Of a stretch of 64,000 nucleotides of DNA, positions 1-64,000 are shown in pieces (the stretch's first letter is position 1; every line of letters begins with the position of its first letter). Source of the DNA: Protonemura montana (taxonomy: Eukaryota; Arthropoda; Insecta; Plecoptera; Nemouridae). Position numbers and translations under genes: made by a program. Location of the stretch: the NCBI GenBank assembly GCA_947568835.1, contig OX387602.1, positions 27,488,633-27,552,632 of the forward strand. Reading direction: 5' to 3'. Below the pieces are notes generated by a model, which had not been told where the DNA came from, ran no database searches, and saw nothing but the letters and a program-made list of their open reading frames with translations.

Positions 1-300
1 GGTTTATAACTGCTTTTGTTTCTGTTAAAACTGGCCTTGATTTGTGCAACAATTGGGAGTCAAAGTGCAGCGAGTGCAGCCCAAATAATACAAAATAAAC
101 TAACCCAAAAATAAAACGCTTGCGATTGTATTTGTCACTTTTTGCATTGGGTTGGAATCAACAGCTTAAAGTGTGCATTTCTAGAAAACCGTGAGCCAAA
201 TTTTGGTCATTTTTTAAATTCTATATTTGTTTTCTTCCCCAAAAACAGCAGAATTGAATTGTGGTTTCAATGGGGTTGTGCTAATCTGTCCTCCCATGGT

Positions 301-1267
301 AGACGGGTGGTGGGGGGAAAGTGGTTAACGGTTTGTTAGGACGTTTCTACGTGGTTAACGGTCTGTTAACCTTGTCTTCTAGTTTCCTAACGTGTTCGTG
401 TACTACGAGGCGTTGGTTAACGGTCGGTTAACACGTTGCTACGTGGTTAACAGTCTGTTAACCTTGTATTGCAGTTTCCCAACGTGTTCGTGTACTACGA
501 GGCGTTGGTTAACGGTCTGTTAACACGCTGTGACGTGGTTAACGGTCTGTTAAGACTTTACAACGTGGTTAATGGTCTGTTAAGTCGTTGCTACGTGGTT
601 AACGGTCTGTTAACCTTGTATTGCAGTTTCCCAACGTGTTCGTGTACTTCGAGACGTTGGTTAACGGTCTGTTAAGACGTTGCTACGTGGTTAAAGGTCT
701 GTTAAGACGTTGCTACGTGGTTAACGGTCTGTTAACCTTGTATTGCAGTTTCCCAACGTGTTCGTGTACTTCGAGACGTTGGTTAACGGTCTGTTAAGAC
801 GTTGCTACGTGGTTAAAGGTCTGTTAAGACGTTGCTACGTGGTTAACGGTCTGTTAACCTTGTATTGCAGTTTCCCAACGTGTTCGTGTACTTCGAGACG
901 TTGGTTAACGGTCTGTTAAGATGTTGCTACGTGGTTAACGGTCTGTTAACCTTGTATTGCAGTTTCCCAACATGTTCGTGTACTACGAGACGTTGGTTAA
1001 CGGTCTGTTAAGACGTTGCGACGTGGTTAACGGTCTGTTAACACGTTGCTACGTGGTTAACGGTCTGTTAACCTTGTATGCAGTTTCCCAACGTGTTCGT
1101 GTACTACGAGATGTTGGTTAACGGTCTGTTAAGACGTTGCTACGTGGTTAACGGTCTGTTTACCTTGTATTGCAGTTTCCCAACGTGTTCGTGTACTACG
1201 AGACGTTGGTTAACGGTCTGTTAAGACGTTGCTACGTGGTTAACGGTCTGTTAACCTTGTATTGCAG
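301..1267 (+). repeat. Minisatellite containing duplicated splice-acceptor/exon-start sequence
   Basis: Tandem units are built from two modules. One is a 30-bp element around the core GGTTAACGGTCTGTTAA, spaced by ACGTT-type linkers. The other ends in TTGTATTGCAG followed by TTTCCCAACGTGTTCGTGTA. The second module is the 3' splice site and first ~27 bases of the real exon that starts at 1268. Eight extra copies of the AG-exon junction place pseudo-exon starts at about 383, 475, 627, 749, 871, 963, 1084 and 1176. The copies are nearly identical, so the array is young or homogenised. Confidence 0.9.
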
Positions 1268-2512
1268 TTTCCCAACGTGTTCGTGTACTACGAGGCGATC
1301 TCCAACTTGTTCCTGGACAGTCCCGTAGCAGAATTGTACGCTTCGGGTAAAATGTTCAACTCCAAGTGGCCGGCAGCTCAAGGGTCTGACATCATCAGAC
1401 TTCTGTTGTTACGCAGATTTGGGGGCGTTTACCTGGACCTGGACATCGTCGTTCAAAAGTAAGCGCTTAATTGCAACTTAAATTATATTAAATATCTGTA
1501 GTAAGAAGTTATTTTTACGTGTTGGTGAACAATTTATTTGGAAATTGCATTCAACAAAACGTAGGTATATTCACAGAATCTTATTACTCTGAAAAATAAC
1601 TGCCAAATACACAAGCTCATAAATATGACAATGCAAAGCGATAGCAAGACTAAGCTTAGCTAAGCTCAGGCAACGCTAGCCTTTGTCAGGCAGCGCCGAC
1701 AAAGCATAGCGAGAGTAAAGAAATTGTTTCAATGTTTTTCAACTTTTGGCACGGCTCCCTTGTTCCCTTCCCAAGAAAACACATATTTAATTATTATCAT
1801 TGGTATTTAAAACAAAATCTGACGGATTTTTTCTTTTTATAATCCGATCATAACTTTTCTATTTATATTTGTTTTAAGAATGGCTAAAATATGAATTCTC
1901 GTGGCGGGATGAAAACGGGCTGTGATTAACTACACGTAGTTCTGACGTCATTTTGTTGTATTCTTTGCGTTCGCTTCTGTTTTTTGACGTTTCTTGACGT
2001 CATACTGACGTCAGAGACCACTTCATGTCACAAAAAATGGCGACCCTCGTTTTCGTACGAGATTCAAACGCAAACATTTTAAACAGAGATATTTTATTCA
2101 AAATTGGATTTAAAAGAAAATAAAAAAATACGTGTTCATGAATTTCTCACACAAAAAAAAATGTAAAAAAATGTAAAGAGATTTCCCTATTGAGAGCGCA
2201 CCCAACTGTTTTGTTACAAACTAAGCTCTGGGTGCTGGGATTTGTTTCAATTGTCTTTAGGTCACTTGATTGGCTACCAGCGCATTCTGTCGGCCTCCTG
2301 CGGAACGTGTTCCCGATGAACGGGGTGATGGCGATCGCTGCAGATCAGCTGGGAGATGAGTTCACCTCTCAGCTGTTGGATGCTGTGCAGAGATCTTTCG
2401 ATGGATCCATATATCTTAGCAATGGACCCGACGCCATTGTAAAAGTTTTCAAGAAAAACTGCGGATTTATTTTGCATGACTCTGCCAAGGTGAATATTAT
2501 CTTGAGTTGCGT

Positions 2513-2575
<63 letters not shown>

Positions 2576-4567
2576 GTCATCATCATCATCATCCTCTCAC
2601 TGACCGACGCCATTAGAGCAGTGCCGCGTGGCCAGATGCCAAAACAGTGCGTCGTTAAACACAACAAATCAAGGAATGAGTCCAGCGATAATCTCTTTCC
2701 TCCACAGCTGCTTCTACTTTTTGTTTCCATCTTTCTCCTGATCTCCCTCTTCCCCTTCCCTCTTATTCCACGCTTAAAATCTTTCTTCCTCCATTCTCAT
2801 CATTTTTGCAAACAATTTCAATCTTTCTTTCCCAATTTGGACACCTAATCTCACTTTATTTGCCCGTTTTCTCCACATTTCCTCTGCTTCTTTACTCCAC
2901 CCAAGAGTTTAATTTCTTTTGTATTTCACACATTTTCTTCCATATATTTCACAACATTGTAACCGTTTCTGTTTTATTCCTATTCCATTCCTCTTCTTCT
3001 ATGAAGAACAATGATTTTTCTTTAAGAAACCATCTCCACTTTTCTCCCAAGGATGTGTCAAATGAAAAAGAAAGCCGATCAAAGCAAAAACAGTCAAAAT
3101 ACACAAAATTAAGTGCAAAAATATGTCAATAAACGACTCGAGAAGTTTGCGTCAACTTAACGTCTGCGTGTAAAATAAAACTACGATTAATGAATTAATT
3201 TAAAACAATGGGCATCAAGTGGGCGAAACAATTGCAATGTTATGTTCCTCTTTTATCTCATGTGTAAAATACTGGCTGAATTGCTAATAAATAAACATTA
3301 TTATTATTGGGAAAGAAGCTAGACTGGTAAAAAGTGCAACCGAACCGGGCTACGAACCCGGGACCTCCGAATTGCCGGTCGGGTGCTCTACCAACTGAGC
3401 TATCCGGACAGCGGGGGGTGGGATAAGTGATCAAGGGGAAGAGGCCGACGTGAGTTCGTAGCATCTTTATGATGAGATGCTTATTCAATGGCCACAGGAC
3501 AGAATGGTCGGTCACTATTCCTCGAATCGCAGTTATCTTGAAAGATATATCGGTTGTTGCAGTGTTTTTTCTGGAATTTCCGTTCGGGAGCTTAAAGCAG
3601 CCATCCGCTTGCTGGTATCAGCTTCCTAATGGAAATGTTAGAAAAACCAAAACTCACTGCATTATTATGATGGTTTTTAGACTCATGTCTACTTGATTTA
3701 TCCTTAGCACCAGTTTTAAGAAAAACTATTTCAACTGGGTTTTGAATGCTAAGTAAAGGGCTCCTAAAATGTGCTAAATAAATAACATATTATTAATAAA
3801 TTATATCTTTAACTGAGTCAGGTATTGAATGGGTGACCATTATACACATGACCAGTTCTGTTCGGGAGAGAGGTTGGAGGGATGAAAGTTAGTACAGCAA
3901 CTTCATTCGCCTTGCTAATCAACCTCTCGACAGCATGGATTTGTGGAGGAATCCTGCTGTTCGAGTTGTACCGTCCTTCGGAAGGGACGTGAAGCCGGTG
4001 GTCCCCTTGGTGCTTTTCGACAGGAGTAGGCTACGTGCCGGCACCGGGTTTCCCCTCCTCCCTTCTAGGCTAGGTTAGGTTCATCATCATCCTCATCATC
4101 ATCCACTCGTTCACCGACGCCATTAGACCAGTGCCGCAGGGCCAGTTGTCAAAACAGTGCGTCGTTAAACACCACAAATAATAATAATAATAATATATCA
4201 TTAATATAGTATAATAAATAATACTGAATTATTATTATTATTATTATTAATGTTTTGTTTACAGAAAGTGTACAAGAGTCCAACAATGAACGACTGCAAA
4301 GGTTTCGCTCTTCTGCCCGCCTTCGTTCACTACCCCTTTGACTGGAGACATCTGAACGTGTACTACGAGGAAAAGACAAGCAAGTCAACAATGAATCTCA
4401 TACAAAACTCTACAACAATCCACCTTTACACTGCAGCTAACAAAGATCACGACAACAAACTGAAGAGAGGATCTCAACAACCAATAGCTCTTGTACAGCG
4501 CAAGTTTTGTCCGAATGTACTGCAAGCCTTCGTGCCGCCCTCGAGGAGGAGTACAGGACACCACTAA
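1268..4567 (+). CDS. A4GALT-like glycosyltransferase (alpha-1,4-galactosyl/GlcNAc-transferase family), 3' part
   Basis: Three exons are seen: 1268-1458, 2261-2489 and 4265-4567 (stop). Phases 2 and 0 join cleanly. The protein is a type II Golgi enzyme of the lactosylceramide 4-alpha-galactosyltransferase family, which transfers a sugar from a UDP-sugar to a glycolipid or glycoprotein acceptor. Exon 1 carries the donor-binding DXD motif in the context FGGVYLDLDIVV. Exon 2 carries NGPDAIVKVFKK, matching the family's GPQLLTRVFKKWC region. Exon 3 carries the FALLPAFVHYPFDW block and the family C-terminus, with a late Cys-Pro. The visible 240 residues cover the catalytic half. The N-terminal cytoplasmic tail, membrane anchor and stem are not in the window, so the gene is incomplete on the left. 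Whether the donor is UDP-Gal or UDP-GlcNAc cannot be read from the sequence. The intron between exons 2 and 3 holds a CAT microsatellite, a SINE and a dispersed repeat. Confidence 0.85.
2512..2593 (+). repeat. (CAT)n microsatellite
   Basis: About 27 TCA/CAT triplets, one interrupted by CGT, lie in the second visible intron of the glycosyltransferase. They start just after the donor at 2490. A smaller CAT cluster lies at 4081-4104. Both are followed by the same flank (ACCGACGCCATTAGA.CAGTGCCGC), so the microsatellite is part of a dispersed repeat unit. Confidence 0.9.
3305..3530 (-). mobile_element. tRNA-derived SINE (family A)
   Basis: On the minus strand, 3343-3412 reads as a tRNA-like head: GGATAGCTCAGTTGGTAGAGC is an A-box region and GGGTTCGTAGCCC is a T-arm. 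The would-be anticodon loop resembles GGC (Ala), but U33 is C and the acceptor stem pairs poorly, so this is a SINE head and not a functional tRNA. The flank GCTAGACTGGWAAAA.GTGCAACC recurs at 39850. The region near 3480-3520 (TTCAATGGCCACAGGACAGAATG) matches diverged sequence near 41050 and 45150. Confidence 0.65.
3825..4180 (+). repeat. Dispersed repeat R1 (GAGAGAGGTTGGAGG...CTCGACAG unit)
   Basis: The stretch from GGGAGAGAGGTTGGAGGGA through TTCATTCGCCTTGCTAATCA and ACCTCTCGACAG to the CCTCCCTTCTAGGCTAG end recurs on the opposite strand at about 54180-54460. Its CAT-rich tail and CGACGCCATTAGACCAGTGC flank recur at 2600-2665 and partly at 8497-8560. It has no coding capacity. The left edge (ATTGAATGGGTGACC) faintly resembles an internal 5S rRNA segment, which is too short to classify it. 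Confidence 0.6.
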
Positions 4568-4569
4568 AC

Positions 4570-4990
4570 TAGGTCATCACTTAACAGCTGACTTCCGAAT
4601 AACTTCCCATCTGAGAACAACTGGCAGCCCGGGTGAACTAGTTCACAATTTGTTACATCTCGGCTGCATGGTGGGCTACACAACTCTGAACCACTGCTAC
4701 TGCCATCTATCAACAAATTGACAACAATAATTTAGTTGTTACAGTTTGCTACTAGACGGCACAAAAGTTCAGAATTAGATGCAACGTCTCATTTAGCCGA
4801 GATGTTAAGCGATCCATTATCTTTTAACTTATACTTTTATTTGAACTTAAAATTGACCGGATATTAATGAGACGTATTTTGCCCCGCAAGGAATGTCAAC
4901 AGGAATATAATTTTAGTAGGAATCGATTGCACACCCCCGTTTTTCTCTCAGGCTAATACTGGGAGAGTTTTTAAAGTTTTTAAATTAAAA
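4570..4990 (+). repeat. Dispersed repeat R2, copy 1
   Basis: The segment contains a CTACTGCCATCTATCAACAAATTG block, a TTGCTACTAGACGGCAC block in inverted relation to it, and a downstream TTTTAGTAGGAATCGATTGCAC...TTTTTCTCTCAGG block. The same blocks occur in reverse orientation at about 14890-15250. The internal inverted blocks suggest a foldback or hAT-like non-autonomous DNA element. It starts just after the glycosyltransferase stop codon, so it would form the 3' UTR. Confidence 0.6.
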
Positions 4991-5039
4991 TTCGTTGCAA
5001 CTTCCAAAGTATTGAAGCAATCTAAAATCTAAATAGCCC

Positions 5040-5995
5040 ATCGGGTTCGGGGGTGCAAACTACCCCTTAGACCACAGTATGGGCGAATCTTCAAAAATCA
5101 AGAAAAAACGTAAGGGGTTAGTCCATTGATTTTTTCAATATTTTTAAGTGGAATTTCAAGTGATGGATTTTGACCCGCGAGGGATGTCAACAGGGGTAGA
5201 ATTTCAAAGGAAGTCGAATGCACCCCTCTGATTTTGTCTCAGAATAATATTAAGGGAGTTATTTAAGTTTTAATGTTTAAAATCAATATAGTGGCTAAAG
5301 TATGAGGTTAACGCAAAATCTAATTAGCCCATCGTGTTCGGGGGTGCAAACTACCCCTTAGACCACAGTATGGGCGAATCTTCAAAAATCAAGAAAAAAC
5401 GTGTCCATTGATTTTTTCAATATTTTTTGAGTGGAATTTCAAGTGATGGATTTTGACCTGCAAGGGGTGTTAACAGGGGTAGAATTTCAAAGGAAGTCGA
5501 ATGCACCCCTCTGATTTTGTCTCAGAATAATATTAAGGGAGTTATTTAAGTTTTAATGTTTAAAATCAATATAGTGGCTAAAGTATGAGGTTAACGCAAA
5601 ATCTAATTAGCCCATCGTGTTCGGGGGTGCAAACTACCCCTTAGACCACAGTATGGGCGAATCTTCAAAAATCAAGAAAAAACGTAAGGGGTTAGTCCAT
5701 TGATTTTTTCAATATTTTTTGAGTGGAATTTCAAGTGATGGATTTTGACCTGCGAGGGGTGTTAACAGGGGTAGAATTTCAAAGGAAGTCGAATGCACCC
5801 CTCTGATTTTGTCTCAGAATAATATTTAGGGAGTTATTCAAGTTTTAATGTTTAAAATCAATATAGTGGCTAAAGTATGAGGTTAACGCAAAATCTAATT
5901 AGCCCATCGTGTTTGGGGGTGCAAACTACCCTGTAGACCACAGTATGGGCGAATCTTCATAAATCATTGATTTTTTCAACATTTTTTAAGTAAAA
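5040..5995 (+). repeat. ~290-bp tandem repeat, about 3.3 units
   Basis: Units start at about 5041, 5332, 5625 and 5907 at the shared TCGTGTTCGGGGGTGCAAAC block (spacings 291, 293, 282). Each unit contains a CCCCTTAGACCACAGTATGG block, a GTCCATTGATTTTTTCAATA block and an AGGAAGTCGAATGCACCCCT block. The sequence before 5040 and after 5995 is a more diverged version. A ~10-base indel (AAGGGGTTA) distinguishes unit 2. No coding capacity is seen. Confidence 0.85.
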
Positions 5996-6344
5996 ATTGG
6001 ACCGACAGATTATGACCTACGAGGAGTGTCAACCGGGGTAGAATTTCAAGGGGAGTCGAATGCACGCCCCCGTTCTTACCTGCGATGAAAACTTACCCCG
6101 TTTTTCTTGATTTTCTTCTGATAATCTGAGTTCAGTGACCCCAACGCCTGCACCATCAGCAGCACATCAGCGCACACGTGTACGATGGGTTGCCTACCCA
6201 TCAGGATTAACAAATAAATATTACCGTCAGAAATTATTTATTTATATCTCGTTTTATTTCTCAACTAACTCTTACAATCAACTGTTTTTACACTGCAGCC
6301 AACTCCATTGTTTAACAATATCTTATTTCCCTGCAATATCATCG

Positions 6345-6421
6345 TGTCTCGGTGGCTCATTGCAGAAGTTGATTCATGAGATCGGTGATTCGAGGTCTTG
6401 GGTTCGATCCCCGGCCGCTCT
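6345..6421 (+). repeat. tRNA-like unit 1
   Basis: GGTGGCTCATTGCAGAAG resembles an A-box and D-arm, and GGGTTCGATCCCC is an intact T-arm and B-box. The anticodon arm is irregular. This is the first of four similar units within 850 bp. A SINE or degenerate tRNA is more likely than a functional tRNA. Confidence 0.45.
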
Positions 6422-6507
6422 GCTTTTTGTTTATCAGAGAATATAGAATTCATTTCCAGTGATTGACACCACGTGTTTGTTAATAAATCCATCCTGTTTA
6501 CATGAGT

Positions 6508-6578
6508 CTATGTGGCCGAGTGGGATGATCGTCATCTTCAGTACGGGTGGTCCCCAGTTCGGTCCCCGACGCATCTGA
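6508..6578 (+). repeat. tRNA-like unit 2
   Basis: TGTGGCCGAGTGGGATGATC resembles a D-arm, and CAGTTCGGTCCCCGAC is a T-arm with a one-base shift from consensus. It is followed by GCATCTGACAGCGAATC. Confidence 0.4.
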
Positions 6579-6880
6579 CAGCGAATCTACGTCTCAAGGT
6601 AAGTAACAAATAATGCGTGTGTGTTTGTGTGTGCGTGTATTCAGATAGCAATTATATGTCATTCCATCTCTCGTCAGTTTCATCGAGATCATCATGCGAC
6701 AACTCTAAGACGTCGAATCGTATGCACGGCTTGTTCGGTTGCAATCTTCATCAGCGAATGACAATCTCAGAGTGCATGAATACACTGATTTGCTTTTTGT
6801 TCTTCAAGCCGCGATGTAATTCATTACAAAAGATAAATTGCATCTTATGTTGGCTAATAAATCCCTATCATATCAAGTGT

Positions 6881-6950
6881 TCATGTAGCTCAGTGGTATG
6901 GTCTACATCTTCAGATGGAAGGACTCGGGGTTCGATCCCCGACACCATCA
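6881..6950 (+). repeat. tRNA-like unit 3
   Basis: ATGTAGCTCAGTGGTATGGTC is a good A-box region, and CGGGGTTCGATCCCCG is a perfect T stem-loop. The anticodon arm does not form a clean 5-bp stem with a 7-base loop. The unit is followed by ACACCATCATGTTTTG. Confidence 0.45.
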
Positions 6951-7100
6951 TGTTTTGTTTTCTGCATCACCTCATTAAAAATATATTTCCATTGAAGGGG
7001 ATCACGATAAAAATAATGAGAAGTATTTTGGTGAAGATTTTTTTTTTTTTTTTACTAAGTCCAAAGTGCCTCATATACAAGTTAAACCACTAGGTTATTA

Positions 7101-7182
7101 TCGGGGCAGCGTGGCTCAATGGTAACGTGCTGGCTGCAGTGCTGCACACGGATTTATATTCCCAGGTTCGAATCCGGTCCAA
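7101..7182 (+). repeat. tRNA-like unit 4 followed by poly(T)
   Basis: GCAGCGTGGCTCAATGGTAACG gives an A-box and CCAGGTTCGAATCCGG a T-arm. The region between them is longer than a normal tRNA core. A 33-base T tract follows at 7210-7242, which could act as a Pol III stop or mark a retroposed end. Confidence 0.45.
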
Positions 7183-7204
7183 ACTAGGTTTTGGTTCCAG
7201 TTTT

Positions 7205-7243
<39 letters not shown>

Positions 7244-7842
7244 CGCGGACAGAATAAGGGGTAAGCGTTTTGAAATAAAAATAAGACAGTTTGTAAAAAT
7301 ATTTGTTTTTATTGCAAGTCGTTGCGTTACATTTCATCAACGTGATAACGATTTCATCAACGATAAAAAAACCCAAATAAATGTACATTTTAATAATATT
7401 TTAAAACAATATTTACTTGGTAAGAGTTGTTATAATGTGACGTAATATTTTAGCAATACATTTCATCATCACAAGCAGCAACAAAATCACATTTGCAATA
7501 ACTTTCTACAACTGGGTTTTTTCAATGCTAAGTGAAAACAACTCATTTTCCTAAAGTTCTACAACTCATGCCTGTTACTTTAACGAGGGTGAAAGCAATT
7601 CTGACATTTCTCTGATAACAAAAAAAAACACAAAAATATCAACAATTACTTTTACTTAAATAATTACCCTAATAAATAATGTTGGTAAACGTTGGGAAAA
7701 TTACTTTTTCTTTGCTTTGCGTTCAAAAAACAAATTGAAAAGAGGTTTTCTCGAAACAACCATCTCAAGTTGAAAACAGAAAACAACAAGGATTTCAAAC
7801 CGTCCTGGAAACTATTGGGTCGCTACGTTCAATAAACAAAAT

Positions 7843-10800
7843 CTAAATTCCAGTCGACCGGTGCTTTTGATTGGAGGAAGCTAAAAAACAGCTGACAGTT
7901 TCCGAGATCTCTGTCACAGTGACATTTTGATTCTTATCCTGCGGTTGTTTTATTCCTAACAAAGCTTGCGGATCATTCCATGTCAAATAGGACCAACCTT
8001 GATCTTAACCAACTCGGAATTTCATGACATCTCACTTGTTCAGAATGTTGCTTTGAGTAAAAGCATTTTTTTTTTAACTCAAAGAGTTCAAAAGTTATGG
8101 GGGGTTTTTGGCAAATTTCATGAAATTCAGAGTCGGCCAAGGTAAAAATTAATTTTAAATAGCTTAGTTATGCTTATATTTCCGTTTATAAATATGCATT
8201 TTTTCCAGAGCCGAGAAGTGATCACTGTGATAGATTAAAAACCTTGCTTTTCTCCCCGAGGGACGGAAATTGAACAAAGCTGCTGGTCTTGCGTTGACGT
8301 AGATCGATGTTTCCCGAGACAAGTTCTTCTTCAGTTAGGTGCAGCGGGACCGAGAGGGGAGGGAACGCCAACCTGCAAAATAAGGGAAACATTTAGACAT
8401 GTCAGGATAGCCAACTGTGCCAGACTGGCAAGCTAACAGGTGGCAACACTGCTTGTTGGGATTAAATATAGCACTGTTTTGACAACGATCCATGTGGCAC
8501 TGGTCTAGTGGCATCGGTGAATGAGTGGGATGATGAACCTAACCTTGCCTAGAAGAGCATGCACTCTTATATGCAGTGCATTCGACTGGACAGTAAGCCT
8601 GTAAAACATACCTGGCATGCACTCTTATATGCAGTGCATTCGACTGGACAGTAAGCCTGTAAAACATACCTGGCTTGCACTCTTATAGGCAGTGCATTCG
8701 ACTGGACAGTAAGCCTGTAAAACATACATGACATGCACTCTTATAGGCAGTGCATTCGACTGGACAGTAAGCCTGTAAAACATACCTGGCATGCACTCTT
8801 ATAGGCAGTGCATTCGACTGGACAGTAAGCCTGTAAAACATACCTGGCTTGCACTCTTATAGGCAGTGCATTAGACTGGACAGTAAGTCTGTAAAACATA
8901 CCTGGCATGCACTCTTATAGGCAGTGCATTAGACTGGACAGTAAGTCTGTAAAACATACCTGGCATGCACTCTTATAGGCAGTGCATTCGACTGGACAGT
9001 AAGCCTGTAAAACATACCTGGCATGCACTCTTATAGGCAGTGCATTCGACTGGACAGTAAGCCTGTAAAACATACCTGGCATGCACTCTTATAGGCAGTG
9101 CATCGACTGGACAGTAAGCATGTAAAACATACCTGGCTTGCACTCTTATAGGCAGTGCATTCGACTGGACAGTAAGCCTGTAAAACATACATGACATGCA
9201 CTCTTATAGGCAGTGCATTCGACTGGACAGTAAGCCTGTAAAACATACCTGGCATGCACTCTTATGGGCAGTGCATTCGACTGGACAGTAAGTCTGTAAA
9301 ACATACCTGGCATGCACTCTTATAGGCAGTGCATTCGACTGGACAGTAAGTCTGTAAAACATACATGACATGCACTCTTATATGCAGTGCATTCGACTGG
9401 ACAGTAAGCCTGTAAAACATACATGACATGCACTCTTATATGCAGTGCATTCGACTGGACAGTAAGCCTGTAAAACATACCTGGCATGCACTCTTATAGG
9501 CAGTGCATTCGACTGGACAGTAAGCCTGTAAAACATACATGACATGCACTCTTATATGCAGTGCATTCGACTGGACAGTAAGCCTGTAAAACATACCTGG
9601 CATGCAGTCTGATAGGCAGTGCATTCGACTGGACAGTAAGCCTGTAAAACATACATGACATGCACTCTTATATGCAGTGCATTCGACTGGACAGTAAGCC
9701 TGTAAAACATACCTGGCATGCAGTCTGATAGGCAGTGCATTCGACTGGACAGTAAGTCTGTAAAACATACCTGGCATGCACTCTTATATGCAGTGCATTC
9801 GACTGGACAGTAAGCCTGTAAAACATACCTGGCATGCAGTCTGATAGGCAGTGCATTCGACTGGACAGTAAGTCTGTAAAACATACCTGGCATGCACTCT
9901 TATAGGCAGTGCATTCGACTGGACAGTAAGCCTGTAAAACATACCTGGCATGCACTCTTATAGGCAGTGCATTCGACTGGACAGTAAGCCTGTAAAACAT
10001 ACCTGGCATGCACTCTTATAGGCAGTGCATTAGACTGGACAGTAAGTCTGTAAAACATACCTGGCATGCACTCTTATAGGCAGTGCATTCGACTGGACAG
10101 TAAGCCTGTAAAACATACCTGGCATGCACTCTTATAGGCAGTGCATTCGACTGGACAGTAAGCCTGTAAAACATACCTGGCATGCACTCTTATAGGCAGT
10201 GCATCGACTGGACAGTAAGCATGTAAAACATACCTGGCTTGCACTCTTATAGGCAGTGCATTCGACTGGACAGTAAGCCTGTAAAACATACATGACATGC
10301 ACTCTTATAGGCAGTGCATTCGACTGGACAGTAAGCCTGTAAAACATACCTGGCATGCACTCTTATGGGCAGTGCATTCGACTGGACAGTAAGTCTGTAA
10401 AACATACCTGGCATGCACTCTTATAGGCAGTGCATTCGACTGGACAGTAAGTCTGTAAAACATACCTGGCATGCACTCTTATGGGCAGTGCATTCGACTG
10501 GACAGTAAGCCTGTAAAACATACCTGGCATGCACTCTTATAGGCAGTGCATTCGACTGGACAGTAAGTCTGTAAAACATACCTGGCATGCACTCTTATAG
10601 GCAGTGCATCGACTGGACAGTAAGCATGTAAAACATACCTGGCTTGCACTCTTATAGGCAGTGCATCGACTGGACAGTAAGCATGTAAAACATACCTGGC
10701 TTGCACTCTTATAGGCAGTGCATTCGACTGGACAGTAAGCCTGTAAAACATACCTGGCATGCACTCTTATAGGCAGTGCATCGACTGGACAGTAAGCATG

Positions 10801-13374
10801 TAAAACATACCTGGCTTGCACTCTTATAGGCAGTGCATCGACTGGACAGTAAGCATGTAAAACATACCTGGCTTGCACTCTTATAGGCAGTGCATTCGAC
10901 TGGACAGTAAGTCTGTAAAACATACATGACATGCACTCTTATAGGCAGTGCATTCGACTGGACAGTAAGCCTGTAAAACATACCTGGCATGCACTCTTAT
11001 AGGCAGTGCATTCGACTGGACAGTAAGCCTGTAAAACATACCTGGCATGCACTCTTATAGGCAGTGCATTCGACTGGACAGTAAGCCTGTAAAACATACA
11101 TGACATGCACTCTTATAGGCAGTGCATTCGACTGGACAGTAAGCCTGTAAAACATACCTGGCATGCACTCTTATAGGCAGTGCATTCGACTGGACAGTAA
11201 GTCTGTAAAACATACCTGGCTTGCACTCTTATGGGCAGTGCATTCGACTGGACAGTAAGCCTGTAAAACATACCTGGCATGCACTCTTATGGGCAGTGCA
11301 TTCGACTGGACAGTAAGTCTGTAAAACATACCTGGCATGCACTCTTATAGGCAGTGCATCGACTGGACAGTAAGCATGTAAAACATACCTGGCTTGCACT
11401 CTTATAGGCAGTGCATCGACTGGACAGTAAGCATGTAAAACATACCTGGCTTGCACTCTTATAGGCAGTGCATTCGACTGGACAGTAAGTCTGTAAAACA
11501 TACCTGGCATGCACTCTTATAGGCAGTGCATTCGACTGGACAGTAAGTCTGTAAAACATACCTGGCTTGCACTCTTATGGGCAGTGCATTCGACTGGACA
11601 GTAAGCCTGTAAAACATACCTGGCATGCACTCTTATGGGCAGTGCATTCGACTGGACAGTAAGTCTGTAAAACATACCTGGCATGCACTCTTATAGGCAG
11701 TGCATCGACTGGACAGTAAGCATGTAAAACATACCTGGCTTGCACTCTTATAGGCAGTGCATCGACTGGACAGTAAGCATGTAAAACATACCTGGCTTGC
11801 ACTCTTATAGGCAGTGCATTCGACTGGACAGTAAGTCTGTAAAACATACCTGGCATGCACTCTTATAGGCAGTGCATTAGACTGGACAGTAAGTCTGTAA
11901 AACATACCTGGCATGCACTCTTATAGGCAGTGCATTCGACTGGACAGTAAGCCTGTAAAACATACCTGGCATGCACTCTTATAGGCAGTGCATTCGACTG
12001 GACAGTAAGCCTGTAAAACATACCTGGCATGCACTCTTATAGGCAGTGCATCGACTGGACAGTAAGCATGTAAAACATACCTGGCTTGCACTCTTATAGG
12101 CAGTGCATTCGACTGGACAGTAAGCCTGTAAAACATACATGACATGCACTCTTATAGGCAGTGCATTCGACTGGACAGTAAGCCTGTAAAACATACCTGG
12201 CATGCACTCTTATGGGCAGTGCATTCGACTGGACAGTAAGTCTGTAAAACATACCTGGCATGCACTCTTATAGGCAGTGCATTCGACTGGACAGTAAGTC
12301 TGTAAAACATACCTGGCATGCACTCTTATGGGCAGTGCATTCGACTGGACAGTAAGCCTGTAAAACATACCTGGCATGCACTCTTATAGGCAGTGCATTC
12401 GACTGGACAGTAAGTCTGTAAAACATACCTGGCATGCACTCTTATGGGCAGTGCATTCGACTGGACAGTAAGCCTGTAAAACATACCTGGCATGCACTCT
12501 TATAGGCAGTGCGTTCGACTGGACAGTAAGTCTGTAAAACATACCTGGCATGCACTCTTATGGGCAGTGCATTCGACTGGACAGTAAGCCTGTAAAACAT
12601 ACCTGGCATGCACTCTTATGGGCAGTGCATTCGACTGGACAATAAGCCTGTAAAACATACCTGGCATGCAGTCTTAGGCAGTGCATTTGACTGCACAATA
12701 AGTTTGTAAAACATACCTGGCATGCACTCTTATAGGCAGTGCATTTGACTGGACAGTAAGTCTGTAAAACATACCTGGCATGCAGTCTTAGGCAGTGCAT
12801 TTGACTGGACAGTAAGTCTGTAAAACATACCTGGCATGCACTCTTATAGGCAGTGCATTCGACTGGACAGTAAGTCTGTAAAACATACCTGGCATGCAGT
12901 CTGATAGGCAGTGCATTCGACTGGACAGTAAGCCTGTAAAACATACCTGGCATGCAGTCTTATAGGCAGTGCATTCGACTGGACAGTAAGCCTGTAAAAC
13001 ATACCTGGCATGCAGTCTTATAGGCAGTGCATGCTCTAAAAATTCCTGAACTGAGGCAAAAATAGTGACATTTGTTAAAATATAGATGTCAAGAATTGCT
13101 CTGAATTGCTCACCTTCAGTAGACATGACAAGCTTTGTTGATGGAAACTCCGGGACAGTCTCTGTTGTTGTTCTTTCACAAGAGCAGGTCTCCAGCAGCC
13201 GTTGACAGCTATCTAGAAGAAAGAATTCATGACTCAGACATCGACAGCTTCTCGTTGGTTTCAAAGCAATTGTATGAACTTCAACTAACCTTGTTTAAAG
13301 TTGTATTCAAAGTGAGTCGGTGGTTCTTGAATCCCTAATGCATCCAACAATGTGTTGCTGGTGCTAGAAGCCAT
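7843..13374 (-). CDS. Unrecognised small gene; exons flank the 58-bp satellite (model incomplete)
   Basis: Minus-strand exon candidates are 13290-13374 (ATG; begins MASSTSNTLLDALGIQEPP), 13114-13212 (from TTCTTCTAG to ACTGAAG|GTGAGC), 8243-8372 (from TTATTTTGCAG to AGCAAG|GT) and 7843-7938 (stop). Exons 1 and 2 join in phase 1, and exons 3 and 4 join in phase 0. Exon 2 ends in phase 1, but the only open frame of exon 3 needs a phase 2 donor, so at least one exon is missing or the two halves are separate genes. Exon 3 reads LTEEELVSGNIDLRQRKTSS and looks coding. I do not recognise the family. The ~4.5-kb satellite lies inside the putative intron. Coding status rests on frame openness and splice consensus only. 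Confidence 0.35.
7965..8110 (+). repeat. Dispersed repeat R3, copy 1
   Basis: The segment from ATTCCATGTCAAATAGGACC through CACTTGTTCAGAATGTTG to the T-run and GTTATGG recurs at 24868-25015 in the same orientation with ~80 percent apparent identity. No coding content is seen. Confidence 0.6.
8567..13031 (+). repeat. 58-bp satellite array, about 77 monomers
   Basis: The monomer consensus begins GCATGCACTCTTATAGGCAG and ends GTAAAACATACCTG, 58 bp in all. Variants are recurrent: CATACATGACATGC, ATGCAGTG, TATGGGCA, a TTAGACTGG form, and a one-base-deleted 57-bp form with GCATCGACTGG and GCATGTAAAAC. Longer blocks repeat. The segment near 8973-9345 recurs at 10074-10445 and 11921-12290, and the segment at 11229-11570 recurs at 11575-11915, which is higher-order organisation. 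Each monomer has 6-bp inverted arms (TGCACT...AGTGCA). The right edge (12660-13031) is more diverged, as expected for an array margin. The minus strand lacks stops by chance of sequence, so the apparent ORFs there are not genes. Confidence 0.95.
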
Positions 13375-13399
13375 CCTTGGACTGCGTTTGCTGCAATAG

Positions 13400-14885
13400 A
13401 AACAAACGATAAATTAATACCAAAACATAAAATACATTGTATAAATCGCAGGCCTTACGATCAAACATAAAAATGATTTATTTGGCAGGTTAAACAGACA
13501 GATAGAAAATTGGACATGAATATACGCTAATGGGCAGAAAATTTGGAAAGGTATTGGGATTTAAAAAATCAGATGTTGAATAGTGGAATGGGTTTAAGTG
13601 ATTGGGAACAGGTGACAAAGAATGTCAATAGTTTTAGGAAGCTGTTAAAAGATACATTGTAAGATCTGAAATGCTAAGATGGTGTGAAATTTCTAAGACA
13701 CTGTTTAAAATGTACAAATCTGCTAGAATTAAATAATTATCCAATTCCTTGACCCAGCAATTAATTCCCCAGATACCAGATGTTCTGGAACTGACTTTCT
13801 TGTAAACTGAACCCTTCACAGTTATCTTTACTATTATCTCATAGTTTTAATTGGAACAAATACAAGTACCTTTAGTTTGGAGCAATTGGTTTTACACTGG
13901 TAAAATCTTTCATGAATGGTTGAGATCCCACACGAGTCCATTCTTCTACGGATGTAGCTTAATAATTCTAAGCGTAAGTCCAAGTAGTCTCCCTGATGCC
14001 ATCAGTCAATGATACTGCATTGTTGGTGGCAGCCAGACAGCAGAAGATATCATCTTACAGACAGAGAGAAGTTGTTAGCATTGACAAAATATTCGATAGT
14101 TCATCCAGATAAAGCTGCAATCTGAAGCTTGTCAGCCAGGGGCAATGCCTTCTATTCAACATTAAGTCTTATAGGCAGGCACTTGACAATTTTAACAAAA
14201 AGAAATTAAAGATAGAAAATACAGAAAAAGCATAAAAAGTCACCTGTAGCAGACTGCAGTTTCATAGTCTAGTGACCGCATTGCAAGTCTCTGAAACTAG
14301 CTGGCAGTTACAAAGATATCTTGCTCCATTGCTGAATTCATGACGATAGCACCCATCTTATTACTTTGCTCACGATTCAATCGACATCAGCAGTATCCTT
14401 AAAGCAAAACAACCTTCACTTAAAACCTCGAAATGTATGCACGGGTCGGTGGAAAGAAACTTAGCGTCCAATCACAAGATTCGGTTCTTGTTCTCCGAAT
14501 GTTTTACCACCGATAGAACCCTGATTCTTTAAGAATTATGTCACCCTCCATAGGTCATAGGACGTATTACTATAGAAAACCCTCGCCTGGCAAGGAATTT
14601 AGTTCTACACGTAACAAATAGATTTAGGCCACGAGGTAGGAACTATTCCCATAACCCTACTGAATTAAATATGGACTATTTTAGAAGACTTACCCAAACA
14701 AGAATAAAATTATCAATCTCATAGTTCGAGATAACATGTAGAACCAGACTGGCAATATCTTAAAAGACATAGTACCGTAATTAGAAATAATATTGGACAT
14801 ACTGAAATGCAGGAAAGCCCATGAGCGCTGCTGATGTGAAGTAAGCACTTCACCGGCGCTGAGTACGTCAAGCAGGGCTTCCAAA
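13400..14885. other. Intergenic sequence, no gene seen
   Basis: AT-rich sequence with stops in all frames. I see no exon with convincing splice sites and no repeat that recurs in the window. Confidence 0.5.
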
Positions 14886-14889
14886 CTTG

Positions 14890-15250
14890 AAAGCAAACTT
14901 GAAAAACTCCCCCAGTTTTAACCTGAGAGAAAAACTGGTGTTTGCACTCGATTCCTACTAAAATTATATCTCTATTGAAATTCCTTGCGGGGAAAAATAC
15001 TTCGCTTTAATTTCAGGCCAAATTGAAGATATAATAAAAGTATCCTTTGAGAGAGTATGGATCGCTTATCATCTCGGCTTAGTAAGCATTTGTATCTAAT
15101 TCTGAACGCTTCTGTCATCTAGTAGCAAATTTTTACACTTAAATTATTTCCTAAAAGTGTTACAATTTGTTGCTAGATGGCAGCAGCAGTTCAGATTATG
15201 TACCGCGAGATGAAACAAGTTTAAACTAAACCACACGGGCTGCCAGTTGG
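14890..15250 (-). repeat. Dispersed repeat R2, copy 2
   Basis: Reverse-complement match to the 4570-4990 repeat. It includes CAGTTTTAACCTGAGAGAAA, TCGATTCCTACTAAAATTAT and the paired TTTGCTACTAGATGAC and TTGTTGCTAGATGGCAG blocks. The CACACGGGCTGCCAGTTG block matches CAACTGGCAGCCCGGGTG of copy 1. Confidence 0.6.
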
Positions 15251-16069
15251 TATAAAATGTTTAAACCATTTGTTTTTAGCTCAGCTAAATATCGAGGGAA
15301 TTATTCTAATCACAAATTGGTTTAGTGAAGTGGTTCAGAGCTGAGGGTGAATGTTGTGGTGAGTATCAGACTCGCTCTGTTGAGATTGACTTGCTAAACT
15401 GCGACAACAAAGCGCAGAATTGTACTTTATTACTTATTAGACACTTCGGGTGGAGAGTCCAATCCAATATTGACCACTGCATCGGTGAGTTGGAATTAGT
15501 CATAATTCAAAAGTCATTATCATTTGGAGATACGTGATTCGAGCTCATCATCTTCAATGCCTATTGCCTAGCCTTTAGAAAACATCTGGGGCTAATGGGA
15601 GACGAGAAGCTATCAGACCTCGAGTGCATTCATTCAGTGGTCAAAGTTTAAAACTAGATATTGATTGTATCTCAAAACATACTGCTAGTTCTTTGGGTTG
15701 AAAACAAATCAAGTTAGTTCGTACCAAACTATTTACGAAAAACAGAATAAAGACACGCACCGAGATTTTAAATTGACAGACAGATAGTTCATATTTTCAA
15801 TTATTAATTAAGTCCATTTTGAAGTGTCAAAAATCTCACATTGCCAGCCAGTTCACCTTTCCACAAAACCGCTGTTGAAATGTCGCAGAGTAATCCATCT
15901 TACAATAGACCATAATTAAACCTACCGCTAATCAACAATACAACTCGGAATTAACTTAGAAATAAACACAATTTCGTGCCGTTTTCAACCGATTTCAGAT
16001 GCCAAGTGAAACTTGCCCAGACAGTTTGTTTCATGAAAGTAAATTGATCTGGGTTAGGATTTTATAGAC

Positions 16070-18135
16070 TCTAATACAGGAAAACAGAAAACGAGGAGTC
16101 AAGTAGATTACAAGAAGTTAAGTGTGCAGAAAAATGGAAAACATGTAACAGATTATCCAGAAGAGGTTGCAAACACCTTGAATGAATATTTTGCGACAGT
16201 AGCTGCCAGAACAATGGGAGATACCGCTGTCTCTCTACAAGATTGCGTAGTGAAAATGGGAAACAGAAAGTGGGATAAGACAATGGTCTTGGAAGTTACA
16301 GATGAGAGGGAGGTAATGCAGATAATAAGGGAACTCTAAAAAAAAAATCCTCTGGGTGGGATGAGGTCCCAAGTAAGGTAATTAAAGGGGTAAGCTTATA
16401 AATTGCCACCCCTGTAGCCCACCTTATCAACTTCTCATTCATGACCGGCCAATTTCCAACTCAAGCAAAATGGGCAATAATTAAAGCAATATATAAGAAA
16501 GGCGCAAGGACGAATATAGATAACTATAGACCGATCGCACTCACTACTTTTTTTTTCAAAGATACTGGAAAGAGCTTTCTTAATTAGACTGACTAGCTTT
16601 TTAACGGAAAACAAAGTAATATGCGCGAGTCAACACGGATTTAGAAAAGGGTTTTCAACAGCTTTGGCAATTTGTGAAATGGTTAGTAGAATAACAGAGG
16701 CATTGGAAAAAAGGTTACATGTTAGTGCAATCATGTGTGATCTCACTAAAGCATTTGATACTATAAACCATGGGGTGTTAGTAGAAAAAACTAAATTCTA
16801 TGGAACCAAAGACAAAGCAGGGGAATGGTTGCAATCATACCTGACTGGCAGGGAGCAGAAAGTGATTATGAACACCGATAAAGGAAATGTGTCGTCCAGA
16901 TGGGAAACTAGCCCAACAGGAATCCCGCAAGGCTCATTATTGGCTCCGACCCTATTTAGTCTATACATAAATGACCTCCCGACTAATATAAACTGTCACA
17001 TGGCCAATGCTATTTTATATATCGATGACACAAGTCTATTGGTTGGTGGCAGTAGTGCAGAAGAACTAAGAGATAACATGGCCCAGACCCTAGACGACAT
17101 AGGAAAATGGTTTCAGCCTAACATGCTTAAATTAAATGTAAACATAACCAATGTCACAAACTTTAAAGTCAAGGGAGGATCAGCAACCACGATAACAAAG
17201 CAGGCGAATAAAACGGTGGAAGAGTGTACTTTTCTAGGTGTGCAGATTGATTATAGATTAAATTGGAAGGATCACGCGAGAAAGATTATTAATAGGCTAA
17301 ACTCGGCTTGTTTTGCCTTGAAAATGCTAGCAAACCATGTACATGTCACCACATTGAAAATTGCTTTTTATGCAAATATACAATCCATACTTAGTTATGG
17401 AATAATTGTATGGGGTGGGTGGCCAGCAGCAAATAAGGTGTTCATTACCCAAAAAAAGGCTGTTAGGATAATAAAGGGAGTTAGGAGAAGGCGATCGTGC
17501 CGTAAATTATTTAAAGAGTTGAATATATTGACAGTACCCAGACTATACATTTTAGCTGTTCTATTGTCTATGAAAGATAACCCGGAGCGATTCCAAAAGA
17601 ACAAAGATATACATGATCATGATACTAGGGGCAAAGATCACCTTCGTCCAAAAAAAAGTAAAACTGAGGTAGGAAGAGAAATTTCACATATGGGACCAAT
17701 ATTTTTCAACCATCTGCCGACGAGTCTTAAAGAAGATCGTCGAAATAGAATAGAGTACAAAAAAAAAGTGAAAGGTTTTCTTATTGCCCATAGTTTTTAT
17801 AGCACTGACGAGTTTTTATTTAGAGACAATTGTAAATGTGAATACTGTATAAATGGATGAAACTTTTTTATACATTTTGATTTAGTTTTTAGATTTAGTT
17901 TTTAGTTTTAGATTTAGATTTTTGATTTAGTTGCACATGCATCTAGGTAGAATATTTGAATCCATTATTTGTTAAACCTTTTATTTTGTATATATACAAC
18001 ACATTTTTTTAACTCTTTGACAACTTTCAATGCTCGTAAGATTTATTTTTAAAAATACCTTGCATTAAGAGCGTGTAGATATGTATGCAATATGTACAAT
18101 GAAAGGAAAATAAATTGAATTGAATGAAATATTAA
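16070..18135 (+). mobile_element. 5'-truncated, frameshifted non-LTR retrotransposon (LINE)
   Basis: The element keeps the linker before the RT, the reverse transcriptase and a C-terminal tail. The longest frame (16664-17860) shows the RT blocks AIMCDLTKAFDTINHG, TGIPQGSLLAPTLFSLYIND and the catalytic LYIDDTSLLVGG, followed by a thumb-like region and a C-terminal CEYC pair. The upstream part (from about 16074) is open to 16339 and then broken by a frame change in the A-run near 16331, a TAA near 16400 and a second frame change in the T-run near 16550. The endonuclease and any first ORF are absent, so the copy is dead. The 3' tail has AATAAATTGAATTGAATGAA, a short TTGAA-type repeat in place of poly(A). 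Jockey-superfamily affinity is likely but not proven. It is retained as a relic. Confidence 0.88.
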
Positions 18136-18140
18136 ACGAA

Positions 18141-21100
18141 TCATTTCTCAAAATCAGGGAACTTGGAAAAATCTAAAGGTTCTATGACATTGGCACCGAC
18201 AAAACACTTGGGACCGGTGATAACACCGTAAGCCCTCGTCTTTGGTACTGCCACCTCAGAGAAATCATATGCCATGTAATTCTCGACAAAAACATAGAAA
18301 TCCATGAGTGATTCTATTAGACCAAGCCTTTTTAACAAGTACACAACTCTAAGCACATGCGGCACAAAATTCTTTTTGCAACGAATAGCCTTTTTCACGC
18401 TATATGCCAATGCAGTAAGAAATTCTTCTGATTTACGGCGCGTCTTAAGCTCCCCATACAGTTCCGTAGTCCGTTTCTGCACAAACGAGTAGAGCCTGTC
18501 AGTGCACCACTGAGCCGGCCGGGCAAGTTTAGGTGGTTTCCACTTTTTCCCGTTCACCATCAACGACGGGTGTACTGGTTTTGGCTCCTTGCGCACTTTC
18601 GGCACAGCCGTCGCCTTTGGGTAGAAGTCGGTCATCGTCTTTTTCTTGACGGGCGCGTCTGCAACGAGTTCCGGGTACGATCTCTTGGCACGTTCCAGGA
18701 GTGTCGCAAAGTACTCCTTACGCCTCGCGGCCGCTTCTTCAGCTGTGTATGTCTTGATCGTGGAGGCAGGAATTGGCACCTGGAAGGAACAAGGAGTAGG
18801 CTGTCAAAGTAGCAATTGGCCAAGTGTTCCAAGCTACGATTTGCTGTTCAGTCATTTGTCTGCTTGTGAAAGCGAGCGAAAATTTTAGCCTCTAACTATT
18901 TCAGGACCTCAAGCAACGTTATTTTCTGGCTTAGTGTCGTAAAAGCTCGATTGTAGGGGTATGATCAATAATTCTTAGAATCCTCAGAAAGCCAGAAAGT
19001 ATTTCAATTGGGACACTGCCTTACTTCAATAAAAATGTAATTTTGGAAAAACTGGATTATTTAGATTCTGCTAGCAGTTAACTATTATCATTCCATTCAG
19101 GGTCAACTTAGAGCCGGTTATACAATATCCAGTTCAAAGATAACTTCTGGTTAAGATAAAAATGGAAGTACCTAATTAACTGTAATTGGTTGTTGATGTG
19201 TCTTGAGCTGGCTGTAACCTTTTCAACCAAAAATTGTAAAAAATAATCCTTTACGAAAAAAATATCATTCTTAATATCTTTTCGTAGGATTGAACAAAAA
19301 TGCTATAAATATAACTGAACATAAACCAAGACTTAATTGCACGATTACTCATGCCGCTACTACAGCAGCTGATAAGAGACTAACCTGAGCTGGTGGCGTG
19401 ATAGCAGGCGCAGGCAAGCTTTTCTTTGCAGCTACTACTTCAGGGCTCCCGAGGCCACTGCTAGCCGGCTGTGCCAAACAGAACAAACACATCATTTCCA
19501 GTGCCGCTACAGGCACTTCACAGTACTGTAGCCAAACGAAAAACTTTGAAATTGAATGCCACAAACCTGTCTGTTGTTTGAAACACTTAAAAGCTGTTGT
19601 CAATATAAATTTTCCATAGCTAACACTTCATTTAGCAAGTAGCAAAGGCTATGATAGAAAGTTGACTTAGCCTTTACAGGCCATCTGTACAGACAGTTCA
19701 CACTTGTCTTGATTGTAATAAATGGGAATAATTACTTTTTTTTTTTATTATCAACACTATAACCGTCTCAAAAATGTATGCCCAAACGGGGACTCGAACC
19801 CCGATCTCCACCTATTGCGTGTGTTGCTCTAACCCATTGAGCTACTTGGACACTGGCTTTTTGAGATGATTTTAGTGTATTTGATGAGAATGACAGTTCT
19901 CCAAGGAGTAGAACCATGAGGCTGTAAATACCCACAGTCACTCTGATTCTAGTGACGCTATATCACGTCACAACATGTCAAACTCGAATAACTCCAATTT
20001 GACGTTGGATTCGTTGCTGTTTTTTTTTTTTTTTTTTTACTGTTTTTACTTTATTACTGTTTTCTCCCTACACAAAATCACTTGCCGTATTATCTCTGTA
20101 TTCCATATCTCAATTCCTTGTCCTTTCTTCTTGTTCACCAAAATGAACAGTTAAGATATTTTTTGTTTTAAAAAATAGTGCAAAGGTTACACAAAAGGTT
20201 TGGCAATATCACAATTGCTTACAGCCTGAAGTATCCATATCCATATTGTTTTTCTACCTCACAATTATTTTTCTACATTCGGGTGTTATCAGGTAAGTAA
20301 GCCATTTTATCAGAATATGAAGAAAGTAACTACAACTCTTGAGACACTAGTTTTAAAAGGTTGCTAGGTGCTTAAGGTTAAATCATCCCTTTTAACAAAC
20401 AAGTACATAATTGAACAGAAGTTCACACTGTTGGTACTTACTGTGGTATCAGAAACCGTCATATTCTGGACACTACCAACTACACTCCACGTGCCGATGA
20501 TGGAAACATCGCTATCAGAGACATCTTTCCTAGACTCTTTTCTCGAAGGTAAGTGGACTGAGCCTGGAAATACAGTCAAAGAGCAAAACTCTCAGCAATT
20601 GATATTTATTTTCAATGATTAAAACAGTTTGTGATTGGGACAAAATCAAACAAAAAAACTTCTATGGGCTGACAGAAAACCCTCCTCTCATAGAGTTGTG
20701 TGACAGGTAAATTTAGCAGATATTTTGGTTGGAAATATAGAATTCAATAATATCCAACCCAAAAAGTCATCCAAAGAGATCATTTTAACAGACAAATGAG
20801 TAAAATAGCAAAAATATAATTGGCCAAGTGGTCAATTATTATGTTTTTCGACTCATGTCTACTTTATCTAACTTAAGAGTTAGTTTTAAAGAAACCTGTT
20901 AAAAATTGAGTTATAAATGTTAAGGAAAAAAACAACAAATTTATCAAAAAATTTGCTGAGAAGAATTTGATGTTCTTTCCTTAGCATTCAAAACCCAGCT
21001 TAAAATTGATTTTTTACTGTGGTCAATTACCTTGTGCAATGGGAGATTTAGGTGCGGCGGCTGTTACCGATACTATGGGCTGTGCATCCTGTGGCGAACC

Positions 21101-21407
21101 ATTACCGCCTCTGAGTTTCGCAGTGCTCATCTTACGGTATGATGCCTCGACCGTTGCGACAGAAGCAACAGAATTCAACGAGTTGGAAAGATGGAGCACC
21201 TAGAATTGCAAAAGAATCAATATTTTGTCAATCTTCCTGTCAATTACACTTCAAGTCATCTATTGTTTAACTTTTTTCAATTTCTGACAACTGTGATCTG
21301 GGGTTCAAAATCCCAATATTATAGAAATATATCACTGTGAAGCTGTTAAGCTGGCGGTGATCACTCGGGGGTAGTTGCCACCCTAATGACATTAAACCCT
21401 TAAACCG

Positions 21408-21441
<34 letters not shown>

Positions 21442-24400
21442 GTTTTTCCTTGAAAGCCACCCAATTATCTCAAATATTCAGTTTGGAATATTGCAAGGAC
21501 ATAGGAAGTGTCCCCTCTTAATCGTGGAGTGAAACAAAAAAACGAGGTGGCAGCCTCTGGCCGTGCTGAAAAACTCACAAGATGACTGCTCAAACAATTC
21601 ATGATAATTATCGCTAGGTCCTAACAGTAGAAAATATTCTAAGCTGAATCTATGAAACTTTTTCTTTTGTGAGGCTAACGTAGAAATTTGGTATCAAACT
21701 CAAATAGTACTCTTAGCAGGACAAAAGTAATAAAAATAAGATGATAAGTAACATAGAATTACATTATTTAGAATATAATAGAAATAAGATTGTGAGATAC
21801 AAACTGAGTACTTGCCTTAGTGCTGTTTGCCTGCGGATTGAAATTGGTGAAGTTGGCCTCGTGAGCCAGCAACAGTGTTGATGGTCCACTAATTGGTGTC
21901 ATCAGCGGGACTTTTTGAGAATCAGAGCTTTTTGGCAAAGTGTTGGCCAAAGTGTCTTTGTTGACCCCATGTGACCGATCCAAAGATTTCACTACACTTG
22001 TACTAGCAGCTTCACCTACATTGGCCTCCTTACGGCTCTGTGAACGGGAACCTCCAGCACCTAAATTGTCTTTTTTCAGAGCAGAACGAGAATTGTTGGT
22101 TTTCACAGATGAAGGTGGTTTGGAGCCTTTACTATAAAGGGAAGTGTCACGAACATAATTATTGTCTTCATTTTCTAAACCAATCAGAGGCTTGCTAGAG
22201 TAGGAAGTATTGCCCACATCAGGAGCCTCTGCTAGCCCAGACTTCTTGCTTAGCAAAGCTTGCTTTAAGCCTTTGCCAGTTTTTTCGGCCGGACTTTTGC
22301 TTCTGCGAGTAGCTGAGAGAGCTTGGGAGACTTTTTGACCCGAATTGGTGGCTTCGACACCATCGCTACTAAATGAAAAATTGTCAAAAGCAGATTTTGA
22401 CGTGGCTTTCTGCTTCTTATGCAGCAGTACTGCTGTTTCCCTTCGTTGCACTTTGTGAGATACACTTGGACTTTGATTAACAAAAGATGAGTGTATGGAT
22501 TCGTCATGGGAGCGAGAAATTACTTCATTGTCGTCAATTAGAGACTTTTTAGTGAGCGGAATTGTTTTGGGCAAACCTCCCAACTTAGTAGGACTCTTTT
22601 TGTCACTAACCAAACGTTGTGATCTTTTCAGAAAATGCTCTGGAGCTTCATCTTCATCATCACTAAAAGCCTTGTCAAAGTCAGAAGTGGTTACAGCTTT
22701 CTTCTGTTGCTTTAATAACATTACCTTTTTCTGGCTTTTGGTTGATTTTGACATAGGACTCTGGCTTCTGTCAGAAACTGAAGGTAGTGAGTTTTTCAAA
22801 GAACGATCGGGAGTTCCATCATCTTCATCATCACTAAAAGCCTTGTCAAAGGCAGACGTGGTTACAGCTTTCTTCTGTTGCTTTGATAACATTACCTTTT
22901 TCTGGCTGTTGGTTGATTTTGACATAGGACTCTGGCTTCTGTCAGAAACTGAAGGTAGTGAGTTTTTCAGGGAACGATCGGGAGTTCCACCATCTTCATC
23001 ATCACTAAAAGCCTTGTCAAAGTCAGAAGTGGTTACAGCTTTCTTCTGTTGCTTTGATAATATTACCTTTTTCTGGCTTATGGTTGATTTTGATATGGCA
23101 GGGCTTGAACCGGATGGCATTTGCTCAACATCAACGTTGGACATGGGGTCTTCATCGTCACTGACAATTTCTAGGTCAGGCCGTGTACTTCGAGATTTTC
23201 TAGTACTTATAACTTTCGTAGACAACCTTTTCGATTTAGCAGCACTCTTGCTTCTGCTAGAAACCGAACGTAGTGATTTTTCCAGATCAGGAGTTCCATC
23301 ATCTTCATCATCACTAAAAGCCTTGTCAAAGGCAGAAGTGGTCACAGCTTTCTTCTGTTGCTTTGATAACATTACCTTTTTCTGGCTTTTGGTTGATTTT
23401 GACATAGGACTCTGGCTTCTGTCAGAAACTGAAGGTAGGGAGTTTTTCAGGGAACGATCGGGAGTTCCATCATCTTCATCATCACTAAAAGCCTTGTCAA
23501 AGGCAGATGTGGTTACAGCTTTCTTCTGTTGCTTTGATAACATTACCTTTTTCTGGCTGTTGGTTGATTTTGACATAGGACTCTGGCTTCCGTCAGAAAC
23601 TGAAGGTAGTGAGTTTTTCAGGGAACGATCGGGAGTTCCATCATTTTCATCATCACTAAAAGCCTTGTCAAAGTCAGAAGTGATTACAGCTTTCTTTTGT
23701 TGCTTTGATAACATTAACTTTTTCTGGCTTTTGGTTGATTTTGATATGGCAGGGCTTGAACCGGACGGCATTTGCTCAACATCATCGTTGGACATGGGGT
23801 CTTCATCGTCACTGACAATTTCTAGGTCAGACCGTGTACTTTGAGATTTTCTAGTAATTATAACTTTCGTAGACAACCTTTTCGATTTAGCAGCACTCTT
23901 GCTTCTGCTAGAAACCGAATGTAGTGATTTTTCCAGATCAGGAGTTCCATCATCTTCATCATCACTAAAAGCCTTGTCAAAGGCAGAAGTGGTCACAGCT
24001 TTCATCTGTTGCTTTGATAACATTACCTTTTTCTGGCTTTTGGTTGATTTTGACATAGGACTCTGGCTTCTGTCAGAAACTGAAGGTAGGGAGTTTTTCA
24101 GGGAACGATCGGGAGTTCCATCATCTTCATCATCACTAAAAGCCTTGTCAAAGACAGAAGTGGTTACAGCTTTCTTCTGTTGCTTTGATAACATTACCTT
24201 TTTCTGACTTTTTTTGAATTTTGAAACAGGACTTGGACTGTTGTTAGATCTAGATGAAACGTTTTTAGAAGATGTACCTCCACTGCTGCTGGAAGATATT
24301 TCAAATTCTGACCTTCTAGTTCTAGTTCGAGTTGTTTTGTTGCTCTGGACTCTCTGAGAAGATCTCACTCGTCGCAATTCAGGGCTGTCACTCCGATCCA

Positions 24401-25833
24401 GCTCTGAAGCACTTTTAGAAACTTTAAAAGCTGGTATAATTAAATCCGAATCACCACTCTTATCAAAAACTTTATCATAATTAGAGCTGTGAGACTTGCT
24501 TTCTTTCTTAGAAAACAAAGTTCCCTTTCTCGTGCTCTTTTTGGGCTGCGAGATCGGACTAGTGTCCTCATAGACGGAGCCTGAAGAGGAGTGTTTTATG
24601 CTCGAACTTCTTCTTTTATCAGGCGGTTCGTCTGGGTCAAAAATAGCGGCAAACCTATCAGAAGTGTCTCGCTTGCGCTTGCCTTTGCCCATGATCTCAC
24701 GGCGTGGAGCAGGCCGTTTCCCCGACATCTCTTTGCCACTGCTGAACGTCGAGTCTGATCTTGAACTTGATTCGGCCGTCAGAGGTGGAGGCACATTGAC
24801 AGAATCATCCAGATTTGTAAACCTGTAGCAACAAAACACTTACTTAGCAAAATATCAGAATGCTATTGGGTCATTCAATGTCAAATAGGACCACCTTGAC
24901 CCACTCATAATTTCTTGAAATTTGCCTCACTTGTTCAGAATGTTGGTTTGAGTAAGAGTATTTTTTTTTTATAATTCAAGAACTTCAAGTGTTATAGGGA
25001 TATCAAGTTCGGGCGTTTTCACACCCCGCTCAATGGGTTAGAGCAACACCCGCGATAGGTGGAGATCGGGGTTCGAGTCCCCGCTTGGGCATCAATTGTT
25101 GAGACGGTTACAGTGTTGATAATAATTAAATTTACCCTGCACATTGCAAGCGTTTGCAATTTAACTAAGATTTCATCTAAATACAACAACGCATCCAACG
25201 TCAAATTGGAGTTACTCGAGTTTGACAGGGTGTCACAAGGTAGGTATAGCGTCACTAGAATCAGAGTGACTGTACGTATTTACAGCTTCTTGGTTCTACT
25301 CCTTGGAGCTCTGTCATTCTCATCAAATACACTAAAATCATCTCAAAAAGCAAGTGTCCAAGTAGCTCAATGAGTTAGAGCAACACCCGCGATAGGTGGA
25401 GATCGGGGTTTGAGTCCCCGTTAGAGCATGAATTTTTGAGACCAGAATACCAGAATTTTGTTTCCCAAACGTTGTTCTAAAAAATAAATGTTTGACTACA
25501 AACACATATATTTTGGGCAACATTTCTTCGTAAGACCCATATTTTCTAGTGGCTAATATCTCTCTCTCTCTCCCCCCCCCCCCCTCCCTCCTTTATTTTT
25601 GGATTTTCAGACCTTAGTCTCACTAAGTTTTACGAGCTGCCTCTGCATGATACATACCATTTGCTATTTCTTGTGGTATTGTCCAAAAGCCTGGAATTTT
25701 TCGGAAGGACATCATGCGGCCCTGAGACTTCCGAGTCTTCCAGATCATCAAACCACACCGAATTGGCTGGATGGTGTTCATTGCTGGAACGCTCAGTAAG
25801 GATTCGGGAGACTCGAGATGATTTCCTCAACAT
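18141..25833 (-). CDS. 1398-residue Ser/Lys/Asp-rich repeat protein, probable nuclear cell-cycle factor
   Basis: Six minus-strand exons join in phase: 25658-25833 (ATG), 21816-24822, 21031-21199, 20442-20563, 19385-19468 and 18141-18779 (stop). The second exon encodes ~1000 residues of disordered sequence. At least eight copies of a ~55-90 residue repeat centre on KKVMLSKQQKKAVTTSAFDK followed by AFSDDEDDGTP, with basic patches, SP sites and acidic clusters typical of CK2/CDK targets. The last exon has KKKTMTDFYPK, close to the p21-type PIP degron, then a conserved-looking helical domain (SFVQKRTTELYGELKTRRK to KTRAYGVITGPKC). I do not recognise the family. The large exon ends in a GC donor (AAG|GCAAGT). 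The retrotransposon 3' end begins within 6 bp of the stop codon. The long open frame antisense to the repeats is a shadow. Confidence 0.8.
19745..20035 (-). mobile_element. tRNA-derived SINE (family B), full unit
   Basis: On the minus strand the tRNA-like head at 19783-19855 reads GTCCAAGTAGCTCAATGGGT through GGGGTTCGAGTCCCC. The acceptor stem pairs with wobbles and the T-arm is perfect, but the anticodon arm is irregular. The adjoining ~170-bp body (GAGATGATTTTAGTGTATTT ... TCCAATTTGACGTTGGATTC) is shared with 25100-25356. The copy ends in a T run at 20022-20038. It lies in an intron of the 1398-residue gene, in the same transcriptional sense. Confidence 0.7.
21408..21438 (+). repeat. Poly(T) tract
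   Basis: About 31 T residues lie in an intron of the minus-strand repeat-protein gene. They read as poly(A) in the sense of that gene and may mark an old retroposed insert. Confidence 0.8.
22640..24215 (-). repeat. Coding tandem repeats inside the 1398-residue protein
   Basis: Eight units share the DNA block that encodes SQKKVMLSKQQKKAVTTS and FDKAFSDDED. Two types alternate: a short unit ending RSLKNSLPSVSDRSQSPMSK and a long unit with DLEKSL...RLSTKVI...DLEIVSDDEDPMSN. The order short-long-short-short-long-short-short-degenerate shows a three-unit block duplicated as a whole. Diverged relatives lie on both sides in the protein, for example TLFSKKESKSHSSNYDKVFD and VLLHKKQKATSKSAFDNF. Confidence 0.92.
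24868..25015 (+). repeat. Dispersed repeat R3, copy 2
   Basis: Same element as 7965-8110: ATTCAATGTCAAATAGGACC, CACTTGTTCAGAATGTTG, T-run, GTTATAGGG. It sits directly against the SINE dimer that begins at 25021, inside the first intron of the minus-strand repeat-protein gene. Confidence 0.6.
25021..25440 (+). mobile_element. SINE family B, tRNA-body-tRNA dimer
   Basis: A tRNA-like head (25022-25091, missing its first bases) is followed by the ~260-bp body and a second, complete head at 25356-25429 (GTCCAAGTAGCTCAATGAGT through GTTTGAGTCCCCGTT). Both heads are followed by GCAT.AATT.TTGAGAC. The body is the same as in the 19745-20035 copy. The repeated order suggests transposition or recombination of a unit with two promoter-like heads. 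Confidence 0.7.
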
Positions 25834-25839
25834 CTTCTA

Positions 25840-28700
25840 GCCTAGAGAAAGAAAGTTAATCTAGCTTTATTATGCAAGTGATGTAAGGTGGTGCAAAGAA
25901 ATAATTTTTTTCCTGCCTGAGCAACAAATGAATTAATGTACAGCTAAGTAACTTTGTACCTATGTAACATCATCCAAACTCAAGGTAGTGCATTAAGTTG
26001 AAATACAAACATCGCATAACTTTTTAAAAGAGAGTACTTTACATTTGATTATAGAATATTGCTATAATTGGCATGATCATCTCTGTTCCATTTTTTTATT
26101 CCAAGCTGAACATTTTCTTGACATGAGGAAGAACCAATTCTTAATCTATTGTAGTAAAAAGCATGGTTTTGATGTTTCAATTAATAGTATTCTTACCACC
26201 TTGCAACCTCTAGAGTAATCAATAAATTAGCATGAAAACCAATTAGAATGTGAAAACATATTCCCTGTGCTCACAGCTCTGGAACAAACATTTAGAGTTG
26301 CCATGGTTACAAAGCTCATCACCTTAGGTTACTAGCATCTGCATGGCATTCTGCTGAATTAGCTACCTATTATTAATTATTAAGTGCAAAAAGAAGTGTT
26401 GTTGGTAAGTATGATTAATGAACACGTACTATCTGGAAGCTAATTCATATAGCACTTGAAGCAACAGATTAAAAAGCCAAGATAGTTCCTACTTACCTAC
26501 CTATTAACCTAGACCTGTCATATGTTTTCAACATGAATCTGCCAAGGCCCCTCCATTTTCAAAAATGGTTTTTCAATTCTTTCTGCTACCACAATGGTAG
26601 GTATTGGCAAAGTATTGGTATGGTTAACATTGAGTGGGCACTAACATATAATTCGCAATATTGGTTTGTAGAAACCGATTGCTTTCGAGGTGCTGCGAGC
26701 TTGCTGCCGCTGGGTAAAACCGTACTACCATAGCACTAATGTTCAACTATCATCGCAAAAGACTACCATACCAACAAAAATGGAGGATGCTACTAGGTAG
26801 TCACCGTCGTTATAAGTGTTAGATAACTTATTTCCTTAATTCTTACAGGCATTTGAGATTTGCATTCGAAATTGAGACTGGTTTATGACCAAACAATCTG
26901 TTTTTATGCTAACTTTAACGATTAATGTCCATGCACTAATATTTTGAGTTGTAATTATTAATTGTAGAGGATTGAAAAGTTTTCAAAATAGGCCTGGCAC
27001 CTGGGTGACACCTGTGTGTTGCCAGCTAGTTTAAGCAGCAGAAATTTAAGCATTTATGCTGGCCCTCTGACTTTTCCTATTATCTCAATGAACCTATAAT
27101 ATGCTATAATTAATGTATGATAACAGGCTAGGTGCATACATAAATAAATTTAAATTTGTGCTCAGGTATCCACCACCCGGTAATTAACCTAGTAACTATG
27201 CTCAGGTCAGACACATGCATTTGCCCCGATTTTACTTAAAAGTATGGTAAAACAGAAACTTTGAAGACTACTCTTTTAAGAAACTAAACCGATCGTTGGA
27301 GGCGCATAAATTTCTGTGTACACATAACCTCAATAGGACGGGGAGTGATTGGACGCTGCGTCTTCATCAGTGAATGAAATCATGACCTCTACCAGTATTT
27401 AGAGAGATAATTTAAAGCAAATCTCCTTATACCTAACTTTCGGTTATTTCAATATACAAATTCAAATTACCTGAATTTTCTTAGGATTGGTGTAATCGTT
27501 GAGCGGTGTAATTCACAATGAACCATCACAAACGCCTACCAGAGAGACGCCCACCATAAATTCAAACTGAGTAAGCTCACGTGGATTACTCTTAGCGCAA
27601 GGTCAACACACCGCACTAAAAATGAGCATACATCAACCAGCGCGATACAACACCGATAATGAACATATTGGGAGAAAAGTTGGATCCCGCACTAAAAATT
27701 AAAAAAAAAAGAAAAACTTGAAACACTTGCGCACAAGTTTTAACTTTTAAATATCTCTGGAAAATGTCATTACACAAGCTATAATTAATAACCCTAAAAG
27801 TTATGCAATTCACTCCTTCCCCACCTCCGCGCAGGGGAACAAAATTTTTAGTGGGGTTCAAACCTAGTTATCGTTTAAATTGGTATGTGGAGTTTAACCA
27901 AAGACAGGAAACGTCAATAGTTTAAATATGGGTTAAACGATTCACTTTTTAGACAGCAGTTTCAGCCAATTATACTAGTATATATGTTAGTATGCTCTGT
28001 TGCACTGGTCGGTGATTTATGAGGGATTGAGGGACTAGTCAATCACAACCCGGGACCCCATCAACCTCTCTCCCAAACAGATAGAAAAATGTTCAAATCA
28101 GTTTTAAAAAACCCACTATTAGCAACTTGTCTTTTATAAAATCGAAGAATTCTTTGAAACGCATGTGAGCGATTAGAATTAGAGCCTGTAAACAATTCTT
28201 AAAAAAGAAAAACAGTACCTAATTGAAAAATATTTTATTCCATTAACCAGTTTTTTAATATTTCGCATTATGTGTGTATGTATGTGTATTAAAGTATTTA
28301 TATATTAGGCTAGAAAATTAACTGTCTCAATATCATGTAATTGGTCAATTTATAGATATTAAATACTACTATACTACTAACTGAACACGAGTATGAGGCC
28401 ATCCTACACAATAACCCAGAGCAACATAGGCGATCTCAGCCCTGGTTTTCCAGCACACCAAGCCATTTATTTTTTCAAGTAGTGGAGTGGGGATTCTGTA
28501 CACACTGAACGGTAGCTCGTAGTACCTACACATTTATCTTTACTTTACTACTAATTTTTACTAATGTACCTTTGATTGAATATGGTAGCTTGCAACAGAC
28601 TAAGAGCATAATATGATATGAAAGGGCAAGGGTAGTTATCTCAGATAACATACTGAGATAATTGAGATCGGCCCGGTTATTTTAGAAGTAATATCCAGTC
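25840..28700. other. Intergenic sequence between the minus-strand gene and DRC2
   Basis: AT-rich. It holds the promoter of the leftward gene (upstream of 25833) and no exon I can support. There is a pyrimidine run at 25560-25590 (CT then C) on the other side of the first exon. I see no recurrent repeat. Confidence 0.5.
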
Positions 28701-28705
28701 AAATT

Positions 28706-28840
28706 TCTGGATCAGGGTAGCGATCTTATCCGATGGTTTTGTTATAGATCACGAACGTTGACTCGGTAATGACGTTAGCTGCTGAGATGACGTCCGTGAT
28801 CTCTAACGAAAAAGTAACATGATCGCTACCCAGGTCAAGT
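28706..28840. repeat. Imperfect ~130-bp palindrome upstream of DRC2
   Basis: GGGTAGCGATC (28715-28725) pairs with GATCGCTACCC (28821-28831), and AGATCACG (28746-28753) pairs with CGTGATCT (28795-28802). The inner part holds several TGACGT/ACGT steps. It ends ~190 bp before the DRC2 start codon, so it is either a small foldback element or part of the promoter. Confidence 0.65.
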
Positions 28841-29026
28841 TTCTTCGACATACAGTTTGGCCCAAGCCATCTTTCGTTTTTTTTCCTCTGGGTCCAACTG
28901 TAGTACTCAGAACAAGAGGGGAGAGAATTGCCTTTTTCCCTCCAATGCACAGAAGCAAAGTAATAGAATTACAAAGATAGAAGTAATAAAGCATATACCA
29001 AACTAACAGGGAAATCGCTGAGGGAT

Positions 29027-32000
29027 ATGGCTCCAAAAAAGAAGGGAAAAGGAAACAAGCTGGCGCGGATGAGCGAAGAGGAACGCTTGCGTTACATGCA
29101 GCATCGCGCAGCCATCGAGGAAGAGGCGCGCAGGCGCAAGCAGCAACTCATCGCGTTATTCTGTAAGGTACGTATACTATTTAGGGAAGGGTGGGAGCAC
29201 CCTACCTCATTTTGAGTAAGGTGCTGTAAAAATCGATTGGCCATATTCCTTCTCTGTCACATGGACTGGGACAATGACCTTCAGCCGTCTGCAAGGAGTC
29301 GCGTCGTCAACCTTCCAGTGGTAATTTCTCCATTGAGAAATATGACCTTGAAAGGAGACCATACTTAAGTTCAGTGTAGACACTGGTCTCTGTCATCCCA
29401 CCGTTATGCCCAAACACTTACTCATCACGGGAGAAATTAGAGTCAAACCTGGCTATCCGGATAAGTGAAGAGGTGGCCACCAGACCGCTGTCCTAAAAGG
29501 CCTAAAGTACCTATTTAAAATATTTGCCAAATTGTTTAGTCTAATTTTCAAATATTGTGTCAAATGTTTCGCCAGAACAAACTGAAGCACGAGGAAGCGT
29601 TCACCCGACTCAACGTTGCGAAGATCAACCAGCAATGGCGCCAGATTCTGCGGCAGATCAAGACCCAAGAGCTACGGCAAGAGGTTGCGGTGAGTTAATG
29701 TTGTTGCATAATAATGTTTTACCAAAGTGAGCTCCGCAATTTGAGAGGGATGGACCAGTCAACATTGTTTTTTCCATGCACGCGTGTCGCGCGCGCAGGA
29801 GTTGCAAAAGTCGTTCAGCCGTGTGGTGACGACCAAGAACATGGTGCTGGCCGACATGGCGCAGGACCTAGCCGACGCTGACGACCAGTACTCAATGATG
29901 CTACAGTCTCACTCAGAGACGGTGGACAAGCTTATAGGTACGGTGCGTGGTCCTTTCTCACTCGGCATAGATTGTAAGTAATCGATAGGAAGATATCTTA
30001 ACAAAGCGTCATTTTGGCCAAGAGTCCGTACACCCAGTAGAGTAGCAAACTCTTCAGAAATGTCAATGCATTTTTGATCAATTTTACAGCAATCGATTTG
30101 GAAATTTGGAGAAAAAAAGACTTATTTACCATTCCAAGTCCCCTTTGCCAAAATACGCTATTTTCGCTCATGGTTTACTGTGACGTTGGCGACGGCAGCC
30201 CTGCACGGCGCACGCCTAGCCGAGCTGCGTGACAACTTCGTGCTCGAAAGAGCGCAGCTGGTGACTGCGCGACGCGCTGATCGTGCGCATGTCGAGGGCT
30301 CTCTGCAAAGCGGCGCGCAGCTGCTTCGCGTCGTCATGCACGCGGGTACAGTCAGACACGCGCAAGCGCAGCAAGATACAGACACAAAGCGGCAGCATGT
30401 GATCGACCAGGCTCGCGATGAGGTGGGTTTAGACTTTTGGTTGACTGACCCACTCTGACCCACTCTGAACACTTTACGACCGTGAAAAACATGGCATAAT
30501 CGATAAGTACTGGGAAAACCCGATGCCCATTGAAGATGACCATTCTAAAGGAACCTGATCAGCATGATTTCTCGAGATATCAGCCTATAATGTCGGGATT
30601 CCGACATAATGAATGTGAACTTCAGGACTCATTTTCCCAATACCGAATAGTTTACCATGCCTTGGAGTATTAGCAGCATGATAAGGAGTCGAGGAACTGT
30701 GGTTCGATGGAGACATTTTTTTGTCCCCCACATCAAGGTAGAAAATATATATTATTTCCTCTCCCTGATTTGGCATTGACCGCTGTCCACTCCAGATTCT
30801 AAGCACGGTTGAGACTCTGACCAGCGACAACGAGTCTCAACTAGAAATGTTGTGGACGTCGCTGGCCCGAGTAGTTGCCCGCTACCTCACAGGAACAGAG
30901 ACGCTGCGTCGTCAGCATGGGCGGCTGGCTGCGCGCGACGAGGCAAGCGCCACGCAGCTGCGTCAAGCTGACGCTTTAGCTGCGCACCTTACCAAACAAC
31001 TGATGGCGCAGATAGAGCTGGCCAATCAGAGTCAGGGCGGCCAGGGACAGCTTGGTTCTGCGCGGGCAGAGAGAGATGCGTTGAAGCGCGTCTTTCAAGG
31101 GCTCAGGGTCAAGTTCGGTCAAGAAATACAGATGGACAAAGAGAAGCTGACTAGACTGACACTGATCAGCGCAGACACTATCAAGGTATGCATATCAACA
31201 GTTGGAAGTTGTCGAACACAAGTTGCACAATCCTTAAACCAATACACAGGGACTGTTCACATAAAGTGCAATAAAATCGATATAAAATTAAATCAAATGG
31301 CCCTGGTTTTGGTTTCAACAACTTTTGGGGGCAGACTCTGCAGGAACGGGTGGAAAAGGGCGAGCGAATCCTTCAGCTGGTCAGCGCTTGTGCGCGCCTG
31401 GAGACGCAGCGCGAGAAGGTGGCGCCGTTTGGGGACGTCGGCGTTGCCAGTGCAGCCAGCGCAGCGTCCATGGCGGACCCCAACTATGATGCGGACAGCT
31501 CTGATCTACATAAGGTAAGTCTAGGATTGAGCGTCTGCTGATACGCTTCTTGCAAAGCTGGTATGAAATTTCGAACTCACTTTGCTACCATTCACCTAAG
31601 CCAAGGTGATTCTGATGCTAGCATGGTTGGTCTCATGAGGCATTGCAGAATCACCAACTTAGCTTATCAAAAGCCTTCAACTTGTAGGCATGACCACATG
31701 ACCAGATAACCACATACCAGATGACTTCCTAAGGAAATAGCCGGAAATTGAGGAAATGACACATTCTGAAAATTAGTAACATTGCCAAAAATAAACGTAG
31801 CATAGTAATTTCTTAGTGAAAACTTGAGAAATAACAGTAGTCTTGAACGATACGCGCATTTCCCTACGCAATTGAGGCCGGTTATGTGGAAAAATTCTGT
31901 TCCCACCGATTCTCCAGCAAAGTGTTGTGTTTCAGGAGGATACCGATGCAGTGTTTTGCTTCATAGCACTGGAAGGATTCTGGCAGCGCCACAACGCAGT

Positions 32001-32154
32001 GCTACTGCAGCTGGCAGCTCTGGGCGGTGTGCAGCTGGCGGCGCGCAGAGAGAACAGGGCGCTGCGTGGTGCCATACAACGCTACCTGACTGTGATCGCC
32101 CATGGGGGATCGGAGGCCCAACTCACCCAGGATCTATTCAAGCTTGCGATTTGA
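29027..32154 (+). CDS. DRC2: Dynein regulatory complex subunit 2 (CCDC65 homologue)
   Basis: Seven exons: 29027-29167, 29576-29689, 29799-29937, 30199-30422, 30796-31185, 31335-31514, 31936-32154. All phases join, giving 468 residues against ~484 in vertebrates. The protein is a coiled-coil subunit of the nexin-dynein regulatory complex, which links axonemal doublets and tunes ciliary beating. Recognisable landmarks are the basic start MAPKKKGKGNKLARMSEEER, the NVAKINQQWRQILRQIKTQEL block, DMAQDLADADDQYSMMLQSH, the EMLWTSLARVVARYL region, EKGERILQLVSACARLETQ with EKVAPF, and FWQRHNAVLLQ near the C-terminus. No frame break is seen, so the gene looks functional. Exons are richer in GC than the introns. 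An AATAAA lies at 32302-32307, ~150 bp after the stop. Confidence 0.96.
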
Positions 32155-32301
32155 GCCTCTCCTTTCCATAGTTGTGCTTATACCTTGATCTGAATTTGCA
32201 CGGGTTGTTTTTAGATTTTCACATATTCCCTTATCTACGGTAATTTTAAAAATATGCTAGTAGAAGACCATTATGCCAAGAAATTAGGTAATTTGGTTTG
32301 C

Positions 32302-32307
32302 AATAAA
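32302..32307 (+). terminator. Poly(A) signal of DRC2
   Basis: AATAAA in the context TTGCAATAAAATTG, about 150 bp after the DRC2 stop codon and before the hAT-like repeat at 32334. Confidence 0.6.
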
Positions 32308-32333
32308 ATTGATTTCTTAAATTAATAGATTAG

Positions 32334-32895
32334 ACCAGTTTTTCCCAAAGTGTGTTATGCGTACGCCCTGGGATACGGGAAGAGTTAAGTGAGAGTACGG
32401 GCTGAAATTTTCACGAGAGCAACATTCCGGAGAGCTTCTCATAACTTTTAGGCACATTTCTGATATATTTTTTCAACTTTAAGCACGAGCACCCTCATAA
32501 ATTGCATTTTTATGATTTCATGAAGCTTTGTCAGCTGTAACTAAATCAAATTTTCTCAGCTTCTCAATGTTTTTATTATTTCGTTATGTTTAACAGGTCG
32601 TTAGCCATGCGCACGAACGTTGTGGAAGGCGCATCATGATAACATTCAAAAGTGCTTCAGTTCGGACCGCTACTGCACACGAACAGTACGAGAAATGTTT
32701 TTTCTATCCTATGCCCATCTTATTTATTTGCTTACAGTTTTCAAGATTTAAAATTGGTTAGGTTCAATTCATTTTGTGCTAATTTAACATCGAACGACCC
32801 ATTTGCGTTTTTTTTTTTTGACAGGGAGTACTCGGTGGTACGAAAATTATAGACGGGGTACACCGACGCCGAAAGTTTGGAAAACACTAGAATAG
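32334..32895 (+). mobile_element. hAT-like non-autonomous element, copy 1
   Basis: It begins CAGTTTTTCCCAAAGTGTG and ends TTTGGAAAACACTA, so the ends are inverted. Flanks GATTAGAC and GAATAGGC match at 6 of 8 positions, compatible with an old 8-bp target duplication. Internal blocks (GTACGCCCTGGGATACGG, GTTGTGGAAGGCGCA, GGGGTACACCGACGC) recur in the copy at 41499-42052. No transposase is present. Confidence 0.65.
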
Positions 32896-32899
32896 GCCA

Positions 32900-33880
32900 T
32901 AAAAAATAGTGTATGCTAGTTGTCAACTATTACGTGAGTAGGTAATAAGTGCACATAGTATCTATAACAGTACCACTAAAAGAGGAAAAAGCTAACACAC
33001 AATTTTGCAAGCAACTGTTTCTGACAATAAATTTTCCAGCCGATTGAGTGAAGATGGTTATTCTTTTGCTCAAGCCACCAAGACATGTAACAATCATTAA
33101 AATAATTGAAGGTTGCTACTTGATAAATTTTGTATTTGATTCCAAAATATAGTTTTATGGGACACAATTTATTGTGTCATGTCCCAATTGTCATTTGTGT
33201 TCCACGATCTTCATTGAAGTCAATAAACAACTGCCCCAGGTTCGTGTGCTAAAACTTGCTCTGCGCAGGCAACCAAGTATCTTTCCATGACTCGAAATTT
33301 GAAGCCATAAACTGCAGACACAAGCCATCTGTCCTACATCATCAGTCAAAGAATGGGAAGGGGAGCCACCCACCCTGGATTCACGCCGATAATATACAAT
33401 TCGCATTGGAAATTCTCAATCCTCAAGGAGCAAGCAGTGTTCAATACGAATCGGAGAGCTCGTGACTGGCTAAACCAAAAAAGCATTGCACCAGGCGTGG
33501 TCAGTAGATTTGAGTAAGATCGCTTTAGTAAATGTTAAGTATTAAAGCTACGAGTTACCGAAAGCATATCTGCATACGCTCTTACTGTGCCAATTTGTCA
33601 CTTCCGTTCGCTCTTAAAAAACTGTCTACGAGTGTTATACCCGTTATACCACTTGGTTTTCGGCACTGCTTTGCCGGGGTTTTTCCTGCCCTTAAAAAAA
33701 AATGCACAGTCCTTGAATTCCGCATGACGGAATCGTGGGCGAGCGTTCACACTTGGTACTGCCGGGTGTGCGATCACATTCCAGCGATGGGGGTTGCATT
33801 GACCCACTTTCCTCGCGCGAGTTTCCGACCTCTGCTCGAACTCCCTTGGCATGTGCAATACACCACGAGGTGGCCACGAG
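32900..33880. other. Intergenic, no supported gene
   Basis: The left half is AT-rich with nothing recognisable. The right half (33190-33880) is GC-richer with open stretches on both strands that match no family I know. It may be the upstream region of DNMT3. Confidence 0.4.
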
Positions 33881-34051
33881 GGTGGCACGTGCTTAGGGTC
33901 TGGCTAGGACATCTGTTTTTAGCAATGCGTAGTGCAGCAAACAAGACGACAGTCGAGTTGAGAGTGGTATGGGTAGTGCATCGCGAAGAGGTCTTCGACG
34001 AGCTTGTGAGGAAGTCTTTGTTATTTTTGGTGCAGTGAATCAAACTCAAGG
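33880..34051 (+). promoter_or_regulatory. Possible DNMT3 promoter / 5' untranslated exon
   Basis: A CpG-containing, GC-richer island ends in CAAACTCAAG|GTAAGCG, a strong 5' splice site at 34051. The next acceptor-like site (TATGCCAG, 34507) and the putative first coding exon follow downstream. No TATA box is evident. This is inference from position and splice consensus only. Confidence 0.3.
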
Positions 34052-34552
34052 TAAGCGTCGTGTTCTATACGTCCTAGCACTATGGTACAGAAAATTCATC
34101 TGATTAATAGGTTTACGAATCTCTGTAACTTTTTGAAAACTTATCCTGATCTGAAAAATGTATTTGAGTTTGAATTTTCGATCAAATAAGTGTTTATAGA
34201 GGTTTACATGCATTCGGCATGTTCGTCAGCATGGTTCTCTCGCAAACCTCAACACTAAGCACAGGTAAGGGGAGTGCTATTCAACCTCATCAACATTAAT
34301 GTTATAACAATAGAAAGCATTGTTTCCCATGCACGCGATGCGATCGTGATGCGATCGTGATGTAATGTCAATTTGAAATCATCAAATATCCTTCCTCCAA
34401 AATCTCTAAAAAAATACCTATGGCATTTTGCGTTCACGTCTCTTATAATAAACACCCATCCTCGGGTCCTGGATTTCATTCCTCACTCTGGGTCCTTGCT
34501 ATGCCAGGTCATCCTGCTCTAGAAGACGCCGACTTCACTGTGGCCAGCCAGC

Positions 34553-37500
34553 ATGCCGTGGACGAGACAGGCTTGGAAGGCGCAAGATAGTTACGACGAG
34601 ACAAATGGAGGCACCAACAGTAACTCCTCAACTAGAAGCCCTTGGTGAGGAAAGGCATGGAAGGCTACAGGTGTCTGCAATGCTGACAACATTTGACATT
34701 GTGACAACATTTAAATGCATTGTTCATCCTTGTATGTGCATAATGTCAGTTTTATTCAGTGTCGGTGACAAAAAAAAACATTTCCAAGGATGATTATTGT
34801 TTGTATATATATTTTAATTTATAAATGGTCCATAAAAACAAAACATTTTGTTCTTCTTTACGCAAATTTGCACAAAGCTTAGGCTTAAATGATTATGCTT
34901 AATGATGCTATGGGAGGTATGGAACCTATGCTTTTTGAAAGCATTACTTATTTCAACATGATTTTATATAGGTACGACTGAAGATCAATCAATTGTCATT
35001 TGCTATTTATCACATTTGTAGATATTTTTAGGAAAGGAACAGTTGAGATAGCTTCAAAAATGCTTTGTCAAAATTTGAGACAATTTTACGCAAAACCTTT
35101 AATTCCAGCCCATTTGAACCCATTGTTACAATGGAAGTGGATGAGAAGGCTATTAGCGGCGTTGAGAGCGATGCTGCAGAAACTCACAACTTGGAGACTG
35201 GAAAGCTGATCTGGGCCAGAATTGGCAGATGCCCCTGGTGGCCAGGTGGGGAATGTGAAATTTTATATTATTTGATTGATTGTGAAATTATTACAATTTG
35301 GCTTACAGTCCAATCTTTTAGGGTCACATGACCATGAGTTTTAAAATGTTGTCATATATCTGCTTGTAATAATAATACTATTTACGGGCTATTAGTTAAT
35401 TACATAAAAAATCTCTGTCCTTCTGCACATGCACACTTGGTTCTCTTAAAATACTATTTATAGAATAGAATGCAAGATTCAGTAGTCTTTGATTTTTCTT
35501 TTAAACAAGTTCCGAGGTACTTAAATCAAGTGTTTTTAGATAATTTGGGAGACTGTCAAAAATATGAGCTCCAATTCTAGAGGGGTCTCTAGCCGTCACT
35601 GAGAGGCGGCTTACAGATAAATAAATGTGTTAACGGGACCTTGTGTTCTTCTCATGAATTTTACAATTTTGTGAGAAATATTCTGGGATCCTTTACAAAG
35701 AACAATATATTTATTAGTATATGTTATGATTCAAATACCTACTAAATTCTTGCTATATTTTATTCTTGATATTTTATTCTTTGTTATTATGTTATGCTTT
35801 GTCCATGAAACAATACATGTGAATTTAAGGCCTGACAATCGACGGATACAGCATAGGGCTAGCAGAGGCTGCCTCACGCCGTTGGGTCTTCTGGTTTGGC
35901 GACCACCGCATATCCAAGGTGACAAATCACGTTTAGCAGAACTCACAGCACTTTGGTATTGTTCATTTTTCTGCCGCCAGTTTGCAAATGAAATCTGTTC
36001 GCAGGTGATAGAGGGTTCATGCCAGATTTTCAAGGAAGAATTTGTCTCAATGTTTGACCCTACCAACAAAAGAACTCTATATGTGAAGGCTGTAACGGAA
36101 GCATGCATGGTGAGCCCTTGTAATCACAGCCAAGAGAGACCACAAGTAAATTTGAACTTCCAATTTTGCATTTATTGTTATTTTTAATTCAATGCCATTC
36201 ATTGCAGCTGGCTGCTACCCGCTCTGGACATGCCAGCCAAGACTGGTCACCTGGTGAATTGTGTGCCTGGGCCGCTCAAGGTTGCCCAGAACCCCTCGTC
36301 CCACACACACCCCAGCGTGAGTAAACCCAGGCCGCCACCATTTTTTATTTAAGGTCTTAGGAAAGCTTTTACCGTTGAAATACCTTTCCGTCTTCTGCAC
36401 AAACAAATCAAGACCAAAGCCTGCAGTGGGGCTTGATAACAGAATTTCTAATGCTTCCATAAAATTTAGAAATGGGAAAAAGTTGCTGTAAAAGAGTTGC
36501 TATATTTTTGTGGTTAATGGTGTTCCATGTTTTTAAAAAAGGAGAGGAACTATGAACTTGGGACGGTCTTTTGACCATCTTTAAAAAAAAAACACGCATA
36601 TAAAATATGTACTTATTCCTGAATCTGTTGTCTTCTAAGAACTATTTAAAAGTGCAGTACCCCAAAAACTGGCATTGACAACAGATTCCTAAATTTTTTT
36701 TTTTTCAGCAATGTTCATTCATGATTGGGTATATACCACCCTTAATGGCTACCAGCGAAAGAATCTTCTTGCACGTAAAGAAATGTCTTCCGACGATGAA
36801 TCTGATGACACATCACAAGCAAGTGAGTGCAAAACCTCAAATGCCTTTGGGCTTTGGCAACAATATCAGACTGACAAACCCAGCTCTTGTGTTATCATAA
36901 CGCCATTTTGTTGTAGTGCCGGCACAGGGGCGAGTGTCATCGTTGAAGGGAGTTTGTATTGCGTGTCGGCGACCACTAAAGACGCTTCTTAAAGCTGTAG
37001 AACACCCACTGTTCCATGCAAGCGTGTGCCCAGGTTGCCAGGTAAGTTACCGTTTGGAGGAGAAATTAGGGATGGCACGCAACATTTCTTACAAGCGGGG
37101 CTGGCAGCATGAAAAAAAAAAATTTGGTCAACCAGTAATAACAGCAGAGCATTTAGGATGCTTCAACCAGGTATTTGTTATAATTTTGTGTGCTTCTTTT
37201 GTATCGGAAAATTGTCAGGAGTGCTCTTGCCCTTGAAAAAGTAACAGGTACAAGTTACGAAACGCTGGGAAATTTAGTTGTTCTTTACAAAGCATTCAAA
37301 ACCTAGTTCAAATAGTTTTTGTTAAAACTAACGCTGAGGTTACATCGAGTAGACATGAGTCTAAAAACAATCACGATCCGAGTTATTTTGGAGACTATAC
37401 AAAACTCACCAAATATTAAAATGTTCCCTGCCCTGGAGCTAAGCATAAAAAACTTTTGAAAATTTGGGAGACTTTTTTTGAAGATACCATTGGGCTAAAA

Positions 37501-40500
37501 GTCTTCCATGTTGTTGCAGGTTGTTCTCAAGGAAAACATGTATGCACAGGATCCTTCGTATCCAGATCTCTTTGTGAGTATTGTGTGAGACCGCTCCTGT
37601 TTTCAGCAAGGTTCAACTTAAGGAATTTTCTGTTTTTAACCGAGTATTATGGTCGACATTGATTAAAAAAATGTAGGAATTCAAAAATCTTAAAAATGAA
37701 CCACTTTTTAACTTTACTTTGTCAGAGAACCTCACAAGTTCCTTCCTTTTCATTACATTTTGGTGACAGATTCAGTTTTTCCCCATTTTTATCCCTAAAT
37801 ATTTGGATGTACTTAATAACACATTGCACGGTTGCTCATTTACAAAGGTTAGGTTGCAAATTATAAGTATTAAACTACAATAATTGAAATTTTAGAATTG
37901 TTTTACCAATCAGGTTGATGGTATACAATGATGCTAATTTAAGAAACATTGACAAATTGTGGTTCCACAAAAAGAATAGCAATCGTTCCATTACCAATGC
38001 ATTGGATGTGAAGACATTAGAAATGTTTCAGATGTACTGTTCGGTATGTGGCAAGCCTGGTAGTCGGTCTCTCGCCTGCAGGGCTGGCGATTGCGGCAGG
38101 TAATTTAATATGCCGAAAATATCTTACGATTCCAACCAACTGCAGTGGAAGGCACAACATGAAATCCCAAATAATTGATCGTTAAACAAACAACTATTGA
38201 AAAGTGTCATTCTCCAATACCTAATCTTTCATGTTGGTGCAAGAATGGCTAGAAGGTTCTGGTAGAGCAAAACATTGACTTCATTAACCCTCCTGACCGC
38301 CAGGGTGTACTGCGGAGGCTGCGTGGATGGTCTGGCAAGGGTTGGAGCCAGGCGGCTGATTGCCGAGACTCGCAGCTGGCAGTGCTTTATTTGCGCCGGG
38401 TCAGACACTGCTTTAAACCGCCTGCTGCTGCCTCATGCCAACTGGCAGCAAAACGTACGCTCAAAATAATATGCAGAGTAGACTCTTGGATACAGTCTTT
38501 TTAGTTTTACTTCTGCACTTAAAAGACAATATTTAATTTTGTAACTTTTCAGGTGATAAAATTCTTTGCCCCATCAAAGAACACAGTAAATGTTCCGCCA
38601 ATACCGTGCAAGAAAAAAGGAATCCGTGTTCTCTCTTTGTTCGATGGTATTGGCACTGGTAAGAAACATAATGTGCCAATGCACTTTTCATTCTATGCTA
38701 GAATTGGCATATTATTGGGTGATTTCTTCACCATGGCTGCCTGTTAAGCCTGGAAAAACAACTTTGATTTGTTGCATCAAAACCTTTAGAAGTAAATTTT
38801 TTGTTCCAAATGCAATTCAGCTCTTAGCCAGCACGCAGTTCCTATATCTTCCGCTGATGTAGATACACAATTTCATGGGTGGTGGTCCAGAGCCCTCGCC
38901 CCTGTCTCCCTTTGCATGATCTCAAGACTCGACAAATCTGAATGGTAGGTAATGACTGTGAACTCAATTCACTCTTTCAGGTCTGGTTGCTTTAACTTCA
39001 CTCGGCCTGATGGTCTCAGCATACTATGCGGCAGAAATTGATGCGGACAGCATCCGCGTAGTGCAGCATCGCTACGGCAATCGCGTGATCGCTCTGGGGG
39101 ATATTTGCACGGTGACAGCCTCGGAAATCGCAAAGATTGGACCGATTGATCTGCTAATTGGCGGCTCCCCATGCACTGAACTCAGCAAAGTTAACCCACT
39201 GCGCAAGGGCATCTATGGTCTGTACTCTCCAACTGTTATCTTGATAATATGGGCTTGTGATTCCGTTCATTAATGAATCTTTGAAGCTTGATTTTTATAG
39301 AATGTATAGAAAACTGAAACTTGTAGATTCCCACCAACTGTTATCTCATATTCCCTCAAATACATTACATTACAGAAGGGAGTTAGCTATTGAAAAACCA
39401 TGCACCCAAGCACAGCTGATTTCTCCACAGACTGCCGGGGCTCGGGGGTCATGTTTTTCGAGTTCTACCGCGTCCTCTGTGAACTGCGTAATACAGGCAA
39501 AGCCCACCTCTTCTGGCTGTTTGAAAACGTTGCAGCCATGGATGCTGCCACCAAGGAGACTATCACCAGGCAAGTTGGTACAATTGCAATCACAGGGAAG
39601 TTTAAATTCAGCAAAAGACTTGGTGCTAGAAGGTGCTAGAAACCATGTGAATCTTTGTCTACTGACTTTCATTTTGCACTGCTGGTAACAGAATGTTTTT
39701 ATGAGACTTTCAGAACTAAATCGACCTTTCAAGCCCCAACTTGATTTTGATATATTTTTTTAAACATTTTTGAAAGCGCCAGGGTTTTTGGTTTTTCTGG
39801 TGTTTTCACTAGGGAACTGAAACCAGCAAGCAAAGGATGGAAGGTAAGCTAGACTGGAAAAATGTGCAACCCAGGGGCGTGCAGTCTAGGGTAGGCAGGG
39901 TAAGCAGTGCCTACCAAGACACCGTCAATACATTCAACCGAATATTTAAAAAATTTTTACTTTTCCAAACCAAATCATTTTATTATCTCCCAGAAATATC
40001 TTAGCAACAGTTTCGTTCTTCAGTTTCAGTTTTTCATTCTTTTTTAGAATCAAATTTTAAAAGATGTGTCTTTCTATTTTCACCAGAGACGATGTTTTAT
40101 TGCGCTCGCCTCCTACTGTTTATAAGTGTCAATGCTTTTGATGTGCGATCGTGGTCTTGCAGTACACGACGCCTGGCATCGGGCTAGACCGATGGGGAGG
40201 GGAAGGGTAACACTACTCATGGCAGCACCGTGCCTTGCTAAAGTATAGCAAGGCGACATTTAGCAGGACATTGCCATGCAGGTTGCGTTCTTGCGAGCGC
40301 GAACGATATGAACGATGCTCTCAGCATGAACATGCACTTGCAGTCTAGGATGATGCGTAGCTGGTTACGCATGCGCCATTCTTTGTGTTAGTCTAATGTT
40401 AGTCTAATGGTTCAGTGTAGTGTTAATTAAATAATATAGTTGATAGCGTGGCCAAATCCCCCCAGCTTGCAATACTTGTAATCTGTTTCGGAAACTATTT

Positions 40501-43013
40501 TACTGATTCATTTTGTAGTAAAAGAAGTGTGTTAAGTGTGGCTGTGCAGCCTGTGATGAAATATTGACCATACCAACATAAAAAGCAAGTTGCATATGAC
40601 TTAACTCAACATTCAATAAAAAAATTTAAATTCACAAGTGACTAACGGGCTCAGGATCAACTGTTTCTCCTGTAAATGAAACTTATTTGAAGAGTGTTCA
40701 AATTCTGTGCTGAGCAAGGTGGGGTAGTGAGTACAATACTTTGAACGAATTGAGCATCGCACTGAACAATCAAGATTTCTCGCACACTCGCTCATGTTTG
40801 TTATTTTGACAAAGTTTGTAAGTCACACCTTGAAAAACAAAAGGTTTAAAAATTCTGTGTAAGACAGCATCTGTGAACGATACTTTTATGTATGATCCAA
40901 AAATGATCTTGAACTCCACCCCCTATTTTGGTTACATCTCCGACCCGTAGTCTTCACTGTCAAAAGGTTTGCTTACAGCCTACGGCCTATCCATAAAAAA
41001 ACTCGCAGCACGCCACTGGTGCAACCGAACCGGGATACGGTTCGAGAAAAATCATTCTGTCCATGTGGCCGTTGAATGAGCACCCTAATCTCGTCCATAT
41101 GAGTGGCCTCTGCCTCTCCCCCCTTGAGGAAATTCCTTACCCCACTTTGCAAAGCTGAAATCTATGTGCCCGGATAGCTCAGTTGGTACAGCACCCACCT
41201 GGTAATTGGGAGGTCCCAGGTTTGGTTGCTAGCTTCCTTTCCATTTTTGTATCAGTTGTCAGGATACACTTTATGTAGCTACTTGATAAGCTTGACAAAA
41301 AAAGTCATAGGCTCAAAATGCTCTGACCACTTTCATCCCATGTCCTAGGTTTCTTGATTGCGAGCCGTTCCTTGTAGACGCCAAGAACTTCTCTCCTCAG
41401 AATCGTGCACGCCTGTTCTGGGGAAATTTGCCGGGAATGGAGAGTGCTAGCCAGTACATACCCAAGGTAAAGGAATGGGCAGCCTTGATTGTCTGCAGTG
41501 TTTCCCAAAGTGTGGTACGCGTACCCTCTGGGAGATACGGAAAGAGTTTAGTGGGGGTACACGCTGCACTTTTCTGCTGAGCATCTTCCTGGAGAGCTTC
41601 ACATGACTATTATACACATTTCCAAAAGATATATTTTTTTTAATTGAAAGCATGGGCAACCAAATGAATAAAATTTTTACATTTTCATACATTTTTGTCA
41701 CCTGAAAGGAACTCAATTTTTTTTGGCTTTTCAAGGTGTTGTTATTTTTCTGTTATCTTTAACAGGTTGTTAGCTATAACCCCCAAAGTTGTGGAAGGCG
41801 CACTATTTCAACACACTTAAGAGCTTGCCTTTGCGCATAAACAACACAAGATGGAATTAAAAAAAAAAAATTGGTTTCTTTTTTTCATTCTTTATAAATT
41901 TGCCGACAGTTGTGAAGATTGAACTTTGGTCAGCTTTGTGTTGATTTGACATAAAACGACCTATCTGCATTTTTTTTCACGAGGGTTACTTGGTATTACA
42001 AAAATTAAAGAACGGGTACACAGATGTTGAGAGTTTAAGAAACACTGGTCTACCACAAAGAATTGTGAAGGTCAAAAATTGACTTTAAGTAGCTTCTTAG
42101 ATAAAATAGTTATGGTGAACTAATAAATTATTAAAGGTTCTAAGCACTAGCAAAAAATATTCTTAAACAATTTGCAAGCCTAATTTGCTATTGTATTTCA
42201 TTTTGTATTTGCAATTGAGTTGTAGTTTGCTTGGTTTGGCTCTAGGCCTAAATTATGCTTCAGTTAGCAGAGTCATGTGCAACTAATTTATCTGCACAGA
42301 TTTTGCCTGCATTGGATGCTGCGCTTGTGCCTGGACTAGGCCGCGTACCTGCGCCGGGACTGCGCTCGCTACGTACAGTTACCACCAGCTCAAACTCCCT
42401 ACGCCAAGGTCAGCCTCCAAAAACCAAGCACACTAACGATCTAGCAGGTAGAAAATTATCATGCTATCTTAATTGAAACTTGAAAGAACAACATTGAAAT
42501 GAGTAAGTAAAGATGAACTTTCTAGTCTCCATTCGTCAAAAAGCCTGTTTTCACAATGTTATATTGCATTTGTACCCTATAAAATCTCATTTCCATACAG
42601 CCGTTGAATGAATTGAGAGACTGATGAAGATAACTGCCAAAAATCTTTTACCCTAATTTGGGTGGTTAAATCTGCATTACTTCCTGCTCACGGTATGTGA
42701 CAGTGTTTCTTTACATCTCAAGCCCTTTGTTGCAGGTCCGACCGGACAGCTTCCTGTGCTGATGAATGGCCAGCCGGATGACGTTTGGGTGACGGAGCTA
42801 GAAACTGTGTTCGGCTTTCCGGCACACTACACCGACCTAGGCAACCTGAGCTTGCGGCGGCGGCAGCGACTACTTGGCCGCGCTTGGAGCGTGCCCGTCA
42901 TTACACACCTACTAGCCCCGCTCACCGACTTCTACCTGACCGAGCGATCGGTTAAGCCTTCAAAGACAGGCAGAGGAGATTCTCTAACACAGCCAGAGGA
43001 TTTGCAAGCATAG
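34553..43013 (+). CDS. DNMT3: De novo DNA (cytosine-5)-methyltransferase, DNMT3 type
   Basis: Exons: 34553-34644 (tentative first coding), 35109-35245, 35830-35918, 35981-36109, 36208-36316, 36709-36822, 36917-37041, 37520-37573, 38032-38099, 38304-38454, 38553-38658, 38981-39217, 39431-39569, 41349-41466, 42300-42408, 42736-43013. All join in phase, giving 684 residues, or 646 if translation begins at the ATG at 35131. Domain order is PWWP (~65-160: [23 protein letters not shown]), then ADD (~225-350: CIAC, CPGC, CSVC, VYCGGC, CFIC zinc ligands), then the methyltransferase (~380-660). Catalytic motifs are intact: I ([10 protein letters not shown]), IV ([13 protein letters not shown], Cys nucleophile), VI (WLFENVAAM), VIII ([11 protein letters not shown]) and X ([14 protein letters not shown]). 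The intron after 39569 starts with GC. A second in-frame donor at 42448 would insert 13 residues. The enzyme sets CpG methylation in the nucleus. Confidence 0.95.
39845..41110 (-). mobile_element. SINE family A interrupted by a hAT element
   Basis: The left flank GCTAGACTGGAAAAATGTGCAACC and the right continuation GTGCAACCGAACCGGGATACGG, followed by CATTCTGTCCATGTGGCCGTTG, match the family A copy at 3305-3530. The SINE is therefore cut in two by the element at 39872-41018. It lies within a DNMT3 intron. Confidence 0.75.
39872..41018 (+). mobile_element. Non-autonomous hAT transposon with 8-bp target duplication
   Basis: The ends CAGGGGCGTGC and GCACGCCACTG are inverted (10 of 11 bases). GTGCAACC occurs immediately on both sides (39864-39871 and 41019-41026), the 8-bp duplication typical of hAT. 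The 1147-bp interior has no transposase ORF. It inserted into a SINE inside the DNMT3 intron between exons 39431-39569 and 41349-41466. An internally deleted relative lies at 44096-44380. Confidence 0.92.
41160..41245 (+). mobile_element. tRNA-like SINE head (family A, diverged)
   Basis: TGCCCGGATAGCTCAGTTGG then TACAGCACCC and GGTCCCAGGTTTGGTTGCTA form a tRNA-like D-arm and a decayed T-arm. It continues into GCTTCCTTTCCATTTTTG. Same family as 3305-3530, opposite strand, in the same DNMT3 intron. Confidence 0.55.
41499..42052 (+). mobile_element. hAT-like non-autonomous element, copy 2
   Basis: The ends are CAGTGTTTCCCAAAGTGTGG and TTTAAGAAACACTG, in inverted relation. The interior matches copy 1 at 32334-32895: GTACGCGTACCCTCTGGGAG, GTTGTGGAAGGCGCAC, GGGTACACAGATGTTGAGAG. 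No clean 8-bp duplication is visible. It lies in the DNMT3 intron after exon 41349-41466. Confidence 0.7.
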
Positions 43014-44090
43014 GCATAGAGGACTAAGCATAGATCTCTCCCCTTCAATTTGGAAGGGGTGAAATAGCATCACAGCGTAGAATTGTGTCAATTGTCAATT
43101 ACACGGCAACCAACAGGCAATTTGGCGCTACATGTACCTTATTTAGCCTACCAAAGAAATACTTCTAATGTTTGGTTCTAAGAGCAGCAATTTAAAACGT
43201 TAATTGAGCTGGCTTAGACATTTTCCTACGTTTAGTATTAATTTAGTTAATTTAGTAATAACAAATTATTTACAGAAGCAATTTGCAATCCACACGTCTA
43301 CTAATTGTACTTTGGCATTATGTAGGTACTGGAGATATGTGCTTTTTATAGCTTATAAAATAAGTCTTTTGCCATGTACATTTTTGATAGATCCTATCAA
43401 AAATTTTGCAAATGTTAATTCGATATGCTAGGGCTTCCCTATAGTTCACTGAACTTATAAACATAAGAACAATTTTATCCATTTAGAAATGTATTATTTG
43501 AGCAATCAAATGAGCAATCAATTGAGCAAACTTGAGCAATCAAAAGCAGGCTGAGCAAAAAGCGACAAAATGGCAAATTCCCCTTGCTATTGCGCCATCC
43601 TGACTGCTGAGTATCCATTGAGAACTTAATGTTAATAAATGTTCCATTACTTTCCCTTTTTCTACAAATAATAAAGAATTCACCATAATGATAATTGGCT
43701 CCTACATTGAACAACGTGATAACACCTAAAATCACATCGAATACCAAACCCCAAGGCCAAAACCAAAAGTGCGACTTACCATGTTTGTGACAATCAGCAA
43801 CAGAAGTTCTTTGTCTAGTTCGTTGTGTAGTTCGTTCTACTCTAAGGTAGTACTGCCTAAACCTCCTTCGATTAGGTTTTTCGTTTCAATTTGTGAACCT
43901 GCCTTCGGGAACTGCACGCTGAGCTTTGGTCAAAGCCAGTGCCCTGAACCGAGTCTTCATCCAAATGCACTAATCATCGACCTCGATCAAATAACACGCA
44001 TACATTACAGAGGACAATAACAATTAACGAGGTCTAACTGATACCAAACTCAGGTACCTGTTCCTCTTTATCTCGCCGTACCCGGCTCAT
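43014..44090. other. Intergenic downstream of DNMT3
   Basis: DNMT3 3' UTR and spacer, with no gene seen. A short tandem of GAGCAATCAA-type units occurs at 43499-43555. No clear AATAAA follows the stop; AATAAG near 43360 is the closest. Confidence 0.45.
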
Positions 44091-44095
44091 GATAC

Positions 44096-44380
44096 CAGGG
44101 GCGGTACAAGACCACCATTGCACATCAAAAGCATTTGACGCTACTTCTACATAGGTAGAGGCGCGAGCAATAAAACATCGACTCCCGGTGGGAATGGAAA
44201 GGCGCATTTGTTAATGTTTTTTTTACTAATAATGAAACAGTAACTGACGCTAAAATTTATCTGGAAGAAAATAAAATGATTTAGTTCAGGAAAGTAAACC
44301 TTCTAAAAATATTCGGTTGAATGTATTGAAGAAGTCTGGGAGGACACTGCTTACCCTGCCTACCCTTGACTGCACCAGTG
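44096..44380 (-). mobile_element. Internally deleted relative of the 39872-41018 hAT element
   Basis: In reverse orientation it matches the left third of that element: GCACATCAAAAGCATTTGAC, CAATAAAACATCGAC, ATATTCGGTTGAATGTATTG and CACTGCTTACCCTGCCTACC. The outer ends are degenerate and no clear target duplication is seen. Confidence 0.7.
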
Positions 44381-44949
44381 GGAAAAGATTCGTGGACGTG
44401 AAATGTTGATGAAACTGATGAGATATATCGATGTAGATACCTGATTGCATTGCGGATTTATAATGTGTTTATAATGGAGTTGTTATGTAATTGGTAGAAA
44501 ATTTGACCAAGGATGGTTAAGGATTGATGCATGTGGGGACTACCAGGTATAGCAATCAGACTCAAAATTCGTAACAGGTTTGAGGGCCTCTGATCAAAAA
44601 TTAATTAAAAATTATTAAAATATAAAGAAAATCACTACAAAAATTATGGATGTGGTAACCGAACGGTAACTGTTATGTTGAAAACACAGGTTTTCAACGG
44701 GAGGTCGTTAAAGTTAAGCAACATTATGCAAAGTCAAGAAGGGATTTGATGACCACCATACACAGCAGTGATAAGGGTCCGTTATCCAAGCAAGGCGTAG
44801 ACACAGCAATAAAGTTAGGCCATAAATGTAATTTGGTCCTAATGGTTAAGTTGGTGATAAGCGGGTAAGAGATATTAGCAACGAGATATTCTGGTTTCTC
44901 CGGTGTTTCCTTGTATGAGAAAAAACATCAAGAAATGGTGCTTTTTCCG

Positions 44950-45060
44950 GCGAGGCTGGAAAAATGTGCGATTGAATCGGGATACCAACCTTCCGTTGGC
45001 CTTTGAGGGTGCTCTACCTATTTAGCTATCGGGGCACACAAGTTTGCGGCGTCTCGGGGT
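44950..45060 (-). mobile_element. tRNA-like SINE head (family A)
   Basis: The minus strand reads TGCCCCGATAGCTAAATAGG, TAGAGCACCCTCAAAGGCC and a T-arm-like TTGGTATCCCGATTCAA. The flank GCTGGAAAAATGTGCGA.TGAATCGGG matches the other family A copies. The following 45050-45170 sequence is the SINE body, and AGTAGACATGAGTCTAAAAAC at 45346-45366 is another dispersed motif also found near 3680 and 37350. Confidence 0.55.
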
Positions 45061-45868
45061 AGGATAATGGATCTTCAGAAGAAAAAATGGCCAAGACGAA
45101 TCGTTCATGGACGGGGACTAATTTAAATCGGGATGTGTGCTAATTCAATGGCCCCTTCGCAGACACAGTCCCTCCCCTCCCCTTTGCTACCCCGCCATCA
45201 ATCGCGTGTTGGTTTGAACTCCTATGAGGAAACACAAGACAAAGCAAAAAATCCTGCAACAACTGTTAATTTTTCATCATCATTACAAGCATCATCAAAT
45301 AAATTCTACGAACAGAGACAGTCATTAAATCAAGTAAATAAATCAAGTAGACATGAGTCTAAAAACCATCATAGAGACAGTCGTGTCTGCTTACGTGGCC
45401 CTTAAATGAGCTTAAGTGCTAAAGACTCGTCCGTGAATGAGTCGCCTTGGCTGGTATATTTTGTGCCCGAAAAGCTCCGTTGTCAATCGGAAGGTCCAGG
45501 ATTCTAACTCTAATTCTGAGGCACACACTGAAACTGAATGAGGATGATCAAATAAGACGTCACCCCACCAACGACCTGAAAACAAAAGTTGACAATTTAC
45601 CAGAAATCGTCAGTTCCAGTGACGCCTTTAAATACGAACAGGATAAGCAAATTGGCAAGCGCTTACAGCCATGCGACTAAACGAAACTTTTTCGCCAGGA
45701 AATAAGTGTGCCTGTGTGAACAGAGAATATGATTCGCTTCAAGCCCGGACACTTACTGCGAAAATGAGCGTGCCATCGATAGGGAACAACGAGCATGCGC
45801 TGAATCGAAGGCGACGGTGCACAAGTTGAGCAGAAAACTCACTCATCTGTCCACCAATCAGAGACAGG

Positions 45869-47821
45869 CTAATTAAAACAATGCACATTCACAACATACA
45901 GTTGACCCGATATCTCCACCACTTGTACCAAACAGAATGGAGGCTGAGAGATTGTTTGCCAAAGTGAACAATTTACCTGTTTACGCACACGGGCTGACTT
46001 GGCCCCTGTCTGCAATTTGGAAACGACAATCGCGCATGTCTCGGCCTGCAACAAAATACGTTATCTTCAACACATTTTTGTTATGCGTTTAGTTCTACCT
46101 TATAGGTTCTACTTATTCGGTAATCGGTACGCATGCACGAGCGGTTCCGTCACCTGTCGCAACACGGAGCAGCAGAGAGCCACTGGGATGAGCATGCGCA
46201 CCAGCTGCAGCAGCGCGTTATAGATAATCGCCCCGAGCAGCACGCCACTGCCGGAATGGATGGCGCTGTCCACAATTGCGTACAGCATGTTCAGGAGGTA
46301 CAGAAATATTTGAAAAACCTAGCAAAATAACAGAGACTCCTTTTGTTAGGAAGATACCATGGGCTCGAATGGAGATATGGATATAAGAAGTCAAACCGAG
46401 GGCGGACTGCAGAGCATGATTTTTTTCAACAATATTCTCATGCAAGATGAGACTGTGTCGCCAAGAGGGAAACTCTTGTTTAAGGCATAAAACTGGGGTC
46501 ATCAAAAGCAACACAACGCACCGTCAACACGTTCTGCACGCCGTACATGGAGTTGACTTCCCTAGCCAGCTCGAACAGTGTCTCGTGGTGGCGAAGAAAC
46601 GCCGCGCAATCGTCGCCTTCCACAGAGACCGATCTGTATCGCTTCTGCCATGGCTGCAGCTGGCAAGGAACCGAGCACATTTGAGGTAAATGCATACTTC
46701 TACCCTCGCGAATTTTTCTGTTTTCCGCACGAAATCTTTCTGTAAAGATACTCACCCAACACTGTTGGACCAAACCTAGCTCGCGCGGGATGTCCACATC
46801 GAAGTCTCTTCGATCTTGCGTTTTGATCTCCGACAACTTTTTATTAAAGCCAACGCTCAGCTGGCGCAGCATGGCAATAGAGTTGGTGAATTGCACTTCG
46901 GCTAACATGTTGGCCATGCTAGAGATGAAGATGACTGCCATGCGCGCCATGTTGGCTGCGCTGAAGACCCCCAAGACCAGGCTTGTGCTGCCTGCGACGG
47001 CGAAGAGCGTGTAGACGAACAGCTGCACGATGAGGAGGCGTCGGTAGCGTTGGTAGGATGTGGTTTCGCCTAGGACGACGCCGAGTTCGGAGAACGTGGC
47101 GAACATCGCCAGCTTTTGGTCGCGGTTCAGCAAGGCTTCCGTGTGAGTGAAGATGAAGAGCAAGTAGCCGCACATTGTTTGCAGGACCTAGCGAGTAGGA
47201 GTGAACACAGGTGGTGTACACCGAGATCCACACTAGCCAGGGTGCGATAGGGAAAGTGATTTTATTTTCGTATACCCTTAAATTGCATCCCAGATTTTCC
47301 GGCAGTCATATTAACAAGGAGACCAATTGTTCATTGGCAAGGTATTAATTTAAGGCTACTGTTTGCGAGTGATATTTGGGGATTGAGGGTGTCTGAATAA
47401 GTCTACACGCATGGAAACACTGAATTGAGAGCCTGACTGCTTGTTGCGAGTTAACAGAATTTAACTACTTTGCGAAATGTCATAAAATATGAGGAGGGTG
47501 GATGCATTTATTGGTCATGCATGTCCATACATGCATCCGTACATATACATACATGCAGACATGTCCATGCCAGTCGTCCATACTTACGTTGGAGACGTAC
47601 ATGACCCAAGAGGCGCGGTAAACCTCCTTCTCGTGGTCGACGACGGGCATCGTCAGTTGCAGCAACACCAATATGCCGACCAACCACAACACGCTGGCGA
47701 TTAGAGCCGGACGGGACTTTCGGTAGCGAGTTCCCAACGGGGACCTCGATCTGGCAAACGGGGCGAGCCCAAACAGCGCCGAAGTCACTACCAACGGTTC
47801 TATTAGTGTGTTGAAGTCCAT
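45869..47821 (-). CDS. Gustatory receptor (7tm_7 family)
   Basis: Five minus-strand exons join in phase 0: 47588-47821 (ATG), 46756-47187, 46522-46659, 46154-46318 and 45869-46045 (stop), giving 381 residues, normal for the family. These are seven-transmembrane ligand-gated channels of chemosensory neurons with a cytoplasmic N-terminus. Hydrophobic segments are ALIASVLWLVGILVLLQLTM, LIVQLFVYTLFAVAG, MARMAVIFISSMANML and the LLNMLYAIV / LLGAIIYNALLQLVRMLIPV pair. The HHETLFELAREVNSMYGVQN helix before transmembrane 5 is typical, and the all-phase-0 3' introns suit the family. The C-terminal TYhhhhhQF motif is replaced by LYVVNVHCF. No related gene is adjacent. The ligand is unknown. The last exon may instead end at a donor at 45976, but the read-through form gives the better C-terminus. 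Confidence 0.82.
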
Positions 47822-47849
47822 CTCTCTTCTCAAGCTGTCAATCAATGAA

Positions 47850-48330
47850 TCGAATGCTTGTAAGCGTGATACCCAAAACTTTCAGTTTGTGAATTTTTAT
47901 TCTTTGTTGCGGTCTTGGGAAAATTGCATTGGTTGTTAGTATAAATGAACTGGATTTACCGCAGAACACGAGCGAAATAACCTGGCTTTTACCACAATGT
48001 CGACCAACACACCATTTTACCCATTACACTATTCTTCTCTCATATCTAAAGTCTGAGACTTCAAAGTCTAATTTCTTAATGGTCTTCATTGTTTCGTTAT
48101 CAACTCAAAAAACGTGTTGCTGTAAAATTCGATAAAAGGCGAGACAGAAAGTGGTAGGACAAAGCAATTGTATCGATTATGATTCTCCATCATCCCATCT
48201 AACCCACCGTTTACGCCCCAAAACAAGCAACGCCTTTTGAAATATTATCGTCATAATCACAAAAATTGACTCCACCATGGTAGTGCTATACCGCATCATT
48301 AATAAACTCATCGGTGTCTGGTGCTAAGTT
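47850..48330. other. Intergenic upstream of the gustatory receptor
   Basis: No exon or repeat recognised. The receptor promoter should lie here. No TATA box stands out. Confidence 0.4.
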
Positions 48331-48333
48331 AGG

Positions 48334-49127
48334 CAGTGATGTATTCGTAAAATTTTTAGTGGGGGTACGCAAAAATGACCTAATATTTGTGTCGGTTGGG
48401 CGGGGGAGGGGGGGGGGGGGAGGAGGAGACCCAAGGTGAATGCACCGAAAGAGTGGGAAATAGGGGGCTTTGGGCGCAGCTCTAAGTGCATTTTTATTCT
48501 AAGGTTTTTTTGGAGTCAGTCTACGAGTTTACGATGAAATTGGGCTTGGAATGACCCAAACCAAATTTTGGTTTTTTAAGAGGAGCAAGGCCCCAAAGGG
48601 AACGCAAATCCACTTGCTTCCTCTTCTGCATCTTGAATTGAACCAACTCGTCCAGTGCGGCTCGTATGTTGCAATTAGGTTATTGTTTGTATTTTTGTCT
48701 TTCCTGCGAATTCTTATTATTTGAAGTGGGCTTGCTTCTGAGAGCTTGCACCACCGTGCGACGCCGCGAAAGCGGCTACCGACTTCCCTACGTGATAATA
48801 GTAATACGGTTCTAACTAACCCCTTTGTTGTGAGTCGCGACGCCGACATAATTCCAGTCTACCTACTCTTAGTACGTTCGCATACAGTGTCATTCTTGCT
48901 AGGTCTATTTTTAAGTAAGTGAATTATTAGGAATGAAACCCTTAACTGGAATATTTTCGTCTTGAAAATAAAGAGGTGCACGATATTTCGAATAATCATA
49001 ATGTAATACTGGGTTCCCGTGCGTTCACCTGCGTTCCCTCAAAAATGCAAAGTGGGGGTACGGCCAAAAATAAAATTAATAGTGGGTGGACTGCGTACAC
49101 CCACGTGTATTGACCAATACATCACTG
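48334..49127. mobile_element. hAT-like non-autonomous element with perfect 8-bp duplication
   Basis: The ends CAGTGATGTATT and AATACATCACTG are perfectly inverted over 12 bases. AAGTTAGG flanks both sides (48326-48333 and 49128-49135). The interior (794 bp in all) repeats a GTGGGGGTACG motif near each end and has a G-run at 48409-48422. No transposase ORF is present. Confidence 0.9.
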
Positions 49128-49289
49128 AAGTTAGGCTACAATTTGCAGCCCTTTCATGTGATTGTACCGGTGTATGAACAATATCAAAATCAAGCAGGAA
49201 ACTAAAGTAATGCTGTATATATACATGACAATGTGTGAATTTAATAAAAATTAAATGTCTGGCTAATAGCATTTGTTGTGTAAACCGTT

Positions 49290-52200
49290 CTAGGGATGCC
49301 CTTTGAGTTGCGCCAAATCACGACTGTCCGGTAGTTGTATATTCTGCTCGTCGTACGACACTGCCACTGCACGGCGGTGTTCCCTAAGGAGCGCCGTCGC
49401 CTCCACCAGCAATGAGTCGGTCCTCTTTGCCCGCCACTCATCTCCATTCGTCACTTGTTCGTCAATGTCACTCTGAAACATCCTCGTGTCGCAGCTCGAT
49501 GGCTTCTTTCTCCAGCTAACCCTATCCGAGACTTCTTCAAGCTGTTTTTGATCGCGGCTGTACAAAGAAATTACATCGTTCGTGGCATCGTTGTCTTCGA
49601 GGTTTGACAAGGACGTAAAACTGTCTTGATCACCAAGAATGGACGGCAGGCTGTCTGCAAGCTGCACCAATGTTCTCCACTCCTGTTCCTGTCCATGGCT
49701 GGGTTGGGAAAAGGAGGTATCACCGCCTTTGTCGTGGCGAAGAGTGGCATGCACCTCACGCTCCAGTTTCTCGAGCTCGGAAATCACATCCGACGGACTG
49801 ACGCGACATTTGACAGGAAGCTTATTCGGGACGTTAGATACTTCTTGTAGGGTGCCACGGATTTCCTTTTTCGTGACAGGCACTTCCTTCTTTACAACAG
49901 GCACTTCCTTCTGGATGACAGGCACTTTGGTGACGCTCGGTTTCTTCCAGCAGCCGGCTAGCGAAACGGTGAAGTGGGCTGTACTGGCTTTTACAGACGA
50001 GGAATTGGGCGAATCTCGAGTCTTCGGCAGTCTTGGATTGTGTATGTAGTGCGAAGACTTTGCACAAATGTATTTTTCTTGCTGTTTTACCGGCGAATGA
50101 TCTTCATGGAACGTACCGCGATCGTAAAAAACTTTGTCACCGACGACTGAACTTTTTGCAGAGGTCATATCGGACGATTTTGACTTTGGGGAATCTCCAA
50201 ATTCTGTGGTTGACAGAAAGGTAGAAGATGCTTGCGAGTGAATACTACTCTTTTTAGTCTCTCTTGCAGAGATTGCGTTGATGTCCAAAATGGAACTGTT
50301 ATCTCTAGGGCTTTGCTTGGTCATGTTCGACTTTAGCTCTTCTGAGATGTCTTCGTTAGCAGTAGAATCAGGAGATACTTGTGGCTGAGAACTGTTTCGC
50401 TTGGGCGCATCCTTTGACCGCTTGGCCAACGGTGAGGCGTGCTGGCGGACTGTGGAAGGCTGCTTAGTCTTCGCGGCAGCCGCCGTAGGCCGAGCCTTCC
50501 GGAGAGCTGGGAGCTTGGCATCGGTCTTGCAGGCAATAAACGGCGCTTTAAGCTTGTAGCGTTTCACGTCCTGTACGCACTGCTCTTCAAGGGGGGCGTT
50601 TGTTGATATATTTTCTGCAGAGTGATCCTTCCGAGAGACAATAGTGGACGGACAAGGACTATCTAGGTCAGCTTCAATGTCTTTCAATAGACTACTCTGA
50701 TTACGTCGCAATTCTTCTATAGCTCGCAAGATTTCTTCGGAAGATCCAATTTTCGGCATTGGGTTTTCAATGTGTTTACCTTTTACATTTTTTACAGTTT
50801 TGTTTTGAGGATTGGGTAGCTCTAAGACATCACTGCGTTTACATAAATGATCGTTGCTGTGAGCGTTGCCAGCACCAGAGCCGCATAGATTTTTGTTTTC
50901 CTGTCCTGAAAGAGAATGATAAATTATGTTTTTATTACTTTACAGATAGTGATGTGTACGAAGAATTAATAGCAATCATGGCTTGAAAATTATAGCTCCC
51001 AATCTATGAGTGTGATATTCGCACAAACTACCCCACGTCAAATAATGAGCCCGAGCGGCATTTTGTGACTGCCCCTCCAGACATATAGGTACAAACCACT
51101 GGCAGGATGAGTCAATACCGTGCCTCGGGTGTCTGCGTGGCCCACACTCCCCACATGGGTGGCCGCATCATCACCGGCCAATTCGATTGGTTTCCTGGTC
51201 GACTTCGCGCTGCTCGTTCGGCTAACTGCTAAAGACTTCTCGGCCGCCAAGTCAATTGTTTGGTTAGCAGACCTCAACGTTAACGCCGAGCTTGACTCCG
51301 GCTTAAGTGGCTTTATTTCAAACAATTCCTCTGATAGCGTGGCCTTTGAAGACTCGATGCTTGTCTCAGAGTCCAGCGTTAGCGCACTGCTTTTGACGTC
51401 TCTAAGCTCCATGCCTGGCACGGTAGTCGATGGTTCCGTGCTGGAAGGGTTCACGAGAAACAACCGGCGACTGCCGAGCGGCTTGACGGAGTGCTCGTCC
51501 AAACGCAGGGGCCAACCTTCGTCGTTCACCAGATGTTGAAACTGCAGCATCTGCAAATAATTTACTTTAGTATATTATAATAGAGAACGTGAATTACAAG
51601 CAAAAACATATTATATTCATAATGCTACTTATTCCATGTTTTTATGAAAACTATTTTCAAATTCAACTTTGTGAAATCTGATTTAAATTTCAAACGCTTG
51701 CTGTCCGCGGGGTATTTTATTATTAGAAACACTATTACCCTCTCAATAATTGATGCCCAAACGGGGACATTCTCTTCACATGCATTAAAATCCTCTCAAA
51801 AATTATGTGTCCAAGTAGTTCAATTGGTTAGAACAACACCCGCGATAGGTAAAGATCGGGGTACGTGTCCCCGTTAGAGCATCAATTTTTGAGAGAGTAG
51901 TAGTGTTCCTAATAATACAATGTTTTCAAATCCTTCCCGTGTGGATACTCTGCCAACTGCGTAGGGAAAGTATATTAGGTATAGTGGTTCTCATTCAAGT
52001 AGCATTGCCGACACTCCAGCATGCCCGTGAGTGGTCCATTCCGCGCACGTGCGAATGCACCTGATAGCGCGAGATGCCGACTAGCGTGCGGGGAAAGCAC
52101 CAGAGGATCGTATGCTGGCAGTGGTCGGAGCACATGGAGCCCCAGTAAGAGAAGTAGTCGCCGTCGAACTCTGCGAGCAGTGTTGCGACTGGGCTCAGGG

Positions 52201-53405
52201 CGACGTTATGCGATGTGTGCGGCCGAGTGATGTGACCCAGGTTGTCCGTCAACGCCGACATCGAGGGGTTGTCCTCTGTCTGCAGCTGTTTAACGACATA
52301 TTACGTGAATTACGTTCAATGCGAGGCTTTTAAAGAGCAATGTCTAGATCTGATTATCCTCACTGCCAAACAGATCAGAACTGAACATCCTGACAAATTC
52401 AGTTCCTCGTTGCCCCTGAACGCACCACGCAGTACAAATTATTGTGGCACCTCCAACTCGGCACCTCCACACACACAAACACTTTTTTTCTCGCGCGATT
52501 CGGTCTGCAATTTCTTCAGAGTACCTTGAAAAAGCATCCGATGACGAACAGGCCGTCGTCCTGGAGAAGGGCGTTATCCTGGGACCCGTACTCGGCCTTG
52601 AAGTGCACCAGATGCATCTCCAGTGGCATCCTGAAAACACGTGAAATACGGTGTATGACCATGTGAAGCTATAAGCTTAAAGAAAGAATTTAGTATAAGC
52701 TTAGGTATAAGTACTATATTACACTAACGGTATAATATATTATATTTTTATTATTAATCAATTAATATGAGTATAATTATATTAATATTTATATCTATAC
52801 TATATGATTATATTGATCTATAAGTACTGAATTTTCGTGACATAAATAAGGAAGGTGGCATTGTTTCCCTTCACAATATAAGCATGCATGGATAGGATTT
52901 CGGACACAAAGCGGTCAATGTATACTGGAACTAGGGGTGGTTTACCGGAATCCATCGACGGTATGCTCGCTCCCCCGCTCCGGTTCTCCACCCCAATGAA
53001 AGTGAATCTGAGAGAAGACGTACCGCGACGAGAGTGCTCCTCCTTTCAAGTGTGGTCGTTCCGAGAACCACTTGCCGCTCAACACAACTGTTCATCCGGG
53101 AAAAGGGAGACGAAGGAAAATGCCTATTTTTAAGCGATTTCAAAATCCATAATGAAATTAAATATTATTGCAGGTGTAATAGATCTAAATAATTCTGCTT
53201 TTAATCTACCAGATTGTCCTGTATTGGTAATCTTCATCTTCTTAGGTGGTTTCTCGTAGTTCTGCCACGATAACTTTGGAAGTTTCAGGATGGTAGCCTC
53301 ACGAATGTCCAAATTGACAGGTGACCCGAGAGACTGTGGCACCTCGTGTATTTCTGCCAGTTGACGCTCGAAGCCTTCCATATCGGCATCTTTTGTTGGC
53401 GACAT
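49290..53405 (-). CDS. Alpha-carbonic-anhydrase-domain protein with long C-terminal tail
   Basis: Minus-strand exons: 53210-53405 (ATG), 52946-53087, 52525-52630, 52061-52285, 51097-51550 and 49290-50905 (stop), 912 residues, all in phase. The CA domain spans ~20-255. It keeps the zinc ligands in SQIHFHWGG (two His) and EMHLVHF (one His), plus SEHTVDG. It departs at the active site: the proton-shuttle position reads NTGQS instead of NGH, and GSLTTPP is GSMCSDH, so Thr199 becomes Cys. The usual N-terminal HWGY region is missing and there is no signal peptide. Hydration of CO2 may be weak or lost, making it CA-related. The tail is Ser/Thr/Lys-rich with KEVPV repeats and no known domain. Exon 51038-51550 has a second donor after 51119 that would splice to the same last exon in another frame, ending at 50822 after a membrane-like segment. 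The long ORF could also be a separate gene starting at 50759. Confidence 0.72.
50822..50905 (-). CDS. Alternative terminal frame: putative membrane anchor of the CA-domain protein
   Basis: From the acceptor at 50906, the phase 0 frame reads DRKTK followed by ~20 hydrophobic residues (IYAALVLATLTATIIYVNA) and then TAG. If the donor after 51119 (GGCACG|GTATTG) is used, the result is a 394-residue protein: CA domain, Ser-rich stalk, basic stop and transmembrane tail, the layout of membrane CAs. It lacks a signal peptide, so a tail-anchored topology would be needed. It competes with the long-tail frame. Transcript data would decide. Confidence 0.35.
   Translation of the reverse strand, partial: DRKTKIYAALVLATLTATIIYVNAVMS
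51735..51900 (+). mobile_element. SINE family B, partial copy
   Basis: TGATGCCCAAACGGGGACA (remnant of a head), then TTAAAATCCTCTCAAAAATT, then a head at 51808-51881 (GTCCAAGTAGTTCAATTGGT through GGGGTACGTGTCCCC) and GCATCAATTTTTGAGA. The T-arm has point changes. It lies in an intron of the CA-domain gene. Confidence 0.65.
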
Positions 53406-53409
53406 CTTC

Positions 53410-54175
53410 AGATGTGTCTGGGATATTGCTACACGTCATGGCATGTTGTTTCATTCAGTCTGCAGCTGTCTATCACTGTAATTTTGAATTGTCAATTCCA
53501 AAAGTGAGTTTAATTTTTAGCCATTATGATCAAAAGATAACATTTTGATACTCACTCCATCCTTGATCACTTCGAAATTCTAGAATAGGCCCCATTGAAC
53601 TTACTCCACAAAGTAAAGGTGTCAACTTAGAGAAAGAATTATGTTGTCAACTTACGACAAACGCCTCTATGAACAGATAGGTAAGAGGGAAGAAGCCGTA
53701 AATCAATTTCAATAACAACAAAGACAAAGACAAACCCAATACTTAGTTGTTTTATAGGGTCGTTTGCCGACTGGGACTAAAATAAATTACCTACACCAAG
53801 CTCGAGTGCTTTCGTTCACATGCATGCTCAGTGCGTATATAAAACCAAACAGCAAACAAATTATCCGCGAAGTTGATATTTAAATTAAAGAGCTATAACG
53901 GCATGAAAAAGTAGGCCTACAAGCGCAAGCGTATACGATAAAAACTGGAAGCAAGTGAGATTGGGATCGACCTTCGGCGTAAGTGTCTTTATTGGGTGAC
54001 ATTATAAAGCGTCTAAGTTACAATATCGGGCACAGGTTATTCGGGAGTCGGGACCACTAAACTTGCAGGGAAATGGGGCAGAAAAAACTAGGCTCAGGAT
54101 ACTAGGACATGGAGTTTCCACATATTGGTTTTGTCTGTTCGCCTGTAGCACAGAATACTCAGTTGATTAATTCCC
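53410..54175. other. Spacer between divergent genes, left part
   Basis: Upstream of the CA-domain gene (minus) and well upstream of TAF6L (plus). No exon recognised. Any 5' UTR exon or N-terminal extension of the CA gene would lie here. Confidence 0.4.
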
Positions 54176-54179
54176 TTTA

Positions 54180-54460
54180 GCAACGGGTACTGGACATCTG
54201 GCGTTGGCGAATGAGTGGATGATGATGAGGACAATGATGAATACAACCTATCCTAGAAGGGAGGAGGGGAAACCCGGTTCCGGCACGCACCCTACTCCCA
54301 TCGAAGAGCACCAAGGGGACCAACGGATTAACGCCCCTTCCGAAAGACTGTACAACTCAACAGGATTCCTCCATAAATAAATACTGTCGAGAGGTTGATA
54401 AGCGAGGCGAATGAAGTTGCTGTACTAACTTTCACCCCTCCAGCCTCTCTTCCAGATGAT
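54180..54460 (-). repeat. Dispersed repeat R1, second copy
   Basis: Reverse complement of 3860-4100: CTAGAAGGGAGGAGGGGAAA, CCTACTCCCATCGAAGAGCA, CGACAGTA...GAGAGGTTGATAAG, GGCGAATGAAGTTGCTGTAC. Related sequence at 54195-54235 carries ATGATGATGA, the CAT microsatellite in the other sense. Confidence 0.7.
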
Positions 54461-55084
54461 CTCATGAGAACCGGTGTTTTCAACACGCCAAACCGTTCGG
54501 ACACAGAATACTCGGGATAGTATAAGCACTCAAGGGGACAGAAAGAATTAGAATAAGGGTAAAAGAATATCTTCCGCCTTTTTAGGTAACCTACTTTGGT
54601 AACTTTTTTGGGTAACCTACTCAGAAAATGTTAGGAATGATAAAAGAGACATAGCATGGAATTTCGGTATACCTATTGATGATGAATAAATTCGTGCTTG
54701 GTTTATTTTATTTCATGTCTTTGAATTTATGAATTAATACAAATTAACAAAAATAAATATACTACCTAATTGTACGTAGGCGTTGTTTTTTATCCTTGTG
54801 GAATGTTGAAGGAAAAACACCCATCAGTGTTTTGGGCTGCTTGGGCTGGCTACTTCACGGTCGTCGCGAAGGCCCCCGCGCGTTCTTAACCTGAAAACAC
54901 CTCACAGTATCATCTCTGGTATCACCTATGGTGTCACCTCTGGTATTACCTAGGGTCGTCACTTTTAGTTCTGTTACTCTCTTTTGCGAAATACATCGTA
55001 CTATGTATTATGGTCAGTTATAAAAGTAATTTTGAAGATGCAGTCAAGTTATTTGTCTCTTATTGTCTCTAAAGTAAGCACATC

Positions 55085-58000
55085 ATGAGCGGTGTAACAA
55101 TCAAACGCGAGCCACAATCTACAGCTTCAGAGCAACAGCAGCCAGAAAAAAGGCAATATGAAGGGAGAAGATATGCAATCGTTTCACCAGAGACAGTCAG
55201 AATCATAGCCGAAGCAAACGGTATAGCTGGTCTCAATCAGGATGTGGCTGCATTCATCTCGAACGATACCAGCTACAGACTCTATGACATTATACATGTA
55301 AGCATTGAATTAAGAATATATTACCTCATATGCTGCATAGTTTCTAGTTATGATGCTAATCTATTGTCTGTTGCGGACTTTGTTCAGAGTTGCACCGTGT
55401 TTATGCGCCAAGGCCGTCGACACAATCTTACGTGCGCTGACATAGATTCTGTTCTTCGAGATGGCAACATCCCTCCGCTGCTCGGAGTCTCAAAGGCTAA
55501 GCCTGTTCATGTGCCTGAAGCTGATGTCTTTGTCATGCCCAGTGACAACATCAACCTTCTAGACCTGGCATTCCATCCAGATAAATTTAAAGAACGTGGA
55601 TATACATTTATGACAGGTGAATATTTGAACTGGATTCAAACCATTTAAAAGGTACTTGTTTATGATTAATTATGTATAGAATTATAGGTTTTTTTTATAG
55701 TAAACAACCACAGGATGAAAGGAAGGTTATGCTACTAATGTGACATTCCTAGCTTGTCAATCTCTTAGTACCTGAAATCGATATGTGGATGCTACCAACT
55801 TTTAATTCATGAAATTAAATTGAAAACTGATCTACAAAAAGCAATTATCCACCAAATTGCCATCGGTTTATAGTATAATCGATGAGATATAAAATTGCCA
55901 AAAGGCTAGTACCATTCTAGTACCTTATAGTATAGACATACACAAATTACCAAAGAAGGAAAGTCAGTGTCATGCAAAAGATGTCTTGCTGATTTCTTAG
56001 CTGGTTAATCGGACATTGTTTGCAACGTGCTTTACATTCTTCGATAAGTTGTGTATCTCATTTTCCCTTCCCCAGATATCATTTATGCCTAATCCACTAT
56101 CAAAAAGAGCAAAGGAAGAAGAAAATTGCTTGCTGCTTGCAGACTCTTGGGTGCCATGTGAGGTGCAGCCCGAACCGGTCCCATTCATCAAGCAAGAGCC
56201 GAGCGAAGAGCCAGAGAGTCCCAAAATTCCGCTGCCGCCCATGATGCAAACGCTGCTATCCTGCCTTGGTTCTGCCCTGCTAGGACCCAACCAACGCCAT
56301 CTGCAGGTAGGAGTCTCTAATGCTGACAGGTAGGAGTCTCTAATGCTGATAGGTTTTGGTGAGAAAAGACTTGATTGTTGGGCAAGCATGTGCAGTTAGC
56401 ACTCAGTCCTATTTGCAATGATATCAAAGCTGTTGGAGTAGGCTCTTACTTAGGTTTACTGGATTCAACTAATCAGCCACACCACTTGTCCGATCGGGAC
56501 GAAACAAAAACTAGGCAACTCATCACACTATTGGCAACAGATTGATGCCTTCCAAAATCAAAAATAATATTTTGTCTCATAGTTAATCGCGTTGTAAAAA
56601 TGTCGTAAAAAGTCACCAGGCAGTCTATTATGCAAAGATTACAAATAGGTTGTGACATATTATCTCTCGCACAGCCCAATTGAAACCTAATGTTAACTAC
56701 TGAAAGTGTAACGTTATCGCACAACTTTTTGGACAATATTCAATCGCTCTACAGAAGTTGTTAAATATATTCAAACTTTGTTTGGACTTGAAGAAGACCA
56801 TAGCAACAAAGCGAGGTCTTTGAAAAATAATGTATACAAATTCTCCAGCTTGCTCTGCCAGAACAAGAAGAAATAAAAGCTTGCCCTGCTTTCCAGGAGG
56901 CGCTAATCATGCTGCGCTCCAGTGGCAAGCTGGCTGCTCTTGCAACTCCGCTGCTCAACCTGCTTGTCCTCGGACTTCAAGAGTTGCCACGGCGAAGGCT
57001 TGCGCTTCTATCAGCGGCCACTGCTCTGCTAGAGAACCCTGGCTTCTGGATTGCCGAAACTCTGCCCGTAAGTACAAAGTTGCTAAAAATGTTCATGAAA
57101 TTGATTGATTTACTGTCACTTTCTGCATCAACGGTTACGACTTGTCTGGTTTCTGTGACAGGTGTTCCGGCTGATTTCCTCGCTGCTAATGTGTGCCCTG
57201 GAGCCGTGCGTGGCCCCGGACGTGTCACGCGACGAAGAGATCGACGTTAAACTTAAAGCTGCCAACGTTCTCGGCTCGGTATGTCTCTTTTGTCGTGCGC
57301 TGGTACCATTATGTTCGTCTTGAGATAACATTAGATAACTTAACTTGAGGTAGCAATGTTGAGGAAAGCTCAGGAACTGTCATTGGAGTTTAATGCTTTG
57401 ATCTTAATTTAGAAGACATTCTTAACAGTGACTAGTCATTTTATTTGAGGCATGAGTTAAGTGGGTTTTAAAGCAAAAATGCAACCTCTTAAACCTGCTC
57501 CTCGTGTATGCAGGTGATTTCTTTGTGGTGCCGTTCCGAACCAACTGCACTCTCTGACGCGCTGTCCAAGTTGTATTCGACACTGTACGATGGAGGGCGG
57601 CCAGCACGAGCACACCTTGGTGCCTTGGCAGCCCTGACGGCACTGGGACCTGCAGCGTTGCAGCGCTGCCTCTGGCCGCTCATTGCACAGTATCTTGAGT
57701 TCCTTGACGACTCTCAGCAGAATGCGGACACTGGGCTTGTCCGTGCTGCCATACTGGTATGTCAATGAGTGGCTTACTCTGCATGGATGGATTGGGATCC
57801 TTTGGTAAGGTTCTCTAATGTGTTCGAGTCTCTATCTTCTATCCAGTACTCAGCTGACAAGTGTACCCATGATTTGTGTAGTAGGTGTACTGTGTTGCAA
57901 AGTGATTGTGTAGCAAGAAAGTTGTAGTCGTAATGATGATTGTTCGGCTTAAAAGCAACTTGGGTATTTGCACCAAAGAAAAGTTGCAGATCACTCACTT

Positions 58001-58629
58001 CTGTCTCACTGTTGGTTTTAGAGCCCTCAATGGCAAGTGAAAAAAGCCAGTAATATCGAACGGCTAGAGTAACACAAACTCCTTTGTTGTCTGGAGTTTG
58101 TATGAACAGCTTAATTCGTGTTGAAAGTTATTGACAGGACCGTATTGTTCCTTACCAGGACGCTGCCGAAGTCCTCTACCGCCGCGAGGTACGCCACCTG
58201 TCCACGCCTGCTCCGGGCTTGCCTGCTCTCCATGCTGCTCTATCGGCCGCATTTGGGGATGCCCTCTGTGCCCGTTTTGCGCCTGCGCCCTCCCTTCTAC
58301 GACCCCCACCACCCACCGCCGTCACTCCTACGCGACCGCCGCCCCTGGCCCGCCATGTTCCCGCCCCCGCACGAGCCCCTGCTTGCGCACTCGGCGAACA
58401 CTTTGACCTGCCGGGCGCTTGCGTTCGCCCACACGCTGAGAACATCCAGATGCACTTTGCGGGGGGCAAGCCCATGGCCAAGAGGCGAAGGACAGCTGGG
58501 TTCGGTGGGGGGCGGCAACCACCGAGTGCGTATGTGATGTGCAGTCGAGAGCTCGGCTGTGTGGGACGGCTGCACAGGCGGCCACGGTCAGGGGGCAGCA
58601 TGGAGCACGTTTTGTTGTATGTGCTCTGA
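55085..58629 (+). CDS. TAF6L: TAF6-like protein (PCAF/SAGA-associated factor 65 alpha homologue)
   Basis: Seven exons: 55085-55297, 55388-55616, 56143-56306, 56897-57067, 57162-57278, 57514-57756, 58159-58629. All join in phase, giving 535 residues (vertebrate ~620). The N-terminal histone fold (~30-115: SPETVRIIAEANGIAGLNQD, FMRQGRRHNLTCADIDSVLR) pairs with TAF9-type partners. The NINLLDLAF strand and the TAF6 HEAT region follow (~150-385: QTLLSCLGSALLGPNQRHLQ, RARAHLGALAALTALG, LQRCLWPLIAQYLEFLDD). The last exon keeps AALSAAFGDALCARF and is then Pro/Arg-rich. The DVFVMPSDNINLLDLA and LIAQYL...D features fit TAF6L better than TAF6. It is a structural subunit of SAGA/PCAF-type acetyltransferase complexes. 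Exon 3 uses the acceptor at 56142 (GCTTGCTGCTTGCAG), the only one that fits the phase. The first intron is 90 nt and open in frame. Confidence 0.92.
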
Positions 58630-58639
58630 AAATCGAGGC

Positions 58640-59120
58640 AAGAGTGGCGTGGTGTGATAGAGACCTTGTTGAAGCAAGTATTTTGCAAAGAGTACTTTGG
58701 TGCATTTGGATTTGAAGATGTTTCGTGAAAATTGCCGCTGAAGGTTAAATGTATATACAAAAATTACAAATATATATAATATTTATATCTAACAAATTAG
58801 TTTCCTTATCTTCAGACTTCACTAGATCTAGATCATTGATAGTTTCTATGGATCATTAGAACAAATATATAAAATGATTAGATCAGAAACTTTGACAAAT
58901 CCATAGAAAATATCAGAAATGGTTTGCAGAATGGGTCTTTCAGTCACTGTTTCATTGTTTGACTTACAATAGTAAAGTTTGGCCACAGGGTTTCATATTT
59001 AACAAAGAACTACAGATAAAAAATGAAAGAAACATGTGAAATGACTACAATAATAGTGACAGGTTTGACATGACAGCATGGGTGACCCCATAGTTCCACC
59101 TTTCATTCATTTGATATTTC
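58640..59120. other. Convergent intergenic region TAF6L / CABIN1
   Basis: AT-rich 3' sequence shared by the ends of both genes. No canonical AATAAA is obvious on either strand. A GATCTAGATC palindrome (58824-58833) and related GATCATT/TAGATC motifs cluster at 58820-58885. Confidence 0.4.
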
Positions 59121-59125
59121 GCTAA

Positions 59126-62100
59126 TCAGTCGAGAGTGATTGTCTCAACGGGTGGCTCTGGCTTCTTTACGCTAGTGACCGTTATACTCTTAGGCACGGA
59201 GGCAAGGTCAAGCGGTACCGTCGTCATGGTCACCTCGCTACCGAGCCTAGGTGCCACCCTGGTGGTCAAATCTTGCGGCAGTAGCGTTCCCGTCATCAGA
59301 CTGGACAACTCTGAGCGAGCCATGAAGCCTGACGCAGGTGCCCCACTCGCTGGAACCAGAACAAAGTGTCATTTGTTATTCGAGGTTGTGGTCATATCCA
59401 AAAATGATGTAAACGTGCGGCCAACACCGAACCAATACCGAAAAAAGGAAAAACTCACTCGTTATATGTAATGCCATGAAAGGTTGAGCAACTCACATGT
59501 GGTTTGTGCGTAGGGATATCCTGGAAGGCTGGAATAGTTGGATTGACGGTACGATGCAGGCTTCTCTGGCTTGTTGAGTGTCAAGCTTGAGCCCAAATTC
59601 TTTAGTCCTGACACCAAATCCTTCTCGGTTCGCTCATTCTTGCCTGGAAAAAAGATAAAAAAGTTCAAAGTCAAAGTTTTCCAATCTTTCTGTATAAAAA
59701 ACTATGTTTCTTATCGCGCTAACTTGATAGTGACTAAAGAGCAAAGCTTATATATTCTGCTAGCCCTAGTTGTACAAGTTTATGAATAATAGACAAAACG
59801 CCAGCACATAGAGAAGCCAACGAGTCAAACAGTACCAACAAAGCGACTTAAATAAAAAAAAAAAAAATGCATTTAGTATGAGTGCAAATAAAAAAAAACA
59901 AAAAAGCATTCAGTATGAGTATTGATGTTATGATATGTTTTTCGGTTTTGCTCTGTGTTGAACAGATTTGCAGAGGTTGTGTAGAAGACCCTTTCTAGGG
60001 CCGCAAAAAACCTCTTTACCACAGAGAAAAACTGAAAAACATATCATAACATCAAACCATGGCTCTGAAAACAAAGACTCAACCAGTATGAGTATTGAAA
60101 TAAAATAAATTTGGTAAAAGCTAATAACTAACCTTGAGACATCGGCAGCTGGGTGATAGAAATGCCGCTCGATTTGTTTCGTCCCTTTGCCGTCAGATGT
60201 GCCAGCTGCTTAGCAGCCAGCTGGGCGGGCGATAACTGCGAACCTGTCATCTTGCCTTGGGGTGGTCGCACCTACCGCCACAAAAATTTTGTTATTTCGT
60301 TGCTACTTGCTTTCTGTCTTGCCTTGCAGTGGTGCTTAGCACTGTTGCATTGCACTGGTGTTAGCCAGTCAAAATGTTTGTTAAATCATTTCTATGGTCT
60401 TTTCAGGAAAGCCAGTACAAATAGCTGAAACGCAGCCCCTATTTCCTTATAGGAGCATATATGCTTGAAGGCTGACATTTTTACTGGTGGTTATAATCCT
60501 GTAAGAAGAGTTTTGACTATACAGCAGCATGGTACCTTCTAGTGTTCATTTGGCATAGCATAGAGCGTTGTTGTTGCTCCATATTTTGCATTTACATTAC
60601 TTTGTTTTGTGTTTCGGTGACTAGATTACTAATAACGTAAATGCTGTACTGGAATTAAGATGACTTGCCAGTAAGAAAAAAAAATTGTTTAATTAACTGG
60701 TTACCTCATTGAAGATGATAATTTACCTTAGAAAAAGGTGACCACTGAGTACTGACTCTGCAACTAGGAACTAGGTAAATCCTCGACAGCAACTAAACTG
60801 AGCTGAGAAACATGAGTGCTTGTGTAAGTACCGTGATCGAAGCTGCTTTTTGGCTGAGAAGGTTGCGACTGGCCGATGTTGCCAGCAGCTTTTCCTGCAG
60901 GCTTGGTTTGGTGCCAGGCTTGCCGAGTTGTGAGCCAGCATATTTCCCAGCCGCCATTGTTGCTGCAACTGTCCCATCAACAGTTTTTATTTGTAGATGC
61001 CAAGAATCTACGCTGGGCATGGGCCAACTATGTCTTTACAGGAGCTCATGCAATTCATACAACATACAATTAATGAATCAGACACTTGTTGACTGCAATA
61101 ATTGCAGTACTACAAAACTTTGTAATCCATGTAATTGAGAACATTCTAGTCCTCAAGACGGCTGTGTTGTGAATTTATCAAAATAGTTAATACTAGAACT
61201 ACTATGGTTAACACTTAACTTACATTGCTTTGCCGGATTTTTCAAAGTTGTTGACGTGGCAAGTTTATTGGACGGAATGTTGGTGGGATTTTTGGTAGCT
61301 AGAGAGTACTTGGTGGGCTGAGAGGATGATGAATGTGCCAAGATTGGGGCATGCTTGGACGACTGAGAGGTAGCTGAATGAGCAGGAGGGATTTTGGGAT
61401 GTTTAGAAGATTGCAATGCAGAGAGATGCTTAATTGATTGCATGGTTAAGGGATGCTTTGATGCTGGTATAGGAGAGGGATGTTTACTAGATTGCACTGT
61501 CAATGGGTGCTTAGAGGATTGCAAAGTGGAGGGATGCTTGGAGGATAGTGGTCCAGGTGTTTGCTTGCTTGTGGATTGCTTGGACACCTTTGTGGGTTGA
61601 GTGGGGACGGGGGTAATCGTCACGTTTGGCTGCTCCCTCTGTGCCGTAGTAGAGCCAGTTGTAGCAGAGAAGTGTCGCAGAAGCTCGGTCTGATAATTGC
61701 CCATTTGTACCTGAACACAAACCAGGATTTTTGATTACACTTCACTTGGAAATTTTTATATGTTAGATTAAGGATGATCCGGAGTACTGCCAACAAGACC
61801 ATTCCTACAGTTAGGTAAAGGGGTAATACTCTGGAGTGATGAAAATACTCTATTCAAATATGGACACGCAAATCTAAAATAAATGCTAAGAATAGTGAAA
61901 AAAAGCGCTGGCAAATACTGGGATAGCACATCCCACAATTTAAACATACTATATACTACCAAACAATAACAATGAAATAACTAAGTAAACAACCAACTAC
62001 AAGCCACGCTAAATTTAAAGACAAACCTGATAGTTGAGCAAATTGAACGCTGTAAGCTGCTGATCTAGCAGCTGAGCGCTGCTCAGATTTCCACCCAATC

Positions 62101-63669
62101 CTCGGGGCGAAAATCCACCCGCAGTTCCGAGTCCAGCCAGCCCTCCGAGGCCGGTCATGTCGTTGAACAGCGAGTGCATCTGGAAGAATGGCAGTGCGGA
62201 CATGCCAGCACCCATATTGGATCCCATACCAGTGGCCATATTGGACCCCATGCCAGCAGCAATGTTGGACCCCATGAGACCCGGGAAGGGCTGTTGGCCT
62301 GGCGGTTGCTTCCAAGTGGACGCCTTGGGGTACTGGAAGCCAGTGGCCGTTGCAGCACCAGGCCGCGGGATGTTGGGAGGCCGGCCTCGTGATCGCGACG
62401 GTAGCTTGCCGCCACCACCACCCGGCTTGTGGGCAAACTTGGTCGGCGGTGAGCTCACGAAAGGGCTGCTCGGGGATGATGTGACGTTGGTTGATTTCAC
62501 AGATGCCAGCTCCATCTGGCTGAACTTGATCGCCGCGTCCAGTACCGGACCTTGGACCTGGATGAGAATTCCAAATGTTCGAGACTCATTCTACTTTTTA
62601 TACATAGAGTATGAGCATGGAGAAATTGATTAGAGAGATAAAAATGCATGGATTTAATCGAATTCACTAACTTTAAAGTTATTTGTGCCATTCAATACAA
62701 GATTTCAAGTAGGCTTAACCCTTTGCAGTCCTATTTCGAATGCCATTTGAAATTATATTTCATTTAAGTTTAATATATATATTAGAATGCAAATTCAACA
62801 AAGCGCGTTGCCCAACCTTGCTGTAGAGCCGATAGACCTCTTGCAGCAGACTGGCAAACATCTTTTCTTTGTGTGGAAGATGCTTCTGCGAGCGGCGATA
62901 TGCCTTGTACGTCTCAACAACGAGGGCAGTGTCGGCTCCTGCCGCCATCTTTGCACGCAGCGCTCGTACCGACAGCGAGAGTGCTTGCCGCGAAAGCTGC
63001 TCACGCTCAGAGTCGCGCAAGTACTTCCTGCAAGCGCAAACGTCGACGATTAGGGCACATTAACATATCATTTTACAACATTTCCAAGTTTTGAAGAAAA
63101 AAATTTTTTGGTTTAGCTGGGACTTTATTCAAGCATTGATTAGGACAGTTTAACACTTCCATTGTTATAGTATTTTATTTCCACAGTGAGAAACCTCTCC
63201 TAAAATAACTGCTATCATGTTACCACTGTTTTAACAGGTCTGCAGTTTGATTGGCCATTGCTTTTGGTTATTTAAAATTGTAACAATGATATCATACAGG
63301 TGCTTTCCACACGCAAGACAGGGTTCGCGGTGCTGGGAAAAAGAATCAAGAAAGCCCAGGTAAACACAATTCCAAATAGGATGACAGAAAAGTGAGATAG
63401 AAGCGACGATACAAAACTAAAATAAATTATTCAGCTTGCCACTATCACAACCCTCATTCATTGTGCAAGGTAAATGCTTGATGAAGTGATGAGAGTTTTG
63501 CTCACTTGTCGCTGTCTGGCGTTCGACGCAGCTGCACGCTGATCTCAAGCAGAAGGGCGTGGTCTCGAAGCTCGGAGAGAACCTCCATCACTAGCTGCAC
63601 ACAGCGGCTCATGTGGCACGCAAAGCTGCCGGGCCGATCTATCTCCGGTGCTGGTATGCGCCACACACC
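59126..63669 (-). CDS. CABIN1: Calcineurin-binding protein CABIN1, C-terminal part
   Basis: Minus-strand exons: 63506-63669, 62817-63027, 62027-62557, 61224-61710, 60832-60962, 60133-60271, 59497-59643, 59126-59349 (stop). Phases all agree, giving 677 residues. CABIN1 is a large TPR protein that inhibits calcineurin, represses MEF2 and is a subunit of the HIRA histone H3.3 chaperone complex. The signature is GVWRIPAPEIDRPGSFACHM followed by LSELRDHALLLEISVQLRRT and PDSDKKYLRDSEREQLSRQA, nearly matching vertebrate CABIN1. Next come VVETYKAYRRSQKHL and LDAAIKFSQ. The rest is low-complexity (SSKHP-type repeats in 61224-61710; GSNMATGM repeats in 62027-62557), and the end is ITVTSVKKPEPPVETITL, like the vertebrate EITVTPPTP region. 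The start of the 60832-60962 exon is the least certain boundary. The TPR half lies beyond the right edge. Confidence 0.9.
59922..60055. repeat. Long hairpin / foldback element in a CABIN1 intron
   Basis: The 36-base arms 59922-59957 and 60020-60055 (core TTGATGTTATGATATGTTTT) are complementary at about 34 of 36 positions. The 62-base loop holds further short inverted pairs (AGAGGTT/AACCTCT, CCCTTTCTAGGG). CAGTATGAGTATTGA occurs at the left margin and again at 60086-60100. Confidence 0.85.
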
Positions 63670-63674
63670 CTGCA

Positions 63675-64000
63675 AGCAGATGGACCCAAAGCAGTCAGCA
63701 GTGCACTGCATTTAGTTGCACATTTTGATCGATTTCCAGTATCTAGGTAAAAAAATTTTAGGTTTTGGCAAAAAAAAGAACACTTCAGAACATGTGTAAT
63801 GGATAGAGCCACGATTATATGGTGATGCGCGAAATCGCGAATTGTTCTTATCTCTTGTTTTTCTTACAAATGAGTGCCATTCATTGAATTCCCATCTCAA
63901 ATATGTAAGAAGCTCATCGCGACAAAACGCGAAATTCACGAAAAATCATCCATAACACCGAAATCAACTATTTTCCGCGAAATCATCGCGAAATGAGCCT
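63675..64000. other. CABIN1 intron, right edge of window
   Basis: No exon seen. From 63826 onward CGCGAAAT-like words recur (63826, 63919, 63928, 63976, 63988), with TCATCGCG pairs. This may be the end of a repeat that continues past the window. Confidence 0.45.

Follow-up and report, generated by a model that had tools for sequence, protein, structure and literature searches.

A compound minisatellite with eight copies of an intron–exon junction ahead of its exon in a putative alpha-1,4-glycosyltransferase gene of Protonemura montana

The stretch of Protonemura montana DNA analysed here, which is 64,000 nucleotides long and is referred to below as the window, starts inside an intron, downstream of which lie the last three coding exons of a gene on the forward strand: an exon of 191 nt (1268–1458) that is directly adjoined by the donor AAA|GTAAGC, an exon of 229 nt (2261–2489), and the last coding exon with the stop codon (4265–4567), all placed by reading frame and Pfam. 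When joined, the three exons encode 240 residues, a C-terminal part with no internal stop, and Pfam recognized Gb3_synth (4.8e-23) and Gly_transf_sug (2.7e-10) in the joined translation, with the frame intact; from its sequence, the gene looks like one for an A4GALT-type alpha-1,4-glycosyltransferase. The preliminary description had taken the exon at 1268 for a glycosyltransferase coding exon, which is supported by the downstream exons that complete the Gb3_synth domain. TcdA_TcdB (3.3e-05, just above the Pfam cut-off) and Caps_synth (0.00037, below the Pfam cut-off) were set aside as shared-fold matches, as both cover the same sugar-binding stretch as Gly_transf_sug and Gb3_synth is far stronger. 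The two fully visible introns measure 802 and 1775 nt, and ARAGORN places a tRNA-Ala (ggc), which may be a tRNA-derived repeat, at 3336–3409 on the reverse strand inside an intron of the gene. A tblastn search for upstream exons over the 40 kb upstream gave no match there better than E 2.7, from which nothing is inferred because 10 kb of that stretch, including the 5 kb directly before the window that cover the 5' splice site side of the intron, consist of N.

The remainder of the window holds further repeats and open frames. Shortly past the last exon, Tandem Repeats Finder reports a 292-bp tandem repeat of 3.3 copies (5024–5966), and farther downstream of the gene a tandem array (8557–13032) with a unit of 58 bp, some 77 copies and 95% matches. 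ARAGORN finds a tRNA-Leu (caa) at 19778–19852 on the reverse strand, the same strand as an open frame of 1023 amino acids (21768–24839) that holds 171-bp repeats (22648–24233) and for which Pfam gave nothing at 0.01. Scattered open frames between 35047 and 43013 on the forward strand resemble exons of a DNA cytosine methyltransferase; two of them were scanned, giving a Pfam match to DNA_methylase (1.3e-05) at 38962–39270 and none at 35047–35328. Of ten open frames of the window scanned besides the glycosyltransferase, one matched the 7tm_7 chemosensory receptors (1.3e-06, Pfam). Across the assembly, six tandem copies of TTAGG gave 6,912 + 6,102 overlapping matches (control: 0), and interstitial TTAGG arrays lie on contig 1, for example at 916562, 11637666 and 16524876. 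The abundance of TTAGG and the 7tm_7 match both speak for an arthropod genome, given how these two features are distributed.

The feature of main interest is a compound minisatellite at 323–1237 on the forward strand, delimited by Tandem Repeats Finder (score up to 934, threshold 50) and by unit parsing, which runs into the exon at 1268–1458. It is composed of 14 A units of 30 bp and 8 B units of 61–62 bp, arranged as A B A B AAA B AA B AA B A B AA B A B A, after which come the genuine head, acceptor and exon. The A unit, whose commonest form is GGTTAACGGTCTGTTAAGACGTTGCTACGT, occurs as 10 distinct sequences among its 14 copies, and the B unit as 6 among 8, one copy being 61 bp long and the others 62 bp. 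A B unit starts with the 18-bp head of an A unit, which forms the inverted repeat GGTTAAC-GGTCT-GTTAACC, and continues with the 12-bp acceptor end CTTGTATTGCAG, the exon's opening 30 bases, and TT; the genuine 3' end of the intron (1238–1267), which adjoins the array, has the same 18-bp head followed by CTTGTATTGCAG. The composite units measure 92, 122 or 152 bp, with a single one of 121. A search of the 258-Mb assembly for the junction pattern, with up to three mismatches allowed, gave 7 matches, all inside this array, and the DNA of 1116–1458, which comprises the array end and the exon, gave 8, all at this locus; neither search found a second array locus in the assembly, the one with 1116–1458 skipping very common words and scoring the best candidates only.

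A scan of the whole window recovered nine junctions of acceptor and exon, in which the exon part begins at 383, 475, 627, 749, 871, 963, 1084, 1176 and 1268 and spacings of 92, 152, 122, 122, 92, 121, 92 and 92, which match exactly the nine coordinates of the preliminary description and uphold its statement that the junction is copied eight times before its exon. Its further statements, that each repeat includes the same functional-looking acceptor and the first ~27 coding bases, are in part too broad and in part too narrow: the acceptor is present in the B units, that is, in 8 of 22 units, and absent from the 14 A units of 30 bp, and the exon start is indeed included, with an exon part of 30 bases. 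The sites were compared over 23 bases from –20 to +3 (20 intron and 3 exon bases), and at five of the eight extra copies this site is identical to the genuine one, so that "same" and "functional-looking" are fair for these five. They include B3 (597–658, acceptor 627), B4 (719–780, acceptor 749), B5 (841–902, acceptor 871) and B6 (933–994, acceptor 963), as well as B2 (445–506, acceptor 475), which keeps all 30 exon bases and has 98.3% identity to the genuine junction. The deviating copies are B1 (353–414, acceptor 383), the most diverged copy, with the variant TTGTCTTCTAG; B7 (1055–1115, acceptor 1084), which is short of one T ahead of the AG; and B8 (1146–1207, acceptor 1176), in which TTTAC replaces TTAAC. 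The AG is retained in all eight, and in the exon part copies 1–2 read GAGGCG, as the exon does, and copies 3–8 GAGACG or GAGATG.

Shortly ahead of the AG, every junction has TTAAC (TTTAC at 1176), which fits the branch-site consensus and may act as the branch site. Pyrimidines occupy 11 of the 17 positions from –20 to –4 at 1268 and 475, and 13 of 17 at 383; since the downstream acceptors of the gene have similar numbers (13/17 at 2261, 11/17 at 4265), the array acceptors are, by this rough count, ordinary sites for this gene. Local sequence does not explain a preference for 1268, given that five of the eight sites are identical to it and that 383 is richer in pyrimidines. RNA structure was examined because several of the sites do not differ in local sequence. 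The array RNA is predicted to fold very stably, at –402 kcal/mol, with a z of –11.5 against 20 shuffles, a procedure that also breaks the repeats; the pairing probabilities of the AG, the pyrimidine stretch and TTAAC, taken from a global fold of 301–1600 and from 150-base windows, do not distinguish the genuine site from the copies, and structure was rejected as a cue for 1268. Six letter-for-letter identical 23-base acceptors, five copies and the genuine one, therefore stand in a row before one donor and make up a natural test of splice choice, in which differences in usage must stem from position and context and not from the site.

It is in their consequences for the reading frame that the nine junctions differ. 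A frame entered at any of the eight upstream acceptors closes within 46 to 66 codons, the stops lying at positions 521 to 1326, which is 130 to 935 nt ahead of the exon end at 1458; the earlier expectation that some upstream copies would keep the frame open has to be abandoned. With the donor at 1459, the exon measures 191 nt from 1268 and 283 to 1076 nt from the copies. Being the only acceptor with an open frame and the one that gives the shortest exon, 1268 is most likely the productive site. Exon definition, which would favour the short 191-nt exon in a setting of long introns (the two fully visible ones have 802 and 1775 nt), is the mechanism of choice that we favour. If an upstream copy were used now and then, premature-stop transcripts would result, which are expected to be degraded. 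Where intron definition rules, as is typical of Drosophila according to the accessible text of PMC2891723, recognition is across the intron and a nearer upstream copy could win. Minisatellite-like duplications of intron–exon boundaries are known in amphioxus genes as "mirages", and splicing there appears undisturbed (PMC3087553, PMC3902484, as excerpted). We consider it likely, judging from the DNA, that the present array is a minisatellite of this type, that 1268 is its productive acceptor, and that upstream use leads to premature-stop transcripts.

The exon part of the B units points to where they came from. The exon start, FPNV, is in register with human A4GALT (tblastn E 1.2e-07, with a hand-entered query), and on the strength of this alignment the 30 exon bases are probably old coding sequence that the array took from the exon. 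That the array contains an amplified intron–exon junction, from which it was originally proposed to have grown, is supported on the same grounds, its exon part deriving from a coding exon by the FPNV alignment and the Gb3_synth domain, and the array probably took up the junction as a copy. We envisage that a repeat of 30 bp, situated at the intron's 3' end, spread over the intron–exon border, which would have produced the composite units. Each of these holds a branch-site-like sequence, an acceptor and the 30 bases with which the exon starts, and eight of them precede the real exon; this anatomy is plain in the assembly, and the process behind the spread would have been slippage or unequal exchange. 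The copy that has diverged most is B1, on the outer edge, with 88.3–93.3% identity to the other copies, and the remaining copies and the genuine junction are 93.3–100% alike, B3, B4 and B5 being identical across the 60 columns compared. In addition, 659–780 equals 781–902 base for base, an exact duplication of 122 bp. A diverged edge copy together with an exact duplication is what minisatellite turnover usually leaves behind, and it suggests that the length changed recently. The array would show a minisatellite swallowing the edge of an exon and leaving the gene unbroken.

As for the origin of the A unit, its head resembles a repeat that is dispersed in the genome. The head 18-mer TGGTTAACGGTCTGTTAA has 258 + 217 genome-wide matches (up to two mismatches), compared with 10 + 31 for the reversed control, and 22 of the first 100 places listed are in the array; an 18-mer spanning the tail of the A unit gave 17 + 1 matches, against 8 + 6, and 12 of the 18 are in the array. 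Twenty dispersed places (L021–L040), hand-picked from the matches listed, were compared, and among these L021 matches 18 of the 19 others at E 1e-5 or better around TTGTTAACGGTCTGTTAA, the exception being L028. Since the head 18-mer lies far above its control and L021 matches the other places, the array head matches the core of a dispersed GTTAACGGTCTGTTAA repeat. Many of the dispersed copies have common flanks, for example CAGCCAATCAGAAGATG; inspection by eye saw none of the flanks of the dispersed repeat beside the array. The match of the cores is suggestive of a dispersed mobile-element repeat having seeded the array.

The evidence set out above can be read in other ways. The array might be a length-variable splicing switch, in which a substantial part of the transcripts is spliced to upstream copies, giving isoforms with stops, and the length of the array sets the amount of productive mRNA. 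Such a role would suit the five extra acceptors that are identical to the genuine 23-base site, the unproductive outcome at all eight upstream acceptors and the signs of recent turnover, as well as the human minisatellite with multiple splice donors that is said to lie in an interferon-induced transcript (Turri 1995). On the other side, exon definition would favour 1268, and amphioxus arrays of like kind appear not to disturb splicing, as far as the extracts of PMC3087553 and PMC3902484 extend, and we regard a switch as unlikely. Distinctly improbable, in our estimation, is a fuller version in which a hypervariable acceptor array, seeded by a mobile element, would act as a rheostat, with the number of unproductive copies setting productive glycosyltransferase mRNA; if this were true, individuals would differ in their glycans through the length of a minisatellite. 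That a short repeat was falsely expanded by the assembly would be in keeping with the ease with which tandem repeats misassemble, with the exact 122-bp duplication, which could still be a local error, and with an amphioxus globin array that appeared aberrantly assembled in the draft genome (PMC3087553, in part); such an artefact is very improbable for the array as it stands, in which five of the eight B units and eight of the 14 A units each differ in sequence from every other unit, on a contig of 33 Mb in an assembly of 34 contigs. Finally, following the intron-gain model drawn for amphioxus globins in the available part of PMC3087553, the donor-like AAG|GTCTGT that two A units carry (at 697 and 819) could combine with upstream acceptors into nascent cassette exons, two of which (475–697 and 627–819) are multiples of three, but this is exceedingly improbable, as both in-frame cassettes have stops (at 673 and 795), the remaining 5 of 7 acceptor–donor pairs shift the frame, and these donors are weak (5.5 on a hand-entered weight matrix, by which the two visible true donors score 7.9 and 8.7).

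A word search of titles and abstract starts in the open-licence literature found no arthropod minisatellite of this kind. The human gene 6-16 (IFI6) reportedly contains a minisatellite with multiple splice donor sites, in an account by Turri, Cuin and Porter from 1995, and it is like the present array in that a minisatellite multiplies a splice site. The human one multiplies donors, whereas the present one multiplies acceptors; repeated donors of the 6-16 type were not found within the array, the best donor-like sites of which score 5.5 against 7.9 and 8.7 for the true ones (same hand-entered matrix). A second group of related cases concerns intron gain through tandem duplication, which has been surveyed in Drosophila (PMC2891723, a text in which the word "minisatellite" is absent) and reported further in PMC4974935 and PMC3443670, and to which may be added the activation of cryptic splice sites by internal tandem repeats in humans (PMC2812944). 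In these papers, as excerpted, splice or proto-splice signals are copied by tandem duplication, and arthropods are among the examples, as it happens here; however, in the intron-gain cases new introns arise, which in Drosophila come from coding sequence that was duplicated, whereas here an existing junction has been multiplied many times with no new intron evident.

The closest known systems are the amphioxus mirages, which, in the accessible sections of PMC3087553 and PMC3902484, affect Adh3, the globins BflGb6 and BflGb9, troponin C and PGBD5, the latter two having been added by PMC3902484, in which undisturbed splicing of PGBD5 is that paper's own suggestion. Both they and the present array have tandem copies of an intron–exon border, in homogenized clusters from which the border copies are left out, as those sections describe them. 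Here, the repeats span the border in 8 B units with acceptor and 30 exon bases, the splice signals are kept (AG in 8/8, the 23-base site identical in 5/8), and homogenized inner copies (B3, B4, B5) stand beside a diverged edge copy (B1). We class the array as a mirage on these sequence features, its effect on splicing being inferred. The hosts differ, a cephalochordate in the one case and an arthropod in the other, and so do the units, which measure 150–160 bp in BflGb6 and 10–72 bp in Adh3, as given in the excerpts, compared with 30 and 61–62 bp here. The amphioxus work, in the same excerpts, includes RT-PCR and BflGb6 haplotypes of 6 and 3 units, whereas the present array is known from the DNA of one assembly. 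Two unit types alternate in the present array, and none such are mentioned for amphioxus mirages in the excerpted text of PMC3087553 and PMC3902484. The mirage phenomenon appears to be carried from amphioxus to an arthropod, and the array is notable for this host group and for its two-unit structure.
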